Source: Dugong dugon (lineage: Eukaryota; Chordata; Mammalia; Sirenia; Dugongidae). From it: a DNA stretch of 64,000 nt. The notes beneath the pieces were generated by a model. That model searched no databases. It was not told where the DNA came from and worked only from the letters and a program-made list of their open reading frames with translations. Of the stretch, positions 1 to 64,000 are shown piece after piece. Positions within the stretch are counted from its first letter, which is position 1. Every line of letters begins with the position of its first letter. Made by a program: the position numbers and the translations under genes. The stretch spans positions 23,358,501-23,422,500 of the forward strand of contig CM057476.1 in assembly GCA_030035585.1 (NCBI GenBank), read 5' to 3'.

Positions 1-35
1 GATCATTGTCATAGGAGGAAATAAAACGGGAATGA

Positions 36-105
36 AGGACTTAGCTCAGTGCAGGGAACGCAGTAAGTCCTCAATAAATGTTGGCTATTAAAAGAAAAAA
101 ATTCA
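36..105 (+). repeat. MIR 3' end fragment
   Basis: The stretch resembles the 3' part of a mammalian MIR SINE: a TAGCTCAGTG-like piece followed by AGTAAGTCCTCAATAAATGTTGG. It is short and diverged. Confidence 0.55.
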
Positions 106-579
106 TAGAACAAAATATATAAAAATAGAAGGAACAGAATAGGATAAATATATTTGACTGATGTAACAGTCAGTGTACAACACTGTTGAAGAGAAAAGTC
201 AGATTAGTAAACTTTCACATGGAAAAATCCTTAACTTTTTCTAGCAAATAAGAAAATGCCATTTAAAACCAACCTCTGTCAAAGTCTAAATAGAAATCTT
301 GGGCAAGCCCAGGTGGACCGGACCCTGGGGTGCTGGCATAGTAACTAGCCCAAGGTCCTTGGAGGGACCAGAGTCACAGGACCACACATGCTGCAACCTG
401 GCACTTCCATGTCAGGGTTTCTAGAACAAAAGTAAATGTCAGTCAGCACCAGAATGTGCTCTGCAGCACTCAGGTTAATATGAGGCATTTGAGTAAGCTT
501 CAGGGTCCAGTGGGGAGGGTGCATGGCTGGCAGGCTGGGTCTCAGAACTGAGTTCTCCTCCACTCGCCTCCCTTCCCAG

Positions 580-695
580 CCAAGCTCCAGGCTGCTGTGG
601 TGCTGAACCCTGGCTACTCCTCCATCCCACCTGTTTTCCAGCTCTGTCTGAACTGGAAGGGGGAGAAGACCAACAACAACGATGACAACATTCGG
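580..695 (+). CDS. THOC5: THOC5 antepenultimate coding exon
   Basis: This 116-base exon follows CCTTCCCAG and is followed by GTAAGG. It encodes [14 protein letters not shown] through [10 protein letters not shown] and ends on a codon boundary (CGG). It carries three adjacent Asn codons in NNNDD, near where I recall human NSNDD. Confidence 0.93.
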
Positions 696-3600
696 GTAAG
701 GCCTGGCTGGGGGTGGCGGGAAGAGCAGGAGGGCCTACTCAGGGACAGGGGCTGTGGCAGAACCTGCCGAAACTGAGGGCTTGGGCACTGGTTTAATTCC
801 CGGGACGGAGGGTCTTGTGGGATTTGTAGAATTTTCTGGAGGCATCATGGTGTAGTAGTGGGAAGAACCTAGACCCATCTCACCCACTTAACTAGCTTAG
901 GGTCCACAGGTTTCCCCATTTCTAAAATAGAGATAAAAGATTATTGTCTTGAGTTTCTTTGAAAATGTGAATAAACTCAAAAGTATTATAGAAGCACAGG
1001 AATGAGATGATGTGTGAGATCGTTGCAGCTGTTAATTATCATTATGCTTGTTGATTTGATTTGGTAGTGAGAGCCATGAAGCACATTTTTAACCCTAGCA
1101 CCATCTGACTCGGATCTTGAGATTCCTTGTCTATACCTCCATCTTGACATGAGAAGCAGAGAAAGTTACCAGCCAGAATCAGGAAAATCCTGTTGTCTTC
1201 TGCCAACCTGTCCGGCTTGATCTAGTGTGGCCAGCTCCTGTGGGGGCAGCAGACCCATGTCTGTGGAGGCCTCAGCCCCTGGGGATGAAGCCTGGCCAGT
1301 GTGGTCAGCACCCATTGGAGGACAGTGCTGAGATGCTGGCTTTCCCACCCACACAGGCCATGGAGAGCGAGGTCAACGTGTGCTATAAGGAGCTGTGCGG
1401 TGCCCGGCCCGGCCACCAGCTCTTGACCAATCAGCTGCAGCGCCTGTGCGTGCTGCTGGACGTCTACCTGGAGACTGAGAGCCACGATGACAGTGTGGAG
1501 GGGCCCAAGGAGTTTCCCCAGGAGAAGATGTGTCTGCGGCTTTTCAGGTGAGGGGCCGGGCTCTCATGGGACTTGGGGGCAGAGATCAGGGCTCAGTATA
1601 GAGGCATGCACTCTGTCAGAGGTGAGCCACTCCCCCATACGCTCATGTTTCCACATGCACTTGTCTGTTCACAGTAGAAATTAAAATCCTGCCGCCAGAT
1701 TTCCTGAGGAGAGCTTGTTCCCTCCTTCCTGAAACTTCCCCTGCAGCCCACCTTCTCCCCACCTGGATCAGCTGTTCTTCAAGAACAGGCCGTGCTCAGG
1801 GCAGTGTTTCTGGTCTCCACCCCTTGAAGGTGCAAGTGAGCAGCACTGGACCATGAACCAAGAAGAGGTGGCCAAACCTTACTTTCTGTAGTTTCTGTGG
1901 AAAACAGTAGGGTTTTGCTTGCTTTTTATTATCCAAATATGCTTTTTTACGCTATGCGCATCCCCACCAGCCCCCGGGGAGTCAGCTGTGGCCTTCCTAG
2001 GGAGAATTGCAGCTGCAGGCATTGAGTGGGGAGTTAGAGAAGGAGGCAGCTCCGAAGGGAGCCAGGTGCCGAGAACAGATCTCTGTTTTTGTTGCTTACC
2101 GGCCCTGTGACCTTGGAGAGCCACTTCATCTCAGCTACATGCTAGTTTCCTCAAAGCTGAAGTCAAAGTAATACTTTCTAGCTCACAAGGAATTAGAATT
2201 CGTCTGAAGCTTCTGGGGGTGCTTCCTGGTACGAGACAGATGTTCAGAAAGTACCAGCAAGTCCTAACTATTTGGTATGTGTAGCATCAGGGCTTATAGC
2301 ATTCTAGCAAGTTTCCTTTCTTTTTGCTCTTGGGTCCTTTCTTTCCCTTTTAGCTCCTATCTCTTAGTCTCGCTCTTAAAGAGTCAGTTTCAGAAACTCA
2401 GAGGAGTCCGTTGCTCAGACTCCGTTCTCTTCTGGGTGAGGGGTTGGAAGGAGCAGTGTTTATGGAGGGGGAAGGGCTACAATCTGTCTCTAATCAGGGC
2501 ATCTCTTGTTCCGTGTCAGTCTAAAAGGTGCCTTATCTTCCCCTAACCTTGTTCCCGGCTCCTGGATTTTGTCCCAGCATCCTCCCACCTCCGTCTGGCA
2601 CCTCCACCTGGCCTGGTTCATAGTGTTGTCAGATAATAACCAGCTCTGGCCCCATGTGGCTGCTAAGAGGTGGAGCTGTGCCTGGGTGCTGGTCCCTTCT
2701 AGCACTTCCTCTCTGTAGTGGGTATGGGTGAGACCTCAGCTCTTTCCACCCTCTCAGCCTGCTATAGCACATTTCCAGGTGAGAACTCTTGGCTCTCATG
2801 GTTGCCGAAGGATCCGCTTCCTGAGGTACTTTGTATGTTGCCCAGCTAAAGGTGTTCTTTCAGTGACTCAGAGCCAGTTATCTCCGTGGTATGAGATGTG
2901 AGGCTCTTGGCCTGGAGTCCAGCTGGTGACTGGGGTGACTCCAAGGGGCTGGAGTACAGCGTGGCTAGCCTGACTTTGCCCCTGTTTGGGCACCTCCGGC
3001 CTCTGGTCTCTCCATCTGTAGCAGGACTGAGCTTGCCCAGATGACTGTGTGCCCTCGTGGTGTTAGGAGGCATATGACACTGTCTTAGTCATCTAGTGCT
3101 GCTGTAAGAAATACTACACGTAGATGGTGGGAATTGTGGCCCAGCCAAATTGATACACACACATTTCTGGGGGGACATAATTCAATCCATGACAGACACC
3201 CTGGTTATAATCACGAGCTTTGGGGCTAGAAAGACCTGGGTTCAAATTCCAGCTTCTCCATATCCTGCGTGTGCATTTAGGATCTATTCACTTAGAGCCT
3301 CTGAGCTTCAGCTTCCTCATCTGTAAAGCAGCATCTGCCTCAAGTGTTGCTGGGAGGATGAAATTAAATGAGATTGAACATGTGAAGTGCCAAATACAGT
3401 GCTGGCAGAGTAAGCCCTCAACCACTGGTGCTAGAATAATAACTTCTGTTCTCCCCTCTTTACACTCCCCATCACACACACACACACAGACCTTATACAC
3501 ACACATGCACACATAAACACACACACATACTCATACCATATACATTTAAAGACGCATACGTACATATACACTCATACCATATACATATATACACACACAC

Positions 3601-4689
3601 ATAAACGCACAAATATTACTCATACCATGTACACTTAAAAACACGCATACATACACATAAACATATATGCTCATAACTATGTACACATACACGCATACAG
3701 TATACATACACACACACACACACACACACACACTCTCTCTCTCTCCCTCCCCACCCCTCCCCCCCCAAGACTCAGGATGTTGCCTCTGGTTATGGATTGT
3801 CAGCCTGTTAGCCATCACAGGCAGACAAAAGTGGGGGGAAAGGGCCTTTTTAGCTGGAAATGGATTCATCGTGGAGTTGTGGGAAGAAGGCCCTCTGTGG
3901 ATTTCTGCTTGGGGGCTCAGGATTACAACCGCATCTTCACAGCGGGGAGGCTTTGAACACAGGTCTTACCCTGCCCCCTCGACCATGGCTGTTGGCCCGT
4001 CTGTGGCTGACAGGCTTTGGCATCAGACCCGTTTTTGGATTTTGGCTCTGCCACTTCCTGGCTGCATAATGTTGGACAGACAGTTGACCTCCCTGAGCCT
4101 GTTCCTTCATTTGTAAGATCTGGAAGATGATACAGCTAGTCCCTAAGAGGTAGGAAGGACCCAGCACACAGCTCCTGGTAGGCAACTTAGGGCAGATTCT
4201 TTTCACTTCTAGACTCTGCCGGCATGACAGTCTCCTTAGACGGGGGTTGGGGGTGGGGTTCTAAAATGTTCTTTATTTTTTTTTATTACAAAAAATATGT
4301 TTGTTGTTAAACATTTAAACAGCAGTAAATAGTGCAAAAAGTGAGGGTGTCCATGCCCTGTCCCCAGAACTGCCCACTGTTGCAATGGCCCTTCCAGATA
4401 TGTGTTAATGCATTTACAAGCATAGGAATACGTTATTACAGAAATGGTATCACACCTGACATGTTGTTCTGCAGCCTTTTTTTTTTTTTTACAATTTTCT
4501 GTCATGTAACTCTACTTTTTTTTTTAATTTAAATAACTATATAACATTCCCTCGTGTGGATGAATCGTGAGTTATCAGTCAAGAGGGCCTGCTGTTAACT
4601 GCTTTCCCTTCTCCTGTTTCTCTAGGGGTCCCAGTAGGATGAAGCCATTTAAATATAACCATCCTCAAGGATTCTTCAGCCATCGCTGA
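580..4689 (+). CDS. THOC5: THOC5, C-terminal part (last three coding exons)
   Basis: THOC5 is a subunit of the nuclear THO complex, which joins TREX to couple transcription to mRNA export. Three exons on the + strand, at 580-695, 1357-1547 and 4626-4689, join in frame to give about 123 C-terminal residues. These include [20 protein letters not shown], then [27 protein letters not shown] and [11 protein letters not shown], and end with [16 protein letters not shown] and a TGA stop. I recognise these as the THOC5 C terminus (human protein about 680 residues). Acceptors are CCCAG, CACAG and TCTAG, and donors are GTAAGG and GTGAGG. The intron phases fit: the exon at 580 starts with two bases of a split codon, and AG|G spans the last junction. 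No stop or frameshift is visible, so this looks like a working gene whose 5' part lies left of the window. In human the next gene tail-to-tail is NEFH, and I do not see it here. Confidence 0.95.
850..1035 (+). repeat. MIR SINE
   Basis: A diverged MIR core is visible: GTGTAGTAGTGGGAAGAACC, then TTTCCCCATTTCTAAAATAGAGATAA and an ATGAGATGATG-like end. It lies in a THOC5 intron. Confidence 0.6.
1357..1547 (+). CDS. THOC5: THOC5 penultimate coding exon
   Basis: This 191-base exon sits between acceptor CACACAG and donor GTGAGG. It encodes [15 protein letters not shown] through MCLRLF and ends with two bases (AG) of the next Arg codon. An open frame also runs from an ATG at 1225 through the upstream intron into this exon, but that ATG is intronic and is not a start. 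Confidence 0.93.
3083..3198 (+). repeat. Ancient mammalian repeat fragment
   Basis: It contains GTCTTAGTCATCTAGTGCTGCTGTAAGAAA and GACATAATTCAATCCATGACAG, the two ends of a common old mammalian element with its middle deleted. A longer copy of the same family lies at 28.87-30.2 kb. I do not assign the family name. Confidence 0.5.
3205..3420 (+). repeat. MIR SINE
   Basis: Near full-length MIR pattern: GAGCTTTGGGGCTAGAAAG, TGGGTTCAAATTCCAGCTTC, CTTCCTCATCTGTAAAGC, GTTGCTGGGAGGATGAAATT and CAGTGCTGGCAGAGTAAG. Confidence 0.85.
3472..3750. repeat. CA/TACA microsatellite cluster
   Basis: Pure (CA)n runs at about 3474-3488 and 3705-3731 flank degenerate TACACA/CATACA units, followed by (CT)n and a C run to about 3770. 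Cysteine/valine- and threonine/histidine-rich open frames here are translations of this low-complexity DNA. Confidence 0.95.
4000..4145 (+). repeat. MIR SINE
   Basis: MIR core: TTTGGCATCAGACC, TTGGCTCTGCCACTTCCTGG, TGACCTCCCTGAGCCTG and TTCATTTGTAAGATCTGGAAGATGATA. Confidence 0.75.
4626..4689 (+). CDS. THOC5: THOC5 terminal coding exon
   Basis: After a polypyrimidine tract and TCTAG, the exon completes the split Arg codon and encodes [20 protein letters not shown] followed by TGA at 4687-4689. The intron before it is about 3.1 kb and holds a CA-rich microsatellite and MIR copies. Confidence 0.93.
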
Positions 4690-4835
4690 CCCCCGCTTGG
4701 TAGGCCACGGTTCCCCCAAGGCCCCACCCTGGCGCCTGCCACTCTACTCTGCTCTGGTCCACGTGTGGCTCTTGATAGTGTCCAAAGATAGGTTTTGTGC
4801 TTCCAGCCTATTAAAGTGTCACCTTACTAAGTGGC
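4690..4835 (+). terminator. THOC5: THOC5 3' UTR and polyadenylation signal
   Basis: The 3' UTR appears short, because an ATTAAA variant signal lies at 4810-4815, about 120 bases after the stop. A T/G-rich stretch (GGCTTTTGTCTTGTGG) follows and would suit the downstream element. The cleavage site, about 4830, is inferred. Confidence 0.6.
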
Positions 4836-5397
4836 TTTTGTCTTGTGGCTCCTTGGTGAGAGGGGCAGCTCTGCCCTCTAGAAGGGCAGGTGGGAGCCAG
4901 AGCACAGTGTGAACAGGCACCTGTGGACGAGCTTTCTCTAGGTGGCTGGGAAAGCCGAGGCACAAACAATGACTGTGCAGCGAGGTGCTGTCCTCTTGTC
5001 CACACACCATATTTGTTTCTGCTTTGGGGACCTCATTACCTCGGTATTTAGTACCCTAGTCCCTGCTGTTAAAAGGTTGCAGGCAAAGCCAAAGTCAGCC
5101 TAGCACGAAAATAAGTCACTTGTGAACTTCCCACATATTAAATTAATCCTTGATCAGCCTTCCCTCCTTACTTATCAGTCACTTAAGCCCTAGGGAGAAT
5201 AGGAAAGATCTAAAATCTTTACACAGTTATCTCCTTGATGATCCTCCTGCAAAAGTCAAACAAAATGAAGGATGCCATAGAGTGGTCTTGGGCAATTTTG
5301 TCAGAAAAGTTACACTCCGTCCTTCCCACTCTCCCAAAAATTAGTACTCAATTCTTTGTTCATTTCAAGAATTAAGATAGGAAAATAACATACCTTA
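4836..5397. other. Intergenic, no gene recognised
   Basis: DNA just downstream of THOC5. I see no repeat family, splice-flanked exon or RNA gene. Short open frames here show no family motif. Confidence 0.5.
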
Positions 5398-5605
5398 AGA
5401 ACGTTGTTGTTGCTATTGAGGTGATTCCGACTCACGGTGACCCCATGTGACAGAGTAGAACTTGCTCCATAGAGTTTTCAATGGCTGTGACCTTTCAGAG
5501 AAAGATTGCCAGGCTTTCTACTACTGAGTTGCCTCTGGGTGGGTTTGAACCACCAGCCCTTCTAGGTCAAGTGCTTAACCATTTGTGCCACCCAGGGACT
5601 CCTCA
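5398..5605 (-). repeat. AfroSINE-type SINE
   Basis: Read on the - strand it begins with a tRNA-like head (GAGTCCCTGGGTGGCACAAA) with a B-box GGTTCAAACCC-like motif. It ends in the body ACCGTGAGTCGGAATCACCT with a short AAC-type tail (GTTGTTGTTGC on +). Confidence 0.85.
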
Positions 5606-5617
5606 TCTTAAGAATAC

Positions 5618-5783
5618 CAAAAACCCAAACCCATGGCCGTAGAGTCAATTCCAATTCATAGCAACCCTATAGGACAGAGTAGAACTGCCCCATAGGGTTT
5701 CCAGGGAGCAGTTGGTGAATTCAAACTGCCTTCTTTTTGGTTAGTAGCCGAGCTCTTAACCACTGCACCATCACGGCTCCCAT
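5618..5783 (-). repeat. AfroSINE-type SINE
   Basis: Second SINE in the same orientation, carrying CCTATAGGACAGAGTAGAAC and GCCCCATAGGGTTTCCAGGG, with the tRNA-like head at its right end (GGAGCCGTGATGGTGCAGTG on -). It is separated from the previous SINE by a few bases. Confidence 0.88.
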
Positions 5784-6147
5784 CTTAAGAATAAAGATGT
5801 AAAAAGATTTAAGAGTTATTTACATAGTTGCAATTATAATTTAAAGCTCTTCAATACAAGATGAAATAAATTTTTATTTTTCAGGATATCCCCAAATTAT
5901 TTTTTTACCCACAATATACTGTGAAGCTTTGGTCTCCACTGTAAGAGTATTCACTTCAGATGAACTTTTCTGGTGCTGATTATCCTAGGATAGCATGGAC
6001 TTCTGGTATAAAAACTTCCTGGTAACAAGGGAGACTCTTGGCCCTGCCAGGACCCCTCGAGTCACTGTTAGATGACACCACTACCTGCGTCTCTCCTTCC
6101 CCTCCAACTGCATCATCCTTTTGAATTCCGGAGGGAGATACACTCCA

Positions 6148-6306
6148 GCCCAGAGGTTCTTAGACTTCACCGAGTGGGAGAGTCACCCACCTTGGGAGCT
6201 GATCAGAAACAGATTTCCAAGCCCCACTCCAAAATTCTCAGTTGACCTGGGATGGGCGAAGGATGTATTTTTAAGAAGCTCCCCAGGTGCAGCTTGTCCT
6301 AGTCTC
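6148..6306 (+). repeat. MER5-type hAT fragment
   Basis: The succession CCAGAGGTTCTTAGACTTCA, TTGGGAGCTGATCAGAAA, TTTCCAAGCCCCACTCC and TTTTTAAGAAGCTCCCCAGG matches the layout of MER5A/B non-autonomous hAT elements, diverged. Confidence 0.65.
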
Positions 6307-7358
6307 TCTGGAAGGCACTGTCTTGCCTCTCTGCTCATTTTTCTCGGTGACTCCTCAGATAATGGCAGAGCCAGATTCTCTGCCTGCATCGCCCCCTCCT
6401 TGTGTTTTCTGTACCTTGGGCAGCAGCAGAGTCTCTGGGGGCTTCTCTCTCCACATAGTGAGATCTCCTTGCCTTTTCCCTGACCTGTTTGCCTGGGACT
6501 TTGTCCCTGCTGTCACACCTTGGTCTGGCCACCTTCAGGCCTTGCATCTCACTGCCTGTGCTGAATAAGATTGAAATGGGACCTAAAAATAGCCTTTAAT
6601 GGGCCTGCATTGCAGCTTCTGAGTCTGTGCTTGGCTGGAAGGCAGCCAGACTGACTCAGCACAAAAGCTCATCTCCTGAAGCCAGGACTAGGTTGCAAAG
6701 AGGGTTTGTGAGCCCTGGCTGGAGGCTCTGCTTCATAGCAGGGTGTGTTGGAGCCGGTCATCTTCCAAAGAGATCTTCTCCTTTCCCGGGAGCCCATCTA
6801 AACAGAAGAACCCTCTTGGCCTTAGAGAAAAAGGTTTTTAAAAAAAAAGCCCATGACAATCTGGTCCCTTTAGGCTACTGAACTGGTCCCTTTGTTCTAC
6901 TGAACTGAGCTGTTTGTGCCTAGGGTGGGCAGATTGGGGGAGGGGCCCGATTTGGGAGGACCTTGAAGAGTCCTCCTCATTTGGAGGTGACCATGGACCG
7001 TCTTGCAGGTTGGACCCCGGGGCATATCCCAGACTGTAGCCCCTCACTGAACACCTCCCCACACCTGGGACTCAGCCCCCTCTTCCTTGTCTTTTAAAAG
7101 CTGCCATCCATATCCTTGATTTCTTGGTATCTTGTAGTCTCTCCCTTATTTTCTCCCCCACTTACCCTCTCCTAACGGTTTTCTCTACAAATAAGTCAAA
7201 AAGGACCTTTTCCTTTTAAGAGTGTTCCTGCTGATTGCTCTGGGGAAACAAGGCTAGGAAAAAACCTATCGATGGGAAAGAGCAGAGCTGCCTGACTCCC
7301 GGAGGAATTACTCTGTCTGTGTCCTCCGACTCTTCTTTCCCAGGTGTTCAGAGCCCTC
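6307..7358. other. Intergenic, mostly unique
   Basis: No gene or clear repeat recognised. The open frames here overlap on both strands with no conserved motif. Confidence 0.45.
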
Positions 7359-7612
7359 GCCGGTGAGAACAGGCGTTACCATCCATTTAGCATCTGTTTA
7401 GGTCAGGCACTGGACTAATCACAATTTTACATTCATTGTCCTATTTGATTCCAGTAGGCCTCCGAGGGGATGCCTTTCCTTTTTACAGATGAGGAAACCG
7501 AGGCTCAGAGGGTTTAAAGGACTTGTCCTTGCTCACACATTTCTTCGGCCACCCACTCAGGTCTTCAGACTGGGTCTGTCTGCCTCCAGGCTTTTTCTTT
7601 TCAGGAGAGTTA
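7359..7612 (-). repeat. MIR SINE (reverse)
   Basis: Reverse-oriented MIR with TTTTTACAGATGAGGAAACC, GAGGCTCAGAGGGTTTAAAG and a TTGCTCACAC-type motif. Confidence 0.8.
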
Positions 7613-8244
7613 ACTTCAGACACAAAGTACATTCAGGCTGGCAGTGGCACCCTTGTGGGTCATTCATTCATTTTACGGAAGAGGGCAGTCTGAGTGCAGC
7701 CTGATGCCTTTCCTGTAACCCATAAATGAACTTTGTGCTTAGGATCAGATGTGTCAGCCTGGTTTCTTGGATGGGATATGAGTGTGGGCTGATTCTGGAG
7801 CATCTCGACCCCAAACACGTTCTGTAGTAGACAGTGGTCTGTCAGTACAACCCTCCCCTTTTCGCCCTGAGCACATGTCAACATACCCAGGAACTGCTTT
7901 AAGCTAAGTGTGTGTGTTTATGGGACACCTGGCCAACCCCACTACTGTGTTTCTGGTGGGGAAGGAGTGGGGTCCTCCTGCAGTACAAGAAGGGTGCATA
8001 CAGACCATCGCCCTGCTTAGGCTGCAGGCCCTGGGGAGCCACCGGCCACGATTGAAGTTGATATTGCTCTGTCTCTTCTCTACGTAAGTAAAGCATCGTT
8101 CCATCCAGCTTGTGTCTGAGTCATGTCTTTCTTGGCAACTCTGACACCTGCTAACTATGGAGTGAGTTATAGCCTCTATGTAATGGGACTCCCCTGCTGG
8201 AAGTGGTAACAGGTGTTACTTACTCAACACATTTCAACAGAAGT

Positions 8245-8465
8245 ACTCCAAGAGTAACACGGTGGTCAGAGTTACAGCTTTGGCATCAGACTGACCCATG
8301 TGGGTCCTTGTTCTACTGCTGAACGGCTGCATGACCCTGAGCAAATTGCTTGACCCCCGAAGCCTCAGTGTCCTCATCTGTAAATGGGGATACCAGTGGA
8401 ACCTTCCTCGCTGGTGGTTGTGAGGATGAAGTACCACCTCTCAGCACAGTGCCAAGCGTTTAGTG
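8245..8465 (+). repeat. MIR SINE
   Basis: Full-length MIR pattern: AACACGGTGGTCAGAG, TTGGCATCAGACTGACCC, GCATGACCCTGAGCAAATTG, GTGTCCTCATCTGTAAATGG, GTTGTGAGGATGAAG and CAGCACAGTGCCAAGC. Confidence 0.9.
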
Positions 8466-9125
8466 CTGCTCAGCAGAGGGGAGTGGTTCTTGTACCTGCC
8501 CTCCAGGTTTCAGCCTGAAGAGAGGCCTCTTGGGTTAGGAATGCCTCTCCCGCCTGATCCCTCTGCCCCTACTGGAGGGTTCCCTGGAAGTCCAGTTTTC
8601 TGTGGCCTGGACCCTCCTTTCCAGTAGCCACGGCCAGTAGTCATTCACTAAGCTGGGTTCTGCCCTCAGGTGGAGCCAAGCTTTCATTATCTGTTGTTCA
8701 CGCTGGGCCACCCACAGCTCAGCCCACACCTGTTCCCTGGTGTTTGTGGGTCTGTATGTTGGTCCCCACCAGGGTGCCACCACGACTTCCCAGGCTTCCG
8801 CCACATCTTGACCAAGATCACTTTAACTTGGCTTTCTCACCCCGTCTCCAGGTGACATCAGTGGGGGAAGGAAGGCCCTACCTTGCTCATCTTTCAACCC
8901 TGCATCTCCACTGGGACCCTAAGGGTATATTTGTGGGATAAGTGAATGGATGGCAACTCCAAGATATTTCTTAAGTCTCACAAGTTGAAATGTAAAGTTC
9001 TCACAAAGGACCTAAAAACCTACTGCTCACCCATGTGCTGGAATGTAACAGCAGCTTGAGTAAAAATGTTGGGTGGTTTTGGTGGGGAGCCACTTTAAAA
9101 TCCCTAGTGAGGTCTTATTTCTCTA
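8466..9125. other. Intergenic, no gene recognised
   Basis: Unique-looking DNA between a MIR and an L1. I see no exon or regulatory signature that I can support. Confidence 0.4.
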
Positions 9126-10305
9126 GCTGTCACACAAAAAGACATATGTACACCCATGTTCATTGCAGCATTGTTCACAATAGCAAAAAGATGGAAACAA
9201 CCTAGGTGCCCATCAACAGATGAATGGATAACCAAACTATGGTACACACAATGGAGTACTATACAAAGAAAAAGAACAGTGATCTATCTGTGAAGCATCT
9301 CACAACATGGATGAATCTGGAGGGCATTGTGCTGAGTGAAGTAAGTCAATTACAGTAGGACAAATATTGTAGGAGACCACTATAAAAACTCATGAAAAGG
9401 TTTACTCATGAAAAGAATCTTTGATGGTTGTGCAGGGGGTGGGGATGGAAAAACACTAAGTAGACAATAGATAAGTGGTAACTTCGGTGAAAGGTAAGAC
9501 AGTACATAATACTGGGGAAGCCAGCACAACTTGTCCAAGGCAGGGTCATGGAAGCTTCATAGACACATCCAAACTGCTGAGGGACTGAAATGCTGGGCTG
9601 AGGGCTGTGAGGAGCATGGTCTTGGGGAACATTTAGCTCAATTGGCATAACATAGTTTATAAAGACAATGTTCTACATTCTACTTTGGTGAGTAGCGTCT
9701 GGGGTCTTAAAAGCTTGTGAGCAGCCATCTAAGATACTCCACGGGTCACACCCAGTCGGGAGCAAGGGAGAATGAAGAAAACGAAAGACACAAGGGAAAG
9801 ATTAGTCCAAAGGACTAATGGACCACAACTACCGCAGCCTCCACAAGACTGAGTCCAGCACGACTAGATGGTCCCTGGCTACCACCACTGACTGCTCTGA
9901 CAGGTATCACAGTAGAGGGTCCTGGACAGAGCTGGAGAAAAATGTAGAACAAAATTCTAACTCACAAAAAAAGACCAGACTTACTGGCCTGACAGAGACT
10001 GGAGAAACCCTGAGAGTATGGCCCCTGGACACATTTTCAGCTCAGTATTGAAGTCACTCCTGAGGTTCACCCTTCGGCCAAAGATGAGACTATAAAGGGG
10101 AACACGAGCCCGGGGGCAAGGACTAGAAGACAAGAGGGGACAGGAAAGCTGGTGATTGGGATCCCAAGGTCAAGAAGGGAGAGTGTTGACATGTCATGGG
10201 GTTGTTAACCAATGTCACAAAACAATATGTGTACTAATTGTTTAATGAGAAGCTAGTTCTGTAAACCTTCATCTAAAGTACAATGATAAAAAAAAAAAAG
10301 GAAAG
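9126..10305 (+). mobile_element. Afrotherian L1, 5'-truncated (ORF2 end plus 3' UTR)
   Basis: The 5' part encodes the C-terminal end of L1 ORF2 with defects (in KRWKQPRCPSTDEWI-type coding, TGGAAACAACCTAGGTGCCC and CCATCAACAGATGAATGGAT). A long 3' UTR follows, carrying AATGTTCTACATTCTACTTT, GGTCTTAAAAGCTTGTGAGC and CTGACAGAGACTGGAGAAAC. It ends in CTTCATCTAAAGTACAATGA plus an A run near 10,300. Five or more related 3' ends occur elsewhere in the window. Confidence 0.9.
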
Positions 10306-10690
10306 TTAATAATGAAAGTGTAGGTATCACAAAATGTTTGTATATATTGGACGTCCACCATGGTGATCTTAGTAATATCACTTACCTTAGGGAAACCATA
10401 AAAAGCAAACAAAAAACCAGGAAGTTAAAATCTTAAGGTTTTAATATCTGTGAAAGTAGCGTAAAGGGTTTCAAATAGCTTGTAGTCAATAATGCGGGCA
10501 ATCAGTGATCATGTATTCTCTTATGGAAAATCTTTAGCCAGAGAATACTTTGTGGGTCACAGAGGGCAGTAAACCCAAGGTCTGGTAGTTATTTATGAGC
10601 AGCTTAATTCTCTAAGAGTTTGGGCATTTTCAATCTTTCAGTTGTTAGACGCCAGCAAGTATTTTTACAGTAGTCACTAAGGGCAATTGA
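10306..10690. other. Intergenic stretch between two L1 fragments
   Basis: AT-rich DNA in which I recognise no gene. It may be diverged L1-derived sequence. Confidence 0.35.
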
Positions 10691-11160
10691 GAAAGGAGTG
10701 ACTTGTACATCAGTGTTCACTGCAGCTCTGTTCACAATAGCCCGCAGGTGGAAACAGCCTAAACATCCATCAGCAGCTGAATGGATAAGCAGAATGCAGT
10801 ATATATGGACAATGGAATATAATTCAGCCGTAAAGAGAAATGAATTCCTGATACATGCTACAACATGGATGAACCTTGAAAACAGTATGCCGAGTGTAAA
10901 AAGTCAGTCATAAAAGGAAAAATACTGTATGATTCCACTTACATGAATAGGCCAGTGTATAGAGACCTAAGTTTATTAGTGGTTACAGGGGTGGGAGGGA
11001 GGGCACTGATTTTCTGTTATTGGTGGTGGAATAAATTGGAGATGCATAGTGGTGATGGTTGCACATCATGAACGTAACCAGTGTCACTAAATTGTACATG
11101 AATTGGCAAATTTTTTTTAATATATATTTTTACCACAATAAAATGGTTTAAAGAAAAGGA
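10691..11160 (+). mobile_element. Older L1 3' end
   Basis: The ORF2 C terminus is readable (IARRWKQPKHPSAAEWI and YIWTMEYNSAVKRNEFL). It is followed by an old L1 3' UTR with TGATTCCACTTACATGAATA, TTACAGGGGTGGGAGGGAGG, TAAATTGTACATGAATTGGC and ACCACAATAAAATGGTTTAAAG. It is a different, older L1 subfamily from the one at 9.1 kb. A short GGAA-rich tail follows to about 11,195. Confidence 0.88.
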
Positions 11161-11562
11161 AGAAAGGAAAGGAGGGAGGGAAAAAGGGAGAAGTGAATGA
11201 ATGTAAAGTCAAATACCCAGTACTTCTCCTGGGATGTGGAAAGATTTCGATTATTTAAGTATGTTACTCTTGGAAATATTAGCGTTTTTAAAATGGCCTT
11301 CAATGCCTTATTCCAAATAACTGAGTAACTTTGGGAAGTTAAATCTAGTCAATGACTGTAGTGCTTTTTAATCAAAAGGGGAAAAGGGAGATTCAAATAA
11401 TAATAATAGCACCATAAGATAAATTAGCATAGATAATTCTAAGGTGTACTCCTACAAAAAAAAGCCTAATGTGGCACCTGCCTTGGGCAATACAGAAAAC
11501 TGGCAGATGCTTTGAAGTTAACTCTATTTCTTTTCACTTCATAGGAACAAATTCCACAGAAT

Positions 11563-12896
11563 CAATTTTGTTGTCGTTAGGTGCCATCAAGTTGTTTCCA
11601 ACTCATAGAGACCCTATGAACAACAGAACGAAATATTGCCAGTTCCTGTGCCATCCTCACAATAGTTGCTATGTTTGAACTCATTGTTGCAGCCACTGTG
11701 CCAATCCATCTCATTGAGGGTCTTCCTCTTTTTCGCTGACCCTCTACTTTACCAAGCATGATGTCCATCCTCCAGGGACTGGTCCCCCCTAGTAACATGT
11801 CCAAAGTATGTGAGAGGTAGTCTCGACATCCTTGCTTCCAAGGAGCGTTCTGGTTGTACTTCTTCCAAGACAGATTTGTTCGTTCTTCTGGCACTCCATG
11901 GTATATTCAATATTCTTTGCCAACACCATAATTCAAAGGCGTTAATTCTTCAGTCTTTCTTATTCATTGTCCAGCTTTCACATGCATATGAGGCAATTGA
12001 AAATACCATGGCTTGAATCTGACGCACCTTAGTCCTCAAAGTGACATCTTTACTTTTTAACACTTTCAAGAGGTCGTTTATAGCAGATTTGCCCAATGCA
12101 ATGCGTTGTTTGATTTCTTGGCTGCTGCTTCCATGGGCGTTGATTGTGGATCCAAGTAAAGTGAACTTCTTGACAACTTCAGTCATGCTGTTGATTAATG
12201 GTCCACTTGTGAGGATTTTTGCTTTCTTTATGTTGAGGTTGGTCTTTGTTCTTCATCAGTAAGTGCTTTAAGTCCTCTTCACTTTCAGCAAGCAAGGTTG
12301 TGTCATCTGCATACCGCAGGTTGTTTATGAGTCTTCCACCAATCCTGATGCCTAATTCTTCCTCATATAGTTCAGCTTCTCAGACTATTCGCCCAACATA
12401 CAGACTGAATAAATATGGTGAAAGGATACAACCCTGACACACACCCTTCCTGACTTTAAACCATGCAGTATCCCCTTGTTTTGCTCTAATGAATATCTCT
12501 TGGTCTATGTACAGGTTCCTCATGAGGACAGTTAAGTGTTATGGAATTCCTATTCTTGCAATGTTATCTATAATTTGTTATGATCCACACAGTTGAATGC
12601 CTTTGCATAGTCAGTAAAACACAGTAAACATCTTTCTGGTAGTCTCTGATTTCAGCCAGGATCCATCTGACATAATATCCCTCATTCCATGTCCTCTTCT
12701 GAATCTGGCTTGAATTTCTGGCAGTTCCCTGTCAATGTACTGCTGCAACAGCTTTTGAATGATCTTCAGCAAAATTTTACTTGCATGTGATGTTAATGAT
12801 ATTGTTGAATAATTTCTGCATTCTGTTGGATCACCTTTCTTTGGAATAGGCATAAATATGGATCTTTTCCAGTCGGTTGGTCAGGTCTTCCAAATT
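11563..12896 (-). mobile_element. RTE-clade LINE (BovB-like), 5'-truncated
   Basis: Read on the - strand, this is an RTE-type non-LTR retrotransposon. The reverse transcriptase is visible in fragments: at about 12,853-12,611 PIPKKGDPTECRNYSTISLT, then QYIDRELPEIQARFRRG. Further on are KEVTLLGS-type and SKDVTLRTKVRQIQAMV segments (about 12,186-11,950) and DIMLGKVEGQRKRGRPSMRW (about 11,790-11,700). The 3' end at about 11,563 carries the GTTGTCGTTAGGTGCCATCA motif shared with the RTE tails. Frameshifts and stops make it dead. The left edge (5' end) joins an afrotherian SINE-tail motif at 12,897. Its part from about 12.53 kb onward is repeated at 58.54 kb. Confidence 0.9.
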
Positions 12897-12950
12897 TTTT
12901 GGCAAGCACCCACAGTACGACAAACTGACAGATGAGTGGGGGTCTTTAAA
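12897..12950. repeat. Afrotherian SINE tail motif (CCCCACAGTACGACAAACTGACAG type)
   Basis: The motif CACCCACAGTACGACAAACT also occurs at about 27,748, 57,505 (reverse) and 58,923. It always ends a SINE- or RTE-associated unit. Confidence 0.5.
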
Positions 12951-13044
12951 TTTAGACACCCTTTAGCTTGATCTTCTCAAAGCTGACTGTAAGCATCATG
13001 TATTAATTCATTCAAGAAATATTTATTGGTCTCTTATTACGCAC

Positions 13045-13190
13045 CCTGGTGGTGCCGTGGTTAACCCTTTGGTTAGCAGTTGGAATCCACCAGCCACTCC
13101 TTGGAAATCCTATGGGGAAGTTCTACTCTGTCCTATAAGCTCATTGTCAGTCTGGATCAACTCCATGGCACTGGGTTTGGTTTTTATTAT
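13045..13190 (+). repeat. AfroSINE-type SINE (shortened)
   Basis: CCTGGTGGTGCCGTGGTTAA is the tRNA-like head, followed by GTTGGAATCCACCAGCCACT and TATGGGGAAGTTCTACTCTG. Several bases of the head region are missing compared with other copies. Its partner in copy B is at 60,030-60,185. Confidence 0.85.
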
Positions 13191-13404
13191 GCACCCACCT
13201 TTTGCGTAGCCCTGGGGATCTAGTGGTGAGCAAAATAGACGCGTGATCTGCCTTTCCTGATACAGTCTAGTGGGAAACATATATTAAAGAGTAACGCACA
13301 AATCGTTACAGAATCAAATTGTCATAGATTCCATTCTAGTGGACCTCGACTGGCTGTTGTTTCTCCGTGTGCTTCTCCAGCTTTCATCCTCTCTTTTTCT
13401 TTCT

Positions 13405-13765
13405 TTTTTTAAAATTATACTTTAGATGAAGGTTTACAGAGCAAACAAGTTTCTCATTAATCAATTAATACAGATATTGTTTTGTGACACTGGTTGCCAA
13501 CCCCACGACATGTCAACACTCTCCCCTTCTCAAACTTGGGTTCCCCATTACCAGCCTTCTTGTGCCCTCCTGCCTTTTCATCCTTGCCCCTGGGCTGTTG
13601 TGCCCATTTAGGCTTGTTTTGTTTTTTGGGCCTGTCTAATCTTTGGCTGAAGGATGAACCTCAGGAGTGACTTCATTACTGAGCTATAAGGGTGTCTGGG
13701 GGCCATACTCAGGGTTTCCCCAGTCTCTGTCAGACCAGTAAGTCTGATCTTTTTTTTTTTTTTTT
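13405..13765 (-). mobile_element. L1 3' UTR fragment
   Basis: The - strand reads as the young afrotherian L1 3' end. On the + strand the order is ACTTTAGATGAAGGTTTACA, ACATGTCAACACTCTCCCCT, GCTGTTGTGCCCATTTAGGC and CAGGGTTTCCCCAGTCTCTG, ending in a T run. The partner is at 60,410-60,770. Confidence 0.85.
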
Positions 13766-16145
13766 TGAATGTTGTACATAGATATTTTATTACTTTTAAA
13801 TTTCACACTTCACTGCTTTAAAAATTTTTTAAGTTCATTTTGTTGTTGTTGAGAATATACACAGTAAAATATATACCAATTGAACAGTTTCTATATGTAA
13901 ATTTGGTGACATTTATTACGTTCTTTGACTTGTGCAACCATTCTCACCCTTCCTTTCTGAGTTGTTCTTCCCCATTAACATAAACTCACTGCTCCCTAAG
14001 GTTCCTATCTAATCTTTCGAGTTGCTGTTATCAATTTGATCCCATGTAGATAGTTCTTAAAGAACATAATGCTCAAGGCAGACTTTTTTTTTTTTTTTTT
14101 TACTAATTAAGCTACACTATTGTTTGGTTTTAAGAAGACTTCAGGGGATATTTTTGGTTTCAGTTTTGAAGATTATCTCAGGACTATTGTTTCAGGGGTT
14201 CATCCAGCCTCCATGGCTCTCTGGAGTTCATGAGAATTTTAAATTTTGCTCTACATTTTCCCCCTTTTGATCAGAACACGTCTCTAGAATCTAGTAATGG
14301 TAGCTGGGCACCATCCAGTTCTCATCTCATGGCAAAGCAGATAGTTGTTCATGAAGGCAATTAGTTACACATTCCATTTCCTCCTCCGATTCCTGACTCT
14401 CCTGCATTGTACCTTGGATGTACCTGTATTGTACCTTGGATGGCCACTTGCAAACTTTTAAGACCCCAGGTACTACAAATGAACTAGGAGGTAGAACAGA
14501 AGCACCAAACAAGTTATTAGGCCAATTAACTGGCATGTCCAATGAAACAGTGACCCTGAACCTCCAAAGCGGAGAAGGACATCATGCTTGGTAAAATAGA
14601 GGATCGGTGAAAAACAGAAAGACCCTCAGCGAGATAGATTGACACAGTGGCTTCAGCAATGGGCTCGTACATAGCAATGATCGTGAGGATGGGGCTGGAC
14701 CCGGCAGTGTTTCGTTCTATTCTACATAAGATCGATATGAGTCGGAACTGACTCGAGGACATCTAACAGTAACAAGAAACTTCCAAAGAAGGAACCAAAT
14801 CCCTTGAGGTGTTTGGTTGTGTATAAGCAGCCTCAGCAGCTACTCTTATTTATTTATTGTCATTGTTGTAAATATATCTATCACACAACATGTGCCAATT
14901 CAACTTTTTACGGGTGTACGACTTATTGACAGCACTGACAATAATCGTCTGTGCAACCCTACCCGTAATCAATGCCATTGTTCCATCACTGTAAACCAAA
15001 ACTCAGTATTCCATAAGCAATAAACTCACTTTCCCCCTCCCTCACACCCCTGGTAACCACTAATAAACTTTGGTCTCTCTGCATTTGCCTGTTCTTGTCT
15101 TTTTACGTAAATGAGGTCATACAATATTTGTCCTTTTGTGATTGACTTCTTTCACTCAGCATAGTGTCTTCAAGCTCCACCCATATTGTAGCATGTATCA
15201 AGACTTCATTTCTCTTTCTGAGTAGTATTCCATTGTATGTATGTAGCACACTTTGTTTATTCATTCATCTGTCAGTGGGCATTTAGGTTGTTTCCACTTT
15301 TTGGCTATTGTGAATAGTGCTGCGGTAAACATTGGTGTATAAGTCTCTGAGTATCTGCTTTCAAGTCTTTGGGTATATACCTAGGAGTGGAATTTCTGGG
15401 TTATATGGTAGTTCTGCTTTTAATTTTTTGAGGAACTGCCACACTGTTTTCCATAGTGGCTGTATCATTTTGCAGTCCCACCGGCAATGAATAAGTGTTC
15501 CAATTTCCCCACATCCTGACCAATATTTGTTTTATTATTATTTTTTATCTTAGCCATCCTAGTGGGAGTGAAATGGTATCTCATTTTAGTTTTGATTTGC
15601 ATCTCGCTGATGGCTAACGACATTGAGCATTTTTTTGTGTGTTGGGTGGTGATTTGAATGTCCTCTTTGTTGAAATGTCTATTCAAGTCCTTTGTGCATT
15701 TTAGGATTGGGTTATTTGTCTTTTTGTTGTTGTCAAAGTTTTATATATATTTTGGTTATTAGATTCTTATTAGATATATGGTTTCTGAAGATAATCTCTC
15801 CATTGGTAGCTTGTCTTTTCACTTTTTTGGTAGTCTTTTAATGAACCAAAGTTTTTAAATTTTATGAGGTGCCATTTATCTATTTTGTCTTTTGCTGTTT
15901 GTGCTTTTGTTATTATATTAGCCAATCCATTGTTAAAAGCTAGGCCTGACAGCATTGCCTCTGCATTTTCTTCTAACAATTTCCTGGTTTTAATTTTTGC
16001 AGTTAGATCCTTAAACCATTTTGCATTTGTTTTTGTGTATGATGAGAGGCGTGGATTCTGTTTTATTTTTCACATGTGGAAACCCAATTTTCCCAGCAAC
16101 AACAATGGAAGAGACTTTTCTCTCAATGGACCATTCTTGAAAATA
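13766..16145 (-). mobile_element. Older L1, 3' UTR and ORF2 C-terminal region
   Basis: The - strand carries an L1 with broken ORF2. Readable parts are MNRHFNKEDIQITTQHTKKC and MQIKTKMRYHFTPTRMAKIK (about 15,686-15,500) and further upstream LAFNNGLANIITKAQTAKDK (about 15,950). The 3' UTR lies at 13.77-14.56 and 14.78-15.1 kb and contains TTCGAGTTGCTGTTATCAAT on +. An RTE 3' end sits inside it at 14,567-14,780. The partner copy is at 60.77-63.17 kb. Confidence 0.85.
14567..14782 (+). mobile_element. RTE LINE 3' end inserted in L1
   Basis: GGAGAAGGACATCATGCTTG, then AGACCCTCAGCGAGATAGAT, GGATGGGGCTGGACCCGGCA and ATGAGTCGGAACTGACTC, ending in CTAACAGTAACAAG. This is the last roughly 200 bases of the RTE element. 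It is shared with copy B (about 61,568-61,775), so it predates the duplication. Confidence 0.8.
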
Positions 16146-16199
16146 GAGGCCTCGACAGCTGTTTTCTTCTAAGTCTCTGAGGTTTCATGTAGGGGAAAG

Positions 16200-16398
16200 T
16201 GTGAGATTTGGAGCTAAATAGGTGAGCCTTGCTGACCCTAAACACTCTGCCAGTGTGACCCTGGGCAGGTTACCTCATCTCCCTGAGTCTCAGTTTTCCC
16301 CTATTAAATACGGATGATGACTCACGGGCTTACTATGAGAGTTAAGTGAGTGGCTAGAGGTGACGGAGCTGACTATGTGTAAGACATCAAATAATCCT
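16200..16398 (+). repeat. MIR SINE
   Basis: TGAGATTTGGAGCTAAATAG, CCTGGGCAGGTTACCTCATC, CTGAGTCTCAGTTTTCCCC and GAGAGTTAAGTGAGTGGC. The copy B partner is at about 63,212-63,415. Confidence 0.75.
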
Positions 16399-16412
16399 CC
16401 CCACACTTTTTT

Positions 16413-17135
16413 TTAAATATATATATATATTTTTATTGTACTTCAGGTGAAGGCTTACAGAACAAATAGTCTCTCATGAAACAGTAGTACACGTATTGGT
16501 TTATGACATTGGTTAACAACCCCACAACATGTCAACCCTCTAACTTCTGAACATTTTTTTTGGTGAAAATACACATAGCCAAAGATACACCATTTCAAAA
16601 ATTTCTACATGCACAATTCAGTGACATTGACTACGCTCTTCCAGTTGTGCTGCTATTCTCACTAAAGATGAAGGCTTACAGAACAAAATAGTTTCTCATT
16701 TAACAGTTGCTACACATATTGCCCTATGACAATGGTTAACAATCTCACAACACATCAACAATATCCTTACTCAACCTTGGGTTCCGTATTACCGGCTTCC
16801 TTGTCCCCTTCTGCCTTCTGGCCCTTGTCACTGGACTTCTGTACCTCATTAGTCCCATTTGGTTTTATGGGGCTGTCCATTCCCAGGCTGAATGGTGAAC
16901 CTTGGAGATAACTTCACCACTGAGCTAAAAGGGTGTCAGGGGGCCATACTCTCAGGGTTTCTCCAGTCTTCTTTAGGCCAGTAAATCTGGTCTATTTTTT
17001 TTTTTTTTTTTGTGAATTAGAATTATGTTCTACATCCTTCTCCAGCTCTGTCCAGAACCCTCTGTTATGATCCTGGTCAGAGCAGTCAGTGGTGGTAGCT
17101 GGGCACCATCTAGCAGTACTGGGCTCAGTCCGGAT
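16413..17135 (-). mobile_element. L1 3' end insertion private to copy A, with composite tail
   Basis: A 5'-truncated L1 on the - strand, bounded by the target-site duplication CCCCACACTTTTTT (16,399-16,412 and 17,136-17,149). Copy B at 63,398-63,425 has the uninterrupted site. Read on the - strand, the young 3' UTR body runs to CTTCATCTTTA. It is followed by an older-type module of about 115 bases (GTGAGAATAGCAGCACAACT to TTTTCACC plus an A run), then by a second young 3' tail. Confidence 0.88.
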
Positions 17136-17149
17136 CCCCACACTTTTTT

Positions 17150-17758
17150 GAAAATGATTTTATTTATTTTGTTGTTGTTGTTGGGAATATACACAGCAAA
17201 ATATACCCAATCCAACAGTTTCTACGTGTACCATTTAGTGACACTGATTACATTCTTAGAGTTGTGCAACCATTCTCACTCTCCTTTTCTGATTTGTTCC
17301 TCCCCCATTAACATAAATTCACTGCCCTCTAAGGATCTTATCTAATCTTTCGAGTTGCTGGTATAGATTTGATCCCATATAGATAGTTCTGAAAAGAGTA
17401 TAATGCTCAAGGCAGAACTGTTTTACTATAAGCTAAATTATTGTTTGGTTTTAAGAAGACTTCATGGGATATTTTTGGATTAAGGTTTAAAGGTTATCTC
17501 AGGATAGTAGTTTCAGGGGTTCATTCAACCCTCGTGGCTCTAGGATGTCGCGCATCCATGAGAATTTGAAATTCTGTTCTGCATTTTCCCCTTTTGATCA
17601 GGATTCTTGTATGGAATCTTTGATCAAAATATTCGGTAATGGTGGCCAGGCACCATCCAGTTCTTCTGGTCTCATGGCAAAGGAGGCAGTTGTTCATGGA
17701 GGCAATTAGCCACACATTCCATATCCTCCTCCTATTCTTAAGTTTCCATAATACCCCC
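17150..17758 (-). mobile_element. Older L1 3' UTR
   Basis: The + strand shows GTTGGGAATATACACAGCAA, TTCGAGTTGCTGGTATAGAT, TTGTTTGGTTTTAAGAAGAC and ATGGCAAAGGAGGCAGTTGT, an old L1 3' UTR in reverse. The partner is at 63,427-64,000, where the window ends. Confidence 0.75.
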
Positions 17759-17999
17759 ACTTCTGAGCAACCGTCCCTTTCATTGGCAGCACTCAGTGAT
17801 CTGGACACCAGCTACCTTGCTGTTTCTGCCTGTGCCCAAGCACCACCTACCCCACCCCAGCCCCCGCCAGCATCCTTGCCCTGTGGGGCCTTTACCCACC
17901 CTCCTGTCCTTTGCCGACAGAGTCCAACTTGGCTGGGCACTCAAGTAGAGACAGTCCCACCCTCCAGCCCATCTCCCACATCAATATACTCTAGAGAGC
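17759..17999. other. Unique GC-rich stretch between L1 and LIF copy
   Basis: C-rich DNA (CCACCCCAGCCCCCGCCAGC). No gene or repeat family recognised. It would be the sequence downstream of the LIF 3' end. Confidence 0.4.
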
Positions 18000-18016
18000 A
18001 TGCCAAGAGAAGATTC

Positions 18017-18022
18017 TTTATT
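18017..18022 (-). terminator. AATAAA polyadenylation signal
   Basis: The + strand reads TTTATT inside ATTCTTTATTAATTTC, giving AATAAA on the - strand, 3.2 kb downstream of the LIF-copy stop codon. It is a candidate for the original LIF 3' end. Confidence 0.5.
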
Positions 18023-18331
18023 AATTTCTCTTTTTTCTTAAAAAAAAATAAGTATTCCTTCGGTATAAAAAATAAATATTTTCAATATGACATTGAATAC
18101 ATAAAAATTGTCTGTCAATATGAAACATACCCTTAGATACATTCATGAAACAGGATATTTTCACAGAAGGCAAAGTCCTTTCTAGTGGAAAGAAAGGACA
18201 GGGAACATCTAAGGACAATGCCACGTGGTAGGTTCCACTGAGCTAGCAGTGTGCATGGGAATGAGGGCTGGGTCAAGGCAATGGGGGGATTGGAAATGAT
18301 GCTCAGTTAAGAACAGCTGTACCATTTAAAG

Positions 18332-18537
18332 GAGCCCGAGTGGCACAAGTAATTTGCAGGGGGCTGCTAACCCAAAGGTTGGCAGTTTGAACCTACCGAG
18401 CAGCTTCTTGGAAGAAAGGCCTGGTGATTTGGTTCCATAAAGATTACAACCAAGAAAATCCTAGGGAGCAATTCTTCTCTGTAACACATGGGGTCACCAT
18501 GAGTCAGAGGCCAGTTTGACAGCAGCTAACAACATTC
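18332..18537 (+). repeat. AfroSINE-type SINE
   Basis: GGAGCCCGAGTGGCACAAGT, GGTTGGCAGTTTGAACCTAC, CATAAAGATTACAACCAAGA and GGGGTCACCATGAGTCAGAG. It lies inside the presumed LIF 3' UTR, opposite in strand to LIF. Confidence 0.85.
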
Positions 18538-18599
18538 CCCTAACTCAGTGACTTTCAACACTTGCTTCACACTAGAATAACCTGGAGAACAACAAACAA

Positions 18600-19525
18600 A
18601 AAACAGTAAAGCTTTGGCAAGCAGCCCACATGGTACAAAGTTTGAGCGCTTCAACGCTAAACAAAATGTTGGTGGTTCGAACTCACCCAGCGGCTACGCA
18701 GGAGAAACAACTGGCAGTATGCTTCCATAAAGCTTACAGCCCATGTGGGGACTATGGTCTCAGGGAACACCTAGCTCAGTTGGCATGACATAGTTTATGT
18801 AGAAAATGTCCTACATTCTATTTTGGTGAGCAGCATCTGGGGTTAAAAGCCTGTGAGCAGCCATCTAAGATACTCCACTGGTCTCACCCCTTCAGGAGCA
18901 AGGAAGAATGAAGAAAACTAAAGATACAAGGGAAAGATTAGTCCAAAGGACTAATGGACCACATCCACCACAGCCTCCACCACACAAGTCCAGTACAACT
19001 AGACGGTGCCCAGCTACCACTACGGACTGCTCTGACAGGGATCATAATAGAAGGTCCCAGACAGAGCTGGAGAGAAACGTACAACAAAATTCTAACTCAA
19101 AAAAGACCAGACTTACTGGCCTGACAAAGAATGGAGAAACCCTGAGAGTATGGCCCCTGGACACCCTTTTAGGTTCACCCTTCAGCCAAAGATTAGATAG
19201 CCCCATAAAACAAAATGAGACTAAAGGGGCACACCAGCCCAGGGGCAAGGACTAGAAGACAGGAGGGGACAAAATGCTGATAATAAGGAACCCAAAGTTG
19301 AGAAGGGGTGTGTTGACATGTCATGGGGTTTATAACCAATGTCATAAAACAATATGTGTACTAACTGTTTAATGAGAAACGTGTTTGTTCTGTAAAACTT
19401 CAGCTAAAGTACAATTAAAAAAAAAAGATTACAATCAAGAAAACCCTATGCAGCGGTTCTACTCTGTCACTTGGGCTTGCTGTGAAATTGAATCGACTTG
19501 ATGGCACCTAACAACAACAACAAAG
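18600..19525 (+). repeat. AfroSINE-type SINE interrupted by L1
   Basis: The left half (18,600-18,741) has CAGCCCACATGGTACAAAGT and TGGTGGTTCGAACTCACCCA. The right half (19,427-19,525) has GATTACAATCAAGAAAACCC and TTGAATCGACTTGATGGCAC, with an AACAACAACAACAA tail. The L1 3' end at 18,742-19,426 lies between them. Confidence 0.8.
18742..19426 (+). mobile_element. L1 3' UTR insertion within a SINE
   Basis: GGGGACTATGGTCTCAGGGA, AATGTCCTACATTCTATTTT, AATGGACCACATCCACCACA, CTGACAAAGAATGGAGAAAC and the end AGCTAAAGTACAATT plus an A run. It is the same young subfamily as at 9.1, 43.6 and 59.0 kb. Confidence 0.88.
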
Positions 19526-21216
19526 CCTGGACTCCACACAGGACCATTAAATCAGAACCCCTGTGCCTTTTGAGAGGAAATTATTACCTCTCTCAATTCC
19601 AGGGCCCCAGCCCCACACACTGTATCTATTGCAGAGGGCCAGCCAAGCAGGGATGGACGGCCTCTGTCAGGGGAGAACTGCCCCAGTGGAAACCACGGGA
19701 GATGAGGGGGAGGAGGCAGGAGGAGCGACAAGAAAGAAAGATTTTTTTTTAATATATGACTGTTCTACCTCCTCCTCTACTGAGCCCCCCCACCTCCGGC
19801 TCCTTAAAATCATCTCTGGTCCAAGCACATGACCCAGGATGCCAGGAGTGGGTCAATGCCAGCAGAAGAAAATGAGAAAAGAACAGTTTTTTCACACAAA
19901 GTCTCAAAAATTCAGGATGCTGTGTTCAGGGGATGCTAATATGCTAGGGTAGTTCTAGAAAGAGCACTGTGGACAGGGACCAAGGCACAGAACTGGGGCT
20001 GGCGTGGAAGTAGGGGTGGGCAGTGAGACAGTCGAGGGGCCGGGGGTGGCTTGGGAAGGAAGGCTGCCCAGATGTGAGCAGCACAGATGTTTCCTCAAGG
20101 TGCTGAGATGATGGGAGACCAGCAGGCCCAGGGCTCTGGAGTCACCAGTTCTGGCTTTCCGATGAGACTGGCTGTCTTGTAGCTGTCCACAGAGCAGAGA
20201 GATGGGAAGGGTAGCAGGCCAAGATCTGGGACAAAGGTGAGTGTGACCCATGATCTCTGAGCTGAGTCTCCACATCCTAGTCTTGCCATGGAGACAGGTA
20301 ACTCCTGGCCTGGACACAGCCTCCGGGCTTGCTTGCTGCCCGCCTGCCTGCCAGCTAGTGGGACTGGATGAAGTGCTCACAGAACGAGAGAGAAAGGGGC
20401 AAAGTGAATGCAAATCATCATAACCTAATTGGCTGAACTGCTAGGACCGCTGCCACCTGCTCGGGGTTTGAGAAGACCAAATTGGTCCTCTCAGCAGCTG
20501 CCCCAGATTCCAGACTGGAGGCTGTTTCTAGACTTGCCTGGCCCTCAGCCCAAAGGAAAGGATTGGGTTCCTTGCTTCAGAGCTCAGAACCAGGTGAGGT
20601 AGTTTGGGAGCTGGGGCAGCAGGGGCCCGTAGACTCCTGTTCTGAGTGAAGGTGCGTGGGGTAATGCCCCCCTCTCCAGAGAGGAGCAGTGGCTCCCTCC
20701 CCGCTACCCCCCACAGCTCCAGCTTCCTAAGTTCTCCTCAGCCAGGTCCTCAAGTCCTCCCTGGTGTTTGGGACACCCAAGAAGGAGCTTCCTGCTGTGC
20801 AGGAGCATCTTCAGGGGGAGGGTGCTAGGTAAGGACCGTTCCAGGGCCCCTTAACTGCTTTCTTGCCCTTGTCTGCTCAAGGTCTAAAGCCACGCCAGAG
20901 GATCAGGTGTGGGCAGAAGTCCAGTCACACTCCACTCGCCAGCCTGACACCTTGAAGCTTGGCTACCATTTTCCACAGGAAGGGGCACTACATTCTAATT
21001 GGTGCAGTATCGAGGCCATGCCTGAGGAAGTTTTGACCTTGTCTGGCTACCTCCCGGCCCACCCTCAGTGGAATGAACTGGCAGGGAGCCCCACAGTTTC
21101 TGCCAGCAGCCCCACTTGCTCTTAGTGATGACCCTGTGCCACACTGTGAGAGCCCCCTACCTCTAGATCCCGCTCCCAAGATCCCTTGATCCACAGCACA
21201 CTTCAAGATCCTGTGC

Positions 21217-21627
21217 CTAGAAGGCCTGGGCCAGCTCGGCGATGACCTGCTTGTATTTAAACAGGAGCTGACAGCCCAGCCTCTTCTTCTGGAAGACGTA
21301 CTGCTCTGAGGTGTTGAGGCCGTTGATCATGTCGGTCAGTCTCACGTTGTAGGTGTCGCACAGGCGGCAGAGCACATTGCTGAGGATCCCCCGAACGGTG
21401 TCCGCCGTGGAGTTAAGCTTGCTGTGGAGGTTCTGATCTTTGGGGTTGAGGGTCTTCTGTCACTGCATGACATCGTCCAGGGAGAGGTGAAAGTAGGCCA
21501 TGACACGGTACAGCTCCACCAGCTTGTCCTTCTCAGTACTGTTTGCGTGGAAGGGTGGGAAGCTCATCAAGTCTTTGTGGCACAGCCTGTCCACATACTT
21601 GGTGAACGGCTCGCCCTGGGCCGTGTA
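21217..21627 (-). pseudogene. LIF: LIF duplicate, coding exon 3 with internal TGA
   Basis: It starts with YTAQGEPFTKYVDRLC, exactly where human exon 3 starts, continues FPPFHANSTEKDKLVELYRV, and stops at codon 56 (TGA). After the stop the same frame continues [20 protein letters not shown], then [35 protein letters not shown] and AELAQAF-TAG. No other stop or net frameshift is present. A three-nucleotide-neutral change near the stop (see findings) is the only break. Confidence 0.92.
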
Positions 21628-21877
21628 CTGAGGAGCAGAGGGCGGGGGTGGGGGGTGAGCAAGGAAGCAGGTATCCATGTTTCAGCCCTGCCACCGACTC
21701 TTGCAGCAAGCTGTTGTGCCTCAGTTTCCCTGCCTATGGCATGGAGACCCAACTCCATGCCCTGTAGGCGTCTCAAGATGGTCATGAGAGGCAGACGGAA
21801 ATCTGGGTGTGAACACACTTGGTAAAGAATCAAGGCCTCTACCATGCAAGCATTGTTATTTTACTTGTTATTAGTAT

Positions 21878-22088
21878 TGGGAGTCCCTGGGTGGTGGAAA
21901 CAGTTAACGCTCTCGGCTGCTAATTGAAAGATTGGAGGTCTGAGTCCACCCAGAGGTGCCTCAAAAGAAAGCTTTGGTGATCTACTTGCAAAAAATCAGC
22001 CATTGCAAAACCTATGGAGTACAGTTCAACTCTGACACACATGGGGTTGCCATGAATTAGAATGGACTGGTGGCAACTAGTTTTGATT
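21878..22088 (+). repeat. AfroSINE-type SINE in LIF intron
   Basis: GGGAGTCCCTGGGTGGTGGA, GGAGGTCTGAGTCCACCCAG, AAATCAGCCATTGCAAAACC, CACATGGGGTTGCCATGAAT and GGTGGCAACTAGTTTTG. It lies in the intron between LIF exons 2 and 3, on the opposite strand. Confidence 0.87.
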
Positions 22089-22239
22089 TATTTTTAATTA
22101 TGGTGATCTTGTGGAGAAAGAAAGAAAACTGGGGTGCCTCACCTTCAGAGGTGTGCCACACACACTTGCCCTTTCACCCACCTGGGTATCTTTCTGCCCC
22201 CAGGCACCCTCCGCCCACCGTCTCGCTCAAACGTCACCT

Positions 22240-22370
22240 CTCTGAATATCTCCCCCACTTTTCCCTCCTTTGTGCATTTCCATCTGCCTTCAGCTCTACT
22301 GTGATGGAGGAAACCCCAAACCTGAAGTGCCAGGCCTTTTACATTCTCACCAGAGCTCTACCCTGACCTA
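22240..22370 (+). repeat. Possible L2 fragment in LIF intron
   Basis: Pyrimidine-rich sequence with ATCTCCCCCACTTTTCCCTC and GTGCCAGGCCTTTTACATTC. It resembles L2 composition, but the family assignment is weak. Confidence 0.3.
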
Positions 22371-22605
22371 ACCGTTGGGAAGGCTATTGCTGTCTGGGCT
22401 TGGGGCAGGATGTGGGGAAAGCTAGATGGGGTTTAACAAGCCCCTCTTTTTTCTTTCCATCTCCAAAAAGGTCGCCACCCTGGCCAGCACCCCCAGCTCA
22501 GGTCAGTGCAGCCACTACTGATATCTGTAGGGATTCTGCCCACTTCTCCCACCTCAGGCCACACCCTCCTTCCTGGGTCCCCAGAGGTGGGAGGGGATAA
22601 CTTAC

Positions 22606-22775
22606 ATAGGCAACAAAGAGGGCGTTGGCACTACTGTTGAGCTGTTCCAGTTGGTTCTTGACCTGGGTCATGATGTTGCTGGAACATGGGTGGTCCATGA
22701 TGCAGGTGGCCTTGTCAGGAGTGGGGCTCCCTGCCCCATGTTCCCAGTGCAGAACAAGCAGCAGTGACAGGATTG
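22606..22775 (-). pseudogene. LIF: LIF duplicate, coding exon 2
   Basis: The acceptor CCCAG precedes CA ATC CTG, in the phase expected after an exon 1 ending in one base of a Gly/Ala codon. The product reads [16 protein letters not shown] (hydrophobic signal core), then [25 protein letters not shown] and AY at the GTAAGT donor. The frame is intact. An upstream in-frame ATG at 22,798-22,800 lies in the intron and would add MAAFGRLP if the intron were retained. Confidence 0.9.
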
Positions 22776-22785
22776 CTGGGAGTCG

Positions 22786-23335
22786 GCCAAAAGCTGCCAT
22801 GATCAGGATGGTGGGGATGGCAGTTCAAGGCTCAGGTCACTCTGGATGCACTGCGTCTCCACCTACAGTTCTATTGCCACTGTCTCTGTCTCCCTCTCCT
22901 CTACCTTGCTATCCCTGCTTCTCTCCACCTGCTTATATCTCCCAGCACGACACAAGCTGTGCCCACCTACTGACTGGAACCTGGCTCTAGGGTGACACCC
23001 AATCATCTAAGCCTTTCCCTCAGTAAGGCAAAAGCGCCTTGGCCTCTTGGCCTTCTGACTTGAGGGTACCACTCCCCATCTTAATGGAATAGGACATTCC
23101 TATCTGTCCGTCTCCTGAGATAGCTCAGATTCCTAAGCATTTCTTCATGTACATCTGCCTAGAGCAACCCAAATCTCTCAGTCTGGGCTCTCACTGGGAC
23201 CACGGACGATCCTTCGCTGACCCTGTTCATCCTCCCAAACATGCCACCTGTTTTTGGTTCCCCAGGCCAATTGCCCCCTGATTTCCCATCTCCTTCGTCT
23301 ATGTCCTTCCCCAAATATGGCCAACCTCCCTACCT
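22786..23335. other. Region upstream of LIF exon 2 (intron 1 equivalent)
   Basis: Unique sequence on the 5' side of LIF exon 2. I looked on the - strand for an ATGAAGGTCTTGGCGGCAGG-like exon 1 here and up to about 27 kb and saw none. This agrees with LIF duplicates that start inside intron 1. Confidence 0.5.
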
Positions 23336-23562
23336 TTGTTTTTGTTGTTGTTGCCAGTTGTTGTCATCGAGTCAGTTTTGAATCATGGTGACCCATGTGT
23401 GTCAGAGCAGAATTGTGCTCATTGGGTTTGCAATGACTGATTTTTCAGAAGTAGATCACCAGGCCTTTCTTCCGAGGACCATCTGGGTAGGCTCAAACCT
23501 CCAACCTTTTGGTTAGCAGCTGAGCACATTAACCGTTGCACCACCCAAGATCTCCCCTTCTG
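23336..23562 (-). repeat. AfroSINE-type SINE
   Basis: TTGTTGTTGTTGCCAGTTGT tail, then GTCATCGAGTCAGTTTTGAA, AGAAGTAGATCACCAGGCCT and the head at the right end, CCGTTGCACCACCCAAGATC. Confidence 0.87.
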
Positions 23563-23734
23563 CCTAGTATTTGAATTTAGGGCAGAGGTGACACAGAATG
23601 TTCTGTTTCTTCTACCACGAACACTGAGCTCCCTGGGCACAAAGCCTGGCACATGGGGGGTCTTCCCAGGCTTGACCAGGTGAGCGGACAGATGACGGAG
23701 AGAACGTGAAAATGAGTGAACATGAGCAGCATCT

Positions 23735-23878
23735 CTCACCAGCTGAGTGATGTCAGGATGGTCCCTTAGCCTCCCAGGGCCTCAGTTTCCTCATCTGTAA
23801 ACGGAGACAGTCACCTGACCCCACCTTCACAGAGTGGCTGGGAGAAGCTTAGATGGGTGAGAAAACACCTTGTAAACT
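23735..23878 (+). repeat. MIR SINE
   Basis: CACCAGCTGAGTGATGTCAG, CTCCCAGGGCCTCAGTTTCC, TCATCTGTAAACGGAGACAG and AAACTGTAAAGTGCAGGACC. Confidence 0.75.
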
Positions 23879-25209
23879 GTAAAGTGCAGGACCCGCACAG
23901 ACCGTGGGCTTGTGTATCTGGCGGGGTACTTGATGGTTTTGGGAGTCCCCCTGTCCTATTGAGTCCTCCTGAGAGCCCGGATGGAGAAGGCCCAGCTGGG
24001 GACCGGGGCTGCCCTGACACCTCCACCACATGGACAGGAGGCCTCTCTGTCAGGTCTCCTACCAGCCTGGATTCAGGACACCTGAGGCAGAGGAGGAATC
24101 AGCTGTGAGGGTGGTCCTTCCTGCTCCCCCTTCCCAACCAGCTTGGCCTGTGGCCTTGGATCCGAGCTGTCAGAATCCTGCAGGCACAGGGAGAGAGTGG
24201 TCCTTCCCCTGCAAGAGCGTGCAGGTGTCTGGGATTCACTTGGCTTTGTCCATCTCCCCCGGGGTGGGTGGACTGGGTCCTGCTCTCAGAACAGAAGCTC
24301 CCTGCTCACGGGATCCTTCCAGCAACCTTGTGAAGGAGATAGACCAGTGGTCATCATTATTACTCTCGCAATTACACTGATAAGAGAGCTGAGCTCACCC
24401 GAGAGGGACAGCTGCTCATGGTCACAGGACAGGATAGAGGAGAGCCAGGGTGAGGACCTGGGCACCCGGGCAGTGCCCCTTCCTCCTGCTGAGTGAGTGT
24501 TCTTGCCTCCTGTTTGGAGGGTGACCCAGTCACCTATTCTCAGTCCTTTGTTCTCTCTGGCCCAAGGGAGGGCAGACAACAGAACTGCTGCCCTCTCCTC
24601 GGGACCAGAGAATTCCCCAGATACAGCGAGAGCAAGAACCTGGGGCAGAGTGCTGGGGGGCCCTTCTGCCCTGCAGGTGGGCATTTGGGCTCTGTCATTA
24701 TCCTCCCTTTCTGGCCTAGGCATTTGTTTTGTTTTCTCTAGTTTCCTAGTAAAGGGTTTTTTGCAGAACTTCAACAGTGTCTCAGATGAGTGGAGGGGAC
24801 ACCAAGGAAAACCGGATGTGGCTGGCCTTAACGTGGTAGGCGAATTAGTATGGCAGGTATGGCTGGTGCCCTAGATGCTGGTTGGTTGGGGGTGCAGGTG
24901 GGGCACCAATGAGCAGTTTCTATTGGCCGTTGCAGTTTCTATTGCCAGCTGTGAGAAATCATTCAGAAATTTCAAACTAATTCCACAGGTAAGAGGCAGG
25001 CTGTGGGTTTAGCCAGCCAGGCAGGGAGGGGCCAAGACACTGGAACTCACATTGGGGAAAAGGAGTCAGAAACAGCTGGGGGTCGGGCTCCAGTCCCTGC
25101 CCAGTGGCCTCTCCCTTCCCAAGCAGCTGCCTGTGCTGCTGTGGTGATTTGCATTTGGGGGAAAGTTCTAGACTGGTTAGGAGTAATGGACGGAGGGGCT
25201 ACAGGGCAG
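23879..25209. other. Intergenic, gene not recognised
   Basis: GC-rich DNA with overlapping open frames on both strands up to 162 codons, none with a known family motif or paired splice sites. At 24,905-24,950 two ATTGG/CCAAT-like motifs lie close together. Confidence 0.4.
24290..24445 (-). repeat. MIR SINE (reverse)
   Basis: AACCTTGTGAAGGAGATAGA, ATTACACTGATAAGAGAGCT and TGGTCACAGGACAG. Diverged reverse MIR. Confidence 0.55.
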
Positions 25210-25292
25210 CGTTTTCAGACTTCAGTGTGCACACGGATCCCTGGGACCTTACTAAAAGGCTGACTCCCATTCAGCAGGTCTGTGGGTGGGGC
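25205..25292 (+). repeat. MER5-type fragment
   Basis: TTTTCAGACTTCAGTGTGCA, GGGACCTTACTAAAAGGCTG, CCATTCAGCAGGTCTGTGGG and GTGGGGCC. A SINE follows directly. Confidence 0.65.
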
Positions 25293-25500
25293 CGAGTCTC
25301 TGGGTGGTACAAATGGGTAAAGTGCTTGGTTGCTAAAGGAAATGTTGGAGGTTTGAGTCCTCTCAGAGGTACTTTGAAAAAAAAGCCTGGTGATCTAGTT
25401 CTGAAAAATCAGCCATTGAAAACCCCATGGAGGACAGTTCTACTCTGACACACACCGGGTCGCCATGAGTCGGAGCTGACTCGATGGAAACTGGTTCTAT
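25293..25500 (+). repeat. AfroSINE-type SINE
   Basis: GAGTCTCTGGGTGGTACAAA, GGAGGTTTGAGTCCTCTCAG, AAATCAGCCATTGAAAACCC and GGTCGCCATGAGTCGGAGCT. It is inserted in MER5-type sequence. Confidence 0.88.
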
Positions 25501-26190
25501 GCCGAGGGGGAATTCATTTATTTACACTAAATAACCACATGTTCAGAAATAAATATTAATGTCAAAGTGGAAATGAGATGTATTTGTTTCCTTTTAAACA
25601 GCATGTAAGGCTTACAACAGAATGCACACGATAAAAATACTGATAAAATAGATCAAGGGAATCAGAATCAGAGAAAACATAAGCAGACCGATGAAATCAA
25701 CATCACAGAAATAAAATAAATAAATGCTTCAGCTCACACGGGGCCACATAGTTACCATGGCCAAGCTTCAAATCTGGCTCCGAGACTCCTGGCAGCAAAA
25801 GGAAAAAGGGCAATAGGATGTGTTATGTGCTTCTTACGATTTAAAAGGAGGAGGCTTTCCCAAACCTTACGGGAAGCAGAGCCCATCCTGAGCCTGGGTC
25901 TAAAGGAAATTTCTTTTGAGATCCCTGGGTGGGAGAGTGTGAGGGGTGAGAGATGGTTGACTTCCCGCTCAAGGTCGCATTTTCCATTGGGTATTACAGC
26001 CTGAACTTGCTGTGGTCTTTGCAAAAGTTGGTGTCCAATGTCAAATGCAGCCCAATGAAGGGGATTCTACAAGAGGCCAGTGTGACCCAGCACTAAGTGG
26101 GGCTTTAGCCCAATCCAAGGGGAGTCTGTTGAGTCCTAGGGTGGGGCAGGGACTGAACATGCCTTGGAAGCTTCTCACTGCCCCCAGGGT
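25501..26190. other. Intergenic, no gene recognised
   Basis: An AT-rich segment followed by unique DNA. The 90-codon - strand frame at 25,752-26,024 shows no family motif. Confidence 0.4.
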
Positions 26191-26562
26191 TATTTTCTTT
26201 GCTTTTTTTTTTTAAAAAAAAAATTGTGTTAAAAGTATATATAACTAAATATTTGCCATTTCAACATTTTTTACCTTCACAATTCAGTGACATTAATTAT
26301 CATATTGTGCAACCATCACCAGTATCCATTTGCAAATTTTTCCATCACCCTTAAAAACTCAGTGCCCCCTCAACAATGACTCCCCCTTTCCTTCTCCCTC
26401 CCACTCCTAGTAACCACTAATAAGTTTTGGTGGTTATTTGCCAATTCTAGGTATTTCATATAAGTGCAATCATACAATATTTGTCCTTTTGTGACTGTTT
26501 TTTTTTACTCAGCATAATGTTTTCAAGGTTCATACATGTTGCAGCATTTATCAGAACTTGTT
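26191..26562 (-). mobile_element. Older L1 3' end, left part
   Basis: On + the order is CATTTCAACATTTTTTACCT, CAACCATCACCAGTATCCAT, CTCCTAGTAACCACTAATAA and TACAATATTTGTCCTTTTGT, a reversed old L1 3' end. It is interrupted at 26,563 by RTE and SINE sequence and resumes at about 27,790-27,960 (GCTGAATAATATTCCAGTGT). Confidence 0.8.
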
Positions 26563-27560
26563 ACCGTTAGGTGCCATCGAGTCAGTTCCAACTCATAGTG
26601 ACCGTACGTATTACAGAAGGAAACATTGCCCAGTCCTGCGCCATCCTCACAATCATTGTTATCTTGAGCCCATTGTTGCAGCCACTGTGTCAGTCCATCT
26701 CATTGAAGGTCTTCCTCATTCTCACTGATCCTCTACTTTGCCAAGCATGATGTTCTTCTCCGGGGACCGATCCCTCCTGATAACATGTTCAAAGTCTCGC
26801 CATCCTTGCTTCCAAGGAAAATTCTGGCTGTACTTCTTCCAAGAGAGATTTGTTCGTTCTTTTGGCAGTCCATGGTATATTCAATATTCTTCTCCAACAC
26901 CATAATTCAAATGCATCGATTCTTCTTTGGTCTTCCTTATTCACAGTTCAGCTTTTGCATGCATGTAAGGCAATTGAAAACACCATGGCTTGGGTCCAAA
27001 AAAAAAAAAAAAAGAAAAACTAAACCAGTTGCTGTTGGGTGCATTACAACTCATAGCAACCCTATAGGATGAAGTAGAACCGCCCCATAGGGTTTCCAAG
27101 GAGCACCTGGTAGATTTGAACTGCTGACCTTTTTGTTAGCAGCCATATATCTTAACCACTACACCACCAGGATTTCCTGCCTTGGGTCAGGCACACCTTA
27201 TTCTTCAAGGTGACATCTTTGCTTTTGAACACTTTAAAGAGATCTTTTGTAGCAGATTTGCCCAATGCAATGCGCCCTTTGATTTCTTGAATGCTGCTTC
27301 CACGGGTGTTGATTGTGGATCCGAGTAAATGAAATCCTTGACAACTTCAGTCTTTTCTCTGTTTCTCTTGATGTTGCTTATTGGTCCAGTTGTGAGGATT
27401 TTTGTTTTCTTTATGTTGAGGTGTAATCCATACTGAAAGCTGTAGCCTTTGATCCTCATCAGTAAGTACTTCAAGTCCCCTTCACTTTCAGAAAGCAAGG
27501 TTGTGTCATCTGAATAATGAAGTAGTTAATGAGGCTTCCTCCAATCCTGATGCCCCGTTC
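26563..27560 (-). mobile_element. RTE-clade LINE nested in L1
   Basis: The + strand shows CCGTTAGGTGCCATCGAGTC (RTE 3' end), then GCCAAGCATGATGTTCTTCT and GTAAGGCAATTGAAAACACC. After a SINE (27,000-27,180) it resumes with CTTCAAGGTGACATCTTTGC and TTTATGTTGAGGTGTAATCC. On the - strand it reads LSESEGDLKYLLMRIKGYSF and YGLHLNIKKTKILTTGPISN. Stops and frameshifts are present. The part from about 26,735 is duplicated in inverted orientation near 57.5-58.5 kb. Confidence 0.88.
27000..27180 (-). repeat. AfroSINE-type SINE in RTE
   Basis: An A-rich run, then CAGTTGCTGTTGGGTGCATT, CCCCATAGGGTTTCCAAGGA and TTAACCACTACACCACCAGG. It splits the RTE copy. The partner in the inverted arm is at 58,083-58,255. 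Confidence 0.88.
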
Positions 27561-27785
27561 TATCAGACAATGTTCCACTGCTATTCAAAAGGTTTTCACT
27601 GGCTAATTCTTTTCAGAAGTAGACTGCCAGGTCCTTCTTCCTAGTCTGTCTTAGTCTGGAAGCTCAGCTGAAACCTGTCCACCATGGGTGACTCTGCTGG
27701 TATTTGAATACCGGTGGCATAGCTTCCAGCATCACAGCAACACGCAAGCCCCCACAGTACAACAAACTGACAGACACGTGGGGAT
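27560..27785 (-). repeat. Second afrotherian SINE-like unit
   Basis: It contains AGAAGTAGACTGCCAGGTCC, CTAGTCTGTCTTAGTCTGGA, ACCGGTGGCATAGCTTCCAG and the end motif CCCCCACAGTACAACAAACT. The inverted partner is at about 57,485-57,710. Confidence 0.6.
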
Positions 27786-28182
27786 ATCAGAACTTAACTT
27801 CTCCTTATGGCTGAATAATATTCCAGTGTGTGTCTATGCCACATGTTGTTTATCCATCCATGTGCCGATGGATGTTTAAGTTGTTCCTAACTTTAGGCTA
27901 CTGTGAATAGTGTGGCAATGAATGTTGGTGTACGAGTTACCCCCAGGGTTTTACAACCTTTTTACTGATGTCTAATATACTTACAAAATGTACATCGGAT
28001 GACTTCCACCCTCTTAGAAGATTCTATGAGGGCTGGAGCAAGCAGGGAACACATGAAGGATGGCGTCGGGGGATTAGGCTTGGGGAGTGAGTGGGCTTTG
28101 AGTCTTTGTGCCTGCCTCATTCCCTGGCCACTGGTCTGGAGTCCAAACAGAAAGCGTTTACAGGCCACTGGCTTCAGAATCA

Positions 28183-28392
28183 GCAGAGCCCTGGTTGTGC
28201 AGTTGTTAAGTACTTGGCTACTAACTAAAAGGTCGGTGATTCAATCCCACCAGCCGCTCCATGGCAGAAAGATGTGGCAGTCTGCTGCCGTAAAGATTAC
28301 TGCCTTGGAAACCCTATAGGGCAGGTCTACTCTGTCCTAAAAAGGGTTGCCATGAGTTGGAATCAACTCGATGGCAACGAGTTTTGGTTTTT
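28183..28392 (+). repeat. AfroSINE-type SINE
   Basis: GAGCCCTGGTTGTGCAGTTG, GTCGGTGATTCAATCCCACC, AAAGATTACTGCCTTGGAAA and GCCATGAGTTGGAATCAACT. Its inverted partner is at 56,870-57,080. Confidence 0.9.
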
Positions 28393-29262
28393 GGCTTTGG
28401 TGTCGAGGACAGTTCCCACACTGCCACCCACCCTACTGGAGGACCCCACCTGCTCAGCCTGCCTCTGTTCCTTTAACTTGGGGTAGCAGCACCTTACTCC
28501 GGCCTCACTTAAGAAACCAAATATTTCAAATATGAAGACGTGGTCAAGGCCTGCCCACTCCATCTGATCCTCAGTGATCAGTGACCGGGGTGAAGAGAAG
28601 GTCTAGCTCCTGCCCAGATGGTCAATGAATCAAAGCCAGAAAGGTCTCTACCTGTCAGCAGGCTTTCTCCCTGGCCCCGTTCACAAAGTCCCCACCCTCC
28701 ACCCCCACAGGCGGCAGGCAGCCCTCGCAGCTACCTAAAAGGACCATTCTCTGCAGAGGAACATGCTGCATGTGGGGCCCCCATGGTAGCTGTGGGTGTG
28801 GGACTCTTTTCCTCCTCAGCTTGCTCTTCTTGTCCTGTCTTGGGAAGGGGCATCACATACATTGCCCACTGTAGTGAGTTGAATGGTGGCTGCCCAGAAG
28901 ATATGTCCAGAATACACTAGGCTTGAAGGCTAAAGACCATAGACTTGGGGGACATCTATGTCAATTGGCATAACGTAGTGTCTAAAAACAATGTTCTACA
29001 TCCAACTTTGGTGAGAAACCCCAAGGGTATGGACCCCAGACACCCTTTTAACTCAGTACTGAAGTCACTCCTGAGGTTCAACCTTCAGCCAAAGATTAAA
29101 GAGGCAAACAAAACAAAACGAGACTAAATGGGTACACCAGCCCAGGGGAAGGATGAGAAGGCAAGAGAAGACAGGAAAGGTGGTAATGGGCAACTCAAGT
29201 TAGAGAAGGGGAGAATGCTGACATCTTGTGGGGTTGGCAACCAATGTCAGTCACAAAACAAT

Positions 29263-29751
29263 AACCCATAACCTGTTGCCATCCAGTCAATTCCGACTCA
29301 TAGCAACCCTACAGGAACTGTCCTATAGGGTTTCCAAGGAACAGCTGGTAGATTCAAACTGCTGACCTTTTTTTTTTTTTTTTAAAAAGGTGAAGGTTTA
29401 CAGAACAAATAGTTTCTCAGTAAACAGTCAGTAGACATATTGGTTTATGACATTGGTTAACAACCCCAGGACGTGTCAACATTCTCCCTTCTTGACCATG
29501 AAGGACTTTTTTTTTTTTTTTAGTGAAAATATACATCGCCAAAGATACACCATTTCAAAAATTTCTGCATGTACAATTCAGTGACATCAATTACTTTCTT
29601 CCAGTTGTGCTGCTTTTCTCACTGTCCTTTTCCAGATTATTCCATCACCATTGTCTTCAACTCATTGTCCCTTAGGCTTCCCATCAAACCAGTAAACTGC
29701 TGACCTTTTGGTTAGCAGCCAGGCTCTTAACCAGTCCACCACTAGGGCTTC
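29263..29751 (-). repeat. AfroSINE-type SINE interrupted by L1
   Basis: The left part has CCTGTTGCCATCCAGTCAAT and CCTATAGGGTTTCCAAGGAA. The right part has TTTTGGTTAGCAGCCAGGCT and CCACCACTAGGGCTTCC. It is flanked by CACAAAACAAT at 29,252-29,262 and 29,752-29,762. Confidence 0.88.
29372..29693 (-). mobile_element. L1 3' end insertion private to left arm
   Basis: It is bounded by the target duplication AAACTGCTGACCTTTT (29,356-29,371 and 29,694-29,709). On the - strand an older-type module (AGAAAAGCAGCACAACTGG to CACT plus an A run) precedes a young L1 3' tail. The SINE in the right arm (55,884-56,036) lacks this insertion. Confidence 0.85.
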
Positions 29752-30224
29752 CACAAAACAATGTGTGTATTAATTGTTTACTGAGAAACTAATTTGCTCT
29801 GTCAACCTTCATCTAAAGTACAATAAAAAGAAACAAAAAGAGTCTTTGCAGATGTAGTTAAGTTAATGATCTCAAGATAAGATCTCCCTAGATTATCTAT
29901 TGAGCCCTAACTGCAATGACAATTATCCTTAAAAGAGATGCCCAGAGGAGAAGCGTGGGGAGAAGAGGAGAAGGCCGTGTGAAGACAGGCAGAGATTGGA
30001 ATGATGTGGCCACAGCCCAGGAAGCCTGGAGCCACCAGAAGCTGGAAGAGGCAAGGGATGGATTCTCCCCCGGAGTCTTCAGAGGGAGTGTGTCCTTACT
30101 CACCGCTTGATTTCAGACATCTAGCCTCTGGAAGTGTGAGAAGATAAATCTCTGTGGTTCTAAGCCAACCAGTTTATGGTCATTTGTTAGGTGGTCCTAG
30201 AACACTAGTATCTGTCATCCGTAT

Positions 30225-30480
30225 CAGGTGTGTCCAAATCAACGTCTACATGGCCTGAAGCTGTCCCCTCCTCTCTCCTCCCTGCCCCAGGCTGTCATTA
30301 CTTCTTTCCTGGACTAGTGCAACAGCCTCCAGACTGTCTCCCTGCCTTCAGCTCATCCCCTTCCATTCGGGCCAAACCTCCTCCTCATTCCAGAAGTTTT
30401 CACAACTCCTGGTCAAATTGCTGAAAGGGTAAGACCACCCGCTTTCTGTGGACCACAATCTAGTTCCCAAATTCAAGCCT
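30225..30480 (+). repeat. L2-like sequence
   Basis: CCTGGACTAGTGCAACAGCC, CCAGACTGTCTCCCTGCCTT and TTCCAGAAGTTTTCACAACT have the character of LINE2 3' sequence. Duplicated in the right arm. Confidence 0.5.
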
Positions 30481-30596
30481 GACTTGATGGAACCCCACTC
30501 AGAGGGGCCCCACGCTTGGTTTAATGCTCTGCGGTTGCCATCTTGAAATTCTGAATTGTTTTTGGAAAAGGAGCCTGCATTTTCGTTTTGCACTGG

Positions 30597-30813
30597 TTGA
30601 AACCAGTTGCCATGCAGTCAACTCCAACTCAGGGTGACTCCATGTATGCCAGAATAGAAGAACAGAACTGTGCTCCATAGGATTGTCTATGGTTGGTTTC
30701 TCAGAAGTAGATCTGCAGGTCTTTCTTCTGAGGTGCCTCTGGGGGGACTTGAACCTCCAACCTTTCAGTTAGAAGCCGAGTGCATTAACCATTTGCACCA
30801 TTCAAGGACTGAT
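30597..30813 (-). repeat. AfroSINE-type SINE
   Basis: AACCAGTTGCCATGCAGTCA, CATAGGATTGTCTATGGTTG, GAACCTCCAACCTTTCAGTT and ATTTGCACCATTCAAGGACT. Inverted partner at 54,825-55,042. Confidence 0.88.
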
Positions 30814-30821
30814 TTTGCACC

Positions 30822-31034
30822 AAAACAAACAAACCCATTGCTGTTGAGTTGAATTGATTCTGACTCATGGTGACCCCATGAGTGACAGAGTAGAACTGCT
30901 CCATTGGGTTTTCTTGGCATCTTTAGAGAAGCAGATCATCAGGCCTTTCCTCTGCAGCTCTGCTGGGTGCATTTCAACCTCCAACCTTAAGACCTGTAGT
31001 CACGCATAAACCATTTGTATCACACAGGGGCCTT
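30822..31034 (-). repeat. AfroSINE-type SINE
   Basis: CAAACCCATTGCTGTTGAGT, TGACTCATGGTGACCCCATG, GGGTTTTCTTGGCATCTTTA and ACCATTTGTATCACACAGGG. Inverted partner at 54,598-54,812. Confidence 0.88.
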
Positions 31035-31129
31035 TGTTATGTACCAGGTCCTGCAAATCATTTAGCCGCCCTGCTCAACTCAACCTTCTCAGCTTGCCTA
31101 CTCCCACACCCCTTCCCTCAGCCTTGGCA

Positions 31130-31398
31130 GTAGCTTGGAGGTCTGTTAAATGTCACGTTCTCTCACCTCTCCATGCCTTTGCAGAGGCATTTTCTCCTTT
31201 ACGTGAAAAATTCTGTTCCTTCAAGACCCAGCTCAAATGTTTCTTCCATGAAGTCTTTCTTGAGTCCTTCAGGTTTGACACTTAGGTTCATTTTAGCTCT
31301 GATTATATATTTGCTCAGGGCTCTAGCACTCACCAAGCCCTTCCTTTATATGATCATGTTTTATGAGAACAAAGACACCTACTGTTTATTGAAACACC
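31130..31398 (+). repeat. L2 LINE fragment
   Basis: CCTCTCCATGCCTTTGCAGA, CTTCAAGACCCAGCTCAAAT, TTCTTCCATGAAGTCTTTCT and GATCATGTTTTATGAGAACA, a typical LINE2 3' region. It starts just past the inverted-duplication breakpoint. Confidence 0.75.
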
Positions 31399-31409
31399 TA
31401 GTATGCACA

Positions 31410-31630
31410 GACGCGAGCCCTGGTGGCACAGAGATTAAAGCACTCAACTACTATCCAAAAGGTTAGCGGTTCGAACCCATCAGCCGCCTCTCAAGAGAAA
31501 GATGTGGCAATCTGCTTCCATAAAGATTACAGCCTTGGAAACCCTATGGGGCAGTTCTACTCTGTCCTACAGGATCACTATGAGTTGGAATCGACTCAAC
31601 AGCAGTGGGTTTGGGTTTTTGTTGTTGTTA
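31410..31630 (+). repeat. AfroSINE-type SINE
   Basis: GCGAGCCCTGGTGGCACAGA, AGCGGTTCGAACCCATCAGC, TAAAGATTACAGCCTTGGAA, ACTATGAGTTGGAATCGACT and a TTTTTGTTGTTG tail. Confidence 0.92.
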
Positions 31631-31834
31631 TTTTTGGTATTATGCACAGAGCACGGGTAGATGGCTTACCCAGGTAATGGGTAGAACCCAGACAGCCACG
31701 TCCGCATCCCTGGGAGCTCGCCCACCCCCCACCACTGAGCTGGGATCTGCATTTCAGTGCTGTCATCGGGATTCCTGTTCATTTGAGTCTGCGAAGCCCC
31801 GCAGCACGGCACCCGGCACAGAGGGCCAGGATTT

Positions 31835-31998
31835 CCACACGTCTGGATATGGATCCTGGCTCTGCCCTTTCAGCTGTAGGAGCTTTGGCAAGTTTCTTAA
31901 CTTTCTGTGCCTCAGTTTCCTCATCTGTCACATGACCCTCATATGGCCATTGAGAGACTGAGTGAGAGAATGCTTAGCACACAGTAAGCACATGGGTT
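31835..31998 (+). repeat. MIR SINE
   Basis: TCTGGATATGGATCCTGGCT, GCCTCAGTTTCCTCATCTGT and ATGCTTAGCACACAGTAAGC. Confidence 0.8.
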
Positions 31999-33222
31999 AG
32001 TTGGCCAGGTCTCATCTGAATACTCACACTGCACCTGCCTACCCCCTTACTGGAACATCTACTCTGCTCTTAACTTACTTTTAGAACCCCCACAAGCCCT
32101 CACCATGGTGACCCTCCTCAGGGAAACCTCAGCTCTCCTATAGGCAGCAGAGGAGATACTGGGGTGCAATGTGGTAGCTCCGTCTCCCTACACCCAGCTC
32201 TGACTCTGGCTGAGGACCCAGCCCTCAGTATATCCCACTCAGTTCAGCCTGCCGCATTCTCTGCTTCCTGCAGGAAGACCAGAGTCGCCTCCCCTTCCCC
32301 CAGAAGCCCCCAGTAGGTCCTGCTTCCCAGAAGCAGTGAACCCCCGAGAGAGATACTGGAGGAGGGGAGCCGGGTGTGAGGTCAGCCCCACGTCAGCCCC
32401 TCTCCCTTTCCCACCGTGGCTGGGAAGAGGCTGCTGAGTGGGTGCCAGCCACGGGAGAGGTCTGGTCCTCTGCTCCTGGCCAGGTCACAGGCCAGTGTGC
32501 TGAGCAATAGCCAGGCCAGGGGTAGGTGTTCTCAGCTTCCAAGCTCCTCTCTGTCTGACCATCAGGACCCATCCCCAACCCCACAGCGAAGCAGCTGCCA
32601 CGGGCTCTTCCAAGCAGGTGAGGTCATTGTCTCCGCCAGACCAGCCTGAAGCGAAGAAGTCAGCCACCCATGTGGGAGGAATCACACATCCCTGCTCCCT
32701 GGCCAAATGCCCTCCTGCTACAGCCCTGGGCCCCAATTCCTCCACTTCATTCCTCAGAGTGGAGTTCAGGAGCTGCTCCCGAACACCTGTTGGAAGAACT
32801 GAGCTGGGCTGGCTGGAAGAGAATTATAGGGCAGGAGTGGGATGCTTGTTGAAAAGACAGATTCCTGGACCACTTCAGAGTCCGCTTTAGTCTGTGAGGA
32901 GAGGCCACAGAAACGGCCTTTGACAGCTCTGGGGGATTTGGTGCACAGACAGGTTCCAGAACCTCTGGCTTCAAGCCTCATTTGCTGCCTACAGAACAGA
33001 GCTGCATCGCTGGTGTTTATTCTCTGCTCAAAGCGATTTTTATCACAGCTTGGCCAACACAAACCCCTTCTTCTGCTCTTCAGGGCTTCCCCATAGTGTC
33101 TGGTCCCAGAATGTTTTTGCCAAAGGCTTGGGGGACTTGGCTCGTGGCCTCTGGAGGGGTGAGTAGTGAGGGTTCACCAGTTAGTCCCTCGAGGAGCTTC
33201 AAACCTCTGCGTTAGTCAAGAT
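31999..33222. other. Unique intergenic DNA, no gene recognised
   Basis: GC-rich DNA without visible exons of a known family. Several short open frames on both strands overlap, which argues against coding. Confidence 0.45.
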
Positions 33223-33442
33223 CAGTCCTTCTCAACTGGGGGCAATTTGTCTCCCAGAGGACGTTTGGCAAGCCTGGAGAAATTTTTGGTTCTCACAACT
33301 GGGACAGGGGGTGCTACTGTCATCTAGTGGGTAGAGGCCAGGGATGCTGCTCAAAATCCTACAATACACAGAACAATCCTCCCACCGTAAGAATTATTCT
33401 GTCCAAAATGTCAATCAATAGTGCCAGGGTTGAGAAATCCTG
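33223..33442 (+). repeat. MER20 hAT element
   Basis: CAGTCCTTCTCAACTGGGGG, AATTTTTGGTTCTCACAACT, GGTAGAGGCCAGGGATGCTG and the end GTTGAGAAATCCTG. It is close to the full MER20 length of about 219 bases. Confidence 0.88.
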
Positions 33443-33689
33443 GCCAGAACGCATCCATTGATTACTCCATCATCCCCCAACTCCTAATTGGCTCCCAGAC
33501 TTTGGGGAGTCAAATCCAGCCCTCCAGAAACTGACCGTCTAGCTCAGTGGCTTCAGGTCCTGTTTGTCTCCAGGGAAAGCTCGGGGTTGGGAGCCAAGAG
33601 GCCTTTTGTTCTAGTCTCGGGCAGGCATCCTCATCACGGTGTGCCCTGGACACCTCATTTCCCCTCTCTGAGCCTCGGTTTTTACACTG

Positions 33690-33895
33690 TAAAGCAAGCT
33701 TGGTGTAAGAGAGACCACAGGCTTTAGAGCCAGCTGCCTTGGGTTTGGATCCTGTCTCTGTCCCTGACCAGCTATGGGAAACTGGACTCATTCCTTTCTT
33801 TCCCTGAGTGACCATTTCCTCATGTGTAAGGTGGGGACCCCACATCTCACCTCACAGGACTGCTGGGAAGATGAAATGAGATAGTAGACACAGGG
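33690..33895 (+). repeat. MIR SINE
   Basis: GGTGTAAGAGAGACCACAGG, TTGGGTTTGGATCCTGTCTC, TGACCATTTCCTCATGTGTA and GCTGGGAAGATGAAATGAGA. Confidence 0.85.
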
Positions 33896-34004
33896 TGTCC
33901 AGCCCAGGTCACCCATGAGGCCCTTCCTTGGACAGTTGTTCTCTTCCCTGCTTGATTCAAGGTTCATTCCAACTCCCAGAGTTCTCCCCAACTCCACCAG
34001 TTTA

Positions 34005-34262
34005 GGGTTGTCAGATAAAATATAGGATGCTGCAATTCAAATTTAATGAGATGCCCTGTATTTTTCTTTGCTAAATTGAGCCCACCACCTGTTTTTATAA
34101 ATAAAGCTTTATTGGAACACAGCCACACCCATTATTTATATATTGTCTGTGGCTGCTTTTTGCACTACAACAGAGTTGAGTAGTTGCAACAGAGATAGTA
34201 TGACTCGAAAAGCTTAAAACAGTATCTGGACCTTTACAGAAAAAGTATGCCAACCCCTAATC
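34005..34262 (+). repeat. Ancient hAT-type MER elements
   Basis: A TAGGGTTGTCAGATAAAATA unit is followed by TAAATAAAGCTTTATTGGAA, ACAGCCACACCCATTATTTA and GCCAACCCCTAA. Both are common old mammalian DNA-transposon derivatives. Exact families not assigned. Confidence 0.6.
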
Positions 34263-34591
34263 TATGCTCTGCTTATCACAAGGTGGTCTGGAAGTAATTC
34301 CCTGAGGGTGGTGGGGCGTGTGTCTGGAGCACATGGAGTAACAGCCCCTTTTTTTGGGAGGTGGATAGAGGAGATTAGTGAAGAAGAAGGCGGGCCCCTT
34401 GGTCATCCTGGGGACACAGCCTGGAAGAAATTGGAAAGTGTATGGGCCCAGGGGACAGGAACCTGGGTTCTAGAGCTGGTCCTTTGCTGACTTTGAGAGG
34501 CCTTGGGGAAGTCCTTTCCCCTCCCCTCTCTTGACCTCGGTCGTTCAATCCTTCATTTGTTCAAGAAATATTTATTAAACACCTACTAAGT

Positions 34592-34806
34592 GCTAGATGG
34601 AGTCCTTGCATTGTGCAAACTGTTAACGTACTCGGCTGCCAACTGAAAGGCTGGAGGTTGGAGTCCACTCAGAGGTGCCTCAGAAGAAAGGCCTGGTGAT
34701 CTACTTCCGAAAAATCAGCCACTGAAAACTCTATGAGCACATTTCTACTGTGACACACAAGAGGTTGCTGTGAGTTGGAGTCGACTCGAGGGCAACTGGT
34801 TTTTAC
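34592..34806 (+). repeat. AfroSINE-type SINE
   Basis: GGAGTCCTTGCATTGTGCAA, GGAGGTTGGAGTCCACTCAG, AAATCAGCCACTGAAAACTC and TGAGTTGGAGTCGACTCGAG. Confidence 0.9.
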
Positions 34807-35972
34807 GTGCTAGACGCTGCTAGGTATGGATCCTGCTCTCATGGGCCTGACACTGAAGTAGGATGAAAAATAGAGGAGTCCACGAGAGGGTGTCAGCTGG
34901 CGATGAAATGCCTTGGAGGAAATAGTGAGGGAGCAGGGACAAGGCGGGGCGGGGGGGGGGGTGTTGCCTTCTGAAGAGTGGCATTGAGTAGAGACCTGAC
35001 AGCGGAGGTGGAGCCTCAGTTTCCCCATTCGCTGCCTCCTAGGGTCACCCAGGGCTGCTTAGAGTGGGAACACTTCAGCTCTGGCCAGGAGGCAGTGGTT
35101 CTTCTAACCCCTTTGCACAAGACCCTTGAGAGTGGCACCTTTTGTCTCCCCTCTGTCTGGACAGGAGTGGCCGTGGACAGCAGGGTTGTCACCCTGATGG
35201 GGGTGGGCTGAGGAGTGAGGGAAGAGGAGGGGGCAAAGGGAACAAGGGCCCAACCTGACCATAGCCAGCAGTGACCTCCTGTTTTCCTGTGCCCATTCCC
35301 AGGAGGAGTGTCCTGTCCATGTGTTCACAGCTGGCCGGGCAGGCCAGACCCCAGTGGATGGGCTGGAAGACCCAGGGGTCACAGGGGGTGGGGGACTGCC
35401 CTTTGTGGATTTCCTGCAGGCGCACCTCAGACCCTCTGGCCGACTGGGCTACTCTTGGAAAACTGGGCCAGATGCTTGCTCCCAGCCCCAAAGGACAGCC
35501 TGGGCACGACCCCCTCTAAGCTGACAACCTGGGTGTCCTCAGTGATAGGAGACATCGCCCAGGCCCGTCTGGCTGGGAGCTGGTGGTTGAGGGTGGTGGC
35601 GTGGCAGTGGGCAAACCCCACCATGATCCCCTCGTCCCCCAGAACACCCAGCAACATCCAGCCCCTGCCCCGTATCTCCTCTTCCACATAGGAGCTGCCT
35701 GGTTCTAATCTTTTTCCTCTGGACCCGTCTTCCGCAGGATTAATTGGGTCAGGTAATTGCCATCAGCTTAATGCACACACTGCTAGGTGACACAGCCTCA
35801 ACTTAATCGGGGCCCTCAGTGCCCTAAGACAAGTGAGTGACTAATGGTGCAATTCCAGGCAAGGGGCCAGTCCACAGGGAGTAAGGGGCCTGAATTACAG
35901 TGTGTCTGAGAAAAACGCCCTTCCTCGTGGACAGGACTTTAAAGTTTACTAATTTAAAACTCATCTCATAGT
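34807..35972. other. Unique DNA including a homeodomain-motif-rich stretch
   Basis: No gene recognised. GC-rich frames of up to 127 codons at 35.2-35.7 kb overlap on both strands. At 35,738-35,860 the composition turns AT-rich, with GGATTAATTGGG, GGTAATTGCC, GCTTAATGC, CTTAATCGG and CTAATGGTGC, a possible regulatory element (inference). Confidence 0.4.
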
Positions 35973-36845
35973 AGATAAGAATTATCTTAGGTGAAGGGAA
36001 GGACAGCACACACTACAGGGGAAGTCGGCACAACTGGACTAAACCGAAGCTAAGAAGTTTCCTGAACACAGTCAAACACTTTGATGGACAGAGTAGTGGG
36101 GTAGGGGTCTGGGGAGCATGCATTCAGGGGACATCTAGGTCAATTGGCATAACAAAGCTTATTAAGAAAATGTTCTGCATCCTGCTTCGGTGAGTGGCAT
36201 CTGGGGTCTTCAAAGCTGGCAAGCAGCCAGCTAAGATGCATCAATTAGTCCCAACCACCTGGACTAAAGGAGAATGAAGAACACCAAAGACACAAGGAAA
36301 GTATTAGCCCAAGAGACAGAAAGGGCCACATAAACCAGAGACTTCATCAGCCTGAGACCAGAAGAACTAGATGGTGCCTGGCTACCACGAATGACCGCCC
36401 TGACAGGGAACACAACAGAAAGTCCCTGATGGGGCAGGAGAAAGGTGGGGTGCAGAATTCAAATTCTAGTAAAAAGACCAGACTTAATGGTCTGTCTGAG
36501 ACTGGAGGAACCCCGGAAAGCATCGCCCCTGGATTCTCTATCAGCCCAGAACTAAAACAATTTCCGAGGCCAACTCTTCAGACAGGGATTGGACTGGACT
36601 GTGTGTGGACATAAAGTGATACTCATGAGGAGTGTGCCTCTTAGCTCAAGGAGATACAAGAGACTAAACAGGCAGCTTCTGTCCAGAGGTGAGATGGGAA
36701 GGCAGAGAAGGTTAGGAGCTGGTTGAATGGACATGGGGAATCAGGGGTGGAAAGGAGGAGTGTGCTGTCACAGTATGGGGAGAGCAATTAGGGTCACATA
36801 ACAATGTACGTACACATTTTTGTATGGGAAAAAGTAAAAAATAGA
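35973..36845 (+). mobile_element. Young L1 3' UTR, 5'-truncated
   Basis: TAAGAATTATCTTAGGTGAA, AGCTAAGAAGTTTCCTGAAC, GACATCTAGGTCAATTGGCA, CTGTCTGAGACTGGAGGAAC and GTGCTGTCACAGTATGGGGA lead to an A-rich end. A short AACTCATC direct repeat flanks it. It is the same subfamily as the - strand copy at 49.56-51.37 kb. Confidence 0.85.
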
Positions 36846-36899
36846 ACTCATCCTACAGACATTCACTTACTTAATTTCATTAAGTAGGGAGAGGTGAGT

Positions 36900-36985
36900 C
36901 TCATTTTAGACTTTCTTCCCTTCTTCCTTCCTTCCCTCCTTCCTTCCTCCGTCCCTCCCTCTCTCTATTTCTTTCTTTCATTGAT
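36900..36985. repeat. CTTC-type simple repeat
   Basis: Tandem CTTC/CCTTC/CTCC units (TTCTTCCTTCCTTCCCTCCT). Confidence 0.9.
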
Positions 36986-37755
36986 TCACTCACATATTCA
37001 CTCAGTGTCGGGCCCTGGGCCGGGTAACAGGACCCCAAGGTTGAAATACAAGATCCCTTGTCCTTTTACAGGAAGGCAGTGTGTTCACACTCAATATACA
37101 ATGCAACAACCGCCAAAAAAGGAGGGAGTAAGGGAGAAACTGAGGCTCAGAGCAGTGGTGAGTGTCCCTGCTAGGACTCTACCTACCCAGGGCTTCTGAC
37201 TCCCGGTCCAGTGCTCTCTCTTGTATACCAGCGTTGCCCAAAGTGGCCGCTGCCACTCTTCATCTTCCAGGGAAGTTCATAGGTGTTCAGAGAAAAATAA
37301 GACTTCACATCAAAAAAGTTTTGGAAACAAAATTAAAAAGCTGTCCATGTTGCAGGACTTGTCAGAGCCTTTAGTACAGCCAGGTGGGGCGGTGTGTGCA
37401 GGGTGTCCACGGAGCCTTCTCAGCAGCTCTTTCAGGACACGGTCAGTCGGGGAAGCTCTGATCCAACCACCTCCTTTAATATGACCCACACAAAGGCTGG
37501 CCCTGGGCTAAATTCGGTCTGAAGACCTTTTGTCTCCCATTCCCCAGACTTCCAGCTGTGGCCCGTGGTACTCAAACAGAGGCAGGAGGTGCGGGGTCAG
37601 CCGGGCACAGCTCCTCCTGCTCCACATCTCAGCTTCATCCCACAACTGTCCAGCAAGGGACCAGAGCTGAACTCTGAGTGTACAACCCATGGCATCCTCA
37701 GAAGGGGAGCCCCGTAGAGATACCCCCCCCCCCCACCCGGCCTCTCCAGGCCTGG
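36986..37755. other. Intergenic, no gene recognised
   Basis: Contains a MIR-like piece (AACTGAGGCTCAGAGCAGTG) and a C homopolymer at about 37,722-37,734. No gene seen. Confidence 0.4.
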
Positions 37756-37759
37756 CCCA

Positions 37760-38290
37760 AGGCCCAAGTCACTGTAGGGGCCAGGGTAATCTTTCTGAAA
37801 CACAAATCTACTGTGTAGCTCCTGTTTAAAACCCTCTGTGTCCCCCCCAGGACCCCTAGGATAGAGTCCAAAGCCTCAGCCTGGACCCTGCACTCACTGC
37901 TCCCAGTCTCAAGCCCCAACACTTCCTGCTTCATGCTCCAGCAAACCGAGCCACTGGTGGTCCCGGGGCATGCTGGGCTTCCTCTGCTTCCCTGTCTCTG
38001 TGCCTCCAGCCCCCATCCTAGGACACCCTTCTAGTTCTGCTTCTCCTGGACGCTTTTATTCCTCCTTCCAGGTTCAGCTGGGGCCTCTTCCTCGAGAATT
38101 CTCCCTGCACCTTAGGCTGGTCTCTCCCCCACTTTCCATGAAATGATCTTTGATGTGTTGATCTCCCCAGCTAGGCTGTAGACCCTGGTTCTGCTCTCCA
38201 GCAGAGCTCCCTGAGGCCTCACAGTCCCACAGATCCCCTCCACTGTCAGTATTCACACGTGTGTACCAACCTCCTAGGCATCAGGACTGC
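37760..38290 (+). repeat. L2 LINE
   Basis: GGGTAATCTTTCTGAAACAC, ACAAATCTACTGTGTAGCTC, GGATAGAGTCCAAAGCCTCA, TTCATGCTCCAGCAAACCGA and GGTTCAGCTGGGGCCTCTTC follow the order of the LINE2 3' region. Confidence 0.8.
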
Positions 38291-38309
38291 TCTGGTCCCC
38301 AGGGTCCGC

Positions 38310-38472
38310 AGGGAGAGAGTAGGCCGGCAGACTCAGGCTGTGTGACCTTGGGCAAGTCCCTGAACCTCTCTGTGCCTCTCTTCCTCATCTGTAGAATGGG
38401 GTTACTCTGAGCTGGTAGATGTAAAACACGGAACATAGCTGGCCTGTACTAAGTGACATGCGTGTTACGCTA
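38310..38472 (+). repeat. MIR SINE
   Basis: TGTGACCTTGGGCAAGTCCC, TGCCTCTCTTCCTCATCTGT and AGAATGGGGTTACTCTGAGC. Confidence 0.8.
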
Positions 38473-38479
38473 TAGTGAC

Positions 38480-38660
38480 AATGGTGGCATCAGTACCAGG
38501 ACCCTGGGCATCATGGATACCAGGGTCCCCATTCTAGCCTTGGCACTGACCTTGAGCAAGAGCCTTTTCCTGCCAGGGCCTCAGTATTCTCAAGTGTAAA
38601 ATGAGGCTGTTAGATTACTAAAAGGCTCTCCCAGCTCCATCCAGAACTAGCTCAGAGACT
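38480..38660 (+). repeat. MIR-like SINE
   Basis: TACCAGGGTCCCCATTCTAG, GCACTGACCTTGAGCAAGAG and TCTCAAGTGTAAAATGAGGC. Diverged. Confidence 0.55.
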
Positions 38661-38884
38661 CACAAATATCAAGAACATCAGAAACATGCCCCATGGGCAG
38701 CCCCAGGGTCCCTGAAGCCGGGACTCTGACTCTGGAAGGAGACCCTTATCCTTCTCTGAGATGCTGACCCCAAGAGGAGGGAGTGCCTGGACACCCAGCC
38801 TTCCTCCCCTCATCTTCCCTAATGACCCCCAGCACCTGTAGTGGTTAGAACTGGAGGCGTCATTTGAGACCATCCCTCATCCCT

Positions 38885-39135
38885 CTCTCCCTTAGCACAG
38901 GCTGTTCCCTTTGGAGGAAATGCTCTCCCCTGCCACCTCCATCTGCTACTGGACTATCAGCCTCCAGTCGGGCTCAGACATCTGAACACCTGGGCGAAAC
39001 CTCTCCAAACACTCCCCTACCAGGGAAGCCACCCCTTGTCTCTCGGACGTGGCACTCGTCACACTGTCCTGTGTCTGCCATTACACCAGGTCCTATGTCT
39101 TTATTCACCTCTCTATTATCAGCATCTAACCTAAC
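38885..39135 (+). repeat. L2 fragment
   Basis: GGCTGTTCCCTTTGGAGGAA, ATGCTCTCCCCTGCCACCTC and a GTCTTTATTCACCTCTCTAT end. Diverged LINE2-like sequence. Confidence 0.5.
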
Positions 39136-39139
39136 CCCA

Positions 39140-39350
39140 AGGAGTCCCTGGGTGGTGTAATGTTTAAACGCTGGGCTGCTAAGTGGAAAGTTGGTGGTTC
39201 AAACTGATCTAGAGGCACCTCAGAAGAAAGGCCTGGCAATCTGCTTCCAAAAGGTCACAGCCTTGAAAACCCTATGTAGCACAGTTCTCTGAAACACATG
39301 GGCTTGCCCTGAGTCAGAATTGACTCGATGGGAATTGGAAAACTGGAGCC
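39140..39350 (+). repeat. AfroSINE-type SINE
   Basis: GGAGTCCCTGGGTGGTGTAA, TTGGTGGTTCAAACTGATCT, AAGGTCACAGCCTTGAAAAC and CCTGAGTCAGAATTGACTCG. Confidence 0.9.
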
Positions 39351-39689
39351 CAACCCCAAACCCAGAGCAATCTCTCAGCCCATGTGTGTCGATGGGAAGG
39401 CGCACTCCACAAACACCCTCGATTCCCAGATTAGACGGCCAAGCCCAAGAAGAAGGTCGATCTCCTCACGGTCCTGAGTGGATGGCAGGGGAGGCACCTG
39501 ACAGTGGAGGTGAGAACCCCGCCGCTTTGAGCGTCTTGATCTGTAAAAAGGGGAAACAGCGTACAGCAAGCCTCAAAGGGAAGGGAAAATGCATGTGCGG
39601 CTTTGCAGAGTGAGGCCTCGTGAGCCGCCCTCTCAGGCTGTGGCTGCTGCTATCGGGCGGGACCTGACCTGAGGTGTCCCCGCTCTGGC

Positions 39690-39960
39690 TCTGTCATTCA
39701 AACACAGCAGGCCTGCTCAAGTGTGCGCATGTCCTTGGCTGTAACTTTTTCTGGGGTGATGAGCTCCATGAATTTATTCCTGCTGAGTACTGTGGATTCT
39801 CGTTTATCCAAGGACCCACAAAATAAACAGAAGACTCGGATGACCAGAATTTTCCATCTCAGCATGTTCAAGGATAACCCAAGTCGCAGTTCAAGATCAC
39901 CCCGGAGCCTCGGCGTCAACTGGTGTCCACACTGTTGAGTTTGATTGAGTTTCACCATTA
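39690..39960 (-). mobile_element. Tigger-type (pogo/Tc1) transposase remnant
   Basis: The - strand frame ends in KFMELITPEKVTAKDMRTLE, which resembles the ITEAHEEELTNEDLLELE-like C-terminal region of Tigger transposases. Non-coding DNA with CTCGTTTATCCAAGGACC lies upstream. Assignment is tentative. Confidence 0.45.
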
Positions 39961-40014
39961 GGTGGGGCCAGTAATGGAATCACAAACCACCAGACCTTGG
40001 TGGGCTTCTGAGAA

Positions 40015-40228
40015 AGCCCAAAGCAGTTGCTGTCAAGTCAATTCCAGCTCATGGCAATGCCAGATGTGTCAGAGTAGAACTGTGCTCCGTAGAGTCTTCA
40101 ATGGCTGATCTTTCTGAAGTAGATTGCCAGGCCTTTCTTCTGAGGCACCTCTGAGTAAATTTAATCTGCCAGCCTTTTGGTTAGTAGTTGAGTGCTGAAT
40201 GGTTTGCACCACCCAGGCACCACTGGAG
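40015..40228 (-). repeat. AfroSINE-type SINE
   Basis: AGCAGTTGCTGTCAAGTCAA, CCGTAGAGTCTTCAATGGCT, AGTAGATTGCCAGGCCTTTC and GGTTTGCACCACCCAGGCAC. Confidence 0.9.
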
Positions 40229-41290
40229 AAAGCCTAGTGGGTTTCCAGTGGTCTTCGAGGAGGCCTGTCGGGCTGGGAGGTGATCCAGGCCCACCCTGGG
40301 GCAGGTGCCGACTGGGGGGCACGGAGAAGTCAGAGCCTGGGGTTTTACATATTGGAATATCACGTAAGACTTTCCTTTAATAAAGGGGAGAGGATTCTTT
40401 TACTAAAAGCAAAATAAAAACACCCACAAAAGCTTGAAAACCACCAATATGGTTCAAATCTTCCTCACTTTCTTGGAGGGGAGGGATCTGGTCCCAAGGC
40501 CTGGCCTGATTCGCCTGTGAGACCGTGGGCTTCCTACCCTCCTGCACCACGACTCCCACTTAACCAGAACATTGGTTTAACCAGAACGCCTTCTGCCCTG
40601 ACCATGCCCCCCGGGCCTTGACCGGGCATCCCTCATTTATCCCCAAGTGACCTCCTTCCAGCCTGCACGAAAGGGACCAGCTCGGGTGTCTGGGTTTGCT
40701 GAGCACGTCTGTGGTCACTCTCCCCCTCCGGGTCATTTCCTCCTAGAGGGGAGGGTCCTGCCCACACATCCCCCCACCCCCCACCCTGTCCTGCCTGTGG
40801 AGCCACCTGTCTGGACGCTGGCCAGCATCTGGGTCAGAGACCTGTGTGTGGGAGGGCTGTGCGGGACCCCAACAGCTGGTCATTTTGCAAAGGGGGTTCT
40901 CTAGGGAACCCGCCGGCAGCATGGGGCAGCAGCTACGCTCAGATTGCAGAGCCAGGCGGCTTGGCTGACTGCGGCAAGCTTACCAATGCCACTGAGCTGA
41001 CAGCCCTACCTCTCTCCCTGCTATGTGGAGGCCCAGAGATGGACAAGCCCCTCAGATGTGGCTCTGTAGGAGCCCACCGTCCAGTGGGAGACAAATGTCA
41101 AACCAACGCTGTGGTCTTTAGGGAAGAAATGGGGAGCTAGAATACTATCAGAGAGGGGACAGGAACGTGATGGGACAGGGAGGTGATGTAAGGAGGAGTT
41201 GGAATAAGCCAGGCTGAGAACACGGGTGACGACATGAAGTGGGATGATGCGTCGTGCAGGCCACAGGGGTTCGGAAAACGACAGCAATTC
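40229..41290. other. Intergenic, mostly unique
   Basis: A possible Tigger-like piece (ACTTAACCAGAACATTGGTT at about 40,560) lies in otherwise unique DNA. No gene recognised. Confidence 0.4.
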
Positions 41291-41835
41291 CTTCGGTTTC
41301 TCGTGTGATGAGATCATAGGATCATGGGGGGAGGGGTCTTAAAGGTCATCTAGGCCAGTGGTTCTCCACCGGGGGTGATCTTGTCCCCAGGGAATTGGCA
41401 ATGTCTGGAGATGTTTGGGTTAACACGGCTGGTGGCGAGGGGAGGCTGCTACTGGCATCTGGTGGGTCGAGGCCAGGGATGCTGCTCAACACCCTACAAT
41501 GCACGGGACAGTCCCCACCACAAAGGCATATCTGGGCCAAATGTGAATCATGTCAAGGCTGAAAACCCTGCTCTAGGCTAACCTGTCCACCAACTGATTG
41601 TCCGACCTGTACTTGAGCACCCCCAGTGACGGGGAGCTCACTGCCCCTAAGGTGGCCTGTTCCACCTGTAACACTTTGGCATATGGAGAATGTTCTTTTT
41701 CATAAAAAGCTGAAATCCCTTTTTAGTGTTCTTATAACTTCCGAGCATTTGTCCCATTCCTGCCCTTGGGACTGCCTAGACCTAGCCTAATTCCTCTTCC
41801 ATAGGAGAGGCCTCCAAATATTTGAGGACTTGTTT
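41290..41835 (+). repeat. Ancient mammalian repeat split by MER20
   Basis: GATCATAGGATCATGGGG and AAAGGTCATCTAGGC (left) continue after MER20 as CTAACCTGTCCACCAACTGA, GACGGGGAGCTCACTGCCCC and CTCCAAATATTTGAGGACTT. This is a well-known old interspersed repeat; the family name is not assigned. Confidence 0.6.
41356..41570 (+). repeat. MER20 hAT element
   Basis: CAGTGGTTCTCCACCGGGGG, TGGCAATGTCTGGAGATGTT, GGTCGAGGCCAGGGATGCTG and the end GGCTGAAAACCCTG. It is flanked by the near-perfect 8-base duplication ATCTAGGC/CTCTAGGC expected for hAT transposition. Confidence 0.92.
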
Positions 41836-42084
41836 GCAAAGTTCCCCTGCTGCAGGCCAAACACCGTCCACGTGACCAGAAAGTTTGACTCAAGGTCGGG
41901 GTGGTCTCCTGCCTCAGGTTCTTTGCTCCTGTGTGTCAAGCACAGGATCCCATCACCGCAGCTCAGCATCAACCGGGCCAGCCTGCTGCAGGCCAGGAGA
42001 GCAGAAACTGCCGGTGGTGACATCGGGGCCCTGAGGAGCCCAACGCCCCGCCTCCCCCCTTCTCCCAGTTCACGGTTCCTGCCT

Positions 42085-42250
42085 GAATCTCTGGGTCACG
42101 CAGTTTCTCTGAGCCTCAGTTTTTCCTCCTGTCAAATGGGGGTAAGGACACTCGCTGGGCCTTCCTCACACGGTGCCACGAGGCTCGGCGGAGGTACCAG
42201 ACGGGAAGATGCTCCAGAAAGGTGAAAGCGCGCCACAAAACCGGATAGGG
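42085..42250 (+). repeat. MIR SINE
   Basis: GTTTCTCTGAGCCTCAGTTT, TTCCTCCTGTCAAATGGGGG and CAGAAAGGTGAAAGCGCGCC. Diverged. Confidence 0.65.
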
Positions 42251-42295
42251 TTGCTGTCATCGTGACCACACTCTACCCTTCCCTACGTCTGCACC

Positions 42296-42510
42296 GTGGA
42301 GTCCCTGGGTGGCGAAAACGGTTAAGTGCTCAACTACTCACGGAAAGGTTGGCAGTTCAAGTCCCCAGAAGTGCATCTGGAGAAAGTCCTGGCAATCTGC
42401 TTCTGCAAGGTCACAGCCTTGAAAACCCTATGGAGCACAGTTCTACTCTGCACATATGGGGTCACTATGAGTCGGAACCGACTCCATGGCAACTGGTTTT
42501 TTTAATTTAG
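42296..42510 (+). repeat. AfroSINE-type SINE
   Basis: GGAGTCCCTGGGTGGCGAAA, GTTGGCAGTTCAAGTCCCCA, AAGGTCACAGCCTTGAAAAC and ACTATGAGTCGGAACCGACT. Confidence 0.92.
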
Positions 42511-43345
42511 AACAGCCCCACTGAGAGTGTTTTCCCTGATGTCCCTTTGTCTTCCTCCTAACTCACCGGAGCAGAAGCAGAGCAGCAAGTGTGATCCCCA
42601 TCTTACAGATGAGCAAGCGAAGGTTCAGAGATCGCAATGAAGACATGGCAGAGCCACAAGCTGAACCCTGGTCCTCTGGCTCCAAACTGAGGCAGCAGTG
42701 GGGAGGAAGAGGAGAGCAGCCCAGTGCTGAGCTGACAGGAGTGAGGGTGGGAAGGACCCTGCGGCCGGGGCTTGTCCCGTCTGCACACACGCTTTTTTGC
42801 TGCTTGTCGCAGTCGGTTTGCCTGAACACGGCTACCCTACCCGGTGGGCCGTAGGCACGTGGACGGGGCTGGGAGCCCACCCCCCTGCGCCTGTTTCTCT
42901 CTCACACTCACCCTTCTCTTTGGGTTCCCCTAGCGTGGCTGGGGTTTCCTTCCTCCCTTCAAAGCTGGTGGGTGTCTCCTCTCGAAGTCACTTTCTTCTT
43001 TCTTGGAATCTGCCCAGGGAAAGACACCAGTGTTTCTGTTTCCATTTCTCCTCAGGCACCGGCATTTCCTGGGTGTGGGGGGAGCCCCGTGGGCAGCTGG
43101 TGGCTGAGAGGGCCCTGACACCCCAACACTCTCTCTCGCCTCCTGCTTCTATCTGTCACCTGCTGGTCCTCGTCACTCCAATCTCAGCCTCATCTGAGGG
43201 GCTGCATTGGAGAATCACAGCTTCAGAGATGGAAGGGATTTTGTTGAGGGGGGCAGGGGCTTGCCTGTAGGGACATAGTCGGGTACGGGTTCTTTGGGAA
43301 GCCCTGCCTTTCGTGCTATACCAGCCAGGAAGGGGAATCCCACAC
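42511..43345. other. Intergenic, no gene recognised
   Basis: GC-rich DNA with a reverse MIR-like piece (ATCTTACAGATGAGCAAGCG at about 42,600). The 157-codon + frame at 42,797-43,270 has no family motif. Confidence 0.4.
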
Positions 43346-43615
43346 TCCATTCCTGCAGAATCCCCTCTGTGTCTGCCCTCCTCTCACCCAGCACCTCACT
43401 CCTCAGAACATTCCCTCCACCTGACCCTCCAACTGTGACATCTTTCTCTGCCCCACGCCTGACTCATTCTTCAAGACTCAGCCTAATATCACCTACTCCA
43501 GGAAGCCTTCCTGGATTGCCTCTCCTTTGCCCTCACTCCCCAGGCTGAGAGGTGTCCCCTTGCCCCCGCCTCCCTTCCCATCCCACTATACCGATGTGAC
43601 TTCTGGTAAAAACTT
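43346..43615 (+). repeat. L2 LINE fragment
   Basis: GCCCCACGCCTGACTCATTC, TTCAAGACTCAGCCTAATAT, CCAGGAAGCCTTCCTGGATT and GCCTCTCCTTTGCCCTCA. Typical LINE2. Confidence 0.75.
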
Positions 43616-43620
43616 GTCCT

Positions 43621-44860
43621 CTCATTATGCTGAGTGAAATAAGTCAATCACAAAAGGACAAATATTATATGAGACCTCTATTGTAAAAACCCATAAAAAT
43701 TTTACACACAAGAAGTAACAATCTTTGTTGGTTACCAGGGATGGGAGGGGTCGGGGGAAATACTAAATAGGCAATCGGTAAGTGGTATCTTTGGTGAAGG
43801 GTGAGACGGTACACAATACAGGGGAAACCAGCACAACATGTATAAGGAAAGGTCATGGAAGCCCCATAGACACATCCAAACTCCCTGAGGGACGGAATTG
43901 CTGGGCAGAGGAGCTGTGGGGACCTTTTTCTTGGGGAACATCTAGCTCAACTGGCATAACACAGTTTACAAAGACAATGTTCTACATTCTACCTTGGTGA
44001 GTAGCATCTGGGGTCTTAAAAGCCTGTAAGCAGCCATCTAAGACACTCCACTGGTCTCATCTCTTTGGTAGCAAGGGAGAATGAAGAGAACAGGATACAA
44101 GGAAAAGATTAGTCCAAAGGTCTAATGGACCACAGCCACCAAGGCCTCCACCAGACTGACCCGTATAGCTCGATGCTGTCCGGCTACCACCACTGACTGC
44201 TCTGACCGGGATCACAACAGAAGGTTCTGGACAGAGCTGGAGAAGGATGTAGAACAAAATTCTAACACACACAAAAAAGACCAGATTTACTGGCCTAAAG
44301 GAGACTGGAGAAACCCCGAGAGTACGGCCCCCAGACACCCTTTTAGCTCAGTGGTGAAGTCACTTCTGAGGTTCACCGTTCAGCCGGAGATTGGACAGCC
44401 CCATAAAACAAAACAGGACTAATGAGGCACAGCAGTTCAGGGACAAGGGCTAGAAGGCAGAAGGGGACAGGAAAGCTGGTTGATCGGGAACCTAAAGTTG
44501 ACTAAGGACAGTGTCGATGTGTAGTGAGTTTGTTAACCATTGTCATAGGGCAACATGTGTACTAACTGTTTAATGAGAAACTATTTTGTTCTGTAAATCT
44601 TCATCTAAAGTGAGAATAGCAGCACAATGGGAACAGCGTAGTTGATGTCACTGAACTGTGCATGTAGAAATCTTTTAAATGGTGTATCTTTGGCTATGTA
44701 TATTTTCACCGAAAAAAAAAAAAAAAGGTCAAGAAGTGAGAGGGTTGACATGTCGGGGGTTTGTTAACCAATGTCATAAAACAATATGTGTACTACTGAT
44801 TATGAGAAACTATTTCTTCCGTAAACCTTCACCTAAAGTACAATTTAAAAAAAAAAAACT
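43621..44860 (+). mobile_element. L1 3' end with composite tail
   Basis: It is bounded by the target duplication AAAACTTGTCCTC/AAAACTCGTCCTC at about 43,608-43,620 and 44,857-44,869. The young 3' UTR runs to CTTCATCTAAA (about 44,611). Then comes an older-type module, GTGAGAATAGCAGCACAATG to TTTTCACC plus A run (44,612-44,728), and a second young tail (GGGTTTGTTAACCAATGTCA to CTAAAGTACAATTT plus A run). The same junctions appear in the L1 at 16.4-17.1 kb. Confidence 0.9.
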
Positions 44861-45019
44861 CGTCCTCGGCCAGCCCCACTCACCAGGTCGCCTCCTCCCC
44901 TTGCCCCGGGCCTGTGCTTGCTGGTGCTGCGACCCTCCTCACGCTGTACTAAAATTGTTTGCTTCCATGCCCTCCCTGACTTGTGTGTCCCTTAAAGGCT
45001 GAGCTCTAACCCACCTCCT

Positions 45020-45980
45020 CCTTTGTAAACAGTTTTATTGAGATATCATTCACATACCATACAATTCACCCCTTTAAGGTATACAATTCAGTAGTTTTTA
45101 ATATAGTCACAGAGTTGTGTAACTATCACCACCAAAATGAAGCTTTTAGAGCATTTCAACCACCCCCCTCCGAAAAAACCCCACACCCATTAGCAGTCAG
45201 TCTCCATTGCCCTCTTCCCTCAGCCCCAGACAACCACTAATCTACTTTCTGTCTCTATAGATTCCCCCATTCTGGACATTTCATAGAAATGGAATCATAC
45301 AATGTGAGTCCTTTGTGACTAGCTTCTGTCACTCAGCATCACGATTTCAAGGGTCACCCACGCTGTAGCATGAAGTACTCCATTCCTTTTACGGCTGAAC
45401 AATATTCCATGTTGTTTTTCCATTGATGGACACTTGGGTTGTTTCACCGTTTGGCTATTGGGACTAAGGCTGTTATCAACATCCGTGCACAGGTTTTTGT
45501 GTGGACATATGTTTTCAACTCTCCTGGGTGTATACGTAGCAGTGGCATTGCCGGGTCACCCTAAGGAGTGCTGGTGGCACAATGGTTAAGTGCTTGGCTG
45601 CTAACCAAAAGGCTGGTGGTTCAAACTCACCTGGCGATCTGCTCCTGTACCTGTTACCCGAAAGCCATACTAGTTGCTGTTCAGTCAGTTCTGACTCATA
45701 TCGACCATATAGGGCAGAGCAACCTAGGAAACCCTATAGGGCAGTTCTACTCTGTCACATGGGATCACTATGAGTTAGACTCAGCTCACCCAACGACAAC
45801 ATGCTAACTCTATGTTTCATATGTGAGAAACTGCCAGACTGTTTTCCAAAGCAGCTGCAGCATTTGACATCCCCACCAGCAGGGTATGAGGGTTCTGACT
45901 TCTCCACATTCTCCTCAACACTTGTAATTATCTGACTTTCTGATTCTAAGCCGTCCTAGAGAGTGTGAAGTGGTAAGCCT
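45020..45980 (-). mobile_element. Old L1 3' end, split by a SINE
   Basis: The + strand shows AGTTTTATTGAGATATCATT, GTAACTATCACCACCAAAAT, GGCTGAACAATATTCCATGT and TGGACACTTGGGTTGTTTCA. It resumes after the SINE with TGAGAAACTGCCAGACTGTT. It is an old (L1M-type) element in reverse. Confidence 0.85.
45562..45805 (+). repeat. AfroSINE-type SINE
   Basis: GAGTGCTGGTGGCACAATGG, GGCTGGTGGTTCAAACTCAC, an inserted or rearranged internal piece (AGTTGCTGTTCAGTCAGTTC), then ACCCTATAGGGCAGTTCTAC and ACTATGAGTTAGACTCAGCT. It lies within old L1. Confidence 0.85.
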
Positions 45981-46007
45981 TAAACCCTATATTTACCAGG
46001 CGACAAG

Positions 46008-46208
46008 TCCTGGCGGTGGAGCTATGGGCCCTGGAAGCTGACCCTGGGCTGGAAGCCCGATCTTCCACTTCTGCCTGAGGGGGTTGGGCCAGGTCTTTCC
46101 ACCTGGCTGAGCCTCATCTTCCCCTTCTGTGGAGTGGAACCATGGTAGGTGGCTGAGAGGTAGGCTGTAAGGTCCTCAGCACAGTGGCTTGGCATAAAGC
46201 ACGCATTA
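46008..46208 (+). repeat. MIR SINE
   Basis: TCCTGGCGGTGGAGCTATGG, TGAGCCTCATCTTCCCCTTC and CTCAGCACAGTGGCTTGGCA. Confidence 0.7.
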
Positions 46209-47615
46209 CAGCTAGATGATCACGTCAGCGCTCCAAAGCCAGCACAGGTTCTGCTGTGGGGTGGGCCTTCGTGGGTGTGGGTGGAGCGGGCGGCAGCGAG
46301 TGTGCTCCGGGGCAGACCCCAGCTGAGGACCTGGGTCTGGCTGGACATGAGGAGGCTTGGGGAGGTGCTCACTGCCTCCTGTTCTGGGGCCCCTTGGCCA
46401 AAGTCCCCTCCAGAAGGCTCTTGCCTGGGTCGGAAAGCTGTTTTCTTTCTACAGGTGTTTTTTGAGACTCGGCACACGTGAGCCACCTCCTGATGGTTTG
46501 AATTAGGAAGCAGCTGATGCCTTCTGGAAGACCTAGGAAAACATTATTGTTTGAGCCCAGACTCTCGCTGGCAGGCCTGACTGCCTGGCCTGGCGTTCCA
46601 GATCACAAAAGCCTTCACTGGCAAAATCGGAGTCTTCCCATCGGGGACTCCCCTCAACCCCACTTCCCCTAGCTGCCGCCTGGACCTGGCAAGCCCTGCC
46701 TGCCGGTGGGAGCTGGGACAAGACTCCTGTGCAGTTTGGGCTCCTCTGCCCAGTAGCGTGTTGGTTGACCAAGGGCTGAGTCACCTCCCAGCCTGGCAAA
46801 GGCCGGGTGTCTGGTGCAGTGCAAAGGTGGTGCCCTCTCAAGAAGGCGGGTGGCGGGCTTGGGGGGGGACTCTGTGGAGGGAGCAGGGCCAGAAGGAAGG
46901 TGCCAACAGGCTGGTAGGATGCTGAGCCTGGGCAAGGAGAGACAGCATTAACAGCTTTCATTTCACAGATGTGGAGACTGAGGCTCATACAGCCAGGACT
47001 GGCTCGGAAGTCTCATTTTTCCTTTCCACGCTGAGAATGGGAGTAAAAGTAAAAGTGCTTTGTGACCCTAAAGGCACAGCACAGGCTTGAGGAGTTTTCA
47101 ATATCATCCTTGGCTGTTTTCCTCACCTGGGCTTGTCCTTTCCTGCCCCACCAACCCAACCGGAGTAGCCAGAGCAGGTGGACGGAAAAGCCTGGAGGGG
47201 CCTTCCCTTGACCCAGACACCGCCTTGCTGTGCCTTCCGCGTGCTCACCAGCAGTCAGAGTCCCGTACCCCCTTATCTCTGGCTCAGCCTCAAGGGCGCG
47301 GCACGTGCTTTACAGCTGAAAAGTCCAACCTTAGATGGACAGGGGTGATTATCTGGGCCTGTGGCGCCCTGAGAGGCCCCCGCAGCATGTGACAGAATGC
47401 CAGAAGGCCCCCCATGCCAACTTCCTGCACTCGGCCCCTACTGCCCCCTGCTGCTTAACTTCCAGAAGGACAGTCACCTCGAGGGTGGCCCCTGGAGCTC
47501 AGTGGCCTCCACCCTCGCAGCCCACCTCCTCACCGCTCCTCGCTCCTCAGGTGAGCCAGGCCTGGGTCCAAACCACTGCCACATCCCAGCACTGGGTGTG
47601 GGCGCCTGTTTCCTG
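46209..47615. other. GC-rich intergenic DNA, no gene recognised
   Basis: Frames of up to 151 codons occur on both strands, but I see no motif, splice pairing or repeat-free conserved exon. A short reverse MIR piece is at about 46,945-46,990 (TCACAGATGTGGAGACTGAG). Confidence 0.4.
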
Positions 47616-47740
47616 ATCCTAAAAGGAGACTTCTCTTGTCTCTACCCCATGGGGCTTCAGGAAAGATCAAATGAGGTGGGACATGGCACGCATGAGAACA
47701 GGCTGGCACATACAGTAGGTGCTCAGCAACTGGTCATTTG
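47616..47740 (+). repeat. MIR SINE 3' half
   Basis: GGGGCTTCAGGAAAGATCAA, GAACAGGCTGGCACATACAG and TAGGTGCTCAGCAACTGGTC. Confidence 0.7.
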
Positions 47741-47764
47741 ATTTATTTGCTTTCCCACCCCCTG

Positions 47765-47905
47765 TGCCCTGAAGATTTTCTTGGCTTTAATCTTTAGAGA
47801 AGCAGATAGCCAGGTCTTTCTTCTGGGGTGCTTCTGGGTGGGTTCGAACCACCAACCTTCAGTTTAGTAGTCGAGCACAAACTATTTGCACCATCCAGGT
47901 AGCTT
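47765..47905 (-). repeat. AfroSINE-type SINE (head part)
   Basis: AGAGAAGCAGATAGCCAGGT, GGTTCGAACCACCAACCTTC and AACTATTTGCACCATCCAGG. 3'-truncated. Confidence 0.85.
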
Positions 47906-48239
47906 ATCTAGGGGTTGTGAGGTACAGATGACTTTGGCTTTTTTCCCCCAGTGTGTGTGCATGTTTTCCTTTTCTGCATCGTGCATGATTCACGTCCATA
48001 ATTAGAGAAGAATTCCAAATAAAAGCTATTGAAAGAAGGAGCCACTCCACTTGATTGAAATGCCATTGAATTACACAGCCTTTCATTTTCCAAGGCTGTG
48101 TGCACCATGGGCATCATCTAGGAAATGGCCTTTTCTTACACTTGACCCCCCTGGCTCCCGCTTAGCTCTGGATGTGGAGCTGCACTCCCAGGCCCCTCAC
48201 CTTTGCCCCTCACTGACTCTCCAGCCTCAATCCTTGGGG

Positions 48240-48522
48240 AACACCCATCGCAAGCCATCTAGGGTCTTCTCTCATTTACCCTCCCCATTTCAAAGGTTCT
48301 AGCTGCTTCCAAATAGTGGCTCGAATACCATCTCCTGTGGGCTACCCGGCACTCCTGCCCCAGACTCTCTCCAGACCCCTTCAGCCTTCCTTGGTGCTTT
48401 GCAAGACTGCCCTGCTCACTAACCGCTCCCCTGATAGACTGTAAGTTCCTCAAGAGCAGGGGACGCATCCCACACCTCCCTCATTCCAGCACCTGGTGTG
48501 GTGCTCAGGGAGAAGCCAAGGG
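48240..48522 (+). repeat. L2 LINE fragment
   Basis: GACTGTAAGTTCCTCAAGAG, CAGGGGACGCATCCCACACC and CCAGCACCTGGTGTGGTGCT. Typical LINE2 3' end. Confidence 0.75.
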
Positions 48523-48559
48523 AGGGACTCAGGAGGTCATGAGTGGTGATAAAGTTTCT

Positions 48560-48682
48560 AATGATGCTGATGGCAGCTGCTGTGTACTGATCGCTGACCT
48601 TGAGCCTTTACCTGCTCAGCTCTTTACCTGAATTATGTCATGTAACGAACACCCCACCTCTCACCCCTGGCAAACCAGAGAC
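48560..48682 (-). repeat. MIR/MIR3-like fragment
   Basis: GTGTACTGATCGCTGACCTT and TTACCTGAATTATGTCATGT in reverse MIR order. Weak. Confidence 0.4.
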
Positions 48683-48683
48683 T

Positions 48684-48862
48684 AACATTGTCCTACTAAC
48701 GGCGATCCCATGTGTTTTAGGCTGAAAGTGCACTCTACAGGGTTTTCAATGGCTGTGATCTTACAGAAGTAGATCCACCAGGCCTTTCTTCTACGGCATC
48801 ACTGGGTGGATTCAAACATCAACCTTTCGGTTAGTAGTTAAGCACAAACCGTTTTTGACATA
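48684..48862 (-). repeat. AfroSINE-type SINE
   Basis: ACTAACGGCGATCCCATGTG, GGTTTTCAATGGCTGTGATC, AGAAGTAGATCCACCAGGCC and CAACCTTTCGGTTAGTAGTT. Confidence 0.85.
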
Positions 48863-48879
48863 ATCATGGTGCTGATAGC

Positions 48880-49250
48880 TGCTCTCCTGACAGGAGGAGG
48901 GTACTGCAGGAAGAAGTCCAAGCTGCACTGAAGACTTTGGGGAAAAACAAGACTCCAGGTATTGATGGGATACCAACTTAGATGTTTCAACAAACAGATG
49001 CAAGGCTGGAAGTGCTCACTTGTCTATGCTAAGCAATTTGGAAGACAGCTATCCGGACAACTGACTGGAAGAGATCTATATTTGTGCCCATTTCAAAGAA
49101 AGGCGATCCAATGGAATGCAGAAATTATCAAACAGTATCATTAATATCACATGCAAATAAAATTATGCTGCAATAATTCAACTACAATTGCAGCAGTACA
49201 TCGACAGGGCACTGCCAGAACTTCAAGCCCTGTGCAGAAGAGGACATGCC
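48880..49250 (+). mobile_element. RTE-clade LINE, reverse transcriptase fragment
   Basis: GAAGAAGTCCAAGCTGCACT, GACTCCAGGTATTGATGGGA, GATGTTTCAACAAACAGATG, CAAAGAAAGGCGATCCAATG and CAGTACATCGACAGGGCACT. It encodes the same RTE RT region as the - strand copy at 12.6-12.85 kb, in several broken frames. Confidence 0.85.
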
Positions 49251-49401
49251 TGTCAGGAGCAGGCAGCAGGGTTGAGTGGGATGTGACTGACATTGCCCTT
49301 CAGAGCGACAGTAACGATGACGATGACAAGGAGGGTGGCTGACTGCCCTCCCTTTCCACCCCAGGGCCTATTTCGCTTAAACACACACACTCATGACTAA
49401 G

Positions 49402-51482
49402 TACAGGCAGTCCCCCGGGTTACGGAAGTCCGACTTATGACAACTCGTACTTGCTGTTTAATGTTATGTAAATTTGCCTTCCCTTGGAAAGGACTGAACC
49501 AACCTCTACTCGCAACAAATTCATCACAATCACCTTCACTTGCTGCACTTGCAGCTTTTAAAAAAAATTGTTCTACTTTAACTGAAAGTTTACAATTCAA
49601 GTGAGTCTCTCATACAAAAATTTATACATACATTGTTATGTGACCCTAGTTGCTCTTCATGTACTGTGACAGCACACTTTTTCTTTCCAACCTGGATTTC
49701 CTGTGTCCATTCAACCAGCTCCTGACCCTCTCTGCCTTCTCATCTCACCTCCAGACAGGAGCTGCCCATTTAGTCTCACGAATCTACTTGAGCTAAGAAG
49801 CACATTCTTCACAAGTATCATTTTATGTCCCATAATCTAGTCTGATCTTTGTCTGAAGAGATGGCCTCAGGAATGGTTTTACTTCTGGGCTGACAGAGAG
49901 TCCGGGGGTCATGCTTTCTGGGGTTCCTCCAGTCTCAGTCAGACCATAAAATCTGGTCTCTTTACTAGAATTTGAGTTCTGCACCCCACCTTTCTTCTGC
50001 TCCATTAGGGACTCTCTGTCGTGTTCCCTGTCAGGGCGGTCATTGGTGGTAGCCGGGCACCGTCTAGTTCTTCTGGTCTCAGGCCGATGAAGTCTCTGGT
50101 TTATGTGGCCCTTTCTGTCTCTTGGGCTAATACTTTCCTTGTGTCTTTGGTGTTCTTCATCATCCTTTACTCCCCCTTAGTTGGGACCAATTGATGCATC
50201 TTAGATAGTCGCTTGCTAGCTTTTAAGGCCCCAGTCGCCACTCACTAAAGTAGGATGCAGAACATTTTCTTAATAAGCTTTGTTATGCCAGTTGACCTAG
50301 ATGTCCCCTGAAAGCATGGTCCCCAGACCCGCACCCCTGCCACTCTGTCCCTCAAAGTGTTTGGTTGTGTTCAGGAAACTTCTTAGCTTTTGATTTAGTC
50401 CAGTTGTGCTGACTTCCCCTGGAGTGTGTGTTGTCCTTCCCTTCACCTAAGATAATTCTTATCTACTATCTAGTTAGTGAATAACCCTCACCCTCCCTCC
50501 CCACCCTCATAACCATCAAAGAATGTTTTCTTCTGTGTTTAAACCTTTTCTTGCGTTCTTATGACAGTAGTCTTATACAATATTTGTTCTTTTGTGACTG
50601 TCTAAATTCACTCAGCATAATGCCTTCCAGCTTCCTCCATGTTATGTTTCATGGATTCATCGTTGCTCTTTATAGCTGCGTAGTATTCCATTGTGCGACT
50701 ATACCGTAATTTGTTTACCCATTCATCTGTTGATGGGCACCTAGGTTGTTTCCATGTTTTTGCTATCGTGAACAGTGCTGCAGTGAACATGGGTGTGCAT
50801 GTATCTATTCGTGTGATGCCGCTTATTTCTCTAAGATATATTCCAAGGAGCGGGATTGTTGGATCACATGGTACATCTATTTCTAGCTTTTTAAGGAAGT
50901 GCCAAATCGATTTCCGAAGTGGAGGTACCGTTTTACATTCCCACCAACAGTGTATAAGTGTTCCACTCTCGCCACAACCTTTCTAGTATTTATTATGTGG
51001 TGTTTTTTGGATTAATGCTAGCCTTGTCGGGGTGAGATAGTATCTCATTGTAGTTTCGATTTGTATTTCTCTAATGGCTAATGATCATGAGCATTTCCTC
51101 ATGTGTCTGTTAGTTGCCTGAATGTCTTCTTTGGTGAAGTGTCTGTTCATCTCCTTTGCCCATTTTTTAATCGGGTTATTTGTCTTTTTGTTGTTGAGGT
51201 TTTGCAATATCTTGTCGATTTTAGAGATTAGATGCTGATCAGATTTGTTGTAGCTAAAAAAATTTTCCCAGTCTATAGGTTGACTTTTTACTCTTTTGGT
51301 GAAATATGTTGATGAACATAAGCGTTTGATTTTTAGGAGCTCCCAATTATCTAGTTTTGCATTTGCAGCTTTTAAATCATTGAAAAGGCTTTGAGCCCTT
51401 TCTTGCACTAAAGTAAGGCTAAATAAGAACAATACGTACCTGTTGGGACTTACGTACAAATTTGACTTAAAGACATAGTTAG
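49402..51482 (-). mobile_element. Tigger-type DNA transposon split by L1
   Basis: The left end is TACAGGCAGTCCCCCGGGTT, with the TA target expected for Tc1/mariner-type elements. The - strand of the left part reads FVASRGWFSPFQGKANLHNI, which fits the CENP-B/Tigger-type HTH region. The right part (51,370-51,482) ends near TTGACTTAAAGACATAGTTA. Confidence 0.65.
49560..51368 (-). mobile_element. Young L1, 5'-truncated (ORF2 C terminus and 3' UTR)
   Basis: On the - strand, ORF2 parts read NNPIKKWAKEMNRHFTKEDI and ALFTIAKTWKQPRCPSTDEW. A 3' UTR follows, matching the 35.97 kb copy (AGCTAAGAAGTTTCCTGAAC, AAAGGTGGGGTGCAGAACTC). The target sequence GCAGCTTTTAAA occurs at both ends (about 49,550 and 51,365). 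Frameshifts are present. Confidence 0.88.
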
Positions 51483-51755
51483 GAATAGATCTTGTTCATT
51501 GCCCCAGGGCCCTGCCTGTAATGGTAGCTGGGCACCATCCAGTTCTTCTGGTCTCATGGCAAAGGAGGTAGTTTTTCGTGGCAGCAATTAGCCACACGTT
51601 CCATTTCCTCCTCCTATTCCTAACTCTCCTTCCTCTGTGGCTCCAGGGAAGTAGAGACCAATTGTTGTGCCTTGGATGGCCACTTCATTGTCTCTTTTTC
51701 TAATAAACTGCATCTTTTGCTTCCATTTGGGAAACAACACCTCTACACTCTTAGG
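51483..51755 (-). repeat. Older L1 3' UTR fragment and flank
   Basis: TAATGGTAGCTGGGCACCAT and GGTCTCATGGCAAAGGAGGT match the old L1 3' UTR seen at 17.6 kb. Confidence 0.65.
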
Positions 51756-51761
51756 CCATGT

Positions 51762-52232
51762 AATAGGCTGAAAATGGCCCCTAAAGATGTCCACGTCCTA
51801 ATCTGAAACCTGTGAACGTCCCTATATGTAGCAAAAGGGGCTTTGCAGATGGGATAAGGTTAAGAATTTTGTGATGGGGAGATCATCTGGATTATGCAGC
51901 TAGGCCAATGTAATCCCAAGGTTCTTTATAAGAGGGAGCAGGAGGAGTCAGAGTGAGAGGAAAAGGTGTTGTGAAGACGGAAGCAGAGACTGGAGTGATG
52001 AGATTTGAAGATGGAGGAAGGGGCCACAAGCCAAGGAATACAGGCAGCCTCTAGATGTTGGAAAAATCCAGGAAACAGATTCTCCCCTAGAGCCTCCAGA
52101 AAGAAGCAGCCCTGCCGACAGTCCAAAAATGATTTTGGACTCTGGCCCCCAGAACTGTAAGGGAATAGATTTGTGTTGTTTTAAATCACCTTATTAGTGG
52201 TAATTTATTAAAGCAGTCATAGGAAAATAATA
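51762..52232 (+). repeat. Ancient mammalian repeat
   Basis: CCTAAAGATGTCCACGTCCT, GGGGCTTTGCAGATGGGATA, TTCTTTATAAGAGGGAGCAG, AGCCTCTAGATGTTGGAAAA and TTGTGTTGTTTTAAATCACC. It is the same family as the split copy at 28.87-30.2 kb. The flanking TAGGCCATGT is repeated on both sides. Confidence 0.7.
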
Positions 52233-52234
52233 TA

Positions 52235-52578
52235 GGCCATGTGGTTTGCGTGACCTTGCACACCTAGACCCCCAGCGTGCACGCCTGTTCAGGCATTGCC
52301 GATCATATGCTGTCTTCTGCCACTGCGATTAGTTTAGAGGTGTGTGTGTGATGAGAACCAATTCCAATACTACTATGGGAACTACCGGTGCAGAGAAGCT
52401 CTGTTGAAGGCCACCCTGTGAACCAAGAACAGCAGAGAGGAAAGCAGCTTGGAAGTGTTGACAGTTTGAGTCCTGATGACACCGTGTGAACACCTGAATC
52501 AAGTTGTGCCTGAAGTTCATCTACCACTGGACGTCTCCATTACCCGGTCAATAAACTCTCTTTTTTGTTTAAAAAAAA
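52235..52578 (+). other. Unassigned sequence ending in AATAAA and poly(A)
   Basis: The stretch ends GTCAATAAACTCTCTTTTTT followed by an A14 run, as in a reverse-transcribed RNA or an old poly(A)-tailed repeat. I do not recognise a gene in it. Confidence 0.4.
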
Positions 52579-52599
52579 AAAAAAGCAAAAACACGACTA

Positions 52600-53110
52600 T
52601 ACTGAGATATAATTTCTAATTATCATATCGACAAAAATCTAAAAGTTTGATGATATATAATATGTTGGTGAGGCTATGGAGAACCAGATACTCTCATATT
52701 GCTAGAGGGAGTCTAAACTGTAATACAGCCCTTATGAAGGAGAATTTGTAAGCGTCCACAAAAATTTTGAATACATAGGCTCTCTACCCCAGTATTTCTA
52801 CTTCTGGAAATTTGGCCTACAGATGTATTAGACAAACAAACAAACCATTGCCATCAAGTCGATTCCATGTCATAGCAACCTTATAGGACAGAGCAGAACC
52901 GCCCCAAAGTGTTTTCAAGGAACAGCTGGTGGATTCGAAATATCGACCTTTTGGTTAGCAGCCAAGCTCTTAACAACTGCACCACCAGGGCCCGATGTAT
53001 TAGCAAATGTGTGAAATGACCCTGTATACAAGGTCATTCACTAGTGCAAAGATTTGTAACAGCTGCGAAAGCAAAAAGAATATTAAGCCAATAGTAAAAA
53101 TTGGTTGAAG
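52600..53110 (+). mobile_element. Old L1 fragment with SINE
   Basis: GGTGAGGCTATGGAGAACCA, GGAGTCTAAACTGTAATACA and CCCAGTATTTCTACTTCTGG, then after the SINE GGTCATTCACTAGTGCAAAG. It is an old L1 (L1ME-like) in + orientation. Confidence 0.65.
52833..52998 (-). repeat. AfroSINE-type SINE
   Basis: ACCATTGCCATCAAGTCGAT, ACCTTATAGGACAGAGCAGA, GGTTAGCAGCCAAGCTCTTA and CTGCACCACCAGGGCCC. Confidence 0.92.
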
Positions 53111-53645
53111 TTTATTTAATATACGATTTGCAAATCGGGGCAACATTTCTGACTAGAGAGTCACAAATGTTCCAAATAAGAGAAATCTTTCACAGCTTCT
53201 TATGCTCGAGTTTACTGCTAGAAATTGTATGCTGCTGTGAAAACAGGGCCAGAATAGTGTTTACATAATTAGTCGTGGACATGCAACATTTTCTTGAAGA
53301 ACAATTCAAATAATTACCGACTCACCTTAAAACATAGCTTCTGGTCTGACCTTTGTAATTACTGTTTGTCAAAACTGACTGTACATAGATAATTCTATAA
53401 AAGAGCACAATGCTTGAGGTAAACGTTCTTTATTAATTAAGCTAAACTGTTGTTTGACTGAAAGATGACTTTCAGGAAACCAGTCTTGACTCAATGTTTA
53501 AGGTTCAAAGATTAGTTTAGTTTGGCAATAACGTGGGTGGGTCATTTTCAACCTCCATGGATCCAGAAAACCTGGATGCCACAAGAATTAAAAATTCCGT
53601 TCCTTTTAGCCCAAGTATTCATTAATAAGACAAATCCCAGAACTG
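53111..53645. repeat. AT-rich DNA including old L1 3' UTR
   Basis: From about 53,340 it carries GTACATAGATAATTCTATAA, AGCACAATGCTTGAGGTAAA and TTAATTAAGCTAAACTGTTG, related to the old L1 3' UTR at 14.0 kb. The part before that is unassigned. Confidence 0.5.
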
Positions 53646-53649
53646 GACT

Positions 53650-54000
53650 ATGAAGTTGTAAAAAGGCATGAGGAAGGTCTCTGTGCACTGATGTGAAAAG
53701 ATGTCCAAGACGTGAAAAAATCAAGGTGCGGAACAGTGTAGATAGTATGCCATTTGTGTGGAAAAAATGGAAAAATTATCTTTATTTGTATTTGTGTTTG
53801 CTTAAGGAAATCTGATAAGCTACAAAAGAAACTAAGAAATACGGTTGCCCATTTGGGAGAGAGATGGGAACTAGGCAGGAAGGGGATAAGACTGGCAGTG
53901 AAATCTGTCACTGTAGACCTTTTTATACTTTCTGGGTTTGGAAACTTCTGTTTTAGTCTGAAAATGAAATTTAAAAAAACAATCGGCACAGTATGATCAA
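53650..54000 (+). mobile_element. Old L1 3' end (L1ME-like)
   Basis: AGATGTCCAAGACGTGAAAA, GCGGAACAGTGTAGATAGTA, TGCCATTTGTGTGGAAAAAA and TTTGCTTAAGGAAATCTGAT. A 143-codon frame on the - strand is a by-product. Confidence 0.7.
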
Positions 54001-54077
54001 GTTTAATAAAGAAACAGATAAACACGCATGAAACCAGAAAAAATAAAACACTCAGCCTCTGAGTGGTTACTCTGGAC

Positions 54078-54268
54078 ACCCATCAGTCAACTGCCGTCAA
54101 GTCAACTCTACCTCATAGTCACCTCGCGTATGTCAGTAGTAGAACTGTGCTCCAGAGGGTTTTCCGTGGCTGATTTTTCAGAAGTAGATTGCCAGGCCTT
54201 TCTTCTGTACCTCCACCCTTTCAGTTAGCAGCTCAGTATGTTAAATATCTGCACCACTCAGATACCAC
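54078..54268 (-). repeat. AfroSINE-type SINE
   Basis: CAACTGCCGTCAAGTCAACT, CTCCAGAGGGTTTTCCGTGG, AGAAGTAGATTGCCAGGCCT and ATCTGCACCACTCAGATACC. Confidence 0.88.
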
Positions 54269-54269
54269 A

Positions 54270-54480
54270 CCAAAAATCAAACCCGTTGCCGGTGAGTTGG
54301 TTCTGACTCATGGCAACCCCATGTGTCATAGAGCAGAACTGTTCCATAGGGTTTACTTGGCTGTAATCTTTATGGAAGCAAGTTACAAACCTTTCTTCCA
54401 CTATGCTTCGGGGTGGGTTCAAGCCACCAACATTTAGGTTAGTAGAGGAGTGCAAACCATTTGCACCATCCAGGGACCTT
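54270..54480 (-). repeat. AfroSINE-type SINE
   Basis: ACCCGTTGCCGGTGAGTTGG, CATGGCAACCCCATGTGTCA and AACCATTTGCACCATCCAGG. It sits just outside the right arm of the inverted duplication. Confidence 0.88.
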
Positions 54481-54597
54481 TTTCTGGATACAGAAGGGAA
54501 TAAATACTGTACTGAAGGAAGGGGTGTGGGAGTAGGCGAGCTGAGAAGGTTGAGTTGGGCAGGGCTGGCTACATGATATGCAGGACCTTGAACGTAA

Positions 54598-54812
54598 CGA
54601 AGGCCCCTGTGTGGCACAAATGGTTAATGCTTGCCTACAAGTCTAAAGGTTGGAGGCTGAAATGCACCCAGCAGAGCTGCAGAAGAAAGGCCTGATGATC
54701 TGCTTCTCTAAAGATGCCAAGAAAACCCAATGGAGCAGTTCTATTCTGTCACGCATGCGGTCAGCATGAGTCAGAATCAATTCAGCTCAACAGCAATGGG
54801 TTTGTTTGTTTG
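54598..54812 (+). repeat. AfroSINE-type SINE
   Basis: AAGGCCCCTGTGTGGCACAA and AGCATGAGTCAGAATCAATT, with a TTTGTTTGTTTGTTTTG tail. Partner of 30,822-31,034. Confidence 0.88.
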
Positions 54813-54824
54813 TTTTGGTGCAAA

Positions 54825-55042
54825 ATGAGTCCTTGAATGGTGCAAATGGTTAATGCACTCAGCTGCTAACTGAAAGGCTGGAGGTTCAAGTCGTGCAGAG
54901 GCACCTCAGAAGAAAGACCTGCAGATCTACTTCTGAGAAGCCAGCCATTGAAAATCCTATGGAGCACAGTTCTGTTCTTCTGTGCTGGCATACATGGAGT
55001 CGCCCTGAGTTGGAGTTGACTGCACGGCAACTGGTTTCAACT
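54825..55042 (+). repeat. AfroSINE-type SINE
   Basis: GAGTCCTTGAATGGTGCAAA, GGCTGGAGGTTCAAGTCGTG and CCTGAGTTGGAGTTGACTGC. Partner of 30,597-30,813. Confidence 0.88.
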
Positions 55043-55799
55043 GGTGCAAAACGAAAATGCAGGCCCCTTTTCCAAAAACAATTCAGAATTTCAAGATGGC
55101 AACCACAGAGCATTAAACCAAGCGTGGGCCCCCTCTGAGTGGGGCTCCATCAAGTCAGGCTTGAATTTGGGAACTAGACTGTGGTCCACAGAAAGCGGGT
55201 GGTCTTACCCTTTCAGCAATTTGACCAGGACTTCTGAAAGCTGCTGGGATGAGGAGGAGGTATGGCCCGATTGGAAGGGGATGAGCTGAAGGCAGGGAGA
55301 CAGTCTGGAGGCTGTTGCACTAGTCCAGGAAAGAAGTAATGACAGCCTGGGGCAGGGAGGAGAGAGGAGGGGACGGCTTCAGGCCATGTAGACTTTGATT
55401 TGGACACACCTGATACGGATGACAGATACTAGTGTTCTAGGACCACCTAACAAATGACCGTAAACTGGTTGGCTTAAAACCACAGAGATTTATCTTCTCA
55501 CACTTCCAGAGGCTAGATGTCTGAAATCAAGCGGTGAGTAAGGGCACACTCCCTCTGAAGACTCCGGGGGAGAATCCATCCCTTGCCTCTTCCAGCTTCC
55601 GGTGGCTCCAGGCTTCCTGGGCTGTGGCCACATCATTCCAATCTCTGCCTGTCTTCACACGGCCTTCTCCTCTTCTCCCCACGCCTCTCCTCTGGGCATC
55701 TCTTATAAGGACAATTGCCATTGCAGTTAGGGCTCAATGGATAATCTAGGGAGATCTCATCCTGAGATCATTAACTACATCTGCAAAGACTCTTTTTGT

Positions 55800-56345
55800 T
55801 TTTTTGTTTTTTATTGTACTTTAGATGAAGGTTGACAGAGCAAATTAGTTTCTCACTAAACAATTAATACGTATATGGTTTTGTGGAAGCCCTGGTGGTG
55901 TAGCGGTTAAGAGCTTGGCTGCTAACCAAAAGGTTGGCAGTTTGAATCCACCAGTTGCTCCTTGGAAACCCTATAGGGCAGTTCCTATAGGGTCGCCATG
56001 AGTCGCAATTGACTGGGTTGCAACGGGTTATGGGTTATTGTTTTGTGACATCGGTTGCCAATCCCATGACGTGTCAACATTCTCCCCTTCTCGAACTTGG
56101 GTTCCCACTACTGACTTTCCTGGCTCCTCCTACTTTCTCATCGTTGCCCCTGGGCTGGTGTGCCCATTTAGTCTCATTTTGTTTTATTTGCCTGTCTAAT
56201 CTTTGGCTGAAGGGTGAACCTCAAGAGTGACTTCAGTACTGAGTTAAAAGGGTGTCTGGGGGCCATACTCTCAGGGTTTCTCACCTAGGTTGGATGTAGA
56301 ACATTGTTTTTATGCACTATGTTATGCCAATTGACATAGATGTCC
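55800..56345 (-). mobile_element. L1 3' UTR with SINE (right-arm copy)
   Basis: ATTGTACTTTAGATGAAGGT, ATTCTCCCCTTCTCGAACTT, AGTCTCATTTTGTTTTATTT and ACATTGTTTTTATGCACTAT. Partner of 28,925-29,833. A SINE at 55,884-56,036 sits at the same site as in the left arm. Confidence 0.87.
55884..56036 (+). repeat. AfroSINE-type SINE
   Basis: GAAGCCCTGGTGGTGTAGCG, AGCTTGGCTGCTAACCAAAA, GGCAGTTTGAATCCACCAGT and GTCGCCATGAGTCGCAATTG. The tRNA-like head is well kept. It has no L1 insertion. Confidence 0.93.
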
Positions 56346-56869
56346 CCTAAGCCTAGTGTATTCTTGACATACCTTCTGGGCGGCCCCCATTCAACTCACT
56401 ACAGTGGGCGATGTATGTGATGCCCCTTCTCAAGACAGGACAAGAAAGGCAAGCTGAGAAGGACAAGAGTCCCACACCCACAGCTACCACGGGGGCCCCA
56501 CATGCAGCACCCTCCTCCGTGGAGAATGGTCCTTCTAGGAAGCTGAGAGGGCTGCCTGCCACCTGTGCGGGTGGACGGTGGGGACTTGGTGAGCAGGGCC
56601 AAGGAGAAAGCCTGCTGACAGGTAGAGCCTTCTCCGGCTTTGATTCATTGGGCAGGAGCTAGACCTTCTCTTCACCCCTGTCACCCATCACTGAGGATCA
56701 GATGGAGTGGGCAGGCCTTGACCACGTCCTCATATTTGAAATATTTGGTTCTTAAGTGAGGCCGGAGCAGGGTGCTGCTACCCCAAGTCAAAGGGACGGA
56801 GGCAGGCTGGGCAGGTGGGGTCCTCTAGTAGGGCGGGTGGCAGCGTGGAAACTGTCCTCGACACCAAAG

Positions 56870-57082
56870 CCAAAAACCAAAACTTGTTGCCGTCGAGTTG
56901 ATTCCAACTCATAGCAACCCTTTTTAGGACAGAGTAGACCTGCCCCATAGAGTTTCCAAGGCAGTAATCTTTACGGAAGCAGACTGCCACATCTTTCTCC
57001 CACGGAGAGGCTGGTGGGTTTGAATCACTGACATTTTAGTTAGCAGCCAAGTACTTAACCACTGCACAACCAGGGCTCTGCT
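56870..57082 (-). repeat. AfroSINE-type SINE
   Basis: AACTTGTTGCCGTCGAGTTG, CTCATAGCAACCCTTTTTAG and TTAACCACTGCACAACCAGG. Partner of 28,183-28,392. Confidence 0.9.
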
Positions 57083-57484
57083 GACGCTGAAGCCAGTGGC
57101 CCGTAAACGCTTTCTATTTGGACTTCAGACCAGTGGCCAGGGAATGAGGCAGGCACAAAGACTCAAAGCCCACTCACTCCCCAAGTCTCCTCCCCCAACG
57201 CCATCCTTCATGTGTTCCCTGCTTGCTCCAGCCCTCACAGAATCATCTAAGAGGGTAGACGTTATTTGATGTACATTTTGTAAGTATATTAGACATCAGT
57301 AAAAAGGTTGTAAAACCCTGGGGGTAACTCGTACACCAACATTCATTGCCACACTATTCACAGTAGCCTAAAGTTAGGAACAACTTAAACATCCAGCGGC
57401 ACATGAATGGATAAACAACATGTGGCATAGACACACACTGGAATATTATTCAGCCATAAAGAGAAGTTAAGTTCTGATATCCCC

Positions 57485-58540
57485 ACGTGTCTGTCAGTTG
57501 GTCATACTGTGGGGGCTTGCGTGTTGCTGTGATGCTGGAAGCTATGCCACCGGTATTCAAACACCAGCAGAGTCACCCATGGTGGACAGGTTTCAGCTGA
57601 GCTTCCAGACTAAGACAGACTAGGAAGAAGGACCTGGCGGTCTACTTCTGAAAAGAATTAGCCAGTGAAAACCCTTTGAATAGCAGTGGAACATTGTCTG
57701 ATAGAACGGGGCATCAGGATTGGAGGAAGCCTCATTAACTACTTCGTTATTCAGATGACACAACCTTACTTTCTGAAAGTGAAGGGGACTTGAAGTACTT
57801 ACCGATGAGGATCAAAGGCTACAGCTTTCAGTATGGATTACACCTCAACGTAAAGAAAACAAAAATCCTCACAAATGGACCAATAGGCAACATCATGATA
57901 AACTGAGAAAGGATTGAAATTGTCAAGGATTTCACTGTACTTGAATCCGCAACCAACACCCATGGCAGCAGTAGTGAAGAAATCAAACGATGGGTTGCAT
58001 TGGGCAAATCTGCTGCAAAAGATCTCTTTAAAGTGTTCAAAAGCAAAGATGTCACCTTGAAGAATAAGGTGTGCCTGACCCAAGCCAGGAAATCCTGGTG
58101 ATGTAGTGGTTAAGAGCTATGGTTGCTATCCAAAAGGTCAGCAGTTCAAAGCTACCAGGAGCTCCTTGGAAACCATATGGGGCAGTTCTGCTGTGTCCTA
58201 TAGGGTCACTATGAGTCGGAATCCCCTCAACAGCAATGGGTTTTTTTTTTGGACCCAAGTCACAATGTTTTCAATCACCTCATGTGCGTGTGAAAGCTGG
58301 AGAATGAATAAGGAAGACAGAAGAAGAATCGATGTCTCTGAATTATGGTGTTGAAGATGAATACTGAATACACCATGGACTGCCAAAAGAATGAACAAAT
58401 CTCTCTTGGAAGAAGTACAGCCAGAATTCTCCTTGGAAGCAAGGATTGTAAGACTTTATCTCACATACTTTGCACATGTTATCAGGAGGGATCAGTCCCC
58501 GGAGAAGGACATCATGCTTGGTAAAGTAGTGGGTCAATTA
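57485..58540 (+). mobile_element. RTE-clade LINE with SINE (right-arm copy)
   Basis: On + : GGTTGGAGGAAGCC-type sequence, then AGATGACACAACCTTACTTT, CTTACCGATGAGGATCAAAG, GGATTACACCTCAACGTAAA and AGAATAAGGTGTGCCTGACC. A SINE follows (58,083-58,255), then TGAAAGCTGGAGAATGAATA and GGAGAAGGACATCATGCTTG. It stops abruptly at about 58,540, where RTE sequence of opposite orientation begins. Confidence 0.88.
58083..58255 (+). repeat. AfroSINE-type SINE
   Basis: GGAAATCCTGGTGATGTAGT, AGGTCAGCAGTTCAAAGCTA and ACTATGAGTCGGAATCCCCT. Partner of 27,000-27,180. Confidence 0.9.
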
Positions 58541-58542
58541 AG

Positions 58543-58912
58543 GGTTCTGAAATTCCCATTCTTTGCAACGTTATCCATAATTTGTTATGATCCATGAGTT
58601 GAATGCCTTTGCATGGTCCATAAAACACAGGTAAACATCTCTCTGGTATTCTCTGATTTCAGCCAGGATCCATCTGACATCAGTAATAATATCCCTCATT
58701 CTCCGTCCTCTTCTGAATCCGGCTTGACTTTCTGGCAGTTCCCTGTAGATGTACCGCTGCAACAGCTTTTGAATAATCTTCAGCAAAATTTTACTTGCGT
58801 GTGATATTAACGATGTTGTTAGATAATTTCTGCATTCTGTTGGATCACCTTTCTTTGGAATGAGTGTAAATATGGATCTTTTCCAGTCGGTTGGTCAGGT
58901 CTTCCAAATTTT
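58543..58912 (-). mobile_element. RTE-clade LINE, reverse transcriptase part (copy B)
   Basis: The - strand reads LKIIQKLLQRYIYRELPESQ, AGFRRGRRMRDIITDVRWI and DVYLCFMDHAKAFN. The last includes the F-x-D-x-A-K-A-F-like RT motif, with His before the Ala-Lys-Ala-Phe. Confidence 0.88.
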
Positions 58913-59036
58913 TTGGCAAGCCCCCACAGTATGACAAACTGACAGATGAGTGGGAGTCTTTAAATTTAGACATCCTTTATCTTGATCTTCTCACAACCGA
59001 TTATAAGCATCATGTATTAATTCATTCAAGAAATAT

Positions 59037-59997
59037 ATATATGAGACCTCTACTGGAAAAACTCAAGAAATAGTTTGCACACAAAAAGAAACAATCTTTG
59101 TTGGTTAAGAGGTATGTGAGGGATGGTGGTGGGAAATACTAAATAGACAGTAGATAAGTGGTAACTTTGGTGAAGGGTAAGACATACAGAATACTGGGGA
59201 AGCCAGCACAGCTTGTACAAGGAAAGGTCATGGAAGCTCCATAGAGACATCCAAACTCCCTGAGGGACTGAATTGCTGGGTGGAGGGCTGTGGGGACCAT
59301 AGTCTCAGGGAACATCTAGCTCAGTTGGCATAACACAGTTTATAAGAAAACGTTCTACATTCTACCTTGGTGAGTAGCGCCTGTGGTCTTAAAAGCCATC
59401 TAAGATACTCCACTGGTCTCACCCCTTCGGCAGCAAAGGAGAATGAACAAAACAAGATACAACGGAAGGATTAATCCAAAAGGACTAATGGACCACAACT
59501 ACCATGGCCTCTACCAGACTGAGCCTAGTACAACTAGATGGTGCCCGGCTATCACTACTGACTGCTCTGACTGGGATCACAACAGAGGGTCCTGGACAGA
59601 GCTAGAGAAAAACGTTGAACAAAATTCTAAATCACAAAAAATGACCAGACTTACTGGCCTGACAGAGACTGGATAAACCCCAAGAGTGTGGCCCCCAGAC
59701 ACTCTTCTAGCTCAGTGATGAAGTCAACCCCGAGGTTCACCGTTCAGCCAACGATTAGACAGCCCCTTAAAAGAAAACGAGACTAATGGGGCATAACAGT
59801 CCAGGGACAAGGACTAGAAGGGAGGAGGGGACAGGAAAGCTGGTAATAGGGAACCCAAGGATGAGAAGGGACAGTGTTGACATGTTGTGGGGTTGTTAAC
59901 CATTGTCATAAAACAATATGTGTACTAACTGTTTAATGAGGAACTATTTGTTCTGTAAACCTTCATTTAAAGTACAATAAAAAAATAAAAAAATAAA
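59037..59997 (+). mobile_element. L1 3' end insertion private to copy B
   Basis: It is flanked by the target duplication CAAGAAATAT (59,027-59,036 and 59,998-60,007). Copy A has the empty site at about 13,013. The element carries AATCTTTGTTGGTTAAGAGG, GAAGGGTAAGACATACAGAA, CCTCTACCAGACTGAGCCTA and an A-rich end. Confidence 0.92.
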
Positions 59998-60029
59998 CAA
60001 GAAATATTTATTGGTCTCTTAGTATGCAC

Positions 60030-60185
60030 CCTGAGGGTGCAGTGGTTAAGAGCCTGACTACTAACCAAAGAGTTAGCAGTTGGAATCCACCAGCCACTCC
60101 TTGAAAATCCTATGGGGAAGTTCTAGTCTGTCCTATAAGCTCATTGTCAGTCTCAATTGCCTCCATGGCAATGGAGTAGGTTTTT
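60030..60185 (+). repeat. AfroSINE-type SINE (copy B)
   Basis: CCTGAGGGTGCAGTGGTTAA, AGCCTGACTACTAACCAAAG and TGGAATCCACCAGCCACTCC. It keeps the head bases that its partner at 13,045 has lost. Confidence 0.88.
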
Positions 60186-60409
60186 TTTAGGCATCCACCT
60201 TTTGTACAGCCCTTGGGATCTAGAGGTGAGCAAAATAGACACGTGATGTGTCTTTCCTGACGCCTGCAGTCTAGTGGGAAACATAAAGAGTAACGCACAT
60301 ATCGTTACAGAATCGAATTGTCATAGATTCCATTCTAGTGGACCTTGACTGGCTGTTGTTTCTCCGTGTGCTTCTCCAGCTTTCATCCTCTCTTTTTCTT
60401 TCTTCTTTT

Positions 60410-60770
60410 TAAATTATACTTTAGATGAAGGTTTGCAGAGTAAACAAATTTCTTACTAATCAATTAATATATGTATTAATATATGTATATGTGACATTGG
60501 TTGCCCACCCCACAACACGTCAACACTCTCCCCTTCTCGAACTTGGGTTTCCCATTACCAGCTTTCCTGTGCCCTCCTGCCTTCTCATCCTTGCCCTGGG
60601 CTGTTGTGCCCATTCAGTCTTGTCTTGTTTCATGGGCTTGTCTAATCTTTGGCTAAAGGGTGAACCTCAGGAGTGACTTCATTGCTGAGCTATAAGGGGG
60701 TCTGGGGGCCATACTCTGAGGGTTTCTCCAGTCTCTGTCAGACCAGTAAGTCTGTTCTTTTTTTCTTTTT
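60410..60770 (-). mobile_element. L1 3' UTR fragment (copy B)
   Basis: ACTTTAGATGAAGGTTTGCA, CTCCCCTTCTCGAACTTGGG and GGGTTTCTCCAGTCTCTGTC. Partner of 13,405-13,765. Confidence 0.85.
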
Positions 60771-63170
60771 AACGTTGTGCATAGATATTTTATTACATTT
60801 AAATTTCACACTTCACTGCTTTAAAAGTTTTTTTATTCATTGTGTTGTTGTTGTTGAGAATATACACAGTGAAATATATACCAGTTCAACAGTTTGCATA
60901 TGTACAATTTGGTGACATTTATTACATTCTTCCACTTGTGCAACCATTCTCACCGTTCCTTTCTGAGTTGTTCTTCTCCATTAACATAAGCTCACTGCTC
61001 CCTAAGGTTCCTATCTAATCTTTCGAGTTGCTGTTATCACTTTGATCCCATACAGATAGTTCTTAAAGAACGTAATGCTCAAGGCGTTTTTTGTTGTTGT
61101 TTTTTTTTAAATAATTAAGCTACACTACTGTTTGGTTTTAAGAAGACTTATGGGGATATTTTTGGTTTAAATTTGAGAATTATCTCAGGGCTATAGTTTT
61201 AGGGGTTCATCCAGCCTCTGTGGCTCTCTGGATTTTGTGATAATTTGAAATTTTGTTCTACATTTTCCCCCTTTAGATCAGAACACTTCTCGAGAATTCA
61301 GTAATGGAACCATCCAGTTCTCGTCTCATGACAAAGAAGATAGTTGTTCATGAAGGCAATTAGTTACACATTCCATTTCCTCCTCCTATTCCTGACTCTC
61401 CGTCATTGTACCTCGGATGTACCTGCATTGTACCTTGGATGGCCACTTGCAAACTTTTACGACCCCAGGTACTACAAAATGAACTAAGAGGTAGAACAGA
61501 AGCACTAAACAAGTTATTAGGCCAATTAACTGGCATGTCCAATGAAACAGTGACCCTGAACCTCCAAAGCGGAGAAGGACATCATGCTTGGTAAAATAGA
61601 GGATCTGTGAAAAACAGAAAGACCCTCAGCGAGACAGATTGACACAGTGGCTTCAACAATGGGCTCTTACATAGCAATGATTGTAAGGATGGGGCTGGAC
61701 CCGGCAGTGTTTCGTTCTATTCTACATAAGGTCGCTATGAGTCGGAACTGACTATCGACGCCATCTAACTATGACAAGAAACTTCCAAGGAAGGAACCAA
61801 ATCCCTTGAGGTGTTTGGTTGTGTATAAGCAGCCTCAGCAGCTACTCTTATTTATTTTTAGTCATTGTTGTAAATATATTTATCACACAACATGTGCCAA
61901 TTCAACTTTTTACAGGTGTACGACTTATTGACAGCACTGACAATAATCGTCTGTGCAACCCTACCTGTAATCAATGCCATTGTTCCATCACTGTAAACCA
62001 AAACTCAGTATTCCATAAGCAATAAACTCACTTTCCCCCTCCCTCACACCCCTGGTAACCACTAATAAACTTTGGTCTCTCTGCATTTGCCTGTTCTTGT
62101 CTTTTTACGTAAATGAGGTCATACAATATTTGTCCTTTTGTGATTGACTTCTTTCACTCAGCGTAGTGTCTTCAAGCTCCACCCATATTGTAGCATGTAT
62201 CAAGACTTCATTTCTCTTTCTGAGTAGTATTCCATTGTATGTATGTAGCACACTTTGTTTATTCATTCATCTGTCAGTGGGCATTTAGGTTGTTTCCACT
62301 TTTTGGCTATTGTGAATAGTGCTGCGGTAAACATTGGTGTACAAGTCTCTGAGTATCTGCTTTCAAGTCTTTGGGTATATACCTAGGAGTGGAATTTCTG
62401 GGTTATATGGTAGTTCTGCTTTTAATTTTTTGAGGAACTGCCACACGGTTTTCCATAGTGGCTGTGTCATTTTGCATTCCCACCGGCAATGGATAAGTGT
62501 TCCAATTTCCCCACAACCTGACCAATATTTGTTGTTTTATTATCATATTTTATTTTAGCCATCCTAGTGGGAGTGAAATGGTATCTCATTTTAGTATTGA
62601 TTTGCATCTCTCTGATGGCTAATGACATTGAGCATTTTTTTTTTGTGTCTGGTGGTGATTTGAATGTCCTCTTTGGTGAAATGTCTATTCAAGTCCTTTG
62701 CCTATTTTAGGATTGGGTGATTAGTCATTTTGTGGTCGTCAAAGTTTTATATATATTTTGGCTATTAGATTCTTATCAGATATATGGTTTCTGAAGATAT
62801 TGTCTCGATTGGTAGCTTGTCTTTTCACTCTTTTGGTAGTCTTTTGATGATCAAAAGTTTTAAAATTTTATGATGTCCCATTTATCTATTTTGCCTTTTG
62901 CCATTTGTGCTTTTGTTATTATATTAGCTAATCCATTGTTAAAAGCTAGGCCTGACAGCATTGCCTCTGCATTTTCTTCTAAGAATGTCGTGGTTTCAAT
63001 GTTCACATTTAAATCCTTAATCCATTTTGCATTTGTTTTTGTGTGTGATGGGAGGCGTGGATTCTGTTTTATTTTTCTGCATTTGGAAACCCAATTTTCC
63101 CAGCATCAATAATGGAAGAGACTCTTCTTTCAATGGACCATTCTTGAAAATAGAGGCCTCGACAGCTGTT
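60771..63170 (-). mobile_element. Older L1 with RTE 3' end (copy B)
   Basis: Partner of 13,766-16,145, with GAATATACACAGTGAAATAT, an RTE 3' end at 61,568-61,775, ACTTTGGTCTCTCTGCATTT and TAGGCCTGACAGCATTGCCT. ORF2 is broken. Confidence 0.85.
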
Positions 63171-63211
63171 TTCTCCTAAGTCTCTGAAGTTGCATGTAGG
63201 GGAAAGAGTGT

Positions 63212-63415
63212 GAGATTTGGAGCTAAAGAGGTGAGCCTTGCTGACCCTAAACACTCTGCCAGTGTGACCCTGGGCAGGTCGCCTCATCTCCCTGACCTTG
63301 GCTTTCCCCTCTATTAAATAAGGATGATGACTCATGGGGTTACTTTGAGAGTGAAATGAGTGGCTAGGGGTGAAGGAGCTGACTATGTGTAAGACATCAA
63401 ATAATCCTCTCCACA
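63212..63415 (+). repeat. MIR SINE (copy B)
   Basis: TGAGATTTGGAGCTAAAGAG, CCTGGGCAGGTCGCCTCATC and GAGAGTGAAATGAGTGGC. Partner of 16,200-16,398. Confidence 0.75.
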
Positions 63416-64000
63416 CTTTTTTAAAAATGATTTTATTTATTTTGTTGTTGTTGTTGGGAATATACACAGCAAAATATACCCAATCCAACAGTTTCTACGT
63501 GTACCATTTAGTGACACTGATTACATTCTTAGAGTTGTGCAACCATTCTCACTCTCCTTTTCTGAGTTGTTCCTCCCCCATTAACATAAATTCACTGCCC
63601 TCTAAGGATCTTATCTAATCTTTCGAGTTGCTGGTATAGATTTGATCCCATATAGATAGTTCTGAAAAGAGTATAATGCTCAAGGCAGAACTGTTTTACT
63701 ATAAGCTAAATTATTGTTTGGTTTTAAGAAGACTTCATGGGATATTTTTGGATTAAGGTTTAAAGGTTATCTCAGGATAGTAGTTTCAGGGGTTCATTCA
63801 ACCCTCGTGGCTCTAGGATGTCGCGCATCCATGAGAATTTGAAATTCTGTTCTGCATTTTCCCCTTTTGATCAGGATTCTTGTATGGAATCTTTGATCAA
63901 AATATTCGGTAATGGTGGCCAGGCACCATCCAGTTCTTCTGGTCTCATGGCAAAGGAGGCAGTTGTTCATGGAGGCAATTAGCCACACATTCCATGTCCT

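Follow-up and report, generated by a model that had tools for sequence, protein, structure and literature searches.

Duplicates of LIF in elephants were reportedly described by Vazquez et al. in 2018; one of them, LIF6, is said in the title of that work to be upregulated by TP53, and a TP53 response element is said to drive its expression. LIF6 lacks the exon 1 and the start codon of its parent and is translated from a downstream start, and of the 13 LIF copies known from elephants, 4 are given for the manatee (both statements according to PMC7952090). The window considered here, which is the whole stretch of 64,000 nucleotides that was analysed (C19:23358501-23422500 in a dugong genome of 3,158,355,915 bases and 196 contigs, searched as a whole), carries one LIF duplicate, named T1. 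No second copy was found in the 64 kb by blastn with both exons at E 1e-3, and two close siblings, T2 and T3, lie just outside. T1, like LIF6, is a duplicate of LIF; no exon 1 was found in it, and it has a candidate start ATG. The differences are that T1, T2 and T3 (the trio) are recent sisters embedded in direct and inverted repeats, and that the stem of the trio shows an excess of amino-acid change. The likeness to the manatee lies in the presence of sirenian LIF duplicates, of which one or more carry a premature stop; here, 14 duplicates and the canonical gene are seen in one chromosome-scale assembly. A literature search of limited depth, over sources available in part, returned no description of a sirenian LIF trio or of selection on it.

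The host differs from elephants also with respect to TP53. African elephants have 19 TP53 retrogenes, and the rock hyrax and the West Indian manatee one each, according to PMC5061548. A p53-domain search of the present genome gave 11 matches, read as exons of TP53, TP63 and TP73, and one retrogene-like copy, these counts being lower bounds. An elephant host was rejected on this comparison, and the elephant frame in which the initial annotation had placed the locus does not hold for a genome with one such retrogene found. Nor does the trio show the regulatory mark associated with LIF6, since a simple consensus scan of the 3 kb upstream of T1, T2 and T3 gave no p53-like site with two or fewer mismatches. 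The same scan upstream of 14 loci found one site in all, at the duplicate L017. Sites with up to three mismatches numbered 8 at window positions 21000-27000 as compared with 3.5 in shuffles, and the best of them (two mismatches) lies beyond the 3′ end of T1. A separate search with cytochrome b gave nuclear matches only, on contigs C3, C4, C8, and C9; a long one on the minus strand (C4:135757282-135757806), in which all stops are TGA, has the look of a rather recent insertion of mitochondrial DNA into the nuclear genome.

The coordinates of the features are collected in Table 1.

Table 1. Features of the T1 locus (window coordinates) and related loci elsewhere in the genome (contig and position).
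Feature	Position	Strand	Remarks
LIF coding exon 3 of T1	21217..21627	-	411 bases, one in-frame TGA; similarity, Pfam and PDB match
Premature TGA	21460..21462	-	Private to T1; cysteine codon in both siblings
Intron 2 of T1	21628..22605	-	With AfroSINE-like element (~21881-22082)
LIF coding exon 2 of T1	22606..22775	-	170 bases; lacks 9 bases, in frame, that human and canonical LIF have
ATG and 25 bases in frame	22776..22800	-	Joined to exon 2; possible start with signal-peptide-like leader
Segment with direct repeat	17135..25419		Repeat at 63408-71669 (95-96%, holds T2); only 63408-64000 of it inside the window
Arm of 37.5-kb inverted duplication	21154..58536		Other arm outside the window, at window coordinates 72939-110345, ends in T3
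T2	C19:23425965	-	Sibling, 46 kb from T1
T3	C19:23468373	+	Sibling, 89 kb from T1
Canonical LIF (L016)	C19:22447075	+	Exon 1 present
OSM	C19:22425755	+	PF01291
L012	C19:33522190	+	Open exons, upstream ATG
TP53 retrogene-like copy	C23:29147664-29148022	-	With TAG

The two minus-strand LIF exons of T1 have AG acceptors and a GTAAGT donor, and their phases are compatible. They were recovered where the initial annotation had placed them, as were the 411 bases of exon 3, the six cysteines (6/6 of those in mature LIF), and the single in-frame TGA. T1 thus has the exon 2/exon 3 structure and phase of LIF; its frame is closed before the end of helix D by the TGA, in contrast to T2 and T3, where it runs through. 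Its identification as a LIF duplicate is supported by Pfam, PDB, and genome-wide matches. Both parts of exon 3 exceed the cut-off of 23 bits for LIF_OSM (PF01291), with 37.7 bits and, for the part after the stop, 74.6 bits, and the latter part also matches human LIF chains in a PDB search (E 8e-28); exon 2 alone stays below the cut-off (14.9 bits). The human length applies exactly to exon 3 only, as exon 2 is 9 bases shorter than in human owing to the deletion of three codons in frame. Relative to the human LIF coding sequence, the exons of T1 give Ka 0.24 and Ks 0.45 (ratio 0.54). Human LIF has six N-glycosylation motifs, of which three, read by eye, are missing from T1. The stop is codon 56 of exon 3 and codon 121 counted from an ATG at 22800-22798, which shortly precedes the exon 2 acceptor and has A in position -3 and G in position +4; the 19 residues read from this ATG have the appearance of a signal peptide. 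Canonical LIF also has an in-frame ATG shortly before its exon 2 acceptor, with the same bases in positions -3 and +4, which is a possible alternative start. Intron 2 of T1 carries an element of the family that we take to be AfroSINE, and one of a similar kind occurs in canonical intron 2 (the copies were matched by self-comparison).

T1 shares exons 2 and 3, splice sites, cysteines, and receptor-contact residues with canonical LIF, which differs in having exon 1, a low replacement rate (omega 0.14-0.28 across set-ups), and no 9-base deletion. A processed (retro)pseudogene was rejected because T1 retains intron 2 together with a portion of intron 1, both alignable with the canonical gene. Oncostatin M has the Pfam family and the chromosome in common with T1, but T1 is far closer to LIF; when the window was searched with an OSM probe, nothing matched at E below 0.7, so that another cytokine, closer likeness to which would have spoken against the initial annotation, was rejected. 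Viral contigs scanned with the end of exon 3 contained no relative.

A genome-wide search with LIF exon 3 gave 15 matches, every one on C19, corresponding to one canonical gene and 14 duplicates, and the 17 matches to PF01291 are the same LIF loci plus OSM, one locus being split into two pieces. Exon 1 (19 bases, up to four mismatches) was found in one of the 15 loci, the canonical one, where it is identical to the human 19 bases, and in none of the 14 duplicates over the stretches examined. In 13 of these 14, similarity to the canonical locus sets in within intron 1 (positions 5688-5899 of that locus), the exception being L022, which retains the exon 3 side only; in 13 of 14 it stops about 340-410 bases past the stop codon, extending further in L017. 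Many duplicates are alike beyond these limits. The shared borders and the wider likeness among duplicates point to descent from one truncated founder that was later copied in larger units. The normal stop is TAA in canonical LIF and TAG in the duplicates, where an apparent one-base insertion is an alignment artefact. Ten of the 14 duplicates, T1 among them, either have damaged exons or are missing exon 2, and the exons of the other four (T2, T3, L012, and L014) are open, L014 being without the upstream ATG. L012 is a candidate functional duplicate on sequence grounds, with an omega of 0.24 at free branch lengths (omega = 1 rejected, 2dlnL 7.8); with tied lengths, it does not differ from broken copies (1.5).

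T1, T2, and T3 form one clade with full support in a tree of the copies in which some deep nodes reach only 31-48. In exon 3, T2 and T3 are 98% and 97% identical to T1, and both are open over all 201 codons from the upstream ATG to the normal stop. The presence of a sense codon at the TGA site in siblings so similar bears out the earlier suggestion of a late-decaying copy. A TGA requiring several base changes, as the human alignment alone had implied, was dropped once the siblings were seen to be one base apart.

The trio lies in a block where direct and inverted segmental duplications form a mosaic. The inner inverted arms (about 33-58.5 kb; window 33000-58536, 25 kb) differ by 0-0.5% per kb, which may reflect either gene conversion of a palindrome-like kind or an event of very recent date. 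Over the outer 12 kb, where LIF lies, the difference climbs from 1.4% to 5-7% (range 1.4-7.3%). The sequence between the arms contains no run of N. Self-comparison of the window revealed a second inverted duplication, 26726-31121 against 54512-58536, with 89-93% identity. A 0.7-kb repeat at about 16413-17133, flanked by what by eye seems a short target-site duplication, is absent from the paralogous place near 63408. Site patterns along the LIF region alternate between T1=T2, T2=T3, and T1=T3, from which gene conversion within the trio is evident at the sequence level, and it could distort distances. T2 and T3 differ at 11 of 973 positions in intron 2 and 16 of 581 in exons; the trend is opposite for T1 and T2 (66/972 and 8/581). 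Selection as the cause of exons changing more slowly than introns within the trio is weakened by these opposed trends, which indicate that gene conversion is in play.

The tree and the dN/dS analysis that the initial annotation had proposed were carried out on the copies of this genome, where the trio came out as the clade described above and its stem showed an excess that is clear against noncoding lengths and marginal against synonymous sites. A codon model of the GY94 type was applied to 14 copies, L022, which has lost exon 2, being excluded from all codon models and from the dead set, and eight broken paralogues served as the yardstick. With codon lengths tied to those of introns and flanks, omega was 0.14 for canonical LIF, 0.47 for the broken copies, and 1.30 for the trio stem, i.e., with neighbouring introns as the reference, the stem has about 2.7 times as much amino-acid change as the eight broken paralogues. 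Equality of the stem and broken rates is then rejected (2dlnL 33.2 and 32.7 in two topologies), also when codons near the 9-base gap are dropped (37.6) and with each yardstick taken singly (intron 1, 49.6; intron 2, 18.2; 3′ flank, 49.9). With free branch lengths, omega was 0.25 for canonical LIF, 0.47 for the tips of the eight broken copies, and 0.92 for the stem (0.92-1.01 across set-ups), and the excess of the stem over the broken copies is marginal (2dlnL 3.24 for trio equal to dead; 3.76 for stem equal to dead with double changes modelled). An omega of 1 for the stem is not rejected, either free (2dlnL 0.03) or tied (2.65 and 2.27). The broken copies, too, have an omega significantly below 1 (2dlnL 33.7), due to constraint during part of their branches or to CpG effects, so that 0.47 sets the bar low; when omega is instead fixed at 0.7 for the comparison, the tied excess is 12.9 in the single-change model. 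Within the trio, omega is 0.26 with tied lengths, below that of the broken copies (2dlnL 6.4), and 0.70 with free lengths, where it does not differ from 1; gene conversion renders these within-trio values unsafe.

The residues that changed are not spread evenly. Trio-specific residues were defined as those common to T2 and T3 and absent from the other copies (T1 and L022 not counted), human, and mouse. With helix borders and receptor-contact positions of LIF as we assume them to be, such replacements fall in helices A, C, and D in 5 of 26 cases, compared with 68 of 146 in the eight broken copies (Fisher p 0.0098). Of these replacements, 14/26 fall where human, mouse, and canonical LIF are conserved, versus 105/146 in the broken copies, with no significant difference (p 0.10). 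At the cysteine and receptor-contact positions, T1 and T2 keep 17 of 18 residues (6/6 cysteines and 11/12 contacts, K153 being changed), and T3, in which L59 is changed as well, keeps 16 of 18 (10/12 contacts).

Taken together, we assign a probability of roughly 0.7 to the reading that T1 is a truncated LIF duplicate whose coding trio ancestor diverged adaptively and was triplicated, T1 being silenced late. Most of the doubt concerns the ancestor. The lineage of the trio might have been non-coding since the founder duplication, drifting neutrally with T2 and T3 open by luck and the TGA as the first hit. A stem omega indistinguishable from 1 is what such drift would give, and it accords with the lack of a detected exon 1 in any duplicate, with the ten copies that are broken or without exon 2, and with L014, open and devoid of the upstream ATG. 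We nevertheless consider it somewhat unlikely, as the stem has more replacement than the broken copies once codon lengths are tied to noncoding ones, and the replacements avoid helices A, C, and D. Lesion counts bear on the same question: five sister pairs show 77 frameshifting gaps per 1401 noncoding substitutions (0.055 per substitution), and a random change creates a stop in 2.5-3.1% of cases, so that by hand arithmetic a neutral stem of 0.081 predicts about 4 lesions. The chance of seeing zero is about 0.01-0.02 before allowing for the choice of this lineage among about 12; since the trio stands out among that many, the zero is weak evidence and by itself not decisive. It is less probable still, and in our view unlikely, that the stem excess stems from mutation or gene conversion, through clustered multi-base changes or an unsampled diverged donor, with selection playing no part. 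Mosaic patterns are present in the trio, its copies have 32-33 codons with at least two differences from the canonical gene (10-27 in the broken copies), and a model with double changes fits far better (delta 0.03). The tied excess, however, survives that model (2dlnL 22.2; 7.05 against the fixed omega of 0.7), and, while dS/Knc of the trio to the canonical gene (1.36-1.48) is inside the range of the other copies (0.87-1.48), dN/Knc is the highest in the trio (0.90-0.98 versus 0.42-0.76 in broken copies).

Doubts about T1 itself carry less weight. That an assembly error or polymorphism accounts for the TGA, with T1 intact in other individuals, is quite improbable, and a sequencing error as such is unlikely. 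The codon is one base away from that of the siblings and a single assembly was examined; on the other side, the dugong assembly paper gives HiFi data and a quality code of Q70 (PMC10936554), provided that the assembly is the same, and T1 has many private intron differences and is therefore not a collapsed sibling. We regard it as very improbable that T1 is still useful, either as a truncated secreted peptide or as a full-length protein made by stop readthrough: its stop is in the last exon, the TGA is followed by C, and private exon changes are few (6 of 202 codons, the stop included), but a protein that ends at the stop has neither helices C and D nor the LIFR contacts and is short of three disulfide partners.

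On the reading of late silencing, the trio ancestor probably coded for a secreted LIF-like protein, a ligand that would have kept the receptor-contact core and changed fast in the loops and helix ends by adaptive divergence before it was triplicated. Selection on this ancestor is supported but not proven by the codon and residue patterns. If T1 is transcribed, its mRNA should escape nonsense-mediated decay, the stop being in the last exon; the product of about 120 residues, devoid of helices C and D, the LIFR site, and disulfide partners, should not signal. The initial annotation had regarded T1 as a non-functional copy, and T1 is indeed broken; it does not, however, belong to a simply decaying pseudogene lineage, because two siblings are open and the common stem has an amino-acid excess. 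T1 is a freshly silenced member of a fast-evolving, probably once functional group of LIF paralogues.

A more far-reaching proposal, to which we would give less than even odds, is that a sirenian LIF paralogue became a new secreted ligand of the gp130/LIFR family under positive selection and was amplified to a trio, of which one member has just been lost. It would combine rapid change of loops and helix ends near the LIFR-binding face and a conserved helical core with a large inverted repeat, near-identical inner arms, and gene conversion. The LIF duplicates of paenungulates are cited, with elephant LIF6, as part of the answer to Peto’s paradox. If the proposal of a new ligand is true, elephants would not be the sole paenungulates with a re-used LIF duplicate. 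With 14 LIF duplicates, one TP53 retrogene found, and a lineage that looks selected, it becomes possible to ask whether LIF may gain functions without TP53 expansion, and T2, T3, and the copy at C19:33522190 are concrete candidates for RNA and receptor-binding work.
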